Part shown: positions 1 through 43,499 of the stretch, in pieces
Layout of the letters: every line of letters begins with the position of its first letter
Position numbering within the stretch: position 1 is the first letter of the stretch
From: a virus
Reading direction: 5' to 3' (one strand)
DNA: 43,499 bases
IMG/VR virus record: IMGVR_UViG_3300021061_000010
Location: 1-43,499 of that record
Made by a program: the position numbers and the translations under genes
Notes under the pieces: generated by a model
The model's database searches: none
Told to the model about the DNA's origin: nothing
What the model saw: the letters and a program-made list of their open reading frames with translations, nothing else

Positions 1-127
1 CTTCGTCGGAGAACTCGCCGATGTATGAGCATTCAACTCATCAAGAATCGCATAAAGACGAACCTCGACGCTCTCGTCACTGACGAGGTGTTGGGGGGTG
101 CCACGTCCACTGACATCCGCAAGGACC
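1..127. repeat. Terminal overlap, left copy (circular contig)
   Basis: Bases 1-127 are identical to 43373-43499. Both copies lie inside coding sequence (end of one tail gene and start of the next), and reading across the join restores both genes. An exact 127-base overlap is the usual by-product of assembling a circular or circularly permuted molecule with a k-mer of 127. I therefore read it as circularity, not as a biological terminal repeat. Confidence 0.95.
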
Positions 128-465
128 CGCTTGCCGCTGACATTCCCACCTTCCCCCACGCCTTCCTCATGCCGCCCGGCATAGAGAGCGAGGTGCTCGA
201 CAATCGCAGCGTGGTGCGGACCTACACCTTCGACATCATGGTGATCTTCAAGGCGGAGAATCTCGCTAGCACCACCGAACTAGAGGAGGCCATCGAGGAC
301 ATCCTCAGCACGTTCGACAACGACCCCACGCTCGGCGGCACGGCGCTTGGCGGTGTGCTCCCGGTCTCATCCTCTCCCCGCCCATTCCAGCACGCCGGCA
401 AGGATCTCATAATGGCCATCATCCAAATTCAGGCGAAGGAGATGGCCAGCCTAATCTTCGCTTAA
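25..465 (+). CDS. Tail terminator / tail completion-like protein
   Basis: A 146-residue alpha/beta protein lying between the HK97 gp10-like protein and the tail tube gene, the place where siphoviruses encode the tail terminator that caps the tube and joins it to the head. The start ATG overlaps the stop of the upstream gene in an ATGA arrangement, which fixes the start and implies translational coupling across the circular junction. Size and order fit the gpU/gp17-like family. I see no diagnostic catalytic motif, so the assignment rests on synteny. A truncated second copy of its 5' end is present at 43397-43499 because of the terminal overlap. Confidence 0.65.
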   Translation: MSIQLIKNRIKTNLDALVTDEVLGGATSTDIRKDPLAADIPTFPHAFLMPPGIESEVLDNRSVVRTYTFDIMVIFKAENLASTTELEEAIEDILSTFDNDPTLGGTALGGVLPVSSSPRPFQHAGKDLIMAIIQIQAKEMASLIFA

Positions 466-466
466 A

Positions 467-1399
467 TTACTTTTTACTCCTGGAAATTACGTCTATTACT
501 TTCTCGAGCACATCCAATTCATTTTTCTCTAGTTTCCGCGACTCGATGATCTCACTAGTTTCATCTTTGCCCAAAACACCAGCGCGCGAAAAGAAAGAGT
601 TGTTCTTGATCAACTCCATGGGATCAAAAGATGTACCTTCGCTGGTCGCCGGAAACGTGCGGTCTTTGATTAGCCGAATTAATGCCAAAGTTTCCTCTCG
701 TTTGCGCTTAATTGCTTCATAGTATCTGAATTCATCCATCGCCGCTCGGTATTGTTTAAGAAAGAAGAAGGCCACGAACTCAATGAAAAAAAGAATGCCA
801 AACTTTGGCGCCAACTGAATTAATTCCGATACACCACCCTCCGCCATGACCGGGCCACCGCCGGTCGCAGCGTAAAAGAAATACAGGCCCGCAAACGCAA
901 CAAATACTCCAACTAAGAGATATACGCCAGCTCTGTTGTATATACTCTTGGAGAGGCGCCGGGAATTGTAACAATACAATGAAAATAGCTGTATAGCATC
1001 TGTTCTAGATAACTCATGATAGTTGGGCTCATCGGAATAGACAATTATCTGTTGATCCGCCAGTAACTCACCGCGCCCACCCTTTTGTCTCGCATAGTCG
1101 AGAAAATTTCTAGTTAAGCCGAAAGGATACGCATCGAAAATAAGTTTGAAAACCACGGGAAAAACTGCACTCACAGCAGAAGCGATCAAATAAGGTGAAT
1201 ATCTATCCAACGCATCGGTGATGGTCGCGCTTAGCGTTATTGTGGTAAGGACAAACGGCACTACCAATGCTACTGAGAGCACCCACCAAGCTATCAGCTC
1301 TCGCTTTTCCCGTCGAGCTTCCTCGCCCTTCGCTATGTCCACAAGTTTTCGTAAGCTGTCGCCGACTTCGTTAGACTCTTTTGGACCAGGGCTGTCCAT
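467..1399 (-). CDS. Four-helix membrane protein, minus-strand moron
   Basis: A 310-residue protein with four predicted membrane segments at about residues 38-60, 71-91, 159-178 and 199-216, and a charged helical C-terminus (about 217-310). It lies tail-to-tail one base after the tail terminator stop and interrupts the late operon in antisense. A clear AGGAG ribosome site sits 7 bases before ATG, unlike the leaderless-type starts of late genes nearby. The gene is visibly richer in A and T than the flanking tail genes, suggesting separate acquisition. I do not recognise the family. A lysogen-expressed membrane protein such as superinfection exclusion is plausible but unproven. Confidence 0.8.
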   Translation of the reverse strand: MDSPGPKESNEVGDSLRKLVDIAKGEEARREKRELIAWWVLSVALVVPFVLTTITLSATITDALDRYSPYLIASAVSAVFPVVFKLIFDAYPFGLTRNFLDYARQKGGRGELLADQQIIVYSDEPNYHELSRTDAIQLFSLYCYNSRRLSKSIYNRAGVYLLVGVFVAFAGLYFFYAATGGGPVMAEGGVSELIQLAPKFGILFFIEFVAFFFLKQYRAAMDEFRYYEAIKRKREETLALIRLIKDRTFPATSEGTSFDPMELIKNNSFFSRAGVLGKDETSEIIESRKLEKNELDVLEKVIDVISRSKK

Positions 1400-1459
1400 T
1401 GCGATCTCCTAGTCGGAGAATAGAGCAAAAAGTCTGGAGTTCAACCACCCTCGGCACTA

Positions 1460-1488
1460 TGTGGAATTGTCGCCCCTATAATTAGGGT
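1460..1488 (+). promoter_or_regulatory. Late promoter, TGTGGA-N11-TATAAT type
   Basis: TGTGGA (1460-1465), 11 bases, TATAAT (1477-1482), then 6 bases to ATG 1489. The 23-base block from TGTGGA through TATAAT differs from the one at 39227-39249 at only two positions, with identical spacing. The -10 box overlaps a small palindrome, CCCTA-taat-TAGGG. A -10 this close to ATG implies a leaderless or nearly leaderless transcript. It restarts late transcription after the antisense moron. Confidence 0.75.
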
Positions 1489-1641
1489 ATGAGAAAGACC
1501 ATCAGCACCCGCCAAGTGAAAATGGACGACAGTGGCCGGGAGGTCGAATTCTTCTTCCCGAAGCCCATCCCGCGCACCATCACGGCACGCACGCGCAAGG
1601 AGGCTGAGGCCAAATTACAGGAGCTAGAAAATAACAAATAG
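1489..1641 (+). CDS. Small conserved-looking tail-region protein (50 aa)
   Basis: Fifty residues, basic and helical at the C-terminus (RTRKEAEAKLQELENNK), with a short beta-prone stretch EVEFFFPKPIPRTI. It ends two bases before the tail tube gene. The start is chosen because the TATAAT-like box lies 6 bases upstream, matching other late genes. Function unknown; its place beside the tube protein suggests a tail assembly or connector accessory role. Confidence 0.65.
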   Translation: MRKTISTRQVKMDDSGREVEFFFPKPIPRTITARTRKEAEAKLQELENNK

Positions 1642-1643
1642 GC

Positions 1644-2618
1644 ATGGCGAAATTCATCGGCCGTCTGGCCGACATCGGTATTGCAAAGGAGGCATCACGA
1701 GGAAGCGCCGAAGCGTCCGTTGATTTCTGGCTGCCCAAGCTCTCCCTCACTCTGGACGATGGCATCGAGCAGGTCATCGACGAAAGTTCCGTCGGCGTCA
1801 TTGCCGATGGCGTCGATGCGAAAGTGGTCGGCAAGTTCGCCACCGGCGAGATCGAAGGCAACATCGGCGACAAGTCCTTCGGTCTCATACTCCTGGCTGC
1901 GCTCGGCGGCCTCTCCACCACCGGCCCCTCCCAGACCACGGTCTACACCCATGCCTTCAGCGTGCAGGAAGACGCCCAGCACGACAGCCTGACGCTCTTC
2001 CTCGACGATCCAAATCAGGACTACACGTACGCCCTCGGTATGATCGACACGCTGGAGATCGACGCCAGCCTGGGCCAGTTCGTGAGATTCATGGCGTCCT
2101 TCCGTTCCAAGGTCGGCGCCACTGCGACCCTCACGCCGTCCTACACCGCGGAGAACAAGTTCCTCGCGCAGCACATCACCATGAAGTACGACGACGACGA
2201 GGATAACCTCGCCTCCGGCACCGAGTTCAACGTGCGCTCGGTGAAGCTCACCATCGCGAAAAACGTGGAGGATGACCGCAAGCTCGGGTCACTCGATCCG
2301 GTGGACATCCTCAACAAGCAACTCGCCATCGAAGGCACAATGGAGATGGTGTTCGACGCGAACACCTTTAAGACGCTCATGCTCGCTGACACGGCGAAAG
2401 CGCTCCGCATTCAGATCGCGAACACGGATGTGACGATCGGCTCCTCCCTCAACCCCAAAATCACCATCGACCTCGCGAAGGTGAAGTTCTCGGAGTTCGT
2501 GAAGAACTACAGCAACAACGACATCGTGGTTGCCACGGTGCAGTTCAAAGCCTTCTACAGCACCACCGAGAGCGAGATGATTACGGTCGAGCTGGTGAAT
2601 GAGCAGGCTTCATATTGA
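1644..2618 (+). CDS. Major tail tube protein
   Basis: A 324-residue, beta-rich acidic protein starting two bases after the preceding small gene. It polymerises as rings around the tape measure to form the tail tube. The evidence is its order (terminator, tube, chaperone pair, tape measure), its size, and a tube-like N-terminus (FIGRLADIGIAKEASRG) followed by a repeating beta pattern. Residues about 60-110 and 190-300 look like two tube-like subdomains. The C-terminal 38 bases overlap in antisense with the TM2 gene. A secondary decorative role is possible but less likely. Confidence 0.8.
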   Translation: MAKFIGRLADIGIAKEASRGSAEASVDFWLPKLSLTLDDGIEQVIDESSVGVIADGVDAKVVGKFATGEIEGNIGDKSFGLILLAALGGLSTTGPSQTTVYTHAFSVQEDAQHDSLTLFLDDPNQDYTYALGMIDTLEIDASLGQFVRFMASFRSKVGATATLTPSYTAENKFLAQHITMKYDDDEDNLASGTEFNVRSVKLTIAKNVEDDRKLGSLDPVDILNKQLAIEGTMEMVFDANTFKTLMLADTAKALRIQIANTDVTIGSSLNPKITIDLAKVKFSEFVKNYSNNDIVVATVQFKAFYSTTESEMITVELVNEQASY

Positions 2619-2826
2619 GCCTGAGCCAGTTGTAGCGGTCGTCCCAGGTTTCCCGGCTCATGGACAGGTACACCACGGCATCGACGAAGCCGAGGAACAT
2701 GGGGATAAGTGTCCAGCAGAAGACGAGGTACAATATACCTGAAGCATAACGTCCCAGATAAAACTTATGCACCCCCAAGCCACCGAACAGAATAGCGAGT
2801 ATAATCGCTGCTTTCTTGATTTTCAT
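2581..2826 (-). CDS. TM2-domain membrane protein
   Basis: An 81-residue protein with the TM2-family signature: first helix at about residues 6-18, the linker GGLGVHKFYLGRY, then a second helix with FVDAVVYL near the end. The TM2 domain is a small two-helix membrane module widespread in bacteria; its biochemical role is unclear. The start MKIKKAAII is preferred over an upstream methionine because the upstream residues break the TM2 fold. It runs antisense between tail tube and chaperone genes, so it is an inserted accessory gene. TATGGT lies 8 bases upstream of ATG and may serve as the -10. Confidence 0.8.
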   Translation of the reverse strand: MKIKKAAIILAILFGGLGVHKFYLGRYASGILYLVFCWTLIPMFLGFVDAVVYLSMSRETWDDRYNWLRLNMKPAHSPARP

Positions 2827-2855
2827 ATAGGAGTACCATATAACACCGATTAAAT

Positions 2856-3188
2856 ATGTCAAATAAAACAGCGCGCGAGACGCAAGAGATCGCCGTAGAC
2901 AAGCACCTCTTTGTTGTTAATTCCTACCTCACCGCCCGTGAGCAGAACGCCGTCCAGCAAGCGTACTTCAAGGGGACGAAGGTGGAGATCGCAGGCGGCG
3001 AACCGCGCATATCCGAGTTCAATCCCGGTGTGCAGTTCGACGTGCGACTGGAGATGATCCGGCAGATGGTTGTGACGATGGACGGCACGGCCGAGGATAT
3101 CGCCGGCCGCTGCGAGCGACTTCCGAACGACACGTTCGAAGCCCTCTGTGTCCAGCTCGACGAGATAGCGTCAAAAAAAAACAGATAG
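2856..3188 (+). CDS. Tail assembly chaperone (G-like, zero-frame product)
   Basis: A 110-residue protein directly before the tape measure, the position of lambda gpG and its relatives, which coat the tape measure during tail assembly. It ends at TAG 3186-3188, six codons after entering a run of nine A residues (3173-3181) that is a good slippage site. The start ATG follows an AT-rich stretch with TATAAC nearby and no clear Shine-Dalgarno. Sequence similarity cannot be judged here; context and the frameshift design carry the call. Confidence 0.75.
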   Translation: MSNKTARETQEIAVDKHLFVVNSYLTAREQNAVQQAYFKGTKVEIAGGEPRISEFNPGVQFDVRLEMIRQMVVTMDGTAEDIAGRCERLPNDTFEALCVQLDEIASKKNR

Positions 3189-3382
3189 AGCAGTCCATCA
3201 GCCACTACAGCATGGGGCGGATGGACGACCTCATGCTCACTGTCACGATCTGTGAGACGTTCGGCTGGACGTACGAGCAGTACCAGAACCAGCCCGCCTT
3301 CTTCCTCACCCTCATCCGCGAAAAGATGGTGCGGGACCAGAAGCGACAGGAGCTGGAGCTAAGAAAAATGAACCGTGGCTAG
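2856..3382 (+). CDS. Tail assembly chaperone, -1 frameshift product (GT-like)
   Basis: Ribosomes slipping back one base on A_AAA_AAC (3176-3182) leave the G-like frame and continue through 66 more codons to TAG 3380-3382, giving about 175 residues. The extension is an uninterrupted, plausible coding frame: QIEQSISHYSMGRMDD..., then an aromatic-rich middle, then a lysine-rich end. Its stop overlaps the GTG start of the tape measure by 8 bases. This is the G/GT arrangement known from lambda and many siphoviruses. An alternative is that the nine-A run is an indel error making one long gene, but the conserved layout argues for programmed slippage. Confidence 0.75.
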
Positions 3383-4880
3383 CAAGGACGCACAGCTCAA
3401 AATCATCGTCAACGCCCAGGACAATACCAAGGGCACCTTCAAGGCGCTCAACGCGCAGCTCGGGCAGTCCCAGTCCTCCCTCAAGTCCGTCGCCGGCATC
3501 GCCGCAGGGGTGACCGCCGGCTTTTATGCGCTCTCCGGTGCGATCCGCTCCGTCTCCAGCATCTTCCGCACCGGCTTTGGCGTCGCCGCTCAACTCGAGA
3601 CGGCGCAGATCGGCCTTGCGACGCTCCTAGGCTCGACCGAGGAAGCGGCCACGACCATTGACCGACTGAAGAAGGAAGCCGCGCGCACGCCCTTCGAGCT
3701 GCCCGGCCTCACCCAGGCCACGCAGCTCCTCTCCTCCGTCACCAAAAGCGGCGACCGCTCCATCAACATCCTGCTCGACATCGGCGAGGCGCTCGCCGCC
3801 ATGGGCAAGGGCCAGGCCGAGCTCGACCGCATCATTGTGAATCTCCAGCAGGTCGGCGCGATCGGTTACGCCTCCATGGTGGACATCAAGCAGTTCGCCT
3901 ACGCGGGCATTCCCATTTTCGAAATGCTTCAGAAGGAGACCGGCCTCTCCGGGGAAGCCCTGGAGGAGTTCATTTCAAACGGCCAGGTCAGCTTCGACAT
4001 GCTCACGGGCATGTTCGACAAGGCCAACGACGAAGGCGGCCAGTTTTTCAATGCGTTCAAGAACCAGGCCGGGACCTTCAACCAGACCCTTTCCAACCTC
4101 AAGGACTCCTTCGGCATCTTCGCCGCGGATTTCGTGCGCAACACCGGCCTGTTCGACCGCGTGACGGAGGCCATGCAGACCGCAGCCTCCGTGCTCCAGA
4201 ACTACGAGCTGCACGTCGGCAACCTGAAGGCTCGGATCGGCGAACTCTTCCAGACCATCGACGAGAAGACCGGCCTCATCACGCTGCTGCGCGATGCGTG
4301 GGCGAACGTCGTGTTCATGTACCAGGAGCGCCTCAAGCCGGCGCTCGACGAGCTGTGGGCCACCTTGCAGCCCTATAAGCCGTTCCTCGACGCGCTGGTG
4401 CAGGTCTTCGGCGTCATGCTCGTCACAGCCATCGGTGCCACCATCATCGTGCTCGGCACGCTGGCCGTCACCCTCATCGAGCTGCTCACCTGGGCCGCCA
4501 AAGTCGCCCACTTCTTTTATGGCGCCTTCGCGGGTGCGTGGGATTGGATCACCGACAAGATCGCAGAAGCTATCACGCTCGTGGAGAAATTTGTCGCGCT
4601 CATGGAGCGAGCGATGAGCTTTGTCCGGGGCGGCGTGGGCAAGGCCGTTGGCGGCTTGGGCAGGGTGCTCGGGGTCAACGACGCCATCATCAGCCCCAAG
4701 GGTGACATCATCACCACTCACCCGGACGACTACCTCATCGCCACCAAGAATCCAGCGGCCCTTGGGAGCGGCCGCAGCATCACCGTGAACCTCAACGGCG
4801 GCATGTACCTCTCTGAAGATGCCGCGGAGCGCATCGGCGACCTCATCATGCAGCGCCTCAAGCTTTCTAACGCAATCTAG
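3375..4880 (+). CDS. Tail tape measure protein
   Basis: A 501-residue protein with a tape-measure N-terminal region (QLKIIVNAQDNTKGTFKAL, AQLETAQIGLATLLGS, ARTPFELPGLTQATQLL), a helical body and a hydrophobic stretch at about residues 340-385. It sets tail length and is ejected with the DNA. At about 1.5 angstrom per residue it predicts a tail of roughly 75 nm, short for a siphovirus. The start is GTG, overlapping the frameshift product, as expected for coupled tail genes. No peptidase or lysozyme domain is evident. Confidence 0.85.
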   Translation: MASKDAQLKIIVNAQDNTKGTFKALNAQLGQSQSSLKSVAGIAAGVTAGFYALSGAIRSVSSIFRTGFGVAAQLETAQIGLATLLGSTEEAATTIDRLKKEAARTPFELPGLTQATQLLSSVTKSGDRSINILLDIGEALAAMGKGQAELDRIIVNLQQVGAIGYASMVDIKQFAYAGIPIFEMLQKETGLSGEALEEFISNGQVSFDMLTGMFDKANDEGGQFFNAFKNQAGTFNQTLSNLKDSFGIFAADFVRNTGLFDRVTEAMQTAASVLQNYELHVGNLKARIGELFQTIDEKTGLITLLRDAWANVVFMYQERLKPALDELWATLQPYKPFLDALVQVFGVMLVTAIGATIIVLGTLAVTLIELLTWAAKVAHFFYGAFAGAWDWITDKIAEAITLVEKFVALMERAMSFVRGGVGKAVGGLGRVLGVNDAIISPKGDIITTHPDDYLIATKNPAALGSGRSITVNLNGGMYLSEDAAERIGDLIMQRLKLSNAI

Positions 4881-4882
4881 CC

Positions 4883-6289
4883 ATGGCAATCACGGTCACC
4901 ATCGAAGGCACGGACCGCACCACTGCCGTCGTGTTCAATAGCCTCCGTAAGACTGACACGCTCAACCAGCAGATCGACACGCTGGAATTCAAGGTGCGCA
5001 AGTACGGCTCCCTCACCTACGTCCCGGTACTCGGCGATGAGGTGATTGTGGAGCGGGACGGCACGCGGCTCTTTGGCGGCGTGGTGGTGCGCATCCACGA
5101 GGCGCTGCGCTCGGCGAAGATCCTGGAGTACACGGTTCAGTGCAACGACTATTCGCAGTTCCTCAAGCGTGAGCTAGTCACGGAGCGCTACGAGAACCAG
5201 ACCGTTGCCCAGATCATCGACGACCTCATCGCCACCTACACGACGGACGGCTTCACGGATGACGGCGTGGTCGGCACGCTGACCATCGAGAGCATCTCCT
5301 TCAATCGCCTCAACGTCGCTGACTGCTTGCAGAAGCTCGCCGATGCGATCTCCTACGTCTGGTACGTGGACTACAACAAGGACATCCACTTCTTCCCGAA
5401 GAACGAGGAGGTGGGCAGCAGCCTCACCGACAGCTCCCAGAACTACATCTTCGACAGCCTGGAGATCGTCGAAGACCTCACCCAGATCCGCAACAGCGTG
5501 CTGGTGCAGGGCGGGGAGCGGGTCAGCGACACCACGCGCACCGAACTCTTCTCGGGGGACGGCACCCGCACGCAGTTCGCGCTCGCCAATAAGTACGATT
5601 CGACGCCGGCCGTGGAGGTGGGCGGTGTGGCGCAGACCGTCGGGGTGGAGTTTCTCGACGACGATGCGTCTTTCGACGTGATGTGGAACTTCAATGAGAA
5701 GTACCTGCGCTTCACCGCGGGGAACACCCCGGCCTCCGGCACAAACAACATCGAGGTGACCGGCACCTACCTCTTCCCCATCGTTGTGCAGGTCCCGAAC
5801 AACGCCTCGATCAACGAATTCGGGCGCTACGAGTTCGCGATCACGGACCGGAGCATCAAGAGCCAGGACGAGGCCGTGAAGCGCGCTGTGGCGGAACTCA
5901 CCAGCTACCAAAATGAACTGTACGAGGGCTCCTTCCGCACCTACACGGATGGCTTCCGCTCCGGCCAGGTCATCACCATCAACTCCGCGCAGCGCGGCAA
6001 GAACATTGACGTGCTGATCCAGTCGGTGACGGCCACCATGCGCGATCCCACCGGCACCCAGCTTGAGTACCACGTGCGCTTCGCGACGCTGAAGTCCATC
6101 GGCATCATCGAGTACCTCCAGAACCAGCTCCGGTCCAAGGAGGTGATCGTGGACGACCAGGAGACGATCCTGAGCTTCCAGGCGCTCAGCGACACGCTCG
6201 CAACGTCCGACAGCATCGCGACGCCGACGACTTCGACCGGCCCATACACCTGGGGCAACTTCGACTGGGGATATGGAGTGTGGGGCTAG
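4883..6289 (+). CDS. Tail hub / gp27-like baseplate protein with inserted beta domain
   Basis: A 468-residue protein two bases after the tape measure. The N-terminal half resembles phage late-control D/gp27-type hub folds: an N-terminal strand, then GDEVIVERDGTRLFGGVV, then the DCLQKLADAISYVWYVDYNKDIHFFP segment typical of hub proteins. Residues about 215-300 look like an inserted beta-sandwich (GDGTRTQFALANKYDSTPAVEVGG) similar in style to one inside the connector at 42160. The C-terminus ends in an aromatic and glycine-rich tail (GNFDWGYGVWG). Likely the central hub at the tail tip. Confidence 0.75.
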   Translation: MAITVTIEGTDRTTAVVFNSLRKTDTLNQQIDTLEFKVRKYGSLTYVPVLGDEVIVERDGTRLFGGVVVRIHEALRSAKILEYTVQCNDYSQFLKRELVTERYENQTVAQIIDDLIATYTTDGFTDDGVVGTLTIESISFNRLNVADCLQKLADAISYVWYVDYNKDIHFFPKNEEVGSSLTDSSQNYIFDSLEIVEDLTQIRNSVLVQGGERVSDTTRTELFSGDGTRTQFALANKYDSTPAVEVGGVAQTVGVEFLDDDASFDVMWNFNEKYLRFTAGNTPASGTNNIEVTGTYLFPIVVQVPNNASINEFGRYEFAITDRSIKSQDEAVKRAVAELTSYQNELYEGSFRTYTDGFRSGQVITINSAQRGKNIDVLIQSVTATMRDPTGTQLEYHVRFATLKSIGIIEYLQNQLRSKEVIVDDQETILSFQALSDTLATSDSIATPTTSTGPYTWGNFDWGYGVWG

Positions 6290-6307
6290 GTGTATAATGA
6301 TGAAGCT

Positions 6308-6514
6308 ATGGTGAAACGCCTTCAGGAGATCAACGGCGATACCGTGCTCGAAATCACGCACGAGGCGCCCCTGAAGACGCGCCTTTCTGAAAAGACGCTG
6401 CTCCGGCAGAAGCAGTACCTCCTCGATTCCATAGCCACATTTCAGCGGACGCTCACGGAGGTGGAGGCGTCGCTCAGTTTGATAAACGAAGAAAGGAATG
6501 CGCAGGCTAAGTGA
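6308..6514 (+). CDS. Small coiled-coil tail protein
   Basis: Sixty-eight residues, strongly helical with heptad character (LLRQKQYLLDSIATFQRTLTEVEASLSLI). ATG 6308 is preferred over GTG 6290 because TATAAT (6293-6298) lies 9 bases upstream and would fall inside the longer version. It overlaps the next gene by 17 bases. Function unknown; probably a short structural or attachment coiled coil of the tail tip. Confidence 0.65.
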   Translation: MVKRLQEINGDTVLEITHEAPLKTRLSEKTLLRQKQYLLDSIATFQRTLTEVEASLSLINEERNAQAK

Positions 6515-6962
6515 GGCGACAGGTGTACAGGGTTTTCTTACGATAACGAGATTTCGTGACAGCGTTCCCATTTGGAGATCTGAGCCGCTCCCCAACAAGG
6601 TAGTGATGGGCGCCGCGGGGTACGGGCGCAACCTGCTCGCGCGCAAACTCGCCGGGGACAACACCTTCGCGATCGAGATCGACAGCGCGAGTATCGGGGA
6701 TAGCGGCACCGCGGCTGCCGACCCGCAGACCGACCTCCTCAGTCCGCTTGTGGAAGACATCCCGATCACGAACAAGGTGGCGGTGGACGACGAGGTCACC
6801 GTGGACGTGTTCATCGCCGACGGCAACCTGCCCGATGATACCTATCAGGAGTTCGGTCTGTTCTGCGACGGGCGCTTGTTCGCCCGGATCGTGATCTCCC
6901 CGGCCTATACCAAGGCATCCGGCGAGGACACGCTTTTTACTTACGTGCTAACCCTCACCTAG
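6498..6962 (+). CDS. Tail tip / baseplate-associated protein
   Basis: A 154-residue protein following the hub gene. The segment FRDSVPIWRSEPLPNKVV with GAAGYGRNLLARKLAGD resembles tail-tip proteins found between hub and fibre genes in other phages. The C-terminal half is beta-rich (VTVDVFIADGNLPDDTYQEF, RIVISPAY). The start overlaps the upstream coiled-coil gene. The role is inferred from position, likely linking hub and receptor-binding proteins. Confidence 0.55.
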   Translation: MRRLSEATGVQGFLTITRFRDSVPIWRSEPLPNKVVMGAAGYGRNLLARKLAGDNTFAIEIDSASIGDSGTAAADPQTDLLSPLVEDIPITNKVAVDDEVTVDVFIADGNLPDDTYQEFGLFCDGRLFARIVISPAYTKASGEDTLFTYVLTLT

Positions 6963-6963
6963 T

Positions 6964-7650
6964 ATGGCGATCACCACAGGTCAAAATGCAGCAGCAGGCG
7001 ATTTCGTAAGTTCCTCGGCGGGTGCCGCAGACTCGGGGAAGGTGCCGAAGCTCAACGGCAGCGGCAAACTCGACGGCTCCTTTTTTAAGAACCCTATCGT
7101 TCGGGTCTATACGTCGGGCGCCACGTGGTCCAAGCCATCCGGTCTTGCCTATGTCATCGCCGAAGTGGTCGGAGGCGGCGGCGCAGGAGGGTCGTCAGGT
7201 GACACGGCCTCGGGTGCCGGCGGAGGTGGAGGAGGCTACGCCCGCAAACTCATTGCCGCAGCATCACTGGGGAGCAGCGAAACCGTCACCGTGGGCGCCG
7301 CGGCAGGCACAAGCTCGTTTGGCTCGCACGTGCAAGCGACGGGTGGCGCAAATGCGTCGGCCGATACACCTGGAGCTGGTGGAGTCGGATCGCTCGGCGA
7401 TTTGAATACTGAGGGAGCGGATGGCGGCAATGGATCGGTCAGCACGTCGTCGGCGCCAGGGGGGACGGGCGGCAGCTCTCACTATGGGGGCGGAGGTAGG
7501 GGCGGCGTGGGCAACAACGCCGGTACTGCAGGCAACAACTACGGCGGCGGTGGTGGCGGCGGTGGCGCAGATGGGACCGGCTCCGGCAGCTCGCAGTCCG
7601 GTGGAGCCGGAGCTTCGGGCGTGGTGATCGTCACCGAGTACTACGACTAG
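6964..7650 (+). CDS. Glycine-rich tail tip / receptor-binding protein
   Basis: A 228-residue protein. After a short N-terminal attachment region (to about residue 50: GAADSGKVPKLNGSGKLDGSFF) it contains a glycine-rich domain with many GG runs (about residues 68-222) ending in the strand GASGVVIVTEYYD. This matches the glycine-rich domain at the tips of several phage fibres, where polyglycine-II helices expose host-recognition loops. It starts one base after the preceding stop. Likely a true adhesin carried on the virion. No export signal, in contrast to the next three long genes. Confidence 0.75.
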   Translation: MAITTGQNAAAGDFVSSSAGAADSGKVPKLNGSGKLDGSFFKNPIVRVYTSGATWSKPSGLAYVIAEVVGGGGAGGSSGDTASGAGGGGGGYARKLIAAASLGSSETVTVGAAAGTSSFGSHVQATGGANASADTPGAGGVGSLGDLNTEGADGGNGSVSTSSAPGGTGGSSHYGGGGRGGVGNNAGTAGNNYGGGGGGGGADGTGSGSSQSGGAGASGVVIVTEYYD

Positions 7651-7652
7651 CC

Positions 7653-8027
7653 ATGCGCCACTTCCGCCAGCTCACCGACAGCACCATCAAGGAGATCTAT
7701 GCCGGCTACCTGTTGAATGAGCCGAAGCTCGCCATCGCCCGGCGCCTGTCGATCGACAACTCCACGGTCCACTACCACATCAAGAAGATCAAACACCTGC
7801 CGCGCGAGCAGCTCATCACCCTGTTCCGGCCCAAGTGCAGCGACGGCCACACGTCCTTTCATTGCGGGGTGTGTGGAAGTGCCTTTGATAACATTAAGAG
7901 CAATGAATTCTACGAGATTCTCCGGCTCCGGCAGCTCGTCGCGGATTTGCAGCGGCAGCTCAGTCAAAGGGTTTCTGTTCCCAATTTTCGCCCTGCTGCT
8001 GGCGGGATTCTTCGCATCATCGGCTGA
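7653..8027 (+). CDS. HTH plus zinc-ribbon small regulator
   Basis: A 124-residue protein. The N-terminal half reads as a helix-turn-helix of the Trp-repressor/transposase-like type (TIKEIYAGYLLNEPKLAIARRL, SIDNSTVHYHIKKIKH). Residues about 61-76 carry a Cys/His cluster (C, H, H, CGVC) that could bind zinc. It starts two bases after the glycine-rich gene, and its last 125 bases overlap the start of the large fibre gene in another frame. A DNA-binding role, perhaps at late promoters, is possible but is inference. It is the only HTH protein embedded in the tail operon. Confidence 0.65.
   Translation: MRHFRQLTDSTIKEIYAGYLLNEPKLAIARRLSIDNSTVHYHIKKIKHLPREQLITLFRPKCSDGHTSFHCGVCGSAFDNIKSNEFYEILRLRQLVADLQRQLSQRVSVPNFRPAAGGILRIIG
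7872..7902 (+). promoter_or_regulatory. Late promoter, TGTGGA-N11-TAACAT type
   Basis: TGTGGA (7872-7877), 11 bases, TAACAT (7889-7894), 8 bases, ATG 7903. The geometry equals that of the promoters at 1460, 37139, 39227 and 42129. It lies inside the coding region of the HTH protein and supports ATG 7903 as the fibre start. Confidence 0.6.
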
Positions 8028-11000
8028 CGCGCAGGTCGTTCCTCCCACGCGCGGCGGCCTCGGTACCAGCACACCGCCGACCTATGGCCAGATCCCCGTC
8101 GGCAATGCCAATGGGACGTACACCCTCACGAGCACGTCCTCCCTCGGCATCACGGGAAGTGGCGGTGCCGGTACTCCCGGCGGCTCAGACACGCAGATCC
8201 AGTTCAACGACGGCGGGAGCTTCGGCGGGGATGCAGCACTCACCTACAGCAAGCTCCTCGATCGCCTCTCCGTCTCCTACGCCTCGACGACCGCGCAGAC
8301 CATCTCCGGCTCACTGTACCTGGGCTCCCTCACGGGCGTCTTGCAGGCGATCGGCGGCCTGGTCTCGGCGACGAGCACCATCAGCCAGGCGTTCATCGAC
8401 AGTGCCATTGCGCGTGACAGCGAGCTGCACGACGAGGTGACGCTCGCCGGCACCCCCGACTACATCACGATAGCCAACCAGGTCATAACCCGCGGCCTCA
8501 TCGACCTCACGACCGATGTCACGGGCGTTCTGCCGGATGGGAACGTGGCAGACACGATCACGCTGACCAACCTCACCCAGATCACCAACCGCGCGATTTC
8601 AGACACGACCGGCACGCTCACGGTGAGCCGCGGCGGGACCGGCGCTACCACGCTCAGTTCCGGGCAATTGCTCTATGGCGCCGGCACAGGAGCGGTCCAG
8701 ACGGTCGCCACAACCACGCTGTCAGCCAGCTCGCCGCTGTCCCTCTCAGCCAACACCGTCGTCATCGGCTCTTCGCCGATCACCCTTTCCATAAGCACCG
8801 CGGGCACCTGGTCAGGCAACGCCGGCACGGCATCGGCACTGGCAGCCAATGGCTCCAATTGCTCAGCCGGGCAGTTTCCGCTTGGCGTGAGCGCCGCAGG
8901 TGCGGCCGAGAGCTGCACTGATGCGTGGACGGAAGCCGAGAACACGGCCGCTGCCTATGTCAGCACGGTCGGCGTCAATTCCTTCATCCACGGCTCGACG
9001 ACGATTCCCAAGACCTACACCAGCAACACCTTTGGCGGCACGCAGACCTTCTCGAATACGATCAGCGGCAGCGTCTCTGGCACCGCGTCCGCCCTTTCAG
9101 CCAATGGCACGAACGCTTCGGCCGGCAACGCCATTGTCGGTGTGGACGCCTCCGGCAATGCCGAGGGCGCCTTTGACGTGTGGACTGAGGCGGAGAACAC
9201 CGCTGCGGGCTACCAGACGCAGGCCGAGGTGAATGCCTTCATCCACGGCTCCAGCACGATTCCGAAAACATACTCGGCGAATACCTTTACGAACACCGGC
9301 ACTACGAGCTTCGCTGGCGGCCTCACGGCTTCTCGACTCGACGCGTCGGCAACCTCAACGTTCGATGGCCTCGTCGTGGCGACGGGTGGCCTCAAGGTCT
9401 CCACGCTCGTCTCCTGCAACACGGTGGACACCGACGCTTCAGGCAACTTCATCTGCGGTTCTGATGCGACGGGAGGCGTCGGAGGTGGCGCAAGCAGCAT
9501 CGCCACATCGAGTCCCGAGACCTCTGGCCAGGTTCCCTACTGGACCTCGACCGGAGGAACACCGGCGACCTTGGGCAGCGACAGCGGCCTAGCGTTTGAT
9601 GCTGCGACCGACGTTCTGAGCGTCGGCGGGTGGGCTATCGCCACATCCTCGGTTGTGTGCGCCGTTGGCTGCGAATTCACGAGCATACCGACTGCACTCG
9701 CTTCACTGCCCTCCGGCGGCGGCGAGGTCCGGCTCAAGAACGAGACCTACACCCTCAGCAGCCCCCTCCTTATCGACAAGAGCCGCGTGTCTATTGTCGG
9801 CGAGGGCCGCTCCACGGTGATTGCCTTCAATGCATCAACGACACCAGTCGGCATCACCAACTCTGACTATGACACCCAGCTCAACTGGATCAACCTGGAG
9901 AACTTCGTCATCTCGCAAATCGGCGCGGCGGGGTACGGCACCTGCATTGACTACACTGAGATGGCCAACAGCACGTTCACGAACGTCGATTGTCTCAACG
10001 CCAACATTGGCTATATCGCTTCGACGACGAACACGCACTACAACACGATCATTTCACCGACGATCACCGTCAGCGGTGCTGGAGCGCGCGGATTCAGTGT
10101 CGAGAATAACGCCATTTTCCAAACCCTCATCAACGCGCGCATCAATCCGGGGACGCAAGGGACCGGCATCTACGTGGACGCTCACGCTTTCCATTGCGAG
10201 AGCTGCGAGGTAGAGACCAACGCCCTTATCGGCGTCGATGTCGGCTCAAATGGCCACGACGCCGAACTGGATGTGTACCTGGAGGGCAACGCGACAAACC
10301 TGCGCCTCGCCTCCGGCGTCGAAAACGTCCGCGTCACCGGCTTCATCGCGGACGCCGACACAGTGGCCCAGAACATCGTGGATAACGGCGTGCTCGGCCT
10401 TTCGGTCGATGCCCGCGTGCAATACGAGCCGAAGAACTACATCACTGGCAACAACTTCGGACTCGGCACGACGACCCCGAGCAAGCTTCTGTCAGTGGCC
10501 GGTAGCAGCATCTTCGCCATTGGTGACATGACGATCGACGGCAGCGACATCCTGTTGCGCGGCACGGCGGCCGACATCCGCTCTGACACGGATCTCGACC
10601 TCTATCCCGATAACCAGACCACTCGCGCCCTGCGCATCGACGACGCCACGACGCGGATAGATCTGAGCGCGCTCGGCGGAAACCTCGGCATTGCGGACAT
10701 CATCGAGCAAACCGCGTCCGGCACATCGACATTTGCCAGCTCACTCGATTCCGCTGCGGACATCGAAGCCGATCAGTTCTTTGGCACAGGCTCAGGCACT
10801 TCAACCTTCACCGGTGGCATTCGTGCACCGATCTTCAACGCCACGTCCAACACTGCGTCATCCACCTTCGCCAACGGCATCAACCTCACCGCAGGCTGCT
10901 TCGCGGTCTCCGGCTCGTGTCTGCTGGTGAACAAGGATCACCACTCATTCCCAAACTGGGCCTCAACGACGCCCATGATGCGCTCCTCGATCTACGCCTC

Positions 11001-11274
11001 GGCCGCATCCTCAACCATGGAGTGGTGCCCCGCCCGCTCAGGAACGATCATCGGCATCCGGGGCAAGGTCCGCACCGGCACGAGCCTGCTCTTCGCCTTC
11101 TCCGCCGCAGGCACGGCGACCTCGACGGCCTCACTCACCACAACGAATGGCCTAACGACCTTCTCATCCAACAACACCTTCACGAAGGGGAGCTGCCACT
11201 TCATTGAACTCGGTTCCGGCTCTGGGAATCCTGACGACGCTTCATTCTCCCTCGATGTTACGTACACGAATTAA
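7903..11274 (+). CDS. Large exported fibre/spike-like protein with beta-helix
   Basis: A 1123-residue protein. Residues about 18-43 form an export signal (KGFLFPIFALLLAG, then SSADA-Q as a likely cleavage site), unusual for a tail protein. S/T/G-rich repeats with GTSTPPT, STF and TTTPSK motifs follow, including an imperfect tandem repeat of about 85 residues (8822-9333). A region from about residue 580 to 830 (FTSIPTALASLPSGGGEVRL, then repeated short strands) resembles a pectate-lyase-like right-handed beta-helix, the fold of many tailspikes. GLGTTTPSKLLSVAG and STFANGINLTAGCF recall, from memory, Parcubacteria surface proteins. It could be a virion spike or a protein displayed on the lysogen surface. 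Confidence 0.7.
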   Translation: MNSTRFSGSGSSSRICSGSSVKGFLFPIFALLLAGFFASSADAQVVPPTRGGLGTSTPPTYGQIPVGNANGTYTLTSTSSLGITGSGGAGTPGGSDTQIQFNDGGSFGGDAALTYSKLLDRLSVSYASTTAQTISGSLYLGSLTGVLQAIGGLVSATSTISQAFIDSAIARDSELHDEVTLAGTPDYITIANQVITRGLIDLTTDVTGVLPDGNVADTITLTNLTQITNRAISDTTGTLTVSRGGTGATTLSSGQLLYGAGTGAVQTVATTTLSASSPLSLSANTVVIGSSPITLSISTAGTWSGNAGTASALAANGSNCSAGQFPLGVSAAGAAESCTDAWTEAENTAAAYVSTVGVNSFIHGSTTIPKTYTSNTFGGTQTFSNTISGSVSGTASALSANGTNASAGNAIVGVDASGNAEGAFDVWTEAENTAAGYQTQAEVNAFIHGSSTIPKTYSANTFTNTGTTSFAGGLTASRLDASATSTFDGLVVATGGLKVSTLVSCNTVDTDASGNFICGSDATGGVGGGASSIATSSPETSGQVPYWTSTGGTPATLGSDSGLAFDAATDVLSVGGWAIATSSVVCAVGCEFTSIPTALASLPSGGGEVRLKNETYTLSSPLLIDKSRVSIVGEGRSTVIAFNASTTPVGITNSDYDTQLNWINLENFVISQIGAAGYGTCIDYTEMANSTFTNVDCLNANIGYIASTTNTHYNTIISPTITVSGAGARGFSVENNAIFQTLINARINPGTQGTGIYVDAHAFHCESCEVETNALIGVDVGSNGHDAELDVYLEGNATNLRLASGVENVRVTGFIADADTVAQNIVDNGVLGLSVDARVQYEPKNYITGNNFGLGTTTPSKLLSVAGSSIFAIGDMTIDGSDILLRGTAADIRSDTDLDLYPDNQTTRALRIDDATTRIDLSALGGNLGIADIIEQTASGTSTFASSLDSAADIEADQFFGTGSGTSTFTGGIRAPIFNATSNTASSTFANGINLTAGCFAVSGSCLLVNKDHHSFPNWASTTPMMRSSIYASAASSTMEWCPARSGTIIGIRGKVRTGTSLLFAFSAAGTATSTASLTTTNGLTTFSSNNTFTKGSCHFIELGSGSGNPDDASFSLDVTYTN
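8822..9333 (+). repeat. Tandem repeat inside the fibre gene (about 255 bp period)
   Basis: Two consecutive segments encode GTASALAANGSN...WTEAENTAAAY...FIHGSTTIPKTY and GTASALSANGTN...WTEAENTAAGY...FIHGSSTIPKTY. The protein identity is high in the WTEAENTAA and FIHGS blocks and low between them, as in diverged fibre shaft repeats. Confidence 0.75.
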
Positions 11275-11638
11275 AACCTGGCTCCTCTGGCTCTTCATAG
11301 GCGGTGTTGCGCTGGCTGCGCCGCTTGCGTTTGACGAACAGCAGGAAGCCTCAAGCGGTATCGACATCAGCAGTACGGCTTCACAGCAGACGTGCCTCTC
11401 CTTTGCAGGGCACGGTACCGACGAACAGGGAAACCTCTACATTCTGGGAACGGACGGCGAGCGCTACGACATGCCCAAAGGGGACATCGCCGCTGAGAAC
11501 GTTCCTGAGAAGGCCGAAACGCAGCTTGAGAGCACGATGGCACGCCGCATCGAGCAGAAGTTCTGTCTTCCGGAGGGGCAGATCGAGGTGGACATCCAGA
11601 ACGGCAAATTCGTAAACATCACATGGTACAACCGCTAA
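11255..11638 (+). CDS. Small exported protein of the fibre locus
   Basis: A 127-residue protein with an N-terminal hydrophobic signal (RIKTWLLWLFIGGVALAAPLAF, residues about 5-26). The mature part is acidic, has two cysteines, and ends in a beta-prone stretch (GQIEVDIQNGKFVNITWYN). ATG 11255 is chosen because it places the basic residues directly before the hydrophobic core; it overlaps the fibre stop by 20 bases. Family unknown. As the middle of three consecutive exported proteins it may be a chaperone or partner of the two large ones. Confidence 0.65.
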   Translation: MLRTRIKTWLLWLFIGGVALAAPLAFDEQQEASSGIDISSTASQQTCLSFAGHGTDEQGNLYILGTDGERYDMPKGDIAAENVPEKAETQLESTMARRIEQKFCLPEGQIEVDIQNGKFVNITWYNR

Positions 11639-13947
11639 AGTATCTCTTCCTCGTCGCCCTGTTTTTCCTCCCGCTCACTTCGGAAGCGGCCTTTGTCAAC
11701 GTGATAGGGTTCGAGACGCAAGACACCACCGAGGCGGCGGCGACCTCCGGCACGCTCTCCGTTACATCCTCGAGCACACACAGCGGCATCTTCTCCCTGA
11801 ACTCCACTCCCGCTACCACCAACAGCGGCACCTACACCATTGCGCCCGTGATCGCGAGTGGCGCCTCCTCGTTTACGAGCTGCTGCGGCGGGGACGCCGG
11901 GGTGTTCGGCTTCTGGTTTAATGCCGCGGTTTTACCGGCAAGCGAGGAGAAACTCGTTATCATCGGCAACAGCCTCGCCTTCGTAACCATCCAGCCCGAC
12001 GGTTTGCTTGGCTTCTACGACAACACCCCGCAGACGGGCCTCGGCACGACGACGCAGGCCTGTGCCGCAGATACGTGGTGCTTCATCGAAGTCAGGACAG
12101 ACACCAACGGCGCGGGGGACACGGAAATCCGCATCAATGGTGTCTCGGCCTTCAGTGCCTCCACCAACTACGCCACGGGTGCCTTTGACCGCGTGACGCT
12201 CGGCAAGAGCAACATGAACGGCAACACGGTGAATTTTTACTACGACGACTTCTACTGGACGGACGGCACTACGTTTCTCCCCAATGCGATAAACAGCAAA
12301 ATCGCCCGCATCATGCCCAATCAGCCGGGAACCTCCTACACAGGCTTTGCGGGCGGCACGGCGGCGGGCTACGCGGCTACGTCGGACTTTGGTGCAACCG
12401 ATGGCGATACTTCCTACGCTCTGTCCTCGACGAGCGCTGACGACCTCGTGGCCTATGAGATGGAAGATGCGCTGATGCGCGGCATCACAGGCACCGTGCA
12501 GACGCTCAAGGCGCACACACGGCTGCGCGACAATGTAGGTACCGCTTCCACCTCCGCCATTTTCCTGCACTCGGGCGGCACTACGGCCTCGACGACAGCC
12601 GTTGACCCCGGCTTTAACTATCTGACGTGGGTGAAAATGTTTGATACTGACCCGGCAACGGGCGCGTCGTGGACGGTTTCGGGCATCGACGGTGTGGAAC
12701 TGGGAGCGGCAGTGAACACCGCCAACCTCATCGCTATTCGCCTTTCCACCGTCTACGGCATGGTGTACTACGCTCCCGCAGCACCCTCACCGCTCCTCTC
12801 CGCCTTCTCCTACTGCCGGGAGATGACCATGACCGCCGGAGGCGACAGCGGCGGCGCGGCGACGACGACCACGCTCGGCATCCCGCTCTTTGCCTCCACG
12901 ACCATCTCCTCTTTTGCGGCGACCTCCTCGGGTGGGAGGATACAGAACGTCGCTTCGGCCACGGATTTCGAGACGGAGCGGCCCGTGGACTTCATCGTCA
13001 CGAGCGATAGCGATTGTAGTTTCTCCGGGGGAACGCTGCTGGATTTCTTTACGGAGAAGTACGCCTCGACGACGGGCGAGGTGCACTTCTGGCACCGCAA
13101 TATCGATGTGTCCTCCACGACGGCCAAGCAGGTGAACATCTATTACGGGCTCGCCACGACGACGGAGTTCCAGCGCAAGAGCGAGGTGTTTAATTCACTG
13201 AACCAGCGCGCCGTCTTTGACACCAGCAGCACGGCCATAAGTTCCCGCCGCGCAGCCGTGTTTGACTTGGGGCCATTTAAGCACAACGCCTCGACGACGG
13301 GCGACATGGCGGTGGTGGACGGGCAGGTGGGGACGGCGCTTCAGTACGATGGCACCAACGACTTCATCCAAAGCGATGTTCACGTCATGCGCCGCGATAG
13401 CGAGATGTCCATGATGATGTGGGTGCAGACCGCCAGTTCTACACACGGCACCATGGGCCTCATCAGCATAAGAGCCATTGGGGATAGCGGTGCCAACAGT
13501 ATCTTCGACCACTACCTCGCCTCAACCAAAAGGCCCGGATTTCGCTTCCGGTTTCTTTTCGTAGACGCCACCAATGCCATCACTGCTAACAAGTGGCACC
13601 ACGTCGTCATCACGCGCAAGGACGGCACGAACGTCGGCTGTGAAATCTACATCGACGGCGCGGCAGACCCCGGTTCGTGCGCCAGCTCAGTAAATACCTT
13701 CAAAAACATCACAAACCGCGCGTGGACGCTCGGGCGCTCGTTCACTGATGCCAATAGTGGCGTGTTCGAGGGAAGTATGGACGACATACGCTGGCACGGC
13801 GTTGTACTCGATCCGATGGACATCCTCACTACCTACAACAACACCGCCTCATCGGAGACGTTTTGGGATTTCGGTGCTGAGGAGACGCAAGCTGCGGAAG
13901 AAGGAACAGTAAACCCCGACAGGAATCGTAAGCTCTTCATGTTCTGA
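11623..13947 (+). CDS. Large exported LamG / DUF2341-like adhesin
   Basis: A 774-residue protein. An export signal lies at residues 1-23 (KYLFLVALFFLPLTSEA-A). A first lectin-like jelly roll covers about residues 24-220, a DUF2341-like segment about 400-540 (ERPVDFIVTSDSDCSF, VHFWHRNIDVSSTTAKQVN), and a C-terminal LamG/concanavalin-like domain about 560-745 (GTALQYDGTNDFIQ, MSMMMWVQTASS, KWHHVVITRKDG, FEGSMDDIRWHG). Such domains bind glycans or surface proteins. The start overlaps the previous stop by 16 bases. It may be a virion receptor-binding protein or a lysogen surface adhesin. Domain names are from pattern recognition only. Confidence 0.75.
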   Translation: MVQPLKYLFLVALFFLPLTSEAAFVNVIGFETQDTTEAAATSGTLSVTSSSTHSGIFSLNSTPATTNSGTYTIAPVIASGASSFTSCCGGDAGVFGFWFNAAVLPASEEKLVIIGNSLAFVTIQPDGLLGFYDNTPQTGLGTTTQACAADTWCFIEVRTDTNGAGDTEIRINGVSAFSASTNYATGAFDRVTLGKSNMNGNTVNFYYDDFYWTDGTTFLPNAINSKIARIMPNQPGTSYTGFAGGTAAGYAATSDFGATDGDTSYALSSTSADDLVAYEMEDALMRGITGTVQTLKAHTRLRDNVGTASTSAIFLHSGGTTASTTAVDPGFNYLTWVKMFDTDPATGASWTVSGIDGVELGAAVNTANLIAIRLSTVYGMVYYAPAAPSPLLSAFSYCREMTMTAGGDSGGAATTTTLGIPLFASTTISSFAATSSGGRIQNVASATDFETERPVDFIVTSDSDCSFSGGTLLDFFTEKYASTTGEVHFWHRNIDVSSTTAKQVNIYYGLATTTEFQRKSEVFNSLNQRAVFDTSSTAISSRRAAVFDLGPFKHNASTTGDMAVVDGQVGTALQYDGTNDFIQSDVHVMRRDSEMSMMMWVQTASSTHGTMGLISIRAIGDSGANSIFDHYLASTKRPGFRFRFLFVDATNAITANKWHHVVITRKDGTNVGCEIYIDGAADPGSCASSVNTFKNITNRAWTLGRSFTDANSGVFEGSMDDIRWHGVVLDPMDILTTYNNTASSETFWDFGAEETQAAEEGTVNPDRNRKLFMF

Positions 13948-13948
13948 T

Positions 13949-14188
13949 ATGGACGGCGAAACGATACAAGCCGTGGCGCAGCTTGGAGGAACGGTCTTCA
14001 CCGTCGCACTTTTCATTTGGTATCTCATGCACAAAAACGGGAAACATGAGCGCGCGTGGAAGGAAGTTTCTGACGGACTCAACCATTTCCGGAAAGCGCA
14101 GGAGAAACACACTAGGGTGCTTATCAATGTCTCCAAGGCTCACGGCCTTATAGGAGATGCAGACGATTTAACCAACGACGAGGTATGA
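13949..14188 (+). CDS. Holin-like / lysis-cassette single-TM protein
   Basis: Seventy-nine residues with one membrane helix (about 9-29, GGTVFTVALFIWYLMHKNG) and a basic, helical cytoplasmic part. It begins one base after the adhesin gene and overlaps the start of the endolysin by 4 bases (ATGA), the classic lysis-cassette order. It could be a holin, antiholin or i-spanin analogue; topology alone does not decide. Confidence 0.6.
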   Translation: MDGETIQAVAQLGGTVFTVALFIWYLMHKNGKHERAWKEVSDGLNHFRKAQEKHTRVLINVSKAHGLIGDADDLTNDEV

Positions 14189-14793
14189 AATCACTCACGG
14201 CCCTCTTTGTAGGTATGACCGAATCAAATGTTTCGCAGCGCTACCACGCCGCGCACCGCTCCATTGACGTGATAGGTACACCCCGACAGCTCCCCAGCGG
14301 GATCTTCACCGTCGGCGGTACACCACTCTGCGCTCCCGAAATGTCCCGCATTGACATGATCGTGGGCGACACCATCACCCCGGGCCACACGTGGAATCTC
14401 AAGCGTGGGTACGGTCTGTGGATGACCGGGCTTGAGACCGGCAAGGTCCACTTCTTCTGGCACACGCAGCCTGTCTTCCCCGTCTGGGGCGGCGACATCG
14501 TGAAGCGCGGGCAGATCGTCGCGTGGATGGGCAACGCGGGCACCGTGAAGGTCAACAATGTGCTCGTGCCACTCTCGGAACGCACCAAGGAGCCCTACCC
14601 TGGCACGCACGTCCACTACACCCTCTATCCTGCCGGCCACACGCCAGGCGTCCACGACGAGTACGCGATCAACCCCCTCGACCACATCAACTTTAGTTGG
14701 CAGCCGCAGTACAGCAGAATTGACCAGCTAAAGGCGATAAGCGCGACCCTGTTGAAAACTCAGAAGCTCATCGCCAGGGGCAAGGTACAATGA
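14185..14793 (+). CDS. M23-family (LytM-like) peptidoglycan endopeptidase, endolysin
   Basis: A 202-residue protein with M23 zinc-peptidase hallmarks: HRSID (residues about 29-33, the HxxxD metal pair), GQIVAWMGNAGT before the third site, and the HxH motif in GTHVHYTL (near residue 153). It would cleave peptide cross-bridges in peptidoglycan. There is no signal peptide, so it depends on the neighbouring membrane proteins for release. The start overlaps the upstream gene (ATGA). M23 endolysins are less common in phages than lysozymes or amidases but well established. Confidence 0.75.
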   Translation: MKSLTALFVGMTESNVSQRYHAAHRSIDVIGTPRQLPSGIFTVGGTPLCAPEMSRIDMIVGDTITPGHTWNLKRGYGLWMTGLETGKVHFFWHTQPVFPVWGGDIVKRGQIVAWMGNAGTVKVNNVLVPLSERTKEPYPGTHVHYTLYPAGHTPGVHDEYAINPLDHINFSWQPQYSRIDQLKAISATLLKTQKLIARGKVQ

Positions 14794-14799
14794 AGGCAT

Positions 14800-15012
14800 A
14801 TGCGATATGGATACTCGTTCAGTAAGAGCATCGCCAAAGGGTTTTACACCGCGCTTAGTGGCCTCGTCGTCATCGTCGCCTTCACGGCGTTCTCTGACAT
14901 GACCCTGTGGGGTTTGCTGGAGACGTACGTGAAGCCGATCTTCGGCAGCCTTACGGTCGTCGGTGCTCTCCGCGCGCTTCAGAACTGGGTCAAGTACAAC
15001 TACTTGTCCTAG
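14800..15012 (+). CDS. Holin-like two-helix membrane protein
   Basis: Seventy residues with two hydrophobic helices (about 14-32 and 38-58) and charged ends (MRYGYSFSKSIAKG, ALRALQNWVKYN), a class II holin-like topology. TACAAT (14786-14791) lies 8 bases before ATG, so it may have its own leaderless promoter, but it lacks the upstream TGTGGA. It follows the endolysin by 6 bases. It would form membrane holes or depolarise the membrane to release the endolysin. Confidence 0.65.
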   Translation: MRYGYSFSKSIAKGFYTALSGLVVIVAFTAFSDMTLWGLLETYVKPIFGSLTVVGALRALQNWVKYNYLS

Positions 15013-15042
15013 GTGCTCTGCTCACCACAAACTGACTTTCTC

Positions 15043-15156
15043 ATGTACGTAGGGCTCGCGCTCTGCGTCTTTATGGTGCTGCTGTATATCGGCTACTTCC
15101 TCGCTGAGCTACGAAAGCTCCCACAATACACGGATGAGGATCATCAGCCCGATTAG
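15043..15156 (+). CDS. Very small membrane protein of the lysis cassette
   Basis: Thirty-seven residues: one hydrophobic helix from the N-terminus to about residue 21 (MYVGLALCVFMVLLYIGYFL), then an acidic tail. It is the last + strand gene of the late operon before the minus-strand block. Function unknown; a holin regulator or spanin-like role would fit its place. Confidence 0.5.
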   Translation: MYVGLALCVFMVLLYIGYFLAELRKLPQYTDEDHQPD

Positions 15157-15169
15157 CCCCCACATGATC

Positions 15170-15322
15170 TTATCCGTGAGCTTCATGTGTTTTCTCTAAT
15201 GCGGCATCAATGGCCGCTATCTGCTTTTTTATTGTTTCATAGAGCGCAAGCTTCGGGGAAATGCCCTGGAGCTGAATGACCAGCTCGTGCCGCTGCACGT
15301 ATAAGCTGTCTCGAGTTTTCAT
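15170..15322 (-). CDS. Small helical protein (50 aa)
   Basis: Fifty residues (MKTRDSLYVQRHELVIQLQG... IDAALEKTHEAHG), helical with coiled-coil character. It begins five bases downstream, on the minus strand, of the tRNA-like element, whose end forms its upstream region. A longer reading frame exists but would run through the tRNA-like element and is less likely. Function unknown. Confidence 0.5.
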   Translation of the reverse strand: MKTRDSLYVQRHELVIQLQGISPKLALYETIKKQIAAIDAALEKTHEAHG

Positions 15323-15326
15323 TGAT

Positions 15327-15418
15327 GGACGGGCGAGGATTTGCACCTCGCAGAGTCGGAACCTAGAGGCTATATCGACCTGCCCTAAGCTTTGTGGCTC
15401 ACTATCCCACCGCCGTCC
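15327..15418 (-). tRNA. tRNA-like element, possibly degenerate
   Basis: Read on the minus strand, 92 bases show a six-pair acceptor stem (GGACGG with CCGTCC), a four-pair D-stem-like helix (GTGG/CCAC), and a perfect five-pair T stem (CGAGG/CCTCG) around a seven-base loop TGCAAAT with the correct spacing to the acceptor. I cannot find a convincing anticodon arm with U33. The T loop has G instead of U at position 55, and no CCA is encoded. It may be a decayed class II tRNA, an interrupted one, or a tRNA mimic. Confidence 0.3.
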
Positions 15419-15461
15419 AAAAAGTAGCTGGTTTAACCTCACAGCCGGGAGGTAGGAAACT

Positions 15462-15581
15462 TCAGGCGAAGCAGCGTACCAGCATCACGAGCGCGGCTGG
15501 CAGCAGGACGCACAGGGCAGCGACTTCCAAGGCATCAGCCTTTCGCCGCGCCATCTTGCCGATCGGGTACAACCTCCACAT
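15462..15581 (-). CDS. Very small membrane protein (39 aa)
   Basis: Thirty-nine residues: basic N-terminus (MWRLYPIGKMARRK) and one hydrophobic helix (about 20-37, VAALCVLLPAALVMLVRC). GGAGG lies about 9 bases upstream of ATG. It overlaps the zinc-ribbon gene upstream in another frame. Function unknown. Confidence 0.45.
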   Translation of the reverse strand: MWRLYPIGKMARRKADALEVAALCVLLPAALVMLVRCFA

Positions 15582-15705
15582 GTCTGAGGCCCTCCAATGA
15601 GCAGTGGACGCACTTGAACTTGTCGGGACGGGAGCCGACGCACCATTGTTCGCCAGCTCCCAGCCTGCGATCACACGTCTCGCAGTAGACCCGGAAGTTA
15701 TGCAC
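15535..15705 (-). CDS. Small zinc-ribbon protein
   Basis: Fifty-six residues from GTG 15705. Two CxxC knuckles, CETC (about 8-11) and CVHC (about 32-35), have zinc-ribbon spacing with basic residues between. The GTG overlaps the stop of the upstream zinc-ribbon gene, implying coupled translation. Likely binds nucleic acid or protein; specific role unknown. Confidence 0.5.
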   Translation of the reverse strand: MHNFRVYCETCDRRLGAGEQWCVGSRPDKFKCVHCSLEGLRHVEVVPDRQDGAAKG

Positions 15706-15871
15706 TGCGCTTCACGGGGTTGTGCTTATCGAAGCACTTCCGGCCGCAGAAGTGGCGCCCGAAGGTGTCTTGGTAGATCGCCTTCACCTCCTCCGCCGGT
15801 GGGTTGCACTGGCAGTGGAATGTGATTGTCTTCGCAATCACGGGCGAACGATCCAGATGAAACGTAGACAT
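15698..15871 (-). CDS. Small zinc-ribbon protein
   Basis: Fifty-seven residues with CQC near residue 20 and FCGRKCFDKH near residue 41, a treble-clef-like arrangement. It overlaps the 3' half of the upstream reading frame over about 146 bases. That either means a true overlap or that the upstream gene ends earlier or is frameshifted. Next downstream gene overlaps its stop. Confidence 0.5.
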   Translation of the reverse strand: MSTFHLDRSPVIAKTITFHCQCNPPAEEVKAIYQDTFGRHFCGRKCFDKHNPVKRSA

Positions 15872-16001
15872 TGACTTCCTCCTTGATTCGCTCGTAGCGG
15901 TTCAGCAGACACCTCAGGGAACAGCAGTGACCCGCTTCGAGCGTCAGTCGCCGGCAGCGGACTACCGTGCCTCCGCACTCGCAGCAGAAGATCGGACGCA
16001 T
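15726..16001 (-). CDS. Small cysteine-rich zinc-ribbon protein
   Basis: Up to 91 residues. The N-terminal 45 (MRPIFCCECGG, then GHCCSLRCLLNRYERIKEE) form a convincing zinc ribbon with CxxC and CxxxC knuckles. The rest is low-complexity and overlaps another zinc-ribbon gene, so the real product may be shorter or a -1/+1 frameshift may join the two. ATG overlaps the TAA of the upstream gene (TAATG), indicating a coupled mini-operon. Confidence 0.5.
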   Translation of the reverse strand: MRPIFCCECGGTVVRCRRLTLEAGHCCSLRCLLNRYERIKEEVNVYVSSGSFARDCEDNHIPLPVQPTGGGGEGDLPRHLRAPLLRPEVLR

Positions 16002-16153
16002 TAGTTCAGCCTCCGGCGCTTCCGCCGTTTGGCGTTGACCTTCTCGATCGTGCGGCAGTGTTTGTGTATGGCGCGGGCTTTCTCCGCGCTGTCAGCCAGA
16101 CGCATCCGGCGGACACACAGGCAGCAGAACTTCTCAAGTGGCAGTGTTTGCAT
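16001..16153 (-). CDS. Small basic Cys/His protein
   Basis: Fifty residues: FCCLC near the N-terminus, HKHC in the middle, and a very basic end (KRRKRRRLN). GGGAGG lies 7 bases before ATG. It is the first gene after the structured RNA region in the minus direction. Probably a nucleic-acid-binding mini-protein. Confidence 0.5.
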   Translation of the reverse strand: MQTLPLEKFCCLCVRRMRLADSAEKARAIHKHCRTIEKVNAKRRKRRRLN

Positions 16154-16291
16154 ACTCGCCTCCCTCTTCGCGGTGAGGCGCCGGTGCTTGTCGGTCCGTC
16201 ACGTTCGCGGACCCCGAGGCGTTAATGCCTATACCCACTAGGGGCTAGATTTAACAAGCAACCGCATCTCACAACGAGGGGGTTTCCTATG
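16154..16291 (-). other. Non-coding leader between structured RNA and zinc-ribbon genes
   Basis: No convincing gene. On the minus strand it contains a hairpin with arms GGTCCG/CGGACC around 9 bases (about 16194-16214) and the near-palindrome GGCATTAACGCC (about 16220). It may be the 3' part of the structured RNA or a 5' leader of the zinc-ribbon mini-operon. Confidence 0.5.
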
Positions 16292-16520
16292 GTGACGGGC
16301 TCGTGCTCCGGTCCACGGCGCTTACTTTCCTTGCGCCCTTAGCCGATAACCGCGGCGTGGGGGACCGTAGATCGCGGAGCAGGAGCCCATCACTGTAATG
16401 TCCCCAGCGCTCACACTCTCGATAGGCACGAGAGGCGAGACGCAATCAACCGGTTGGGCTGGTTGGGATTTCCGAACCGTGCTCATAGCACTGATTATCT
16501 ATGAGCGCTGGAGACATTAC
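16292..16520 (-). ncRNA. Candidate structured RNA with two stacked 19-bp stems
   Basis: Two domains lie back to back with one base between. Domain A is closed by arms 16395-16413 and 16502-16520 (19 bp, one non-Watson-Crick pair). Domain B is closed by arms 16292-16310 and 16375-16393 (19 bp, two non-Watson-Crick positions). Inside A are hairpins CTCTCG/CGAGAG (16416-16434) and GTGCT/AGCAC. Inside B are CGGTCC/GGACCG and GGCGC/GCGCC. In both closing stems a C-A mismatch on the + strand becomes a G-U pair on the minus strand, so the transcript is minus. No tRNA, RNase P, tmRNA or intron core is recognisable to me. Confidence 0.65.
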
Positions 16521-16525
16521 GTTGT

Positions 16526-16550
16526 AAAGAACAAGCTCGCCTCCCGAGCT
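16526..16550 (-). terminator. Rho-independent terminator (minus strand)
   Basis: On the minus strand AGCTCG, five-base loop, CGAGCT, then TTGTTCTTT. It lies after the 45-residue gene at 16597 and just before the structured RNA. A second hairpin (16553-16585, 12 pairs on the minus strand including one G-U) sits between the gene and this stem. Confidence 0.6.
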
Positions 16551-16596
16551 GAGATAAGGCGGCGGTACTCCCTCGCCACCTTATCCCAGCTAAGGA

Positions 16597-16734
16597 TTAC
16601 TTTGCCTTTGCGCGCTTGCGCTTGCTCCACCGAATCTGGTTCATCTTAATGAAATGGTCGGGATACTTGTTCTTAGTCGCCGTACCGCCCTTACTCCCTA
16701 TCGCCTTCAAATGCTTCCTAAGTGAACTTTCCAT
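16597..16734 (-). CDS. Small basic protein (45 aa)
   Basis: Forty-five residues, very basic: MESSLRKHLKAIGSKGG... IRWSKRKRAKAK. The GSKGG/ARW-KRxxA pattern is shared with the 43-residue protein at 26104 and suggests a nucleic-acid-binding helix pair. On the minus strand TATAAT (16741-16746), preceded by TGC as an extended -10, lies 6 bases before ATG, so it is probably leaderless. It is divergent from the gene at 16820. Confidence 0.65.
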   Translation of the reverse strand: MESSLRKHLKAIGSKGGTATKNKYPDHFIKMNQIRWSKRKRAKAK

Positions 16735-16819
16735 GAATGCATTATAGCATCGCGGTCGTACCGGCTTGGACTGACTTATCAACACCCCTTCTCTTCACTC
16801 CTAGCCGCTAGGATGTACT

Positions 16820-17050
16820 ATGAAGAAGTCGAGATTAATAACCCTATTTACTACTAACATGCACAAGATAAATGCAGACGGCATAGAGATGTACAGTTAC
16901 TACGAGAAGACTTCTCGCTGGGGCGCGTACCTCACGACGCTCGTCATGGCCACTACCGGAGCGATGTTCCTCGCTTGGCTTGGCCTTGAAGGTTATCAGT
17001 ACGTCCACGCTTTCGCGGACAACCTCTCCGTATGGCTGAATCTAAACTAG
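16820..17050 (+). CDS. Small single-TM protein (76 aa)
   Basis: Seventy-six residues with one membrane helix at about residues 35-56 (AYLTTLVMATTGAMFLAWLGL). TAGGAT lies 5 bases before ATG, again a leaderless-type start. First gene of the + strand early block, divergent from the minus-strand gene at 16734. Function unknown. Confidence 0.6.
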   Translation: MKKSRLITLFTTNMHKINADGIEMYSYYEKTSRWGAYLTTLVMATTGAMFLAWLGLEGYQYVHAFADNLSVWLNLN

Positions 17051-17187
17051 AGAGCACCATCGAAGCCTTCCACTACTACCGAGAAGAACAAATCTGGTGG
17101 CAGTGCAGGCGCATCCTTCGGGAGCTTCGATGGCATGGTTACGACGAGTTAGCAGATCATCTAGTTTCAACAGTCGAGTATGCGTAA
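17032..17187 (+). CDS. Small helical protein (51 aa)
   Basis: Fifty-one residues (MAESKLESTIEAFHYYREE... ADHLVSTVEYA), helical and Trp/Arg-rich in the middle. It overlaps the preceding gene by 19 bases and the nuclease gene by 8, as in a tightly coupled early operon. Function unknown. Confidence 0.5.
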   Translation: MAESKLESTIEAFHYYREEQIWWQCRRILRELRWHGYDELADHLVSTVEYA

Positions 17188-18064
17188 GCAAATTAGAGAG
17201 GTAGACGAAAAGCAGGGCATTGTACAAATCACCACGGCGGACGAGCGCTGGTACGTGCGGGATACGACAGATCCCGAGACCGGCCTCCCGAAGTACAGCT
17301 ACGTCCCCTCCGTGACCTGGATCACGGGCCATTACCCCAAGGGTGTCGAGTTCTACAAGTGGCTCGCAAGCAAGGGGTGGGACGAAAGCCAGGCCATCAA
17401 GCAGGCGGCGGGGGACAAGGGCAGCAAGGTCCACTACGCCATCACGCACCTGCTCAACGGCTTCCCCGTTGCGATGGATGCGAAGTTCCTCAACCCCTCC
17501 ACCGGCCAGGAAGAGGAGCTGACCCTAGAAGAGTACGAATGCCTCATGGCGTTTGCCGACTGGCACAACGCGGTCCAGCCGGTGACGATCGCCAATGAGA
17601 TCGTGGTGTGGAACGACAAGTACGGCTACGCCGGAACCATCGACTTCATCTGCGAGATCAACGGCCACATTTGGATCATCGACTTCAAGACGTCCCAGCA
17701 AGTTTGGCCCGAATACGAGCTGCAAGTCAGCGCCTACAAGCACGCGATGGCTGACGGAAACGGATACAAGCTCGGCATCCTTCAGGTTGGTTACAAGCGC
17801 AATAAGAGCCGCTTTAAGTTCACCGAGGTAGAGGACAAGTTCGACCTATTCCTTGCAGCCCGTATGATCTGGCGGAATGAGTGTGAGACCCAAGCGCCGC
17901 ACCAAAAAGATTATCCATTAGCGTTATCACTTACACATGGCAAAGACGAGCAAGGAGCTGATGAAAGCAGCGAAGATTTACCCGAAGCTCCAATTAGGGA
18001 AGAAGCTCCCCGGAGGCGGCGTACAGGCAACCGGACCACATCGAGTGAAATTCATCGAGGATAA
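17180..18064 (+). CDS. PD-(D/E)XK (RecB/Cas4-like) nuclease
   Basis: A 294-residue protein with RecB-family nuclease motifs in order: GSKVH (H85), a glutamate-bearing strand (E140), GTIDF (D155), IIDFKTS (D168, K170) and QVSAY (Q182, Y186). Such enzymes resect or process DNA ends in phage recombination and replication, often beside an annealing or ssDNA-binding protein, as here. The last 128 bases overlap the next gene in another frame, an unusually long overlap, so the nuclease C-terminus (from about residue 253) is probably a flexible tail. No Cas4-type iron-sulphur cysteines. Confidence 0.8.
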   Translation: MRKQIREVDEKQGIVQITTADERWYVRDTTDPETGLPKYSYVPSVTWITGHYPKGVEFYKWLASKGWDESQAIKQAAGDKGSKVHYAITHLLNGFPVAMDAKFLNPSTGQEEELTLEEYECLMAFADWHNAVQPVTIANEIVVWNDKYGYAGTIDFICEINGHIWIIDFKTSQQVWPEYELQVSAYKHAMADGNGYKLGILQVGYKRNKSRFKFTEVEDKFDLFLAARMIWRNECETQAPHQKDYPLALSLTHGKDEQGADESSEDLPEAPIREEAPRRRRTGNRTTSSEIHRG

Positions 18065-18422
18065 GCTCGGCCGCGGCATGGACCGCGAGACTCAGAAGGT
18101 AATCGAGATCGTAAAGTACACGTTCGAGGAGGATGGGGAGCTTAAGGAGTACCGCGTGCCCGTGAAGGCGCGCGAGACCGGCGAGCTGCACTACCTGGTC
18201 CAGCGAATGTCCATGGTGCCAGAAGGAGCCGAGGTGATTCTGGAGATGAAGAAACGCGGCCCCAAGAATTACATAGAGGTTCTAGATGCCTCTGGAAGCC
18301 CGATAGAGCCCTCTGACGAAGAGGTAGACGACGAGATGGAGGATCACACCGGGGAAGGCGATGACCCCGCTGGTGAGGAGATTACCGATGAACAGGCACA
18401 GGATGCCCTCGACAAGATGTAA
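17937..18422 (+). CDS. Possible ssDNA-binding (OB-fold-like) protein
   Basis: A 161-residue protein. Residues 25-120 alternate strands and basic residues (KIYPKLQLGKKLPGG, VIEIVKYTFEEDG, EVILEMKKRGPKNYIEVL), followed by a highly acidic tail (SDEEVDDEMEDHTGEGDD). A basic beta core plus an acidic C-terminus is the general design of phage ssDNA-binding proteins such as T7 gp2.5. Pairing with the RecB-like nuclease supports it. The match is structural impression only. Confidence 0.45.
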   Translation: MAKTSKELMKAAKIYPKLQLGKKLPGGGVQATGPHRVKFIEDKLGRGMDRETQKVIEIVKYTFEEDGELKEYRVPVKARETGELHYLVQRMSMVPEGAEVILEMKKRGPKNYIEVLDASGSPIEPSDEEVDDEMEDHTGEGDDPAGEEITDEQAQDALDKM

Positions 18423-18436
18423 TTGACTACACACTT

Positions 18437-18643
18437 ATGAAACCGAAGAAAAAGATGAAACGACCAAGCCGAAAAGCCCTAATGGAAAAGCACCTTAAGA
18501 AGATCCGCGAGCTTGTGGCCCTTCCGCCGAATGCGGCGAACATCCTGGTGTACTACGCCGATGCGAAAAACAAGGGAGCCATTTTCTGTGAGCTCGATCC
18601 CGCTCATACGCTCCATCTCATGTCGATGTTGATGGGTGAGTGA
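18437..18643 (+). CDS. Small basic protein of unknown function (68 aa)
   Basis: Sixty-eight residues: lysine-rich N-terminus (MKPKKKMKRPSRK) and a mixed alpha/beta remainder (LPPNAANILVYYADAKNKGAIFCELDPAHTLHLMSML). It follows the acidic protein by 14 bases and is probably cotranscribed. I do not recognise it. Confidence 0.5.
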   Translation: MKPKKKMKRPSRKALMEKHLKKIRELVALPPNAANILVYYADAKNKGAIFCELDPAHTLHLMSMLMGE

Positions 18644-18694
18644 TCAGCGGCGCTTATCCACACGATCTCCACTTCACACGGATTTCACGCTTGG

Positions 18695-19102
18695 TATGAT
18701 TATGATGATGGTCAATAGAACGGTAAAATGCGATATAATCGTATCTGCGTTTGAGTACACAAACCCGCGTGTTGTGTCTTCCAACGCCGTTCTGGCGATC
18801 ATCCGATTACGAGCCGTTTCCCGCAAGGGGACGGCTCAAAATCGTTTATAGCCAGCGTGCGTTCGTTGAGTTTTCGGCTACACACTCAATCAAAAAAACC
18901 TGGCCGGTCTGTCTCTTGTTTCCTTGTTCCAAGTCCCAGCTCTGTCCTACCGACTGACAACTGGGCACTGCGACAAGGGCGCAAGAGCAGTGTGGGACAT
19001 CCGCTACACAGGAGGGCGGGAACTAACCACAAAGACGCACCACAGAAGGAAACTCACGAGCCCCCATCGCAGGGGAAAAGTCGGATATTAGATACCTAGT
19101 TT
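18695..19102 (+). ncRNA. Gene-free structured leader or RNA
   Basis: About 460 bases without a gene. Possible extended -10 TGGTATGAT (to 18700) and TATAAT (18734-18739) start it. Hairpins follow in a row: GTTTG/CAAAC; CGCC/GGCG; GAGCCGT/ACGGCTC (18811-18837) capped by CCC-GCAA-GGG, a GNRA tetraloop; TTGAG/CTCAA; TGTCCTAC/GTGGGACA enclosing ACTGC/GCAGT; and CCCC/GGGG (near 19060). It ends at the ATG of the next gene. It could be a regulatory 5' leader or an independent RNA. No known riboswitch core is recognised. Confidence 0.5.
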
Positions 19103-19399
19103 ATGGAAATACCCGCCGGCTACGAACGCAAATTCCAGAAGAAGAAACCGGGAGCACCGCGCGGCCGTCGCGAGGAACTGATTCAGAGTTTCATGCTCCC
19201 TATTAACGAGGCCAGAAAGCGGGACGGCTTTGAGCCACTATCCCAGCCTGCGATGGCCAAGAAGCTTAAGCACATTGAAGACCTTTATCCCTTCTATAAC
19301 GAATGCCAGCGCGCCAGATCCTTTTCACGGTTCTTCTGGTGGGCTCTGGAAAACAAGTATGCAAGAGCAGAAGTGTCCGTTGTGCGGCAAGGTTCGTAA
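19103..19399 (+). CDS. Conserved-looking phage/plasmid replication-region protein
   Basis: A 98-residue protein: basic N-terminus (MEIPAGYERKFQKKKPGAPRGRREEL), then helices (IQSFMLPINEARKRDG, AMAKKLKHIEDLYPFYNECQRARSFSRFFWWALENK). The pattern of INxxR, xKLxH, DLYxFYxxC and SFSxFFWxxL is one I associate from memory with small proteins near helicase/replication genes in Patescibacteria-type elements, possibly a helicase loader or DNA-binding adaptor. No enzymatic motif. Confidence 0.5.
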   Translation: MEIPAGYERKFQKKKPGAPRGRREELIQSFMLPINEARKRDGFEPLSQPAMAKKLKHIEDLYPFYNECQRARSFSRFFWWALENKYARAEVSVVRQGS

Positions 19400-19484
19400 G
19401 CGCCACATTATCGTGTTTCCTATCTGCCATGACTGTCTTGCCAAGGTTGAGCTTATACTCAAGCAACATAACGAACAGATATGA
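19359..19484 (+). CDS. Mini zinc-ribbon protein (41 aa)
   Basis: Forty-one residues: MQEQKCPLCGKVRKRH... CHDCLAKVE, two CxxC knuckles forming a minimal zinc ribbon. It overlaps the preceding gene in a different frame by 41 bases and the next by ATGA. A longer frame upstream is less likely because it overlaps the neighbour extensively. It may bind DNA or the replication proteins encoded around it. Confidence 0.55.
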   Translation: MQEQKCPLCGKVRKRHIIVFPICHDCLAKVELILKQHNEQI

Positions 19485-19831
19485 CCCCCGAAGAACTTAA
19501 CACCTACACCATCCTCCAGGAGGAACTCACGAGAGCCAAGGACTACAGCCAGGCCGGCGACTTCAATTCCCTATTCCTCGGCGCTGAGACAATCAACGCC
19601 GCCCTCGCCTACCTCACGGACGCCCTCATCCGCTACGAGCAAGCCTACCGCCTCACCATTCTCAAATTTCAAGAGAAAGGCGACAGCCACGCCAAGGCGG
19701 AGAACAAGGCGAAGACGTTGGTCGAATACCAACGTTATAGGAAGCTCAGCCTCATCTACGAGCGCGGCGAGGAGCAGATCAAGATCATTAAGAAATTCCG
19801 GGACGTGCTGGGGGAGGAGTACAAACGTTAG
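19481..19831 (+). CDS. Helical protein associated with recombination/replication genes
   Basis: A 116-residue, almost wholly helical protein (LTILKFQEKGDSHAKAENKAKTLVEYQ..., YERGEEQIKIIKKFRDVLGEEYKR). Similar helical proteins occur in phages next to recombination-protein genes, where their role is unclear. ATGA coupling to the zinc-ribbon gene sets the start. It ends two bases before the antisense secreted gene. Confidence 0.5.
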   Translation: MTPEELNTYTILQEELTRAKDYSQAGDFNSLFLGAETINAALAYLTDALIRYEQAYRLTILKFQEKGDSHAKAENKAKTLVEYQRYRKLSLIYERGEEQIKIIKKFRDVLGEEYKR

Positions 19832-19832
19832 C

Positions 19833-20246
19833 TCACTTGCAAAAGCCAGTCGCGATCTGCGGTCGGAAGAAGTCCACACCGGGTATCCAGGCGTGGAGCG
19901 TATATACCGCAGGATATTTCCCCCCAACTTTTCCCCGGTATACCGTCACTATGAACAAGTTATCGCTCGTGGACCACTCTGTGAAGGTGGTCCGGCCGGC
20001 GCCACAATTCACGTGCACCATGCCGCTCCAGTTCCCAGTGAGGTTCTTATATTCGGTCCGTTTGCCGCATGAGTCGTCGGGCGCCGAAAACGCAAACGAC
20101 GCGGGCTTCTCCTGATTCTCAATCTTCAGAGCTGCAAAATCATTTCCTTGCAGCACATGCCTCTTGTTGAACTCGCATACGAACGTCTCGGCTCGCACGG
20201 AAGTAGCAGCCAAAGCCGCTACAAGCGTCAGTGTCCAGATGCGCAT
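19833..20246 (-). CDS. Secreted protein with signal peptide, minus strand
   Basis: A 137-residue protein with a signal peptide (MRIWTLTLVAALAATSVRA-ET). The mature part has cysteines positioned for disulphides (FVCEF near the start, DDSCG, VNCGAG, and GFC at the end) and an aromatic-rich beta core. The second methionine is chosen as start because GGGGGA lies 6 bases before it. It looks like small periplasmic proteins of proteobacteria, from memory. It is antisense to the early genes and probably expressed from the lysogen. Confidence 0.65.
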   Translation of the reverse strand: MRIWTLTLVAALAATSVRAETFVCEFNKRHVLQGNDFAALKIENQEKPASFAFSAPDDSCGKRTEYKNLTGNWSGMVHVNCGAGRTTFTEWSTSDNLFIVTVYRGKVGGKYPAVYTLHAWIPGVDFFRPQIATGFCK

Positions 20247-20261
20247 AACCATCCCCCAGCT

Positions 20262-20612
20262 ATGAGCAAGATCCCGCCTGCATTATTAGCCGAGATTTTG
20301 GCTGATCCCTACTATGCCCGATGCGCCAGACACCCTGAGGGCGGCTGCGCTGGCCGAGTCACCTTTGAACACGCAATCACCGTCGCAGGAAAGCAGCTAC
20401 AGCGGAAGTGGGCCATCCTTCCCCTCTGTGAGCGGCACCATGGGGTAGGCCGGTACCAGGACACGGGCGCGCTCGATAAGGCCAAGAACCAATACATCGC
20501 CCTTAGTCGGGCTACGAAGAATGAGCTTCATGAATTCCCCCGCGCCCAATTTCCACAGCAATTGGCGCTGCTCAGCCGACGCTATACGATCTCAGCATGG
20601 CCGAGGACCTAA
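20262..20612 (+). CDS. HNH-like nuclease / zinc-binding protein
   Basis: A 116-residue protein. C27 and C34 region (ARCARHPEGGCAGRVTFEHAI) followed by LPLCERHHGVGRYQD resemble the zinc-bound HNH fold: cysteines, FEH, then CxRHH. Phage HNH proteins in replication regions act as endonucleases in recombination or packaging. ATG 20262 is preferred to longer upstream starts that would run through the divergent gene's promoter. It overlaps the next gene by 16 bases. Confidence 0.55.
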   Translation: MSKIPPALLAEILADPYYARCARHPEGGCAGRVTFEHAITVAGKQLQRKWAILPLCERHHGVGRYQDTGALDKAKNQYIALSRATKNELHEFPRAQFPQQLALLSRRYTISAWPRT

Positions 20613-20851
20613 CGCTCACCGTCTTTGACGACACGGGTGCCACGGTTGTCGATCTCAAGGTGGATTCTGTTCCGCGCCTGGGCCACCTCATCCGCATACC
20701 CGCCAGCAAGTACAAACCCAAGCGCAGCTACTTCGCCCAGCTCGCCCTACCCAATGGCCGGCGGTGGACCTATCAGGCCGAGTTCTTCGACATCGAGGGC
20801 AAGCAGGCGGTCTTCACGCTCCGCCCGACCGCCGTTACGAGCACCACTTGA
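20597..20851 (+). CDS. Small beta-rich protein (84 aa)
   Basis: Eighty-four residues, predicted beta strands throughout (LTLTVFDDTGATVVDLKVDS, LGHLIRIPASKYKP, RRWTYQAEFFDIEG, AVFTLRPTAV). TACGAT lies 6 bases upstream of ATG, the leaderless-type geometry. Function unknown; possibly OB or SH3-like. Confidence 0.5.
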   Translation: MAEDLTLTVFDDTGATVVDLKVDSVPRLGHLIRIPASKYKPKRSYFAQLALPNGRRWTYQAEFFDIEGKQAVFTLRPTAVTSTT

Positions 20852-20882
20852 CGACCGTGAACATAATGAGAATATCCAGCCT

Positions 20883-21164
20883 ATGCCGAACCCCCGCACT
20901 CGCCCCCTCGGATGCGTTCCCCCGCCCTACGGGACGCGCCTGTGCGACCTCCTCTCGGGGAACGTCGGCCTCATCGCCTGGTGCGGCACGTGCGGCCGAT
21001 CGCGCCCCTTGGACGTGCCGGCGCTGGCCCGACGCCACGGCGACCTCATGCAGCTCAAGACGCTCGAAACCAAGCTCCGCTGCACCGATGACCTGTGCCG
21101 CACCAAGGGCGGGTACTTCTTCGTGGACGAGCAGGCGGTCCACCGGATCGCGCCGTATCGGTGA
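20883..21164 (+). CDS. Small zinc-finger protein (93 aa)
   Basis: Ninety-three residues with WCGTCGR near residue 33 and CTDDLCRTKGGYF near residue 67, a split four-cysteine zinc site joined by a basic helix. It resembles small proteobacterial zinc-finger proteins of unknown function. Last + strand gene before the lysogeny-side minus genes. Confidence 0.55.
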   Translation: MPNPRTRPLGCVPPPYGTRLCDLLSGNVGLIAWCGTCGRSRPLDVPALARRHGDLMQLKTLETKLRCTDDLCRTKGGYFFVDEQAVHRIAPYR

Positions 21165-21195
21165 GTCGCTGAGATTGCTAGCTGATTACACGACC

Positions 21196-22071
21196 CTACC
21201 GCTTATCTTTAATGCCCAGTTCTTTCACGAGGTCAGTTAGAGCAGCAAGCGGCAGTTTCGGAGGTTTGGAGAAGTCATATGTCTCTGGCGTGAGTAATGA
21301 GACTATTGACATGAATTTTTCAGAACTCACCCCCTCCGCTAACAGCAAAAGTGTGTCCCCTCTTGCATAATAGTAAGCAGCTAATCGCAAATTATACCTA
21401 TACAATGGCATTAGAAGAGCTATTACAAACAGTATCACAAACATTGGTCCAAATCTATTAATATTTGTTTGAAGAAGTAAAAGTGTATCGCTAGCAGCAG
21501 CGGGCGCAGGAGGTTTATCGGGAACTTGCCGAACCCATTGAATTTCCAGCGAGCGTATTTCTTCACCTAACAGCCTAAGCGTGTGCAGAATTCGCCTTAG
21601 CTCCTCGATTTCGCGCACTTGATAGTGTAGAAAATTCTGGACCGCCAGCCACTCTTCATCATTCCACGCAACACTCGGATCGTTCATCACAGTACCTTCT
21701 AACGACGCACCCCGCTTGATTTTCTCTTTTATCCCTTGATTGACGTCACTTCGCAGTAGTGTCGCTTGCACCTCGGCCATTCGAGCAGCGGCGTCCGCTC
21801 TTAATCTGTCAAGATAGGCTTTGCGAGTTTGAATCTCCGTTGCGCGGAGATCAGTGGCTGCTAGTTCACCCGCGCGCTGGAAAACAATCACTCCAACTGC
21901 AAGTAAGCCCAATACCATCGCCAAAACCAACCAACTTTGTACTTTGAGAGCCCTCCCACGTCGAAAAAACAATTCCGCCAGCTCAACGAAAGTTTTACGC
22001 GAAATGTTTTCCGTTGTTGGTTGACTACCCCCAGGTTCTGCAGCCGGGCCGCTGGTCACTGTGGTGTCCAT
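21196..22071 (-). CDS. Two-TM coiled-coil membrane protein, minus strand
   Basis: A 291-residue protein: cytoplasmic N-terminus, TM at about 44-66 (SWLVLAMVLGLLAVGVIVF), a large helical periplasmic region (to about 200), TM at about 207-227 (FGPMFVILFVIALLMPLY), and a helical C-terminal cytoplasmic domain (RLAAYYYARGDTLLLLAEG). AT-richer than the flanking early genes. It overlaps the upstream secreted gene by 16 bases, forming a two-gene operon. Unknown family; an exclusion or sensor function is conceivable. Confidence 0.75.
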   Translation of the reverse strand: MDTTVTSGPAAEPGGSQPTTENISRKTFVELAELFFRRGRALKVQSWLVLAMVLGLLAVGVIVFQRAGELAATDLRATEIQTRKAYLDRLRADAAARMAEVQATLLRSDVNQGIKEKIKRGASLEGTVMNDPSVAWNDEEWLAVQNFLHYQVREIEELRRILHTLRLLGEEIRSLEIQWVRQVPDKPPAPAAASDTLLLLQTNINRFGPMFVILFVIALLMPLYRYNLRLAAYYYARGDTLLLLAEGVSSEKFMSIVSLLTPETYDFSKPPKLPLAALTDLVKELGIKDKR

Positions 22072-22334
22072 CCTCTACCAGCTAGGCACACATAAGTACG
22101 GCCACCGAACGATATGGTCGTGCCCCAGGTCGCTCCCGAAGTGCCTGGAAGCGCGCAATTGGCCCCGGTTGCTATGCAGTACAGTCGCCTGTCGGGATAT
22201 GGAACGCACCTCCCCGCACACTGGGACCGGTCGCCACACTGGGCTCCTATGGGCGTCTCTTCGGCTCGCCCCCCAGATGCAAGGGCTAGGAACGCGAAAG
22301 TGAGAGCTGGTACCGCAGCAATTTTGCTTCTCAT
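22056..22334 (-). CDS. Secreted cysteine-rich protein, minus strand
   Basis: A 92-residue protein with a signal peptide (SKIAAVPALTFAFLALASGGRA-EE) and six cysteines in the mature part (CGDRSQCAGRC, YCIATGANC, VCLAG), so probably disulphide-bonded in the periplasm or outside the cell. First gene of the minus-strand pair. Function unknown; its company suggests envelope modification by the lysogen. Confidence 0.65.
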   Translation of the reverse strand: MRSKIAAVPALTFAFLALASGGRAEETPIGAQCGDRSQCAGRCVPYPDRRLYCIATGANCALPGTSGATWGTTISFGGRTYVCLAGRGWTPQ

Positions 22335-22488
22335 GCGGTTTGGTTCTCTCGGTAGCCGGTGGGGGCTTGAATGATCTTGATACCATGATTCTCGGCGGGT
22401 CGTCTCTCTTATCGAAACTCACCCGTCCCGCGTGCCAGGCGGTGTGGAGCCGCGGTCGCAACTCGCCAGCGTGCGCGAGCCAGCAGCT

Positions 22489-22737
22489 GAGACCCCGGAG
22501 AGACCCGAGATCCCGGTGACGCCCTGGTCACTTTGTTTCTTCTAGGAGATTTCCGGAGGCCAGATCGTAATCAAAATCCGGTGCCTTACCGCTTGGCGAC
22601 GCCCCACCATAGCTCATGGTGCTCGTAACTAACTGACAACGCTTAGGCTTCTTTTTGGTCTTGCCCCATACTGTCTCTGGAAACCACCGGGCACCACCGC
22701 CTTTCCTGAGACCCGAGCGAGACCCGAAAGGAGACCG
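22489..22737. other. attP: attP: tRNA-Gln 5'-half core with flanking arm-type repeats
   Basis: On the minus strand from 22606 down to about 22566 lies the 5' half of a tRNA-Gln(UUG): TGGGGCG acceptor strand, complete D arm, and CCGGA-TTTTGAT anticodon region, after which similarity stops. Five copies of GAGACC(C)G-like repeats flank this core: 22489, 22500 on one side and 22708, 22719, 22731 on the other. This is the layout of integrase core and arm sites, with the integrase gene 3 bases after the last repeat. The rest of 22335-22739 has no gene. Confidence 0.7.
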
Positions 22738-22739
22738 CA

Positions 22740-23864
22740 ATGCCTATTGTGACCCTCACGGACATGACCGTAAGAACGCTCAAGCCCGTGCAGGGCAAGC
22801 GGATAACGTACCTCGACAAGACACTCAAGGGGTTTGGCGTATTGGTCACGCCGAACGGCCACGCGTCCTACGTCCTCACCTTCGGTCCCAATCGCCAGCG
22901 CGTGAAGCTCGGCGACGTCGGCACGATCAAGTTGGCCGACGCTCGCACCGCTGCGCGCAACATCGCGGCACAGCGGCAGCTCGGCCAGTACGTGCCGACG
23001 CGTTCTCCGACCTATCAAGCCGCTATGGAAGACTATCTGGCGGAGCGGAAGCCGGATCTCAAGCCGCGCACCTACAAGGACTACGAGCGGCTCTTGAAGA
23101 GCTACGGCTTCGGGCTAGAGCGCATGGATGCAATCCTGCCGCACACCATCATCCAGAAGCTCAAGCCGCTCTCTCGCGGCGAGCGCAACCACGCGCATGT
23201 CGCGCTGAAGATCTTCTTTCGCTGGGCGTTCCGAAAGCATCTCATCGAACGCAACCCGTTCGAGCGGATGGATACCCCGAACAAGAGCAAGAAGCGGGCT
23301 CGAGTTCTGACCGACGCCGAGATCAAAGCCATTTGGAACGCAGCCACCGGCATGTTCGGGGACATCATCAAGCTCTGCCTGCTGCTTGGACAGAGGCGTA
23401 GCGAGATAAGTCACCTGAAGTGGGAATGGGTCACCGGCGACCTCATCACCCTGCCGCCGGAGATCACCAAGAACTCGCGAGAGCACACGTTTGTAGTCGG
23501 CCCGATGGCCCTCGCGATTATCAATGCCCAGCCGCGGCGCAACGATACCCCGTACATCTTCCCCGCACGCAAGCGCTGGCGGGACACGGCTACCGTCTAC
23601 AATGCCTGGAACAAGGACATGCCAAAGCTCCGCACGGCCTCACAGACAGTGGGATGGGTACCGCATGACTGCCGCCGTACGCTTCGCACCCGATGGAGTG
23701 AGCTGAAGATCGCTAGAGAGGTGGCGGAGAAGTACATCAATCACATCACCGGGGCGCAGAGCGACGTCGAGCAGATTTATGACAGATGGTCTTACCTTCC
23801 CGAGATGCGCGAGGCAGTACGACTTTGGGAGGAGCGCGTTTCCCAGCTCATTGCAGTAGGCTGA
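22740..23864 (+). CDS. int: Tyrosine recombinase, phage integrase
   Basis: A 374-residue integrase that would recombine attP with a tRNA-Gln attB. An N-terminal arm-binding domain (to about 90), a SAM-like core-binding domain (91-175) and a catalytic domain (185-374) are visible. Catalytic residues: R in GQRRSEIS (219 or 220), HDCRR (H309, R312), H335 in YINHITG and Y347 in QIYDRW. AAAGGAG lies 7 bases before ATG. The attP lies immediately upstream. The style (LTDxTVRTLKP, KLGDVGTIKLADAR) is common in proteobacterial elements. Confidence 0.9.
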   Translation: MPIVTLTDMTVRTLKPVQGKRITYLDKTLKGFGVLVTPNGHASYVLTFGPNRQRVKLGDVGTIKLADARTAARNIAAQRQLGQYVPTRSPTYQAAMEDYLAERKPDLKPRTYKDYERLLKSYGFGLERMDAILPHTIIQKLKPLSRGERNHAHVALKIFFRWAFRKHLIERNPFERMDTPNKSKKRARVLTDAEIKAIWNAATGMFGDIIKLCLLLGQRRSEISHLKWEWVTGDLITLPPEITKNSREHTFVVGPMALAIINAQPRRNDTPYIFPARKRWRDTATVYNAWNKDMPKLRTASQTVGWVPHDCRRTLRTRWSELKIAREVAEKYINHITGAQSDVEQIYDRWSYLPEMREAVRLWEERVSQLIAVG

Positions 23865-23932
23865 TCCCGCCCTTGAAGGGATTGGTATCAACTTGGGCAC
23901 TCGGCCGTGCGCCCGTATCGGGAGCACGCCTA

Positions 23933-24145
23933 ATGTCTGACGAGAGACTGATCGTGGATTGGAAGTGGATCAAGGCCATGGGTTGGCCCTTCAGCCGTTG
24001 GCACACGCTAGGTCGGATGGTTCCTGCTGGGAAGTTTCCACGTCCTCGGAAGTGGTCTCCTCACAGGGGCGGCCGGATAACGTGGCTGAAGGCTGAGGTG
24101 ATGCCCTACCTGATCGGCTTCAACCCGCCGCCTGCCGCAGCGTAG
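23933..24145 (+). CDS. AlpA/MerR-like excisionase
   Basis: Seventy residues (MSDERLIVDWKWIKAMGWPFSRWHTLGRMVPAGKFP...RITWLKAEVMPYL), a winged-helix excisionase pattern with the R-P-x-W wing and WLKAEV end helix. It would bend attL/attR DNA and direct excision, and may repress int. Sixty-eight bases after int and followed by a strong terminator, so int and xis form one unit. Confidence 0.75.
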   Translation: MSDERLIVDWKWIKAMGWPFSRWHTLGRMVPAGKFPRPRKWSPHRGGRITWLKAEVMPYLIGFNPPPAAA

Positions 24146-24163
24146 ACGGTTCTCTATCGGGTA

Positions 24164-24194
24164 GGGGCGCGGATTCCAACCCGCGCCCCTTTTT
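24164..24194 (+). terminator. Rho-independent terminator
   Basis: GGGGCGCGG, eight-base loop, CCGCGCCCC, then TTTTT. Ends the int-xis transcript. Confidence 0.9.
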
Positions 24195-24251
24195 AATTGT
24201 TCCCTGCGGGTTACACTGGTAACGGTACACAGTTCTCCGCAGGAGGTTAAC

Positions 24252-24674
24252 ATGGCGACGGAAGACCTGGGGCGCATCGTAAGCAAGGAGCGCGCCCGTC
24301 TCGTTAAGCTCAAACAGTCTCTCGCCGACAAGCGCAAGGCACTCGATGCCGAGATCGCCGAAGTAGAGAAGCAGATCACCGCAGCCGATGCGTACGCTTC
24401 CGCCCTCGGCGGGAGGGCTCGCAAGGCCAAGGCTGCCGGCGCACCTAAACAGCCTCGTGCCAAGCGCGCCTCAGGCGAGCCCACCTGGCGCGACCGCGTC
24501 CTCGACACCATCAAGGGGGGTAACGGCCTCAAGCGCGGTGAAATCCTCGCCGCCATGAGCATCGTCGAGAAGGAGAACAAGGGCGCCGCGCAGAACGTCA
24601 GCAACGCGCTCAACGCCCTCAAGAAGGCCGGCACCATCAAGCAGGAAGACGGCAAGTACACCGCAGCCGCTTAG
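24252..24674 (+). CDS. Coiled-coil plus winged-helix DNA-binding protein
   Basis: A 140-residue protein: N-terminal coiled coil (10-50, SKERARLVKLKQSLADKRK... EKQI), a basic Ala/Lys linker (55-75), and a winged-helix domain (76-138, WRDRVLDTIKGGNGLKRGEILAAM... NVSNALNALKKAGTIKQEDGKY). AGGAGG lies 5 bases before ATG. Flanked by two terminators, it is its own transcription unit. A histone-like or regulatory role in lysogeny is plausible. Confidence 0.6.
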   Translation: MATEDLGRIVSKERARLVKLKQSLADKRKALDAEIAEVEKQITAADAYASALGGRARKAKAAGAPKQPRAKRASGEPTWRDRVLDTIKGGNGLKRGEILAAMSIVEKENKGAAQNVSNALNALKKAGTIKQEDGKYTAAA

Positions 24675-24682
24675 ACGACACA

Positions 24683-24709
24683 GGGGAGGCATTTGACAGC
24701 CTCCCCTTT
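24683..24709 (+). terminator. Rho-independent terminator
   Basis: GGGGAGGC, eight-base loop, GCCTCCCC, then TTT and a T-rich tract. Ends the winged-helix gene. Confidence 0.85.
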
Positions 24710-24716
24710 CCATTTT

Positions 24717-24965
24717 CCTATGGGGATAATGATGCTTACCCTGTATCCCCATAGGCTCAGCTTTGCACATGGCCTAAAAGGCCAACAATTTCAACAGTTC
24801 CGCCACAGTCGTCCGGGGCTTTCGCCACCTGACCCAATAGCGTACACCTTGCCTTACCTCCTCCCTGCGGTCGTCGATCACAGACATCGGGCAAGCCCAC
24901 TTCACTTCGTTCGGGATACCCTATTGGGTCAGGTCGCTACTGCTCCCGACGACTGGGCGGTGACT
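24717..24965. other. Nested inverted-repeat region, possible origin or structured RNA
   Basis: No gene in 24675-25170. It holds (1) a perfect 12-bp inverted repeat CCTATGGGGATA / TATCCCCATAGG (24717-24728, 24744-24755); (2) TGGCCT-AAA-AGGCCA (24772-24786); (3) a 170-base nested structure: AGTT/GACT, CCGCC/GGCGG (24800-24804, 24956-24960), CAGTCGTC/GACGACTG (24806-24813, 24948-24955), GGGG/TCCC, and a perfect 14-bp ACCTGACCCAATAG / CTATTGGGTCAGGT (24827-24840, 24921-24934) with CTTGCC/GGCAAG inside. It precedes the plasmid-like replication genes, so an origin is as likely as an RNA. Confidence 0.6.
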
Positions 24966-25113
24966 CTTCTTAGCAGCGACAAATTTTGACAGTTTCTTCC
25001 CCACATTTCATGCGCGCCAAGCCCCAACCCTGACGAACTTCTTCCCACGCGACGCGCCTCAAGCCCACCCTGTTGACGGTTTACGGTTCCTGTTGTCTGT
25101 CGCTGTTCACCGC

Positions 25114-25141
25114 TTGCGCGATACTTGCCGGTAAGTATAAT
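25114..25141 (+). promoter_or_regulatory. Sigma70-like promoter of the replication module
   Basis: TTGCGC (25114-25119), 16 bases, TATAAT (25136-25141). The ATG is 30 bases downstream, leaving a short leader. Unlike late promoters it has conventional spacing. Confidence 0.65.
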
Positions 25142-25170
25142 TAGCTCATTACTCAATAACCGAAACCGAA

Positions 25171-25650
25171 ATGCCGAAAAACATTTCAGATTTTCTGCCG
25201 GCCACAACCATGGGCCGCGCAGTCGAAGGAGTACTTGTTACACCTTCAAAATTAGTAGCCACCGATACCTTCAAACTCATTGAGGTGAAGCACGAGAACC
25301 CCATTGAAAAGCCGGTAGTTCTCCGCCTCCCCAAAGGCATGAAGACGTTCGATGGGATTACCGCCACAGGAGAAACCGTCACACTCACGAAGAAAGGCGC
25401 CCTCTACCCTGCCGCTGACACCCTCGACCCAGACCAATATCCACGCTACGAGCAAGCGTTTCCCACGGAACAGCCACAGTTTCAGATCACCCTCTCACCC
25501 GTGCACCTCAAGGCTATTGCCACGGCGTACGAGAAGAGCAAGGCCGTACGGCTCTCATTCTACAGCGCTCGCAAGCCACTGCATTTCACAGATGGCACGC
25601 TCGGCCAAGAAGAGACCAAGCGCGCATTACTCATGCCTATCGTCGAATAA
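25171..25650 (+). CDS. Beta-clamp (DnaN)-like truncated protein
   Basis: A 159-residue protein. The C-terminal half (YPRYEQAFPTEQPQFQITLS, HLKAIATAYEKS, VRLSFYSARKPLHFTD, RALLMPIVE) follows the pattern of the last sliding-clamp domain, ending in the LMPI motif typical of DnaN. A normal clamp has three domains and about 370 residues; this has about one and a half. It could form a clamp from more subunits, act as a decoy for clamp-binding peptides, or have lost function. First gene of the replication operon. Confidence 0.55.
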   Translation: MPKNISDFLPATTMGRAVEGVLVTPSKLVATDTFKLIEVKHENPIEKPVVLRLPKGMKTFDGITATGETVTLTKKGALYPAADTLDPDQYPRYEQAFPTEQPQFQITLSPVHLKAIATAYEKSKAVRLSFYSARKPLHFTDGTLGQEETKRALLMPIVE

Positions 25651-25651
25651 T

Positions 25652-25849
25652 ATGACACCAGAAACGAAGTACTTTCTAGCTTGCAACCGGCGTCGCCTCG
25701 TCACCCTTTACGCCGACTACCTTGATGACATGGTTCAAAGCGAGCAGTTCCGCTTCATCGAAGATTTTCCGGAATGGGTTACTCGTGAGCACGAGCGTGC
25801 GCTTGAGGAGAAGGGCGAACAGGGCGAGAGCGGTGATTACGAGATTTAA
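25652..25849 (+). CDS. Small acidic protein (65 aa)
   Basis: Sixty-five residues (MTPETKYFLACNRRRLVTLYADYLDDMV... EWVTREHERALEEKGEQGESGDYEI), helical and acidic. One base after the clamp-like gene, so cotranscribed. Function unknown. Confidence 0.5.
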   Translation: MTPETKYFLACNRRRLVTLYADYLDDMVQSEQFRFIEDFPEWVTREHERALEEKGEQGESGDYEI

Positions 25850-25860
25850 AGCTACACGCT

Positions 25861-26040
25861 ATGGATTGGACACAAGACGCAGAGAAGCACATACACCAAG
25901 CGCTCGACAAGGCAATCGGCGCTTACCAGAACTATCAAGCTGGCAAAATTAGCCGCGCAGAGTTCAATCATGACCTCGACTTTATAGCGGCAGTCACAAC
26001 GCAGCAGATCGTAGAGGCATTACCTGAGGAAGCTGACTAG
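25861..26040 (+). CDS. Small helical protein (59 aa)
   Basis: Fifty-nine residues (MDWTQDAEKHIHQALDKAIGAYQNYQ... QQIVEALPEEAD), helical. Eleven bases after the preceding gene. Function unknown. Confidence 0.5.
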   Translation: MDWTQDAEKHIHQALDKAIGAYQNYQAGKISRAEFNHDLDFIAAVTTQQIVEALPEEAD

Positions 26041-26103
26041 CGCCCGCATCCCACCGCGCCTCACACTGAGGCGCTTTGGATTCTTACCCGCTAACACAGC
26101 GCC

Positions 26104-26235
26104 ATGGACATCAAAGACGTATCCCGCATGGGCGGCCTCGCCCGTGCCAAGAAGTTATCCAAAAAGCGGCGCAGTGAGATTGCAAAGCAGGCGATAGCCA
26201 CACGATGGGCGAAGCGCCGCAAAGCCGTTCGGTAG
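26104..26235 (+). CDS. Small basic protein (43 aa)
   Basis: Forty-three residues (MDIKDVSRMGGLARAKKLSKKRRSEIAKQ, ending ARWAKRRKAVR). It matches the pattern of small basic phage and plasmid proteins (GGxARAxxLSxxRRxEIAxxA..RWxKR) and resembles the 45-residue protein at 16597. Likely binds nucleic acid. Confidence 0.6.
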   Translation: MDIKDVSRMGGLARAKKLSKKRRSEIAKQAIATRWAKRRKAVR

Positions 26236-26341
26236 TACAATGAAGGCGGAGAGTACACGCGGGAAACCGCGTTCAACCGTCGTCCTCCGCTACCGACTGA
26301 CGTTGCACACGAGCGCGACCTCTCAGCACGGCTCGGAGGCC
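26236..26341 (+). promoter_or_regulatory. Promoter and structured leader of the VirD4-like gene
   Basis: TACAAT (26236-26241) within the 13-base string GTACAATGAAGGC, which also occurs at 14785 before a holin-like gene. Then GCGGAG/CTCCGC (26246-26251, 26285-26290) encloses ACGCGG-GAAA-CCGCGT, a GNRA-capped hairpin (26257-26272). A further CGAGC/GCTCG pair follows. GGAGG (about 26335) is 7 bases before the TTG start. Confidence 0.5.
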
Positions 26342-26346
26342 GACTG

Positions 26347-27648
26347 TTGCACGTGACCTACCCTATCGGACAAAGGACAACAGGTGATGTCCTTTTGCTA
26401 TCGGACAACGAGCGCCGCCGGCACATCTACCTCATCGGCAAGACCGGCACCGGCAAGAGTTCACTCCTGCACAACATGATGATGGCCGACTTCCATGCCG
26501 GCCGCGGTTTTGCCTTTCTCGATCCCCACGGTACTGGCGCGGAACAAATCATAAACGCGACGCCGACCACGCGTACCAACGATGTCCTTTACCTCGACCC
26601 CCTCGACCCTTCACACGTCGTAGGGTTTAACCCGCTCATCCGCGTCCCGCCGCTCGACCGTGCCGCACTTGCGGATAACATTGCGGCGCTCCTCAAGTAC
26701 ATCTGGGCCGATAGCTGGGGCGTGCGCCTCAACTACATCCTCACGAACGCCTTGCGCCTCTTACTGGAGAAGCGCGGCACCACGCTCGTGAACCTCTCGC
26801 GCGTCCTCATTGACGAGGAGTACCGCAAGCGGCTCCTCACCCACTGCACGGACGGCGCCATCACGACGTACTGGAAGACCGAGTTCATGAGCTACAGCCC
26901 GAGCTACCGCGCCGAGGCGATCGGCGCCGTTCAGAACAAGGTGGGGCAGTTTCAAAACAATCCCATTCTCCGCGCCGTCTTCGGCCAGGTCTCCGGGGCC
27001 ATCCACCCCTACGACATCATGGAGCACCGCCGCGTCCTCATCGCCGACCTCAGCAAGCGCATGGGCGAGGAGCCGTCGCGCATTCTAGGCTCTCTCCTCA
27101 CCACGGCCTTCTCCCAAGCCGCCGAGCGCCGCCGCACCATAGCCGAGGAGAAGCGTCAGGACTTCACGCTCTACCTCGACGAGTTCCAGTCCTTCACCTC
27201 AGAGAGCATGGGCACGATCCTCAGCGAAGCACGTAAGTGGCGCCTCAATCTCGTGCTCAGTCATCAATTCATGGACCAAATCCCCGAGAGCATCCAGCGC
27301 GCGGTGATCGGCAACTGCGGCACGCTGATCGTCTTTCGCGTGGGCTCGTTCGACACGCCCATTCTCGGCAAGGAGCTGGGATTACCAAATCCCAGCACGC
27401 TCTCCGACACCTCCAACTTCCAGGCGTGGGTGAAGCACCTCGCCTCGGACACCCCGAGCGAGGCGCTGCCCGTGACGATGCTGCCGCCGCAGGTGCCGCC
27501 GGAGCCCCGGAGGGGTGCCGTAGTGGCCCGGAGCCGCGCGCGGCACGCCAAGAAGCGGGACGACATCGAGCGCACCCTCGCGCCGCAGCTCGCCTACCAG
27601 CTGAAGAAGCCAAAACCTAAGAACAAGGCCACATCCCGCGAATGGTAG
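26347..27648 (+). CDS. VirD4/TraG-HerA-type DNA-translocating ATPase (soluble)
   Basis: A 433-residue ATPase from TTG 26347 (GGAGG 7 bases upstream). Walker A is GKTGTGKSS (31-39) and Walker B is TLYLDEFQSF (near 278); a conserved DPHGTG follows Walker A, and GNCGTLIVFRVG resembles sensor strands of the type IV coupling/TraG-HerA family. No membrane helix is visible. These hexameric motors push DNA through membranes or pores. Two such motors in a tailed phage is unusual; terminase is separate. Basic Lys-rich tail at the C-terminus. Confidence 0.8.
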   Translation: MHVTYPIGQRTTGDVLLLSDNERRRHIYLIGKTGTGKSSLLHNMMMADFHAGRGFAFLDPHGTGAEQIINATPTTRTNDVLYLDPLDPSHVVGFNPLIRVPPLDRAALADNIAALLKYIWADSWGVRLNYILTNALRLLLEKRGTTLVNLSRVLIDEEYRKRLLTHCTDGAITTYWKTEFMSYSPSYRAEAIGAVQNKVGQFQNNPILRAVFGQVSGAIHPYDIMEHRRVLIADLSKRMGEEPSRILGSLLTTAFSQAAERRRTIAEEKRQDFTLYLDEFQSFTSESMGTILSEARKWRLNLVLSHQFMDQIPESIQRAVIGNCGTLIVFRVGSFDTPILGKELGLPNPSTLSDTSNFQAWVKHLASDTPSEALPVTMLPPQVPPEPRRGAVVARSRARHAKKRDDIERTLAPQLAYQLKKPKPKNKATSREW

Positions 27649-27719
27649 GACTACGCCTTTTCTCCTATTGCGCGAGCAACTTACGATAGTTCCCAATTCT
27701 CCCAATTAGGGAGGAGCAC

Positions 27720-28079
27720 ATGCGCGTGTCGATTAACCACAGCGAGAAGCAAACCGGCGTCTTCAGGAAGACGACGCACTATATCGTCACCGTCAAGGTG
27801 GATTTCTCCGAGGAGGAGAAAGCGATCATCAAGCAGCGCGACCTCAAATCCACGGTGATCATGACGCGCAGCACACCCTCTCACATCAATACCAGCATCG
27901 ACGACATCTGGGACCTCACCATCTCCAAGCTCCTCAGCGGCCCCGACGATTACGGTCTGGAGACGCTCGCCAAGGCCAAGGACTATGAGGAGGTACTCAT
28001 CGATAGTCTCAAGGAGCTGAAGGATTACATTTCAGCGAACGAGGAGGTCGAGGAGAAGTCAAAGAGCTTCGAGCTGTAG
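27720..28079 (+). CDS. Small protein between the two DNA-transfer ATPases (119 aa)
   Basis: A 119-residue protein (MRVSINHSEKQTGVFRKTTHYIVTVKVDFSEEEKAIIKQRDLKS...). GGGAGGAG lies 5 bases before ATG. N-terminal strands and C-terminal acidic helices. Its stop overlaps the GTG of the second ATPase by one base. Possibly an accessory or adaptor for the ATPases; no family recognised. Confidence 0.55.
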   Translation: MRVSINHSEKQTGVFRKTTHYIVTVKVDFSEEEKAIIKQRDLKSTVIMTRSTPSHINTSIDDIWDLTISKLLSGPDDYGLETLAKAKDYEEVLIDSLKELKDYISANEEVEEKSKSFEL

Positions 28080-30163
28080 TGGCCGAGCGCGAGAACACCC
28101 CGTTTTGGGAGGGGCTGATCACGATTGTCGGCGTGCTGAGTTTGCCGCTGGTGATCGTGTTCACTCCCTTCTGGGGTATGTGGGCGGCGATCCGCACCTA
28201 CCTCGACAGCGAGGGGCCGCAGGAGCGCAAAGCCAAGGAACAGACGCACGCGCTGTACCAGCGTGCTCTCGCGCTCTCGCAGGCCGGCGCGTTCCCCGAC
28301 AAGGTGAAGTTCGGCCGCGCCATCGTCGAGAAGCTCCCCGAGCAGTATGCGCCGTACTTCGATCCCATCGTCTACACGCTGCTGGACCTCTACGACGCCG
28401 AGGTTCCGCACGGCGATGTCATCCCGCCACCACCGCCGCAGTGCGACAGCATCGAGGGCGGCCGGTATCGCGACTTCCTCAACCAGTACATCTACAAGCA
28501 CAGCAACCAGAGCCACTCCCGCATTGCCGTGGACGTCATCGTGCGTTCCTTCCGCGCATTCATCGAGGCGCTGCCCGAACCGCAGGAAGACGACGAGGCG
28601 CTGTTCAGCACGCCCATCACCACGCTCATACGTCCGCACGAACTTATCGAGGACCTGCTGCGGCCCTACTTCGAGCCCCAGGCTGACGAACTCTTCAAGG
28701 ATCTCCGTCGCACGCTGGAGCGCAATGTGCAGTCAGCGTCCGGCGCCGGCCGCACCAAGAATGCGCGTCTCATTCCGCCGTCCGAATACGATGGCGATGA
28801 CGTCGTTCATCAATATCTGCGCAACACGCCCTTTGAGCAGCTTTTCAACATCAAAATTCCGCTGGCGATCCCGGCGAAAAAATGGTTCGAGCACGCGGTG
28901 ATCTGGGGCACGCCCGGTAAGGGCAAGACCACCCTCATTCAGGCGCTCATCGCCAACTTCCTGCCGGCGGTCGCACGCGGCGAGGCGTCGATCTTCCTCA
29001 TGGACAGTCAGGGCAGCGCGCCGAAGTCGCTCATCCACTCCGTCTCCAACCTCAAGGAATTTGCGCCCGGCGGATCGCTGCATGGACGCTTGATCTACGT
29101 CGAGCCCGACCCCACCAACCCCATCGCGATGAATCCGTTCCTCATGGGGCGTGACCGCGACAAGCAGTACACCGCGCGCGACCGTGAGCAGCTCCACAAT
29201 CAGACGATCGAGTTGCTTGCCTACATCTTCTCCGCGCAGGGGGAGAACGCCGCGTTCACCAACAACCAGGCCATCCTCTATCGCTGGACGATTGAGCTGC
29301 TGCTTCTGCTGCCGAACCCCAACCTGACCACGTTTCTCAAGATCATGACCGAGGGTGTGGAGCCGTACAAAGCCGAGATCGCGCAGCTCTCCGAGGCTGG
29401 CCGCACCTTCTTCGAGAAGCAGTTCAATCAGGGCCAGTTCAAGGACCGCCGCCCCGAGGTGGCCGCGCGTATCTCCGGCATCCTCCAGAACAAGGCGCTC
29501 GCCGCGATGTTTGACGCCGCGACGTGCAAGCTCGACCTCTTCATTGAGCTGTCAAAGGGCCGCGTCATCATCGTGGACACGGACAAGAACTACCTCGGTG
29601 ACGACCGCTGCACGCTGTACGGCCGCATCATGCTCGCGCTCCTCTTGCGCGCCTCGCAGGAGCGCACGGCCACATCCGACCGGAAACCTGTGTACTGCTT
29701 CATTGACGAGGCCGCGGACTACCTGAAGGCCGATCCGAAGTTCACCTTCCTGATTGACCAAGCGCGCAAAAGCAACGTCGCGATGATCTGCGCCAGCCAG
29801 CGCACCGGCCACATCCAGAGCCCGAACGTGCTCGACGCGCTCTCCGGCGTCTCCATCCACTTCGTGAGCACGAACAACGACAGCGACGCTCATAAGTTCG
29901 CGTCGATCATGCACACCAGCGCCGATTTCCTGCGGAACCAGCCGGAATACCACTTCGCCCTGACCGTGGACCGCTTCATCAACCGCGCCGTCTCCGTGCG
30001 CGTGCCTCTCACCCTGAGTACGCGCCAGTGGATGACGCACGGCGAGTTCGATGAGATTAAGCGCGACATGCACGCGCGCTACTCCGACCAGCCGCCCTCA
30101 CCCTCTACCCAGCCGCCGCCTAATTCACCGACCACCCCGCCGGCAACGCCGAGCACGTGGTGA
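28079..30163 (+). CDS. Membrane-anchored VirD4/TraD-like coupling ATPase
   Basis: A 694-residue protein from GTG. N-terminal membrane segment(s) at about 11-38 (EGLITIVGVLSLPLVIVFTPFWGMWAAI), a helical region, then Walker A GTPGKGKTT (about 277-285), Walker B CFIDEAADYL (about 538-547), and ASQRTGHIQSPNVLDALSGV near the C-terminal domain. A proline/serine-rich tail ends it. Membrane anchoring plus the motor is the architecture of conjugative coupling proteins that feed relaxase-bound DNA to a type IV secretion channel. It is adjacent to a relaxation-type replication protein, supporting a transfer or plasmid-maintenance role. Confidence 0.8.
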   Translation: MAERENTPFWEGLITIVGVLSLPLVIVFTPFWGMWAAIRTYLDSEGPQERKAKEQTHALYQRALALSQAGAFPDKVKFGRAIVEKLPEQYAPYFDPIVYTLLDLYDAEVPHGDVIPPPPPQCDSIEGGRYRDFLNQYIYKHSNQSHSRIAVDVIVRSFRAFIEALPEPQEDDEALFSTPITTLIRPHELIEDLLRPYFEPQADELFKDLRRTLERNVQSASGAGRTKNARLIPPSEYDGDDVVHQYLRNTPFEQLFNIKIPLAIPAKKWFEHAVIWGTPGKGKTTLIQALIANFLPAVARGEASIFLMDSQGSAPKSLIHSVSNLKEFAPGGSLHGRLIYVEPDPTNPIAMNPFLMGRDRDKQYTARDREQLHNQTIELLAYIFSAQGENAAFTNNQAILYRWTIELLLLLPNPNLTTFLKIMTEGVEPYKAEIAQLSEAGRTFFEKQFNQGQFKDRRPEVAARISGILQNKALAAMFDAATCKLDLFIELSKGRVIIVDTDKNYLGDDRCTLYGRIMLALLLRASQERTATSDRKPVYCFIDEAADYLKADPKFTFLIDQARKSNVAMICASQRTGHIQSPNVLDALSGVSIHFVSTNNDSDAHKFASIMHTSADFLRNQPEYHFALTVDRFINRAVSVRVPLTLSTRQWMTHGEFDEIKRDMHARYSDQPPSPSTQPPPNSPTTPPATPSTW

Positions 30164-30169
30164 GCGTGG

Positions 30170-30175
30170 TATAAT
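30170..30175 (+). promoter_or_regulatory. -10 box before the replication-relaxation gene
   Basis: TGGTATAATATACT contains TATAAT (30170-30175) with a TG just upstream. About 100 bases of leader separate it from ATG 30276. I see no strong -35. Confidence 0.5.
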
Positions 30176-30275
30176 ATACTCACGCACATTTGATCTAATC
30201 TCACGTTAGCTCCCGTTCGCACCTCGCCCTTCCGCCCTCTTTACATCCTCCGGCCGAGCGTGAACGACATGCTCT

Positions 30276-31304
30276 ATGCAGCGCGACACCCTCAACAGAA
30301 GGAAGCGATTCCACAAGCTCCCCGGCAAGACGAAGCACACCGGCGAGCGCCGGCAGCTCGAGATCACCGCGCGTGACGTCGCAGTCTTCAAGATCCTCGC
30401 GCGCTACCGCTACCTGCCCATCGACTTTATCTGGCGGCTGCTCCCCGCCGACATCCGCGGCACCTGCTACAAGCGCTTTCAGGAGCGCATGGGCGAGCTG
30501 CACCACCAGGACTACCTCAACCGTCCTCGTGCTCAGCGCCGTTCGGAAAACGCCAAATCCCGGCCGTTAATCTACGAACTCGGCTCGCAGGGCAAGGCCG
30601 AGTGCCGTGCGCGCGGCATCGAGATCTATCCCCGCCTCTCTGACCGGCAGCAATTTCCCCACGACCTCATGGCCTGCATGGTCATGGCCTACATCGAGAT
30701 CGCCTGCGCGGAGACCCAGGGCTTACAGCTCGTGACGTGGGAGGACATCTTAGAGCACCCCGCCACACCCGAAGTTCTCCGCGCGTCGAAGCATCCGCTC
30801 TCAATTCCCAAGATTCCCATCCGGCTCAACGGCACGAGCGTCTCCGCCAAGCGCGATAGTCGCCCCTTTGGTATCCGGGGCTATGGCGATGGAGGCAACC
30901 ACTACGCCTTCTGCTCGACCGGCATTGAAGCCGACTGTTCCAATGAGCCGCTTCGTCCGTCGGACATTACTGCCCGCGCCAACATCGAGGCGAAGCTCCG
31001 CGGCTACCTCTACATCGAGGAGGAGAAGGTCTACCAGACCCACTTCGGCTTTCCGAACAACCTCGACTTCTTCATCACTACGAGCAAGCGTCGTATGCGC
31101 AACATCATGCAGCTCTTTTCTGATCTCACGGGAGGTAAGGGCGCTGATCACGTCCTGTTTGCTTACCTACCTAACATGAACTCTGTCGAGACCGCGCCGG
31201 AGCCCAACGCCGAATTCTTCCTCCAGAACTTTGAGCGCGTGGGCCATCCGCCGTTCAACATCATCAACGAGCTGCACGCCGCACTACAAAAAGGGGCCGC
31301 ATAG
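30276..31304 (+). CDS. Replication-relaxation family protein
   Basis: A 342-residue protein. The N-terminal winged helix (ITARDVAVFKILARYRYLPIDFIWRLLP, about 29-57, then CYKRFQERMGELHHQDYLNRP) is typical of the replication-relaxation (plasmid replication/relaxase accessory) family. The remainder is alpha/beta with HDLMACMV (near 130). Such proteins start or assist plasmid replication or mobilisation and often neighbour TraG-like ATPases. It probably acts at an origin, perhaps in 24717-24965. Confidence 0.7.
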   Translation: MQRDTLNRRKRFHKLPGKTKHTGERRQLEITARDVAVFKILARYRYLPIDFIWRLLPADIRGTCYKRFQERMGELHHQDYLNRPRAQRRSENAKSRPLIYELGSQGKAECRARGIEIYPRLSDRQQFPHDLMACMVMAYIEIACAETQGLQLVTWEDILEHPATPEVLRASKHPLSIPKIPIRLNGTSVSAKRDSRPFGIRGYGDGGNHYAFCSTGIEADCSNEPLRPSDITARANIEAKLRGYLYIEEEKVYQTHFGFPNNLDFFITTSKRRMRNIMQLFSDLTGGKGADHVLFAYLPNMNSVETAPEPNAEFFLQNFERVGHPPFNIINELHAALQKGAA

Positions 31305-31316
31305 CGCGACCCCTTT
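31286..31316 (-). terminator. Terminator between convergent genes
   Basis: AAAGGGG...CCCCTTT: on the minus strand an 11-pair stem with one G-U and a GCTAT loop, followed by TTTTT. It ends the 58-residue minus-strand gene; the stem can also stop + strand transcription, though the + side has only three T. Confidence 0.65.
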
Positions 31317-31319
31317 GAG

Positions 31320-31496
31320 CTAATCATCCTTACTCGGAAACAACACCATCTGCCCATCGACCGGTAGCGCGTCGAGCTTGATGGAGATCCCATCTTTGCT
31401 GACGTTCCACGCCGAGCCGACCCGGGTATAGAAGTTCTTCCCGTCCGCCATCTTGCGGGACACGAAGACATCATACGCAGGCTTTTCACCTGGCAT
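31320..31496 (-). CDS. Small conserved-type protein (58 aa)
   Basis: Fifty-eight residues (MPGEKPAYDVFVSRKMADGKNFYTRVGSAW... ISIKLDALPVDGQMVLFPSKDD). The VSR-GKxFYTRVGSAW-xKDGISIxLDALPxDGxxVLFP pattern is one I know, from memory, in many proteobacterial and plasmid genomes; function unknown, probably a small beta-sheet protein. It is convergent with the replication-relaxation gene and has its own terminator. Confidence 0.65.
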   Translation of the reverse strand: MPGEKPAYDVFVSRKMADGKNFYTRVGSAWNVSKDGISIKLDALPVDGQMVLFPSKDD

Positions 31497-31566
31497 TACA
31501 CACCTCCAGTTAGAACGCAGTACTCGTTAAATGCTACCATGGAGCTAGATAAAACTGGAGGCTCCC

Positions 31567-32424
31567 GTGACTACGACCTACAAGCTGAACTACGCGGAGC
31601 TGCGCCAGCAGATTCCGTTTGAGCAGGTATTTACTTACCTCGGTCTCGATAAGATCGTGCCGAGGATCAAGGCAAATCAGCACAAGGGCACCTGTCCCTT
31701 CTGCAAGAGCGCCAAATCCTTTGTCGCTACGTACGATGGCGGGGAAGACAAGACCGGGCGCTTCAACTGCTTCGCCTGCAAGTCCGGCGGCGATTGCATC
31801 GAACTCGTCAACCGCATGCGCGGCAACCCACGGCGCGACAGCCGCGGGGTCTATCAGGCCGCTGTGGAGCTTCGGGAACGGTTTCTAACAGTTACTCCGC
31901 CCTCGGGTACTGTTGGAACAGTTACCAAGGAACCGGGAACTGTTAGTACTGTTACCCGGTCCGACGACGGCGGGGCGCTTCTGGCCAAGCTTCAGAAGGC
32001 TCTGGAAGGCGTGGAGCCGGGGCATCCCGCCGTCGTTTCCCTCGGGCTTTCTGAGGAAACCTGCCGGCATTTTGGCGCTGGCTACAAGAACACCGGAGTG
32101 TCGGCGAAACGCCTGCTTATTCCGGTGCACGATCGCTCAGGCACCTTGGTTGCCATTTGCGGCCGGGCGGTCAGCGAGGATCAGCAGCCCAAGTTCCTGT
32201 TCCACCACTTCGATCCGGGGCAGACGATCTTCAATGCCCACCGGCTCAAGGAGGGGCAGGATCTCTACATCTGCCACGATCCCCTCGACGTGATGCTGAG
32301 CTACGAGAACGACCCCAGCCTCAACGTCGTGGCGGTCTTCAACGACGGACTCACGTCCGCGCAACACGACCTGATTTCCGGGCTCATCATGTCGCTGAAG
32401 TGCGAACTCTCGTTCTCCCTGTAG
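31567..32424 (+). CDS. CHC2 zinc-finger primase-like protein
   Basis: A 285-residue protein from GTG (GGAGG 6 bases upstream). The N-terminal CHC2-type zinc finger is clear: CPFC (43, 46) and CFAC (68, 71) with GRFNCFACKSGGD. Residues about 175-285 resemble the DnaG TOPRIM region (LLIPVHDRSGTLVAICGR, then LYICHDPLDVML), but the catalytic glutamate of the VEGYxD motif is replaced (ICHDPLD) and the DxD part is missing. At less than half of DnaG it may recruit or regulate a helicase/primase instead of synthesising primers. Confidence 0.7.
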   Translation: MTTTYKLNYAELRQQIPFEQVFTYLGLDKIVPRIKANQHKGTCPFCKSAKSFVATYDGGEDKTGRFNCFACKSGGDCIELVNRMRGNPRRDSRGVYQAAVELRERFLTVTPPSGTVGTVTKEPGTVSTVTRSDDGGALLAKLQKALEGVEPGHPAVVSLGLSEETCRHFGAGYKNTGVSAKRLLIPVHDRSGTLVAICGRAVSEDQQPKFLFHHFDPGQTIFNAHRLKEGQDLYICHDPLDVMLSYENDPSLNVVAVFNDGLTSAQHDLISGLIMSLKCELSFSL

Positions 32425-32448
32425 TGGCGTGCCTCCCGTGTACAACTC

Positions 32449-32470
32449 GCTCCTGGCTTCGGTCAGGAGC
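32449..32470 (+). terminator. Rho-independent terminator with UUCG loop
   Basis: GCTCCTGGC-TTCG-GTCAGGAGC followed by TTTTT (to about 32475). An extra-stable UUCG-capped stem. Ends the primase gene. Confidence 0.9.
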
Positions 32471-32605
32471 TTTTTCTACATCACATTTTTCGTGACCTTA
32501 GCACATGACGCCACAGATTTACTCCCCGGCCTGCGTCAAGGAATGTACTGAAAAAAATGTCGGGCGCAGGCTTCCACCGTGCAATCACGCACGGGAGTAC
32601 AGCAC

Positions 32606-32785
32606 ATGAAGCACACTCAAACCAGCAAGCGCGACGCCATCGCCGCCTTCGCCAAGAAGGAAGGCAAGCGGGCGGTGGAGAACATGGCGCGGGGAGCTTT
32701 CGATGCAGGGGATATGATGCTCGGAGGTGCCCTTGCTGTCGGCGACGGTATCCTCGACTTCTTCATTCCCCGGAAGCGGAGGTAA
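32606..32785 (+). CDS. Small amphipathic protein (59 aa)
   Basis: Fifty-nine residues (MKHTQTSKRDAIAAFAKKEGKRAVENMARGAFDAGDMMLGG... LDFFIPRKRR), an amphipathic helix followed by a glycine-rich hydrophobic part and a basic end. The upstream leader holds GCCTGCG/CGCAGGC and CCGTGC/GCACGG hairpins. Function unknown. Confidence 0.55.
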   Translation: MKHTQTSKRDAIAAFAKKEGKRAVENMARGAFDAGDMMLGGALAVGDGILDFFIPRKRR

Positions 32786-32788
32786 GAG

Positions 32789-32905
32789 ATGACGATCCTC
32801 TGGGGGGTTAAATCCCACCGCCGCACCCGCTACTGGCTCAAGAGGAAGCGCCGGGTGCATGACCTGAAATACAAATACAATCGCCTTCACAAGCCTTGGT
32901 ACTAA
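32789..32905 (+). CDS. Very small basic protein (38 aa)
   Basis: Thirty-eight residues, strongly basic (KSHRRTRYWLKRKRRVHDLKYKYNRLHKPWY). GGTAAGAG precedes ATG. It ends 5 bases before a strong terminator, which supports that it is expressed. Confidence 0.5.
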   Translation: MTILWGVKSHRRTRYWLKRKRRVHDLKYKYNRLHKPWY

Positions 32906-32910
32906 CTCAG

Positions 32911-32940
32911 AACCCCGCCCTCAAACGGCGGGGTTTTTCT
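32911..32940 (+). terminator. Rho-independent terminator
   Basis: AACCCCGCC, seven-base loop, GGCGGGGTT, TTT. Ends the two small genes. Confidence 0.9.
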
Positions 32941-32947
32941 TTACCTG

Positions 32948-32979
32948 GGGTATACTTATAACTGGAAAGGAGTATACCC
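32948..32979 (+). promoter_or_regulatory. Inverted repeat enclosing the ribosome site
   Basis: GGGTATACT (32948-32956) and AGTATACCC (32971-32979), perfect 9-base arms 14 bases apart, the second touching ATG 32980. The promoter-like TATACT and the Shine-Dalgarno AAGGAG lie within or between the arms, so the element could be a repressor operator or an mRNA hairpin controlling translation. Confidence 0.6.
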
Positions 32980-33696
32980 ATGACGCTTATGCTACATGCC
33001 GGCGCCAAGGCCATCGATTACGACGGTTTGCGCGGGCTAGAGACGCCACCGGGCACCCCTACTCACGTTCCCATCCCGCATCACCTGCTCGTGGACATCA
33101 CCCGCAACATGCTCCAGTTCTATGGGCATGAGATTGTGGATGAACACTTCGGTGTGACGGAGGATCAAAATCGATTCTTCTGCTGCCTAACCCTCAAAAG
33201 CGCCTACGGCAGTTACGGAGACATGGTCGGGTTGCGCAACAGCCACGACAAGACCCTGCCGATCGGCTTGGCCTTCGGTTCCCGCGTCTTCGTCTGCGAC
33301 AACACCGCCTTCATTGCGGATCATGTCGTTCGCAGGAAGCACAGCAAACGGGCGCGTCACGAACTCCCATCCATCATTTCGGAGATCGTGGAGCCCCTGC
33401 AATCCCAGCGGGAAGCTCAGCATCGCAAGCTGACCCTGTACCAGAACACCCCGCTCCGGATCGAGCACGCGGATCATGCGGTGATCGAGATGTACCGCCG
33501 CGGTGTGCTCGGCATTACCAAGATCGACGACGTGCTCAAGGCGTACGAGGACCCACCCCACGACTGGGGCGACCACACGGCCTGGCGCATGTTCAACGCC
33601 GCGACGTTCGCCCTCACCGGCAAGGTCGCGGAAGATCCCCGTCTCACCAAGACGCTTCATGAGGTGATTGATGCGGTGTGCAAACCTACGACGTAA
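32980..33696 (+). CDS. DUF932-like phage/plasmid protein
   Basis: A 238-residue protein with the DUF932-type pattern: NSHDKTLPIGLAFGSRVFVCDN in the middle and a helical C-terminus (VIEMYRRGVLGITKIDDVLKAY, HTAWRMFNAATFALTGK). Members occur on plasmids and phages; function unsettled, possibly DNA-binding or replication-linked. AAGGAG lies 7 bases before ATG. It is regulated by the inverted repeat upstream. Confidence 0.65.
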   Translation: MTLMLHAGAKAIDYDGLRGLETPPGTPTHVPIPHHLLVDITRNMLQFYGHEIVDEHFGVTEDQNRFFCCLTLKSAYGSYGDMVGLRNSHDKTLPIGLAFGSRVFVCDNTAFIADHVVRRKHSKRARHELPSIISEIVEPLQSQREAQHRKLTLYQNTPLRIEHADHAVIEMYRRGVLGITKIDDVLKAYEDPPHDWGDHTAWRMFNAATFALTGKVAEDPRLTKTLHEVIDAVCKPTT

Positions 33697-34546
33697 GAAC
33701 TTCTGAAATTTGCCCGGCGCTCGTGCGGCCGGGCGTTTTTTTGTCCCCAGTCCATGCATCGTATCTCTTCCGCTTGACGCGAAATTTCTTTGCAATTTTT
33801 TGATCGAGCCGCGCAGCGAGTTCAAACAGGTTGTTCGCCATGTCCACAATTAGATCGTAGTCGGCATGTAGTCGCTTACCCGGCGCCGGACTGATCCTCT
33901 TAATCCCCTTAATTCGTCGCATGAAAGTTTCGTTTACCCGCCCCCGGCTATGGGTATAGATGTTTCTTAACTCGATCGAGAGCACCAGCAGGTCTCGCTC
34001 TTCCTGGGTTTCAGTCAAGGTGATGCCTGTGCGTGATTGCAGGAAACTCCCGATACCCTCGATCCCGCCATAACCGAGTTCATTGATCTTTCTGTCGATC
34101 AGGTACCTAACTATCTCCGAGCGCTTTGTGTGCTTCAGCACATCCTCAATCTTCACCATCTCACTCGACTTTAAGAGCTCAGGCCTCTTTAACATGCAGC
34201 TTTGTATTAGCTCGGATATGAAGGTCAAAAAATTATCGACTACGCGAATGCACATTATTTCCGAGTTGTAGTCCCCAAAGCGCGAAAGCTTATTTAGGAG
34301 CAAATTGGGGTTCGCCTCCGCTTCGCGCAAATTCTCCTGATCCTTATCCGTGCCATTTATGGCGAGCGCGCGAACAACAATGAGCCGCTGCTTATCTACT
34401 CGGGTCACCAAATCTACGGCGAAGAAGAAGAAATCGAATATCATTACATGGCGACGCATGAACCTACTTAGCACCTCGGAGCAGAGGCTCTCCGCTAGGG
34501 GGTACTTCAATGGCAATGGTTTCTTGTCGTTCCTCTCCCCATCCAT
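33686..34546 (-). CDS. HEPN-like protein (RX4H motif), minus strand
   Basis: A 286-residue, mostly helical protein. The C-terminal half contains IELRNIYTHSRGRVNETFM: R then four residues then H, the HEPN ribonuclease motif (RX4-6H), within the helical context typical of HEPN toxins and abortive-infection proteins. The N-terminus is hydrophobic near 35-50 (VMIFDFFFFAVDLV). AT-richer than the flanking late genes and antisense to them. Probably a lysogen-expressed defence or abortive-infection gene. It ends over the terminator of the DUF932-like gene. Confidence 0.6.
   Translation of the reverse strand: MDGERNDKKPLPLKYPLAESLCSEVLSRFMRRHVMIFDFFFFAVDLVTRVDKQRLIVVRALAINGTDKDQENLREAEANPNLLLNKLSRFGDYNSEIMCIRVVDNFLTFISELIQSCMLKRPELLKSSEMVKIEDVLKHTKRSEIVRYLIDRKINELGYGGIEGIGSFLQSRTGITLTETQEERDLLVLSIELRNIYTHSRGRVNETFMRRIKGIKRISPAPGKRLHADYDLIVDMANNLFELAARLDQKIAKKFRVKRKRYDAWTGDKKTPGRTSAGQISEVLTS
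33712..33742 (+). terminator. Rho-independent terminator
   Basis: GCCCGGC, nine-base loop, GCCGGGC, then GTTTTTTT. Ends the DUF932-like gene; it lies inside the 3' end of the HEPN-like gene. Confidence 0.9.
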
Positions 34547-34697
34547 TGAGATCCCCACCCGTTGGCTTAGCAGCGCGAGAGAGTACTCCGTCTAGCGCAA
34601 CTCGTCCATTCCTGGTAGAATTTTCTCATTAGCATTAGCTTTGTGGCCGAAGCGATGGACCTACTCACAAGGGGGGTTAATCGCTGCGGCATGTGAC

Positions 34698-35312
34698 ATG
34701 GCAACCGAGAAAGGAAACAAGCCCGTAGATCCTGATCGGGTGCCCATGCCCGTAGGCGGGCCGACCAAGTTCCGGCCTGAATACACACAGCAACTCCTGA
34801 CGTTTTTTGACGTGGAGCCGTACTTCAAGGACGAGGCAGAGCAGAGCATCGAGTTCGGGGCAAAGGGTAAGGTCCGCAAGGCGACGGTCAAATACCGACT
34901 CATGCCCAACAAGATGCCGACCCTCTTTCGATTTGCTCGGGAAATCGGCGTGGATTACACGACAGTATACCGCTGGGCCGAGCGAGGTGACGATCCTGAA
35001 CTTGAGACAAGACTCCAGCGTCACATTGAGGGGAAGGAAATCCTGCACCCCAGCGAGTTTGAGAAGCTCCAGGGGCTCAAAGAATTCTGCAAGGCATATA
35101 ACGAAGCCAAGCAGATGCAGAAAGAATTCCTCATCAACGTCGGGTTAGCCGGCGCAGCCCCGCCAGCTTCTTTCATATTCGTAGCGAAGAACATCACCGA
35201 CATGCGCGACGAGCGCGTGCATGAGCACAAGATCGCCGACTTTACCGAGCTAATTAAAACGAAACTTGAAGCTCGCCGAGGACATCCTCTCCCAGATACA
35301 AAGCGATCCTGA
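34698..35312 (+). CDS. Terminase small subunit-like protein
   Basis: A 204-residue protein ahead of the large terminase. A helix-turn-helix (LFRFAREIGVDYTTVYRWAERGDD, near residues 75-100) would recognise the packaging site, and a helical oligomerisation domain follows (FEKLQGLKEFCKAYNEAKQMQKEFLIN). ATG 34698 (MATEKGNKP) is preferred over GTG 34641. It overlaps the large subunit by 47 bases. Its packaging site is probably nearby (no cos or pac identified). Confidence 0.75.
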   Translation: MATEKGNKPVDPDRVPMPVGGPTKFRPEYTQQLLTFFDVEPYFKDEAEQSIEFGAKGKVRKATVKYRLMPNKMPTLFRFAREIGVDYTTVYRWAERGDDPELETRLQRHIEGKEILHPSEFEKLQGLKEFCKAYNEAKQMQKEFLINVGLAGAAPPASFIFVAKNITDMRDERVHEHKIADFTELIKTKLEARRGHPLPDTKRS

Positions 35313-36621
35313 GTTTTTCTTTACCGACATCCTCTCTGCGAACCTGTGGGATAAGCAGCGGGAGATACTCCACTCGATCAAGGATCACCGCTACACCGCC
35401 GTTCGCTCCGGCAACGGCTGCGGCAAGACGTACCTGCTCCCCCGCGTCGCGCTCTGGTTTCTCTACGCCTACGCCCCAGCCGTCGTCATCAACACCGCGC
35501 CGACGTGGCGCCAGGTCGAGCAGCAGTACTGGAGAAACTTCCGCGAGGCGTACCTCACCGCCCAGGTCCCGATCGGCGGCCGGCTCTTCAAAACCAAGTT
35601 CGAGATCGACGAGAACTGGTTCGCGCTGGGGCTCGCCACCGATGAGAACTCGGTCGTCAAGTTCCAGGGCTGGCACGCCAAGAACATCATGGTCATCTTC
35701 GACGAGGCGTCGGGTGTGGCCCCGGCGATCTACGAAGCTGCCCTCGGTGCGCTCTCCGGCGGTGAGACCGTCCGCTTCGTCCTCATCGGCAACCCCAACA
35801 GCAACTCGGGCGACTTCTACGACGCATTCCGCGATCCGAAGTTCAACAAGATCACCATCTCCGCCTACGACGTTCCGAATGTCAAAGAGCGGCGCCAGGT
35901 CATCCCCGGTCTCGTCACCCACGATTGGGTGGAGGAGATGCGGACCAAATATGGCGAGCACAGCGACATCTACCGCATCCGCGTCAAAGGCGAGTTCCCG
36001 CAGCAGGCATCCGACACCCTCATATCCATCGACCTCATTGAGAAGGCGTTCGGCGCCAGCCGCGAACTCACGAACCAGGCGGACGAGATCATCGGCCTCG
36101 ACGTGGCGCGCTACGGCGATGACAACAGCGCATTCGTGCACCGCAAGGGCAACACGGCCCGCGTGCTAGACGTGGTGTACGGCAACAGCACCATGGAGCT
36201 GGCCGGCCGCGCCAAGCGGTTCCTCACCCAGCAGTACAAATCAGCACGCCTCTTCATCGACGTGATCGGCGTCGGCGCCGGTGTGTACGATCGGCTGAAG
36301 GAGCAGCCCGATGTCGCCGGCCGCGTGTTTGGCGTCAACAGCGCCGGCAAGCCGCGCGACGAAGCCGCGTTCCTCAACATCCGCATGGAGTCCTGGGACA
36401 ACGTGCGCGCCTGGTTGAAGGACGCGATCCTCGAGAAGCACGAGGGCTTCTATCAGCTCGCCCACCCCAAGTACAAAATTCTCTCCAACGGCAAGATGCA
36501 GCTGGAGAGCAAGGAGGACATGAAGAAGCGCGGCGTCGCATCGCCGGACGTTGCCGACGCGCTTGCGCTCACACTTTCGAAGCCCACCGAAGGCGACAAC
36601 CTGGGGCTTGTGTGGATTTAG
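35266..36621 (+). CDS. terL: Terminase large subunit (ATPase and nuclease)
   Basis: A 451-residue motor. Walker A SGNGCGKTY (48-56), Walker B IMVIFDEASG (D146, E147), coupling motif near 173-179, and an RNase H-like nuclease with GLDVARYGDDNSA (D279), IDVIGVGAGV (D332) and SPDVADALALTL (D428, D431). It cuts and pumps DNA into the prohead. TTG is the start, inside the small subunit gene, since no ATG or GTG precedes the Walker A in frame. Confidence 0.92.
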   Translation: MKLAEDILSQIQSDPEFFFTDILSANLWDKQREILHSIKDHRYTAVRSGNGCGKTYLLPRVALWFLYAYAPAVVINTAPTWRQVEQQYWRNFREAYLTAQVPIGGRLFKTKFEIDENWFALGLATDENSVVKFQGWHAKNIMVIFDEASGVAPAIYEAALGALSGGETVRFVLIGNPNSNSGDFYDAFRDPKFNKITISAYDVPNVKERRQVIPGLVTHDWVEEMRTKYGEHSDIYRIRVKGEFPQQASDTLISIDLIEKAFGASRELTNQADEIIGLDVARYGDDNSAFVHRKGNTARVLDVVYGNSTMELAGRAKRFLTQQYKSARLFIDVIGVGAGVYDRLKEQPDVAGRVFGVNSAGKPRDEAAFLNIRMESWDNVRAWLKDAILEKHEGFYQLAHPKYKILSNGKMQLESKEDMKKRGVASPDVADALALTLSKPTEGDNLGLVWI

Positions 36622-36662
36622 GTCGCGAGGCATGCCCAGATACAACTTTTGGAGTATATATA

Positions 36663-36691
36663 TTGATCTTCGACTACTGTCCGTCTACAAT
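36663..36691 (+). promoter_or_regulatory. Sigma70 promoter of the lipoprotein moron
   Basis: TTGATC (36663-36668), 17 bases, TACAAT (36686-36691). Ideal spacing, separate from the late promoters, so the lipoprotein gene can be expressed in the lysogen. Confidence 0.75.
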
Positions 36692-36720
36692 CCGGGCGCT
36701 GCTCAATTTGGGGGATGTTC

Positions 36721-37062
36721 ATGATCAAGAATGTGGGGGTTCTTCTTCTCTCAGCTCTGCTGGCCGGTTGCGTTACCACGGGCGAATTTGAGGAATACAA
36801 GGCCCAGGTGGCCCGCGCCCCTCAGAAGCTTTGTGCCGTGCGCTGGGCCGACCACTTCACAAACGTAACGGCTGTTCCTCAGTACTTCACGGTAGCCAAC
36901 TGCCAGGAACTCGCCCGGGTCACTCTAGGGCAGCCTGCAGGACAGGCGCCGGGCACATCATGGTGGATCGGCTGCGCCGACCCAAGATACGCAAACGGCC
37001 AGTCTCACGGTGGAGCGAACGGCGGCACGGTTCCCGCACCCGATCATTGCAATTGGAGATGA
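36721..37062 (+). CDS. Lipoprotein moron
   Basis: A 113-residue protein with a lipoprotein signal (NVGVLLLSALLAGC, lipobox LAGC with C17), then a mature domain with several cysteines (LCAVRW, NCQEL, GCADPRY, HCNWR). ATG 36721 is chosen because GGGGGA lies 5-6 bases before it. It sits between terminase and portal with its own sigma70 promoter, a typical moron position. Such lipoproteins often block superinfection by acting at receptors or injection proteins; not proven here. Confidence 0.8.
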   Translation: MIKNVGVLLLSALLAGCVTTGEFEEYKAQVARAPQKLCAVRWADHFTNVTAVPQYFTVANCQELARVTLGQPAGQAPGTSWWIGCADPRYANGQSHGGANGGTVPAPDHCNWR

Positions 37063-37078
37063 GCTAACGATTGGGCCT

Positions 37079-37167
37079 GGGCCGCTCGCCTTCGGGGAGC
37101 GAGCGTGCCCAGCGCCTACCCCATTGGCCTCCAGCCAATGTGGATTTCGCATTGCTATTATGAGGCA
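37079..37167 (+). promoter_or_regulatory. Two hairpins and late promoter before the portal
   Basis: Hairpin 1: GGGC-CGCTCGC (37079-37089) with GCGAGCG-T-GCCC (37099-37110). Hairpin 2: CATTGGC/GCCAATG (37122-37140). Then TGTGGA (37139-37144), 11 bases, TATTAT (37156-37161), 6 bases, ATG 37168. The hairpins could insulate the promoter, act on RNA, or belong to a packaging site. Confidence 0.6.
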
Positions 37168-39225
37168 ATGGATTTTCTCAAGCGGCTCTTCAGCCAGGGA
37201 GGCAAGAAAGGGGTCTCGTACCAAGGCAGCGCAACGTGGCAGACGCTTTATCCTGCCGACGTAGCGGAGCGGAACCTGCTCTACAACAACAAGGAGTGGG
37301 TCTTTATCGCTGTCGATAGGATCGCCAAATCGCTCGCCGGCATCCGCTTCAAGGTCATGCGGTACGAGCGCAACGGCGACGACCAGGAGGTGTTCGATGG
37401 TCCGCTGGTGGACTTCTTGGAGAATCCCGGTGCCGGATTCACCGGCAAGGATTTCGTCTACCTCGATACGGCGTACAAGGAGCTAACCGGCAACGCCTTC
37501 TGGGAGATCATCGGCGGCCGGGAACTGAAGCCGCTCATCCCCACTGAGGTCAAGCCGATCCTCAAGGGCACCAAGCTCGTCGGCTACAAGGTCCATGACC
37601 AGCTCCCGCCGCGCACGCTCACGCTCAATAAGGTGCTGCACGACCGCTACGTCGATCCGCGCAAACCCTATTGGGGCGTGGGCAAGCTGGAGAAGATCGC
37701 CCGCTGGGTAGACACCAGCTCGTTTGCCAACGAGTTCCTCCGCAACTTCTTTGTCAACGGCGCGACGTTTGGCGGCTTCATTGAGACCGAGGAGGAGAGC
37801 GAGGAGCGTATCAAGCTCATCAAGCTTGGGCTCCAGACCGAGCACCAGGGCGTGCAGAACGCGCACAAGATGGCGGTGCTCCCCAAAGGCAGCAAGTTTG
37901 CCCCAGCGACCGCGAACATGCAGGACATGCAGTTCGGAGAGACCGACGACCGCTACCGCGACAAGATCCTCTCCGGCTTCGGTGTTCCAAAGACGATGGT
38001 CGGCCTTACCACTGAGGTGAACCGCGCCACCGCGGAGGCGAGCGAGTACGTCTTCGCCAAATACACCCTCAAGCCGATCGCTGACGATTTCGTGGAATTT
38101 CTCAACGTCCACATCGCGCCGCTATTTGATACGTCGGGCCGGTTCTATTTCGCCTACGAGGAGTTCGTGCCCGAGAACATGGACATCAAGCTCAAGGAAC
38201 GCGAAATCTCCTTGGCTAAGCAGGCGTACAAGACGGTCAACGAGGTCCGCGCTGAGATCGGCTTGCCCCCTGTGCAGGGTGGCGACACCGTTTACAACGC
38301 CATGAATCTGCCGCTCGGCGAGAAGCCACCGGCGCCCATGGCAGCACCCGCCGGCGACGAGCCGAAGAAGTACGCGCCGCGTCATGTACGCCACGCCCTT
38401 CGTCGCGAGCGCCTTATCGACGACATTGTGAGCAGGGCATCAGAGATTGTGTCTGAGCACCACGATCCGGACGCGGAGAGCCACAAGCACTTCGTCGCGC
38501 GCGTGGCGCAGCACGAGCAGCTCGTCGCTGGCAAGATTCGCGATTTCAATAACCGCCAGCAGCGCGAGGTGATCGAACACCTATCACGCATGACGAAGGC
38601 CATTGCCAAGGGCGATCTGTTCGACATGGATGGGGAGGTTGCCGTGCTCGTAGACTTTGTCACGCCCATGCTCAAGGGGCTCCTCATCGAGCAGGGCATT
38701 GAGGAGTACGCCGCGCAGGACTTCCCCGGCGCATTTGATACGCAGAAGAGCAGCGTCGCACGGATCGTGCAGCTTGCCGCCAAGCGCCTGGCTAAGTCCT
38801 ACAACAACACCACGGCGAGCCTGCTGAAAGACGAACTCGAGGAGGGGATCAGCGCCGGGGAGGATTTCACCCAGCTCGCCGCCCGCGTGAACCAGGTCTA
38901 TGAGTTTTCGGATCAGGTCCGCGCCGTGGCTGTCGCGCGCACCGAATCTTTCTACGTGGCAAACGAGGGCAGCCGCGAGGCGTACCGGCAGAGTGGCGTC
39001 GTGCAGTCCGTGCGCTGGTACACCGCCGAGGACGAGCGCGTCTGCCCCTACTGCGGTCCGCTCAACGGCAAGGTCATCGGCGTCAATGAGGTGTTCTTCA
39101 AGAAGGGCGACGAGATCACCACCGATGCTGGCACCCTGAAGCTCAACTACCGCACGATCGACGTGCCGCCGCTGCACACTCACTGCCGCTGCTTCATCCG
39201 CGCGGAGAAAATCGAGGTGAGCTAG
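37168..39225 (+). CDS. Portal protein fused to MuF-like minor head protein
   Basis: A 685-residue fusion. Residues about 1-400 are an HK97-type portal (NNKEWVFIAVDRIAKSLAGI, LVDFLENPGAG, DPRKPYWGVGKLEKIARWVD, NFFVNGATFGGFI, DRYRDKILSGFGVPKTMVGL). Residues about 410-685 are an SPP1 gp7/MuF domain ending in RWYTAEDERVCPYCGPLNG and DVPPLHTHCRCFIRAEK. The portal is the dodecameric DNA gateway; the MuF part is normally a separate head-completion protein. ATG 37168 is supported by the late promoter 6 bases upstream. The fusion is uncommon but known in several phages. Confidence 0.88.
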   Translation: MDFLKRLFSQGGKKGVSYQGSATWQTLYPADVAERNLLYNNKEWVFIAVDRIAKSLAGIRFKVMRYERNGDDQEVFDGPLVDFLENPGAGFTGKDFVYLDTAYKELTGNAFWEIIGGRELKPLIPTEVKPILKGTKLVGYKVHDQLPPRTLTLNKVLHDRYVDPRKPYWGVGKLEKIARWVDTSSFANEFLRNFFVNGATFGGFIETEEESEERIKLIKLGLQTEHQGVQNAHKMAVLPKGSKFAPATANMQDMQFGETDDRYRDKILSGFGVPKTMVGLTTEVNRATAEASEYVFAKYTLKPIADDFVEFLNVHIAPLFDTSGRFYFAYEEFVPENMDIKLKEREISLAKQAYKTVNEVRAEIGLPPVQGGDTVYNAMNLPLGEKPPAPMAAPAGDEPKKYAPRHVRHALRRERLIDDIVSRASEIVSEHHDPDAESHKHFVARVAQHEQLVAGKIRDFNNRQQREVIEHLSRMTKAIAKGDLFDMDGEVAVLVDFVTPMLKGLLIEQGIEEYAAQDFPGAFDTQKSSVARIVQLAAKRLAKSYNNTTASLLKDELEEGISAGEDFTQLAARVNQVYEFSDQVRAVAVARTESFYVANEGSREAYRQSGVVQSVRWYTAEDERVCPYCGPLNGKVIGVNEVFFKKGDEITTDAGTLKLNYRTIDVPPLHTHCRCFIRAEKIEVS

Positions 39226-39226
39226 G

Positions 39227-39257
39227 TGTGGAATTGTCAGCCCTATAATCAATTTCA
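39227..39257 (+). promoter_or_regulatory. Late promoter, TGTGGA-N11-TATAAT type
   Basis: TGTGGA (39227-39232), 11 bases, TATAAT (39244-39249), 8 bases, ATG 39258. The block matches the promoter at 1460 in 21 of 23 positions. It gives capsid genes their own transcript. Confidence 0.78.
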
Positions 39258-40130
39258 ATGAACGAAGCACTCAAGAAGATCACGGGGGACATAAAGCTCG
39301 AGCTTGATACCTACATCGCTTCCGCCGAGACGCGCGCCGCCATCGAGGCGACGGAGAAAGCCGCTGACACGGACGCCGGGACCTTTGAAGTCGTCATCAC
39401 CACCGAGAACCTCGACCGCTACAACGAGGTCATCAAGCTCGACGGCTGGGAGCTGGAGCACTACCGCAACAACCCCATCGTGCTGTGGGGACACGACCAC
39501 AAGCAGCTCCCCATCGGCGTCGCCACGAGCGTTGAAGTCCGCGACGGCAAAATGATCGCCAAGGGTAAGTTCGCCCTACACGAGTTCGCCCAGACCGTCC
39601 GCCAGCTCTACGACGCCGGCGTCATGCGCGCCACCTCAGTTGGCTTCATCGAGAAGGAGCGCGAGGGCAATCTCATAACGAAGGCCGAGCTGATTGAATT
39701 CTCGTTCGTCTCGGTGCCTGCCAATCCGTACGCGCTTTCCACCATGGTTAAGTCGGGCATCCACATCAATGAGATGGTGACGAAGGGTTTTATCATCGTG
39801 AAGGAGGAAGGAGGCGACAGCCCAGAATCGACCGAAACCGAGCCGAAGCCCGACGAACAGCCCACGGATGAGCCGGACGAGAAGAAGTTCGACGCGAAAA
39901 CCATTTCAAATCTCAAACAGACACTTCAGGAAGCGATCGTTGCCTTAGACGCTCTCACTCCCGTCGAGGAGGAGGAGCCGGAGGGTAATGAAGCTCCCGT
40001 GGAGGAAGACGAGGAGACCAAGCGTTTTAGGGATTTTTCCGAGAAGCGCCGCGTCGTCCAGCTCGCCGCCACGTACATTTCCGACGTATTAGCCGAAGCG
40101 CGGAAAGCAGTAGAGGCCCACGCCTCATAG
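39258..40130 (+). CDS. HK97-family prohead protease with scaffold-like tail
   Basis: A 290-residue protein. Serine protease residues: LWGHD (H79) and ATSVGF (S127), with the EFSFVSVPANP motif near 148-157. The acidic coiled C-terminus (about 190-290) resembles a delta/scaffold domain that guides capsid assembly and is then removed. It lies between portal and capsid, as in HK97. Start set by the late promoter. Confidence 0.88.
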   Translation: MNEALKKITGDIKLELDTYIASAETRAAIEATEKAADTDAGTFEVVITTENLDRYNEVIKLDGWELEHYRNNPIVLWGHDHKQLPIGVATSVEVRDGKMIAKGKFALHEFAQTVRQLYDAGVMRATSVGFIEKEREGNLITKAELIEFSFVSVPANPYALSTMVKSGIHINEMVTKGFIIVKEEGGDSPESTETEPKPDEQPTDEPDEKKFDAKTISNLKQTLQEAIVALDALTPVEEEEPEGNEAPVEEDEETKRFRDFSEKRRVVQLAATYISDVLAEARKAVEAHAS

Positions 40131-40164
40131 TTCGGCGTTTATTCGTAATTTTTTATCAGGAGGT

Positions 40165-41316
40165 ATGGATGAAACTCTAAAGAAGGAGTTGCTCACTGCC
40201 GTTGATACTTCGATCAAGGCCAACCTTGCGGAGATCGTCGGCAAAGAAGTCGCAGAGAAGGTTCAGGAGACCGTATCCAAGCTTCGCCTGGATAGCGCTA
40301 TTCAGGGCCGCGATGTCACGGGCGTTTCCGAGGAGAGCAAGCGCAATTTCGTTTCCGATATTCGCGCGATCGCTCGCGGCGAGAAGGCTGCCTACCTTGA
40401 GAGCAGCGACCAGACGGGCGGATACCTTGTCCCGGTAGAGGTGCATGCAGGAATTCTCCGCATTGCGGAGACCGTGGGATTGATCCCGCGCGATGCGCGC
40501 CGCTGGGCAATGGGCTCAGACCAGCTCGAAATCCCCCGCTACACCGGCTCGGTGATGCAGGGCGAGTACGTGGGTGAGGACGAGGAAGGGGACGAGACGC
40601 AGAATGACATCGGCGTCGCCCGCCTCAACGCCAAGGTGTGGATGCTTATCTTCCGCATCGGCAACACGCTCTTGGCTGACGCCAATGTGGGCGTTGCCGA
40701 TTGGCTGATGGCGATGGCCGCAGAAGGTCTCGCCTACCGGATCGACCGCGAAGGCTTCATGGGCGGCACGTTTGCAGGCTCGCCGTTCGTCGGCCTCTTG
40801 CAGTCCGCAGATGTGACCGTGCAGACGCTCGGCTCTGGTGCTACGGGCTTCGAGGACTTCAGCGTCGCTGAGGCTTCCGAAGCCATCGGCGAGCTGCCTA
40901 CCGCGGCACTCCAGAACGCAGCCTTTTACTTCCACCGCACCGTCTGGGCACAGATCCGCGCTCGCAAGGGTACGGACGTGTACGAGTACGGCAACAGCGG
41001 CATGGCACGCTTCCAGCGTGAGAACGGCATCCAGCCGGTCGGCCAGCTGCTTGAGTACCCGGTCTACACGACCGATGTGCTCCCGGCCTACTCCGCTTCC
41101 GCCGTCAGCACCAAGTTCGGTGTGTTCGGCAATCTCCAGCTCGCGCTCGCATGGGGCGACCGCGGACCTATGGAGATCGCGAAGTCAGACAGTGCCACGG
41201 TCGGCGGCAAGTCAGTCTTCCGCGCAAATCAGACTGCCATGCGCTTCACGCACCGCCACGCTGTCACCATTCAGCTCCCGGATGCAGCCGTGGTGCTCAA
41301 GACCGCAGCCGCTTAG
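40165..41316 (+). CDS. Major capsid protein, HK97 fold
   Basis: A 383-residue capsid protein. After an N-terminal helical region (to about 80, probably cleaved by the protease) it has QTGGYLVPVEVHAGILRIAE, EIPRYTGSVMQGEYVGEDEE, an A-domain-like TLLADANVGVADWLMAMAAE, and DRGPMEIAKSDSATV. AGGAGG lies only one base before ATG 40165, an atypically tight spacing, so the true start might be slightly downstream. Ends with a helix-rich C-terminus. Confidence 0.88.
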   Translation: MDETLKKELLTAVDTSIKANLAEIVGKEVAEKVQETVSKLRLDSAIQGRDVTGVSEESKRNFVSDIRAIARGEKAAYLESSDQTGGYLVPVEVHAGILRIAETVGLIPRDARRWAMGSDQLEIPRYTGSVMQGEYVGEDEEGDETQNDIGVARLNAKVWMLIFRIGNTLLADANVGVADWLMAMAAEGLAYRIDREGFMGGTFAGSPFVGLLQSADVTVQTLGSGATGFEDFSVAEASEAIGELPTAALQNAAFYFHRTVWAQIRARKGTDVYEYGNSGMARFQRENGIQPVGQLLEYPVYTTDVLPAYSASAVSTKFGVFGNLQLALAWGDRGPMEIAKSDSATVGGKSVFRANQTAMRFTHRHAVTIQLPDAAVVLKTAAA

Positions 41317-41335
41317 TTCTTAGCTTCAATTCTGT

Positions 41336-41698
41336 ATGCGTTATAGGACTAACGTCGCGCTCGCCATCAAAGGCGACCGGGTAGCGAAGGGAACCGAGAT
41401 CGAGCTTTCCGCAGAGCAGGCCAAGCGGTTTGACCCTGCCGACATCACGCCTGTCGATCAGATCCCTGAGCCGGAACCCGAGATTGCGCTGTCGAGCATC
41501 CCGCTTGATGAGATGACCTACGAGCAGCTCAAGGCTCGCGCGAAGGAGCTTGGCCTCTCTGCCTCCGGCAGCAAGGCCGACATCCAGGAGCGCATTCGCT
41601 TGCATGTTGAAACGCCCGCCGACGGCCAGGCGGAGGAGGTTGAGATCGAAGGAGAAGGTTCCGCCGACGGCCAGGCGGAGGATGAATTATCAAATTAG
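41336..41698 (+). CDS. SAP-like head-region protein
   Basis: A 120-residue protein. Residues about 62-92 (MTYEQLKARAKELGLSASGSKADIQERI) form a SAP/HeH helix-extension-helix. An acidic C-terminal tail repeats the motif ADGQAE. Such proteins sit between capsid and connector genes in HK97-like phages. Role unknown; may help head completion or bind DNA. An antisense promoter-like element overlaps its end. Confidence 0.6.
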   Translation: MRYRTNVALAIKGDRVAKGTEIELSAEQAKRFDPADITPVDQIPEPEPEIALSSIPLDEMTYEQLKARAKELGLSASGSKADIQERIRLHVETPADGQAEEVEIEGEGSADGQAEDELSN

Positions 41699-41708
41699 CA
41701 ATTCCACA
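41686..41708 (-). promoter_or_regulatory. Minus-strand copy of the late promoter motif
   Basis: On the minus strand TGTGGA, 11 bases, GATAAT, running from 41708 to 41686. Same geometry as the + strand late promoters. It would give an antisense transcript over the SAP-like gene, or it could be a binding site used without transcription. Confidence 0.45.
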
Positions 41709-41709
41709 C

Positions 41710-42105
41710 ATGCGTAAGCTATTCGACAACGTGAAGGTGCTCGCCTCGCTCGTTCCGGCGACCCGCACCGCGGATGCCAACGGCACCGGCGTTGACACGC
41801 AGGGTTACGAGAACGCCATGCTTGTCGTGGCTGCCGGCGACATCGACCTCGCCAGCACCGACGAGACCTACGTCATCGAGCTTGAGGAGTCAGACGACAA
41901 TTCAAGCTGGAGCGACGTGACGGGCTTCGATGTCACCATCACGGCTGACAACGAAGTGGACATGGTTCGCATCCCGAACCTCAACACGGCCCGCAAGCGT
42001 TACTTGCGCGCCGTGCTCAATGTCGGCGGTACTACGCCGTCATTCCCAGGAACCGCTATCTTCCTTTTGGGAGGCGGCGACTCCGGTCCGGTCAACAGCG
42101 ATTAG
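41710..42105 (+). CDS. Head-region protein (131 aa), possible decoration or head-completion protein
   Basis: A 131-residue beta-rich protein (MRKLFDNVKVLASLVPATRTADANG, EDTYVIELEESDDNSS-like strand pattern, TARKRYLRAVLNVGG). It lies between the SAP-like gene and the connector. The small size and beta content fit a capsid decoration or completion protein. I do not recognise a specific family. Confidence 0.55.
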   Translation: MRKLFDNVKVLASLVPATRTADANGTGVDTQGYENAMLVVAAGDIDLASTDETYVIELEESDDNSSWSDVTGFDVTITADNEVDMVRIPNLNTARKRYLRAVLNVGGTTPSFPGTAIFLLGGGDSGPVNSD

Positions 42106-42128
42106 TTCGTTGTTTCCCTCTGCCTCTG

Positions 42129-42159
42129 TATGGAGGCAGGGATGAGATAATGAACCCAT
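42129..42159 (+). promoter_or_regulatory. Late promoter variant, TATGGA-N11-GATAAT
   Basis: TATGGA (42129-42134), 11 bases, GATAAT (42146-42151), 8 bases, ATG 42160. One mismatch to TGTGGA, same spacing as the other late promoters. Confidence 0.55.
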
Positions 42160-43002
42160 ATGTCGGCCTACGCGCTCACAACCAAAGCCCGGATGAAGGA
42201 GCGGCTGGGCATCACAGCTACCGACTTCGACGATCTGCTCGACCGGCTCATCCTCGCGGTCACTGACCGCATCGAGAAGATGGCGAACCGCCGCTTCATG
42301 CAGGCGACGTTTACCCATCAGCTCTACGACGGCTGCACGCCTTCTGGCGCCCCTATCTCTGCGCTCATCGTCAAGAACGCGCCGATACTCGTGCTCAACT
42401 CGGTCCAGTACAAGACGGGCCTCAACTCCAATCCTACCTGGGTGAGCTACGACGAGGACGACTATGACGTAGATATGGAAGCGGGCATCATCTACTTCAA
42501 AGGCTACCTGCCCCGCGGCAAGCAGAACATCCGCATCACGTACACCGGCGGCTTCAGCGGCTACTCGATCGGGGTGAACAACTTCTGGGTTTACGGCTCC
42601 ATTCCTACGGGCTCGATCAACGGCGTGAACCTCTCGTTCATGCTCGCTGAGGATGCATCGCAGATCATCGTCTATGCCGACGGTCTGCGCATCTCCGCCG
42701 AGAACTACACGTTTACCGCGGGCACGGATAGCTTCACCTTTGACGCCGGCCAGGCGCCCTTCTCTACCCTCGTCGTGGACTACCTGCCCACGACCGCGCA
42801 GGACGACGGCACCGATCCGGCCCTCCCCTCAGAGATTGTAGAGGTGTGCGAGGAGGCGGTGTCGCGGCTCTTCAAGCGACGTGACGCGGAAGGCCGCACC
42901 ACGGAAACCTTGGGCGAGTCGCAGATCACGTGGAGCCAGAACGCGTTCACCGCGGAGAACGTGGCGACGATCAAAAACTATCGCCGCGGCTCCTTCCTAT
43001 GA
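42160..43002 (+). CDS. Head-tail connector (gp6-like adaptor) with inserted beta domain
   Basis: A 280-residue protein. The N-terminus (MSAYALTTKARMKERLGITATDFDDLLDRLILAVTDRIEKMANRRF) and the C-terminus (PSEIVEVCEEAVSRLFKRRDAEG... ) form the helical HK97 gp6-like adaptor. The middle (about 145-215) is an inserted beta sandwich (GSINGVNLSFMLAEDASQIIVYADGLRIS) like that in the hub protein at 4883. It builds the ring below the portal. Stop and next start overlap (ATGA). Confidence 0.78.
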   Translation: MSAYALTTKARMKERLGITATDFDDLLDRLILAVTDRIEKMANRRFMQATFTHQLYDGCTPSGAPISALIVKNAPILVLNSVQYKTGLNSNPTWVSYDEDDYDVDMEAGIIYFKGYLPRGKQNIRITYTGGFSGYSIGVNNFWVYGSIPTGSINGVNLSFMLAEDASQIIVYADGLRISAENYTFTAGTDSFTFDAGQAPFSTLVVDYLPTTAQDDGTDPALPSEIVEVCEEAVSRLFKRRDAEGRTTETLGESQITWSQNAFTAENVATIKNYRRGSFL

Positions 43003-43400
43003 TTGCCGTTGACCTGCACATCGAGAACCTCGACAAGCTCCGCGCCAACTTCAACCGCGCTCCCGCTATGGCGCTTAAATACCTGAGCAAGGCAACCGCA
43101 GCTTCTATCTTTGAGGTGGAGCGCCAGGCCGTAGACCGCAATTTCCAATTCAGGACGCCCCGTGCGCAGCGCACCGGCAACTTGCAGCTCTCCTTTGCCT
43201 TCGGCCGCTACATCGCGCCGGGCGGGCTCTACGCCTCGATTGGTCCCACGGTCCACTACGCGGAGCACGTCTACTTCGGCACCCGCTACATGCCTCCGAA
43301 CCCGTACATGGATCGCATCGCCCGCGCCGCAGAACCCGAAATCAACCGTCACTTTGAAACTGCCGTGGACCGCTTCGTCGGAGAACTCGCCGATGTATGA
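42999..43400 (+). CDS. HK97 gp10-like head-tail joining / tail completion protein
   Basis: A 133-residue protein: an N-terminal helix (LRANFNRAPAMALKYLSKATAASIFEVER) and the FRTPRAQRTGNLQLSFAFG and GPTVHYAEHVYFGTRYMPPNPYM motifs typical of HK97 gp10/minor tail protein families. Its ATG overlaps the connector stop, and its stop overlaps the tail terminator start (ATGA) across the circular junction. Confidence 0.8.
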   Translation: MIAVDLHIENLDKLRANFNRAPAMALKYLSKATAASIFEVERQAVDRNFQFRTPRAQRTGNLQLSFAFGRYIAPGGLYASIGPTVHYAEHVYFGTRYMPPNPYMDRIARAAEPEINRHFETAVDRFVGELADV

Positions 43401-43499
43401 GCATTCAACTCATCAAGAATCGCATAAAGACGAACCTCGACGCTCTCGTCACTGACGAGGTGTTGGGGGGTGCCACGTCCACTGACATCCGCAAGGACC
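43373..43499. repeat. Terminal overlap, right copy (circular contig)
   Basis: Identical to bases 1-127. It contains the end of the gp10-like gene and the first 103 bases of the tail terminator gene, which continues at base 128. Confidence 0.95.

Follow-up and report, generated by a model that had tools for sequence, protein, structure and literature searches.

The window analysed here, i.e. the whole stretch of 43,499 nucleotides held as IMG/VR virus record IMGVR_UViG_3300021061_000010, carries an exact direct repeat of 127 bases at both ends (1–127 and 43373–43499). On account of this terminal repeat, the record is regarded as a complete genome of ~43.4 kb, probably circularly assembled. An HK97-type head module (portal, 37105; protease, 39258; capsid, 40165) was identified, together with genes for terminase (35266), tape measure protein (3375), baseplate hub (4883) and a glycine-rich tail fibre (6964). 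A tyrosine integrase is encoded at 22740, and the phage is temperate. In the region 26347–31304, two genes for ATPases matching TrwB- and FtsK-like families (PF10412, PF01580) precede a Replic_Relax gene (PF13814), a conjugation- or plasmid-like set within a phage genome.

Among the tail and lysis genes, three consecutive open reading frames (p1, p2 and p3) encode proteins predicted to be exported (Table 1). They overlap by 20 (p1/p2) and 16 bases (p2/p3), which agrees with the overlapping coding unit described in an earlier note on this DNA and is in line with a single transcript. One base downstream of p3 the holin-like gene begins, followed by the M23-like gene. The 5' end of p1 sits inside the preceding HTH gene, such that the 3' end of the latter and the signal-coding start of p1 overlap by 125 bases. 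The HTH protein, encoded between tail fibre and p1, contains several cysteine and histidine residues. By eye, the genes at the corresponding position in the prophage regions G167 and G227 resemble the tail fibre gene. A late promoter postulated in the earlier note was not recovered by a scan of positions 6200–15200 for sigma-70-type promoters, the only type covered (0 sites vs 2.2 by chance); terminator-like sites numbered 9 in the locus scan vs 6.4 expected (sd 2.5).

Table 1 Features between the conventional tail fibre gene and the lysis genes
Feature	Position	Strand	Evidence
Ordinary tail fibre, 228 aa, glycine-rich	6964..7650	+	phrog_863 (E 1.2e-29), PF21722 (E 4e-6); without export signal
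Small HTH protein, 124 aa	7653..8027	+	PF13936 (E 1.5e-4), below cut-off
p1, predicted exported fibre-like protein, 1123 aa; signal residues 1–43; mature Cys 14	7903..11274	+	Signal rule, Cys count, relatives
p1 stretch with Cys-pair module (C-x17-C, then WTEAEN)	8803..9018	+	Module instances in relatives
p2, predicted exported protein, 127 aa; mature Cys 2	11255..11638	+	Signal rule, Cys count
p3, predicted exported protein, 774 aa; mature Cys 8	11623..13947	+	Domain matches, signal rule, Cys count
Holin-like membrane protein, 79 aa	13949..14188	+	phrog_20 (E 0.0072), weak
M23-peptidase-like protein, probable endolysin	14185..14793	+	PF01551 (E 0.014), below cut-off

Searches of Pfam and PHROG with p1 returned no match and no recognised virion-docking domain, and sequence searches of the PDB with p1 and p3 were likewise without match. 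In its N-terminal half, p3 is similar to a protein encoded in the tail gene region of Brevundimonas phage Delta; its C-terminal half comprises a weak DUF2341-like stretch and a LamG lectin domain. The earlier designation of p3 as LamG/DUF2341-like thus holds for LamG (PF13385, E 4e-17; 63.2 bits vs a cut-off of 27.6), and not for DUF2341, which remains under the curated cut-off (PF10102; 18.0 vs 23.4 bits). In viral contigs, no relatives were found for p2 and none for the whole of p3; two weak ones were obtained with the N-terminal half of the latter. Single-sequence structure models were unusable (C-terminal half of p1, pLDDT 35.8 and pTM 0.26; p3, 30.0 and 0.22).

The N-termini of p1–p3 are each composed of a positively charged n-region, a hydrophobic core and an A-x-A-like site at which cleavage is plausible. 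Scored by a rule of our own (charged n-region, h-region of 8–14 residues and −3/−1 rule; not SignalP), they attain 12.3 (p1), 11.0 (p2) and 11.3 (p3), under a rule that treats cleaved signals and uncleaved N-terminal anchors alike. In 2000 random draws per protein at unchanged composition, the observed score was reached 0 (p1), 3 (p2) and 0 (p3) times. The three N-termini belong to real open frames at the positions in Table 1, and the export signals claimed in the earlier note are confirmed as strong and of Sec type by this rule. Thirty-eight genes of the window were scored, four of which yielded a score in addition to p1–p3: those at 14185 (6.5), 41710 (8.6), 36715 (10.3) and 14800 (11.2). 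Above 9.5 are only a lipoprotein-like gene (LLAGC; 36715–37062), located between terminase and portal, and a gene for a small membrane protein (14800–15012). TMP, hub, portal, protease, MCP and the 228-aa tail fibre are without signal score, the gene at 41710 being the sole head or tail gene outside p1–p3 to have any. Since the ATG at 7903 is the only start of p1 before the h-region (no further ATG, GTG or TTG intervenes), its n-region is unusually long (23 aa).

Sequence modules of p1 are shared with fibre genes of other phage contigs, and two classes of relatives were distinguished in IMG/VR. Class A matches p1 residues from about 165 to 450, including the cysteine module (see below), and comprises 34 loci; L094 (other end of the L097 contig), L157 (contig of L085) and rows matching SDTQIQFND only were left out. 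Class B matches only residues from about 47 to 125, i.e. the SDTQIQFND part, and is based on 80 of 172 relatives, of which 71 were used (nine with a match within about 1.2 kb of the locus start were omitted) and 69 scored (two were without closed 5' end). At a cut-off of 10, signals were assigned to 29 of 34 class A fibres (27 of 32 after dropping two near-identical copies) vs 3 of 69 class B fibres from these 80 of 172 relatives (Fisher p 3e-17). No signal was called in the class A members L096 and L099 (both with a hydrophobic, uncharged N-terminus), L100 (9.7 at the cut-off of 10), L101 (none) and L158, the last having a signal at a later start only. The premise of the earlier note that phage fibres normally lack a signal is borne out by the low count among the SDTQIQFND-only fibres and agrees with a passage in PMC6199706. 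The long n-region of p1 and its position inside another gene could point to chance or a mis-called start; this is contradicted by the random draws and by the recurrence of signals in the class A relatives, and is very improbable.

Predicted export also extends to the neighbours of class A fibres. For the comparison of neighbours and cysteines, 52 class B loci were retained (the three signal-bearing ones and near-copies judged by eye were left out), and the class A near-copies L091 and L168 were likewise omitted; the signal cut-off was 9.5 for neighbours and for listed runs of exported genes. The directly downstream gene scored as exported at 16 of 21 class A loci vs 0 of 31 signal-less class B loci; the class B figures of 0/31 and 0/42 both refer to signal-less fibres from 80 of the 172 relatives. 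Control genes of at least 300 aa at more than 6 kb from a class A fibre carried a signal in 1 of 38 cases. Runs of exported genes encode proteins of 520 (the fibre), 158 and 260 aa at L090, 643, 156 and 422 aa at L093, 134, 659, 132 and 321 aa at L095, and 449, 122 and 380 aa at L170. A late-gene context is provided by terminase, head-tail connector and major head genes (L095), a portal (L093) and a weak virion match (L166); five of ten context genes tested near class A fibres were without match. L087, L100 and L106 share their whole late region. Otherwise, few neighbours are common to groups of three or more of the compared loci, and class A is therefore considered to be spread over many phages without close kinship. 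In all, the same export and cysteine pattern was observed in about 30 other phage contigs.

At several loci (L089, L090, L163, L169), a LamG lectin is encoded after the exported fibre. As a mark of class A, LamG was rejected, being present in 8 of 34 class A vs 8 of 32 class B contigs (the latter from 80 of 172 relatives). Genes preceding class A fibres gave weak tail or virion matches at L086, L096 and L161 and a short match to a tail family at L162, to which Pfam adds nothing; with matches in 4 of 10 genes, three of them weak, a split fibre with a non-exported docking protein ahead of the exported one is not claimed. A C-terminal motif shared by the exported proteins was not convincing.

Among GenBank phages, a short module query, inherently weak, gave no match at E up to 1, and a longer one gave partial matches to a Limnohabitans phage and five others. 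Nine annotated phage records with partial relatives of class A fibres or p3 were inspected: the matched fibre was never signal-bearing, and the two of 58 scored CDS that did score as signals were other genes. A phage-like contig binned as Nitrosomonas (L143, 7056–12020) has three consecutive signal-like genes (163, 1286 and 212 aa) in its fibre region. Giant fibre-repeat proteins are encoded in a Zambryskibacteria MAG (L144, 7604–19978) and on a contig binned, possibly wrongly, as Hyphomicrobium (L145, 8168–12922); by eye, both show an HTH-like stretch and a membrane segment at the N-terminus.

Mature p1, p2 and p3 each possess an even number of cysteines (Table 1). At 1.30, 1.89 and 1.06 per 100 residues, respectively, their cysteine density is 3–6 times that of other virion genes (thirteen other head and tail proteins pooled: 12 in 3841 residues, 0.31 per 100). 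A repeated module of p1, NCSAGQFPLGVSAAGAAESCTDAWTEAEN, holds a C-x17-C pair; one copy has both cysteines and one has neither. Eighteen distinct instances ending in a WTEAEN-like motif comprise 13 with both, 5 with neither and 0 with one cysteine. A profile search extended these to 61 distinct instances (45 both, 5 neither, 8 gapped, 3 both but with the second cysteine off-register), none of which has a single cysteine only. Such joint presence or absence is the pattern that a disulfide gives. Mature class A fibres with signal and closed frame have an even cysteine number in 20 of 22 cases. Since class A was found through a cysteine-bearing module, a selection bias exists that is only partly removed by counting the residual cysteines; these occur in 22 of 22 fibres and are even in 20 (p 6e-5). 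Outside signal and module, the median is 1.07 per 100 aa in class A vs 0.17 in class B (from 80 of 172 relatives). The 30 scored exported neighbours of class A fibres (one more was without signal call) have even (15), odd (3) or no (12) cysteines; among the 52 class B fibres, from 80 of 172 relatives, 13 are even, 17 odd, 15 without cysteine and 7 cut.

Sec export of p1–p3 is thus well supported as a prediction, owing to the three signals, the paired and even cysteines and the recurrence of this pattern across many other phages; disulfide bonding is likewise well supported at the sequence level. Alternatively, p1–p3 could be ordinary cytoplasmic virion fibres that dock in the baseplate via hydrophobic N-termini and are never exported. 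The modules common to p1 and non-exported fibres speak for this, as does the match of the N-terminal half of p3 to a signal-less protein beside minor tail genes in phage Delta. It is nevertheless a decidedly unlikely explanation: the cysteines are even and paired, the canonical signal layout is found on two or more adjacent genes, and the split between classes A and B would be left unexplained.

The host of the phage is most likely a member of the Patescibacteria, as judged from portal and capsid matches to prophages of this group. Of 286 Patescibacteria genomes, placed in this phylum through the Candidatus Parcubacteria record L142, four contain portal matches with E 4e-107 to 3e-128 and 35–39% identity (seven have a match when any E up to 0.001 is admitted), and the capsid is 41–49% identical in the same four genomes. 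For comparison, the best portal value was E 7e-19 in the phylum of a Nitrosomonas MAG (299 genomes) and E 2e-17 among the best 20 of 404 matches in GenBank phages. The two patterns tried for a tRNA 3' end gave no clue to the host. By eye, the prophages G155, G167 and G227 keep the order portal, protease, capsid, tape measure, hub, small protein and tail-fibre-like gene. In these three, lysis-like genes follow the tail-fibre-like gene with no exported fibre between, and a search of their genomes with p1 found nothing; in G211, G236 and G016 the stretch read stops before the cassette position or differs. As the cassette is missing from related prophages, p1–p3 are regarded as an accessory block beside a conventional tail fibre. 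Genes of 156 aa (L185, 1936–2403, in G155) and 193 aa (L186, 18929–19507, in G167) after the tail genes score as signal-bearing (by eye) and may specify exported lysis enzymes.

An accessory cassette in a phage with an integrase could also serve the lysogen. As surface adhesins of the producing cell, p1–p3 would form a lysogenic-conversion cassette like lambda Lom and let the lysogen stick better to other cells, which would suit an episymbiont. This is supported by L142, an exported protein with the same repeats that is encoded on the chromosome of a Parcubacterium, and by the absence of the cassette from G155, G167 and G227. It is also in keeping with PMC12911398 (2025), where a contribution of Patescibacteriota phage lectin genes to host adhesion is proposed. 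On the other hand, the cassette lies in an overlapping tail-lysis operon in which the sigma-70-type scan found no promoter-like site, and p1 and p3 have no obvious C-terminal anchor by eye. Moreover, among the 32 class A virus contigs, some of which may be partial, a recombinase over cut-off was detected in just 4: a tyrosine integrase in three (G309, G317, G321; a fourth is below cut-off) and a serine recombinase in one (G306). Twelve of the 32 exceed 35 kb, and 8 of these 12 have neither. Lysogenic conversion is therefore unlikely as a general function, and the prevailing lack of an integrase argues for a role in the lytic cycle, with the reservation that contigs may be incomplete. Display by lysogens, which the earlier note offered beside presentation for cell-cell contact and virion proteins with a membrane step, is thus disfavoured as a general function and conceivable for the present temperate phage; on the whole we regard producer-cell display as somewhat unlikely, albeit the main rival of the reading given next.

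The reading we favour, tentatively and with slightly less than even confidence, is that p1–p3 constitute a late-made, Sec-exported and disulfide-bonded adhesin set that acts outside the producer and probably joins or accompanies virions at lysis. As an accessory cassette between tail and lysis genes of a Patescibacteria phage, it would probably be co-transcribed late with both, the late timing being suggested by gene order. The products would be exported by the Sec route, cleaved and disulfide-folded outside the cytoplasm, with p1 as the fibre, p3 as a lectin-bearing partner and p2 as a small helper or linker. Leaving the cytoplasm before lysis, they could not be built into tails there; most likely they would meet the progeny virions at lysis, join or accompany them, and so supplement the conventional non-exported tail fibre with glycan or receptor binding. 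This would explain the fibre-type modules, the gene position and the presence in phages without integrase. The final attachment site is the weakest step. Several observations count against this reading: the genome also contains a conventional tail fibre, so p1–p3 are not needed as sole adhesin; p1 has no recognised docking domain; the genes ahead of class A fibres gave few and mostly weak tail or virion matches; LamG is no more frequent in class A than in class B contigs; and the cell-encoded relatives in Patescibacteria favour surface display. Released decoys represent a further, unlikely alternative, in which exported fibres would coat receptors on the producer, its debris or neighbouring cells and limit superinfection or the loss of virions on debris. 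Export, the lack of a recognised docking domain and the occurrence in integrase-less phages would fit such a role; large multi-gene clusters would be costly for a decoy.

Tailed-phage tails are taught as cytoplasmic products, and a division of fibres into an exported, clustered type rich in cysteine and a non-exported type poor in cysteine is unexpected on these grounds. Export-tagged fibres occur in many unrelated uncultured phages, which points to a class of phage adhesins whose maturation takes place outside the cytoplasm. That a widespread class of tailed phages adds Sec-exported, disulfide-bonded fibre and lectin subunits to virions at or after lysis, with assembly split across the membrane, is possible and is put forward with more doubt than confidence. 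Passages in PMC6199706 take the lack of signal peptides in phage DGR target proteins as support for phage origin, and PMC8144416 reports that most cellular DGR targets have signals or TM regions. Exported fibres make the absence of a signal peptide a weaker criterion for phage origin, and genes for exported fibres or lectins may be wrongly annotated where they are assigned to the host or to auxiliary metabolism. Patescibacteria live by attachment, and exported adhesins made by phages may alter who sticks to whom; PMC13059738 reports surface-targeted adhesin-like giant proteins in a patescibacterium. Among the papers listed by a search of open-access literature, with preprints and most subscription journals outside its scope, no account of Sec-exported fibre clusters was recognised for tailed phages, and the novelty of the class is considered provisional.

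Among known systems, pIII of filamentous phages is, like p1–p3, a phage adhesin with signal peptide and disulfides, but its assembly occurs in the membrane of phages that have neither tail nor lysis cassette. PblA and PblB of a streptococcal phage resemble p1–p3 in being phage proteins of tail-fibre type with an extracellular adhesin function, but are not known to carry signal peptides and exit through holin and lysin. Lambda Lom and other lysogenic-conversion adhesins share with p1–p3 an exported adhesion protein carried by a phage, the lom gene presumably also lying near tail fibre genes. In contrast to Lom, p1 and p3 are fibre and lectin proteins rather than outer-membrane barrels, no promoter of its own was found for the cassette by the scan used, and most class A contigs are without integrase. 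In the relevant passages, Pbl is named in PMC3975094 and Lom is listed as an adhesion gene in PMC8065619. The cell-encoded exported fibre-like protein of Patescibacteria (L142) agrees with p1 in repeat type and signal; it differs in being chromosomal and in its C-terminal region, which is S74 chaperone-like by eye, a domain for which Pfam gave no match in p1. The ConA-like lectin genes of Patescibacteriota phages in PMC12911398 share the LamG-type lectin in phages of this phylum; the words signal peptide, tail and fiber do not occur in its main text, and no exported cluster is described in the relevant passages. With conventional tail fibres of tailed phages, p1–p3 have in common modules such as SDTQIQFND and the position among tail genes, and they differ from these by their Sec signals, their high and even cysteine content and their exported neighbours.

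Follow-up and report, generated by a model that had tools for sequence, protein, structure and literature searches.

How replication starts is often unknown for integrating phages in which neither an initiator nor a helicase can be recognised. The window analysed here, i.e. the whole stretch of 43,499 bases constituting an IMG/VR virus record, raises this question at a single site: a gap between the integrase gene and the early genes holds nested inverted repeats, which a preliminary description had read either as a replication or transfer origin or as a structured RNA. We analysed the build of this site, the elements carrying it and the function that accounts best for both.

The gap and its nested hairpin

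The window encodes tail tube, tape measure, portal, capsid, protease, terminase and integrase proteins; because capsid, portal, terminase, tail and integrase genes are all present, it is by its gene content a temperate tailed phage and no plasmid. The gap is bounded by the end of an ORF at 24674 and the start of the clamp-like gene at 25171. To its left lie the integrase gene, an excisionase-like gene and one further ORF, to its right the early cluster encoding a clamp-like protein, two VirD4/TraD-like ATPases, a PF13814 (Replic_Relax) protein and a primase-like protein (Table 1). ORFs of 92-99 aa traverse the gap without any support. The genes had been recognised correctly in the preliminary description (clamp-like, VirD4-like, replication-relaxation), but the plasmid-like nature read from them does not extend to the element itself, a tailed temperate phage.

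Table 1. Features in and around the gap, with positions in the window.
Feature	Position	Strand	Evidence or remark
Tyrosine integrase gene	22740..23864	+	phrog_1 integrase, E 2.4e-49; PF13356, PF00589; just upstream of the gap
Excisionase (AlpA)-like small gene	23933..24145	+	position and similarity to L144/L149 genes
Likely intrinsic terminator of the upstream gene	24682..24707	+	inverted repeat with perfect 9-bp arms, then T-rich
12-bp perfect inverted repeat	24717..24755	.	CCTGTAT at 24740-24746
6-bp palindrome with AAA loop	24770..24784	.	
Nested DNA hairpin, proposed nick/origin site	24800..24960	+	model R1 match, fold z, relatives
Lower stem, 5' arm	24800..24813	+	5 + 8 bp, one bulged A
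GGC-TTTC-GCC element, 5' side of internal loop	24817..24826	+	sequence
Upper stem, 5' arm, 14 bp perfect	24827..24840	+	
Apical loop, 80 nt, variable among relatives	24841..24920	+	
Upper stem, 3' arm	24921..24934	+	
Asymmetric internal loop, 3' side	24935..24947	+	
Lower stem, 3' arm	24948..24960	+	pairs with 24800..24813
Candidate -10 box of the early operon, TATAAT	25136..25141	+	by eye; downstream of the hairpin
Clamp-like gene	25171..25650	+	phrog_947 processivity factor, partial, E 4.5e-6
VirD4/TraD-like ATPase lacking an N-terminal domain	26347..27648	+	PF10412 E 1.7e-6, PF12696
Second coupling-protein-like ATPase	28079..30163	+	PF01580/PF10412 weak, phrog_5156
PF13814 Replic_Relax protein, proposed MOBC-like relaxase	30276..31304	+	PF13814 above cut-off
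DnaG-type primase-like protein	31567..32424	+	phrog_47 DNA primase E 1.2e-24; PF08275/PF01807 slightly under cut-off

The excisionase-like protein gives no family match of its own; it is 33-39% identical to the small genes at the same place in the related loci L144 and L149, and its counterpart in L148 matches the excisionase family phrog_66 (E 1.5e-6). By hydropathy, the first ATPase, with its Walker A motif at residue 31, has no hydrophobic segment and the second has one at its N terminus. No other replication initiator or helicase was matched among the scanned ORFs of the window. Between the replication genes and the terminase gene sits a DUF932 protein (32980-33693) with counterparts of 47-60% identity in L089, L090, L005 and L004. 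Elsewhere the phage is densely coding, apart from about 2.4 kb (14794-17179) without a forward ORF of more than 83 aa, and amid otherwise plus-strand genes two ORFs run on the minus strand (467-1399 and 21196-22071), the latter having no match in Pfam or PHROGs.

All repeats listed in the preliminary description were recovered: the perfect 12-bp inverted repeat (24717-24728 / 24744-24755), the palindrome TGGCCT-AAA-AGGCCA, and the nested structure with arms of 5 + 8 and 14 bp and a single-base bulge, the lower stem of which consists of an outer 5 bp (24800-24804 / 24956-24960), the bulged A24805 and an inner 8 bp (24806-24813 / 24948-24955). Perfect inverted repeats with arms of at least 12 bp and a loop of at most 150 nt occur twice in the 43.5-kb window, both inside the gap, compared to a mean of 0.32 in 50 dinucleotide-preserving shuffles. 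Folding, proposed as a check for the 170-nt nested structure, gave a fold more stable than that of 200 out of 200 shuffles: the RNA fold of 24785-24980 reaches a z of -6.82 on the + strand and -6.75 on the - strand, the DNA fold of 24700-24980 a z of -6.96, with 0/200 shuffles equally stable in each case. A G+C-skew signal, also suggested as a sign of an origin, was sought at the site and an inflection is absent; we discarded skew as an origin mark, as it is negative over most of the window and explained by codon use with C-rich third positions.

The 12-bp inverted repeat is probably a protein-binding site. Its sequence is not kept in the relatives described below; in L166 and L090, different inverted repeats (of 11 and 9 bp, respectively) lie 23-34 nt 5' of the hairpin. 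By eye, the sequence CCTGTAT (CTGTAT in L148) recurs about 35-55 nt 5' of the hairpin in the window, L089, L005, L090, L148 and L165, and it may possibly be a -10 region or a binding site.

Relatives of the hairpin and compensatory changes

Searches with the gap DNA in phages and plasmids returned no relatives, the coupling ATPase and the clamp as protein queries and a pattern of the exact arms returned no matches, and 17 viral records searched with the clamp and the gap DNA yielded nothing useful. The terminase led to related phages and prophages: L089 from Parerythrobacter lacustris, L090 from a Sphingomonadaceae MAG, L091 from Gammaproteobacteria LSUCC0112, and viral contigs, L005 among them. 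Scanning for folds revealed long hairpins 5' of the coupling-ATPase gene in L089, L091 and L005, and a paired pattern located that of L090 just beyond its locus. A 17-base pattern found 15 viral loci, four of which form the hairpin (L142, identical to L005, as well as L144, L148 and L149); the other 11 were judged from their folds to be chance matches. With a covariance model two more members emerged, L165 and L166, whose two genomes belong to the same class as the host of L089.

The same two-stem hairpin is thus present in nine related phages or prophages, ten members including the window, and its arms, the persistence of which in relatives had been named as a check, are conserved in all nine. 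The phage covariance model, R1, scores the ten hairpins at 77-148 bits, eight of them being members of the model itself, including that of the window (103 bits). Applied more widely, R1 matched three times in 385 genomes from the class of G018 (one hit being a model member) and once, in a model member, in 369 genomes from that of G020; a search of 67 sources gave eight matches, all model members.

The hairpin points toward the early genes in 10/10 members. By similarity search a coupling ATPase follows downstream in seven of the ten; the sequences of L148 and L166 end before the position of this gene, and in L165 its start was read by eye. A PF13814-type gene is known in eight of the ten elements: its score exceeds the Pfam cut-off in four (the window, L089, L091, L148) and lies below it in L005, and in L090, L144 and L149 the gene is recognised by similarity; L165 runs off its contig, and the L166 genome carries a PF13814-type gene on another contig. 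The PF13814 protein of L091 had no match in phages by tblastn.

The first long gene 3' of the hairpin is itself conserved (41-58% identity) among L090, L089, L005, L144, L148, L149 and L166; its product in L090 (1418-2464) has no match in Pfam or PHROGs, and the window has the clamp-like gene at that place. By eye, several hairpins (L089, L090, L091, L165, L166) share AWAGGAC-type half sites in their apical loops, and GTCCTWWAGGAC-like palindromes with such half sites lie downstream of the hairpins of L089 and L090.

All ten phage hairpins share one build: a lower stem the 5' arm of which begins with CCGC and is followed by GGC-N(4-6)-GCC, an asymmetric internal loop, an upper stem with GACC/GGTC and an apical loop of variable length. 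Compensatory changes, which the preliminary description had suggested looking for, are abundant. In a model-fitted alignment of the ten, which leans toward the structure, 93.6% of the paired cells can pair, 16 of 32 pairs are altered on both sides (0/500 shuffles as many), and the covariation score is 0.420 compared to a shuffled mean of 0.108 (0/500 as high); sliding the partner columns by 1-3 abolishes the covariation. A MAFFT alignment of eight members likewise yields two-sided changes in 16/32 pairs. Within the upper stem, one-sided changes of the G-C to G-U type never preserve a pair, and in the alignment of ten one outermost-loop pair has a single U-G cell.

Strong folding and covariation would also be expected of a structured RNA on the + strand, either a leader or a separate non-coding RNA controlling the early genes, and CCTGTAT upstream of several hairpins, seen by eye, could serve as its -10 region. 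The base pairs point in the other direction: among pairs spanning more than 50 nt in the ten hairpins G-U accounts for 11/401 on the + strand and 13/405 on the - strand, versus 398/3821 in 240 random windows folded alike and 5/123 in six tRNAs of the same loci, the random windows and the six tRNAs together being a weak control. Rfam 15 gave no match up to E 1 for 22500-27500. TATAAT-like sequences, read by eye, lie between the hairpin and the first gene in the window, L091 and L005, and the early mRNA therefore need not contain the hairpin. As the stems vary yet keep pairing almost without G-T, the comparison of sequences favours a DNA element, and the RNA reading of the preliminary description, with G-U nearly absent on either strand and no Rfam match, finds no support and appears very improbable.

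The PF13814 protein and MOBC plasmid loci

The PF13814 protein of the window scores 30.5 bits against a Pfam cut-off of 25.3. Its structure prediction, based on seven sequences (pLDDT 76.8, pTM 0.78), has a predicted N-terminal MarR-type winged helix at residues 29-114 (best Z 9.5, 76 residues, rmsd 2.3) and a predicted C-terminal alpha/beta part, whose best Foldseek matches, all weak, are restriction nucleases (FokI, E 3.3e-3, and AspBHI) and Shedu; outside the winged helix the VIA-align rows of the model cover little. TraX reportedly also has a MarR-type winged helix at its N terminus, and its catalytic residues are said to be D, E-x-E, K, R and Y. Compared to these residues the window protein keeps E-x-(D/E) but not the K and Y positions, and it is 16% identical to the protein of pAM373. 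PF13814 is equated with the MobC relaxase superfamily in Table 1 of one report (PMC5357655) and is in use as a relaxase profile in another (PMC11104534), and MOBC relaxases are described as containing a PD-(D/E)XK-like nuclease domain (PMC5714925, PMC8152469). We propose the PF13814 protein to be a MOBC-like relaxase, as suggested by its profile match and its modelled fold. MOBC initiators, like those of the MOBH family, are described as little known (PMC5714925).

The plasmid pAM373 is assigned to MOBC by PLSDB, its replication-relaxation protein scores 27.1 bits to PF13814, and a relationship between its relaxase and pAD1 TraX has been described (PMC7117660). In a scan of the retrieved pAM373 sequence with 250-nt windows, no fold was stronger (z -6.7) than one located between the gene of the coupling protein and that of the relaxase. 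Its lower stem of 18 bp is followed by an asymmetric internal loop containing GGCTTTCTCCGCC; the upper stem, 24 bp long, includes CCTGACC and carries an apical loop. Direct repeats precede the structure. oriT2 of pAD1 reportedly has a large inverted repeat, with nic next to short direct repeats, an array of which is attributed to Francia et al. 2013; the oriT regions of both pAD1 and pAM373 are cited as having inverted repeats (PMC6414798).

Five further plasmid loci, picked among 40 of 282 matching records to span 42-61% identity, have their strongest fold just 5' of the relaxase gene and with the same build, so that 6/6 enterococcal plasmid loci with a PF13814-type relaxase have such a hairpin as their strongest fold, placed between the genes for the coupling protein and the relaxase. 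PLSDB types two of the five as MOBC and three as non-mobilizable, one record being without annotation, and the hairpins of L174 and L175 are nearly identical. GGC-N-GCC after the lower stem, present in all ten phages, is found in 4/6 plasmids, and GACC in the upper stem, likewise in all phages, in 6/6 plasmids, an agreement noticed post hoc and among plasmids that are themselves interrelated. In the plasmid hairpins G-U makes up 0/205 pairs on the gene strand and 23/253 on the other strand.

Other comparisons separate the two groups. At E <= 10 model R1 does not recover a single one of the six plasmid hairpins and so gives no evidence that the phage and plasmid sites share a common descent; aligned with hhalign, the phage relaxases and that of pAM373 reach a probability of 0.1, which provides no direct link. 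The hairpin lies 5.3 kb from the relaxase gene in the window versus 0.1-0.6 kb in the plasmids. 7-mers repeated at least three times occur upstream of the hairpin in 5/6 plasmids; the 120 nt upstream of the window hairpin hold no repeated 7-mer, and among the other nine phages one 7-mer is repeated three times in L090 and some twice in L089, L144 and L149. The Sulfitobacter plasmid NZ_CP081110 has no nested hairpin in the 24.9 of 136 kb covered, nor does one occur in a Microcystis phage that carries a comparable gene pair. Because R1, hhalign, the direct repeats and these two hairpin-less elements disagree, we liken the phage hairpin in its working to MOBC transfer origins without classing it among them. 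In the Sulfitobacter plasmid, typed as non-mobilizable by PLSDB, the coupling-protein and replication-relaxation genes are adjacent (L168, 9853-12879).

The plasmid loci also bear on two other readings of the site. A recombination or packaging site (attP, cos or pac) would fit the integrase gene less than 1 kb away and the L091 hairpin, which lies about 460 bp inside from a tRNA gene, read by eye, at the prophage end. An excisionase-like gene separates the L091 hairpin from that tRNA end, the terminase gene of the window is 10 kb away and the same build recurs in MOBC plasmids lacking an integrase context, all of which make this function hardly credible. Long imperfect hairpins of similar size are known as single-strand origins, and here the hairpin on the displaced strand would act as a single-strand origin or ssDNA promoter starting the complementary strand, the nick being placed elsewhere. 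Such sso/ssi sites are described (PMC5714925), and the fixed orientation and Watson-Crick pairing of the phage hairpins agree with them. The same build in MOBC plasmids, however, adjoins the relaxase gene, where an oriT is expected. We consider this function improbable.

Proposed role and comparison with known systems

Our data support a model according to which the hairpin works like a MOBC transfer origin, i.e. as a cis-acting DNA nick site that most likely starts phage DNA synthesis and possibly transfer as well; we assign this model a probability of roughly two in three. The earlier reading as a replication or transfer origin is supported by the build, by the setting among relaxase and coupling genes and by the similar hairpins in MOBC plasmids, nicking itself being inferred. 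The PF13814 relaxase together with a coupling-type ATPase would bind the hairpin, comparable to MobB assisting relaxation in CloDF13, and the relaxase would introduce a single-strand nick in the internal loop or close to it. From the nick, the free 3' end would prime unidirectional displacement synthesis of the rolling-circle type, and the displaced strand would refold into the hairpin, allowing it to be recognised again for closure. The model lends itself to direct testing, as the site is conserved and well bounded, spans about 160 bp and lies close to a candidate nicking enzyme.

The site might instead be a transfer origin only, the excised prophage being mobilized via a resident type IV secretion system in the manner of CloDF13 and the hairpin having no role in replication. 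An own coupling protein plus a MOBC-family relaxase is the gene pair of MOBC1 mobilizable plasmids (PMC7431656), a conjugally transferable prophage, Phi1207.3, has been published (PMC4260502), and N-terminal hydrophobic segments, as expected for transfer, are retained by the coupling proteins of the window, L091 and L144, which counts against a preference for replication. The coupling proteins of L089, L090 and L005, in contrast, are without a hydrophobic N-terminal segment, and the module opens an early cluster with primase-like and clamp-like genes in a phage in which no other initiator was matched. For these reasons we prefer replication to transfer and regard an origin for transfer only as rather unlikely. 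Vegetative phage replication is accordingly a somewhat likelier use of the nick site than conjugative mobilization, and a single nick could serve both.

More tentatively, a lineage of tailed temperate phages of Proteobacteria may have taken over a MOBC conjugation module, comprising the oriT-like hairpin, relaxase and coupling ATPases, for DNA replication, with a relaxase of the restriction-nuclease type starting a rolling circle and some members perhaps being mobilizable. If true, one and the same prophage could travel as a virion and as a transferred strand. In open-licence PMC papers, covered by titles and the starts of abstracts, we found no description of this hairpin or of a phage MOBC origin.

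Four known systems resemble the phage site in part. Rolling-circle plasmid single-strand origins share with it a long, imperfect and oriented hairpin outside genes; they are not known to adjoin a relaxase gene as a rule. Temperate tailed Bacillus phages, the Tyroviruses, carry a type IV secretion protein (gp17) and a replication-relaxation protein (gp18), a pair called plasmid-like by the authors (PMC9703825). They are likened here by description, have other hosts, and the passages describing the pair mention neither a hairpin nor an origin (PMC9703825). The MOBC1 module of CloDF13 (MobB and MobC) likewise combines an own coupling protein with a MOBC-family relaxase; CloDF13 needs the secretion channel of a helper, and its coupling protein MobB also acts in relaxation (PMC7431656). 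CloDF13 is a small plasmid and no phage and is likened by its mobilization genes.

The closest likeness is to the oriT of pAM373 and to that of the pAD1 oriT2 type, the large nested inverted repeat of which is found in the phages too. Phage and pAM373-type hairpins share a lower stem of about 17-22 bp, an asymmetric internal loop with GGC-N-GCC on its 5' side, an upper stem with GACC/GGTC, a variable apical loop, stems that are Watson-Crick paired on the gene strand, and nearby genes for a coupling protein and a PF13814 relaxase, which in the window belong to the same early cluster. They differ in that the phage hairpin is carried by tailed temperate phages of Proteobacteria, in the sequences of stems and loops, resulting in no plasmid match of the phage covariance model, and in the direct repeats upstream of the plasmid hairpins, which the window lacks, its relaxase gene being 5 kb off. 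The hairpin links tailed phages to plasmid MOBC transfer systems and raises the possibility of prophages also moving by conjugation.
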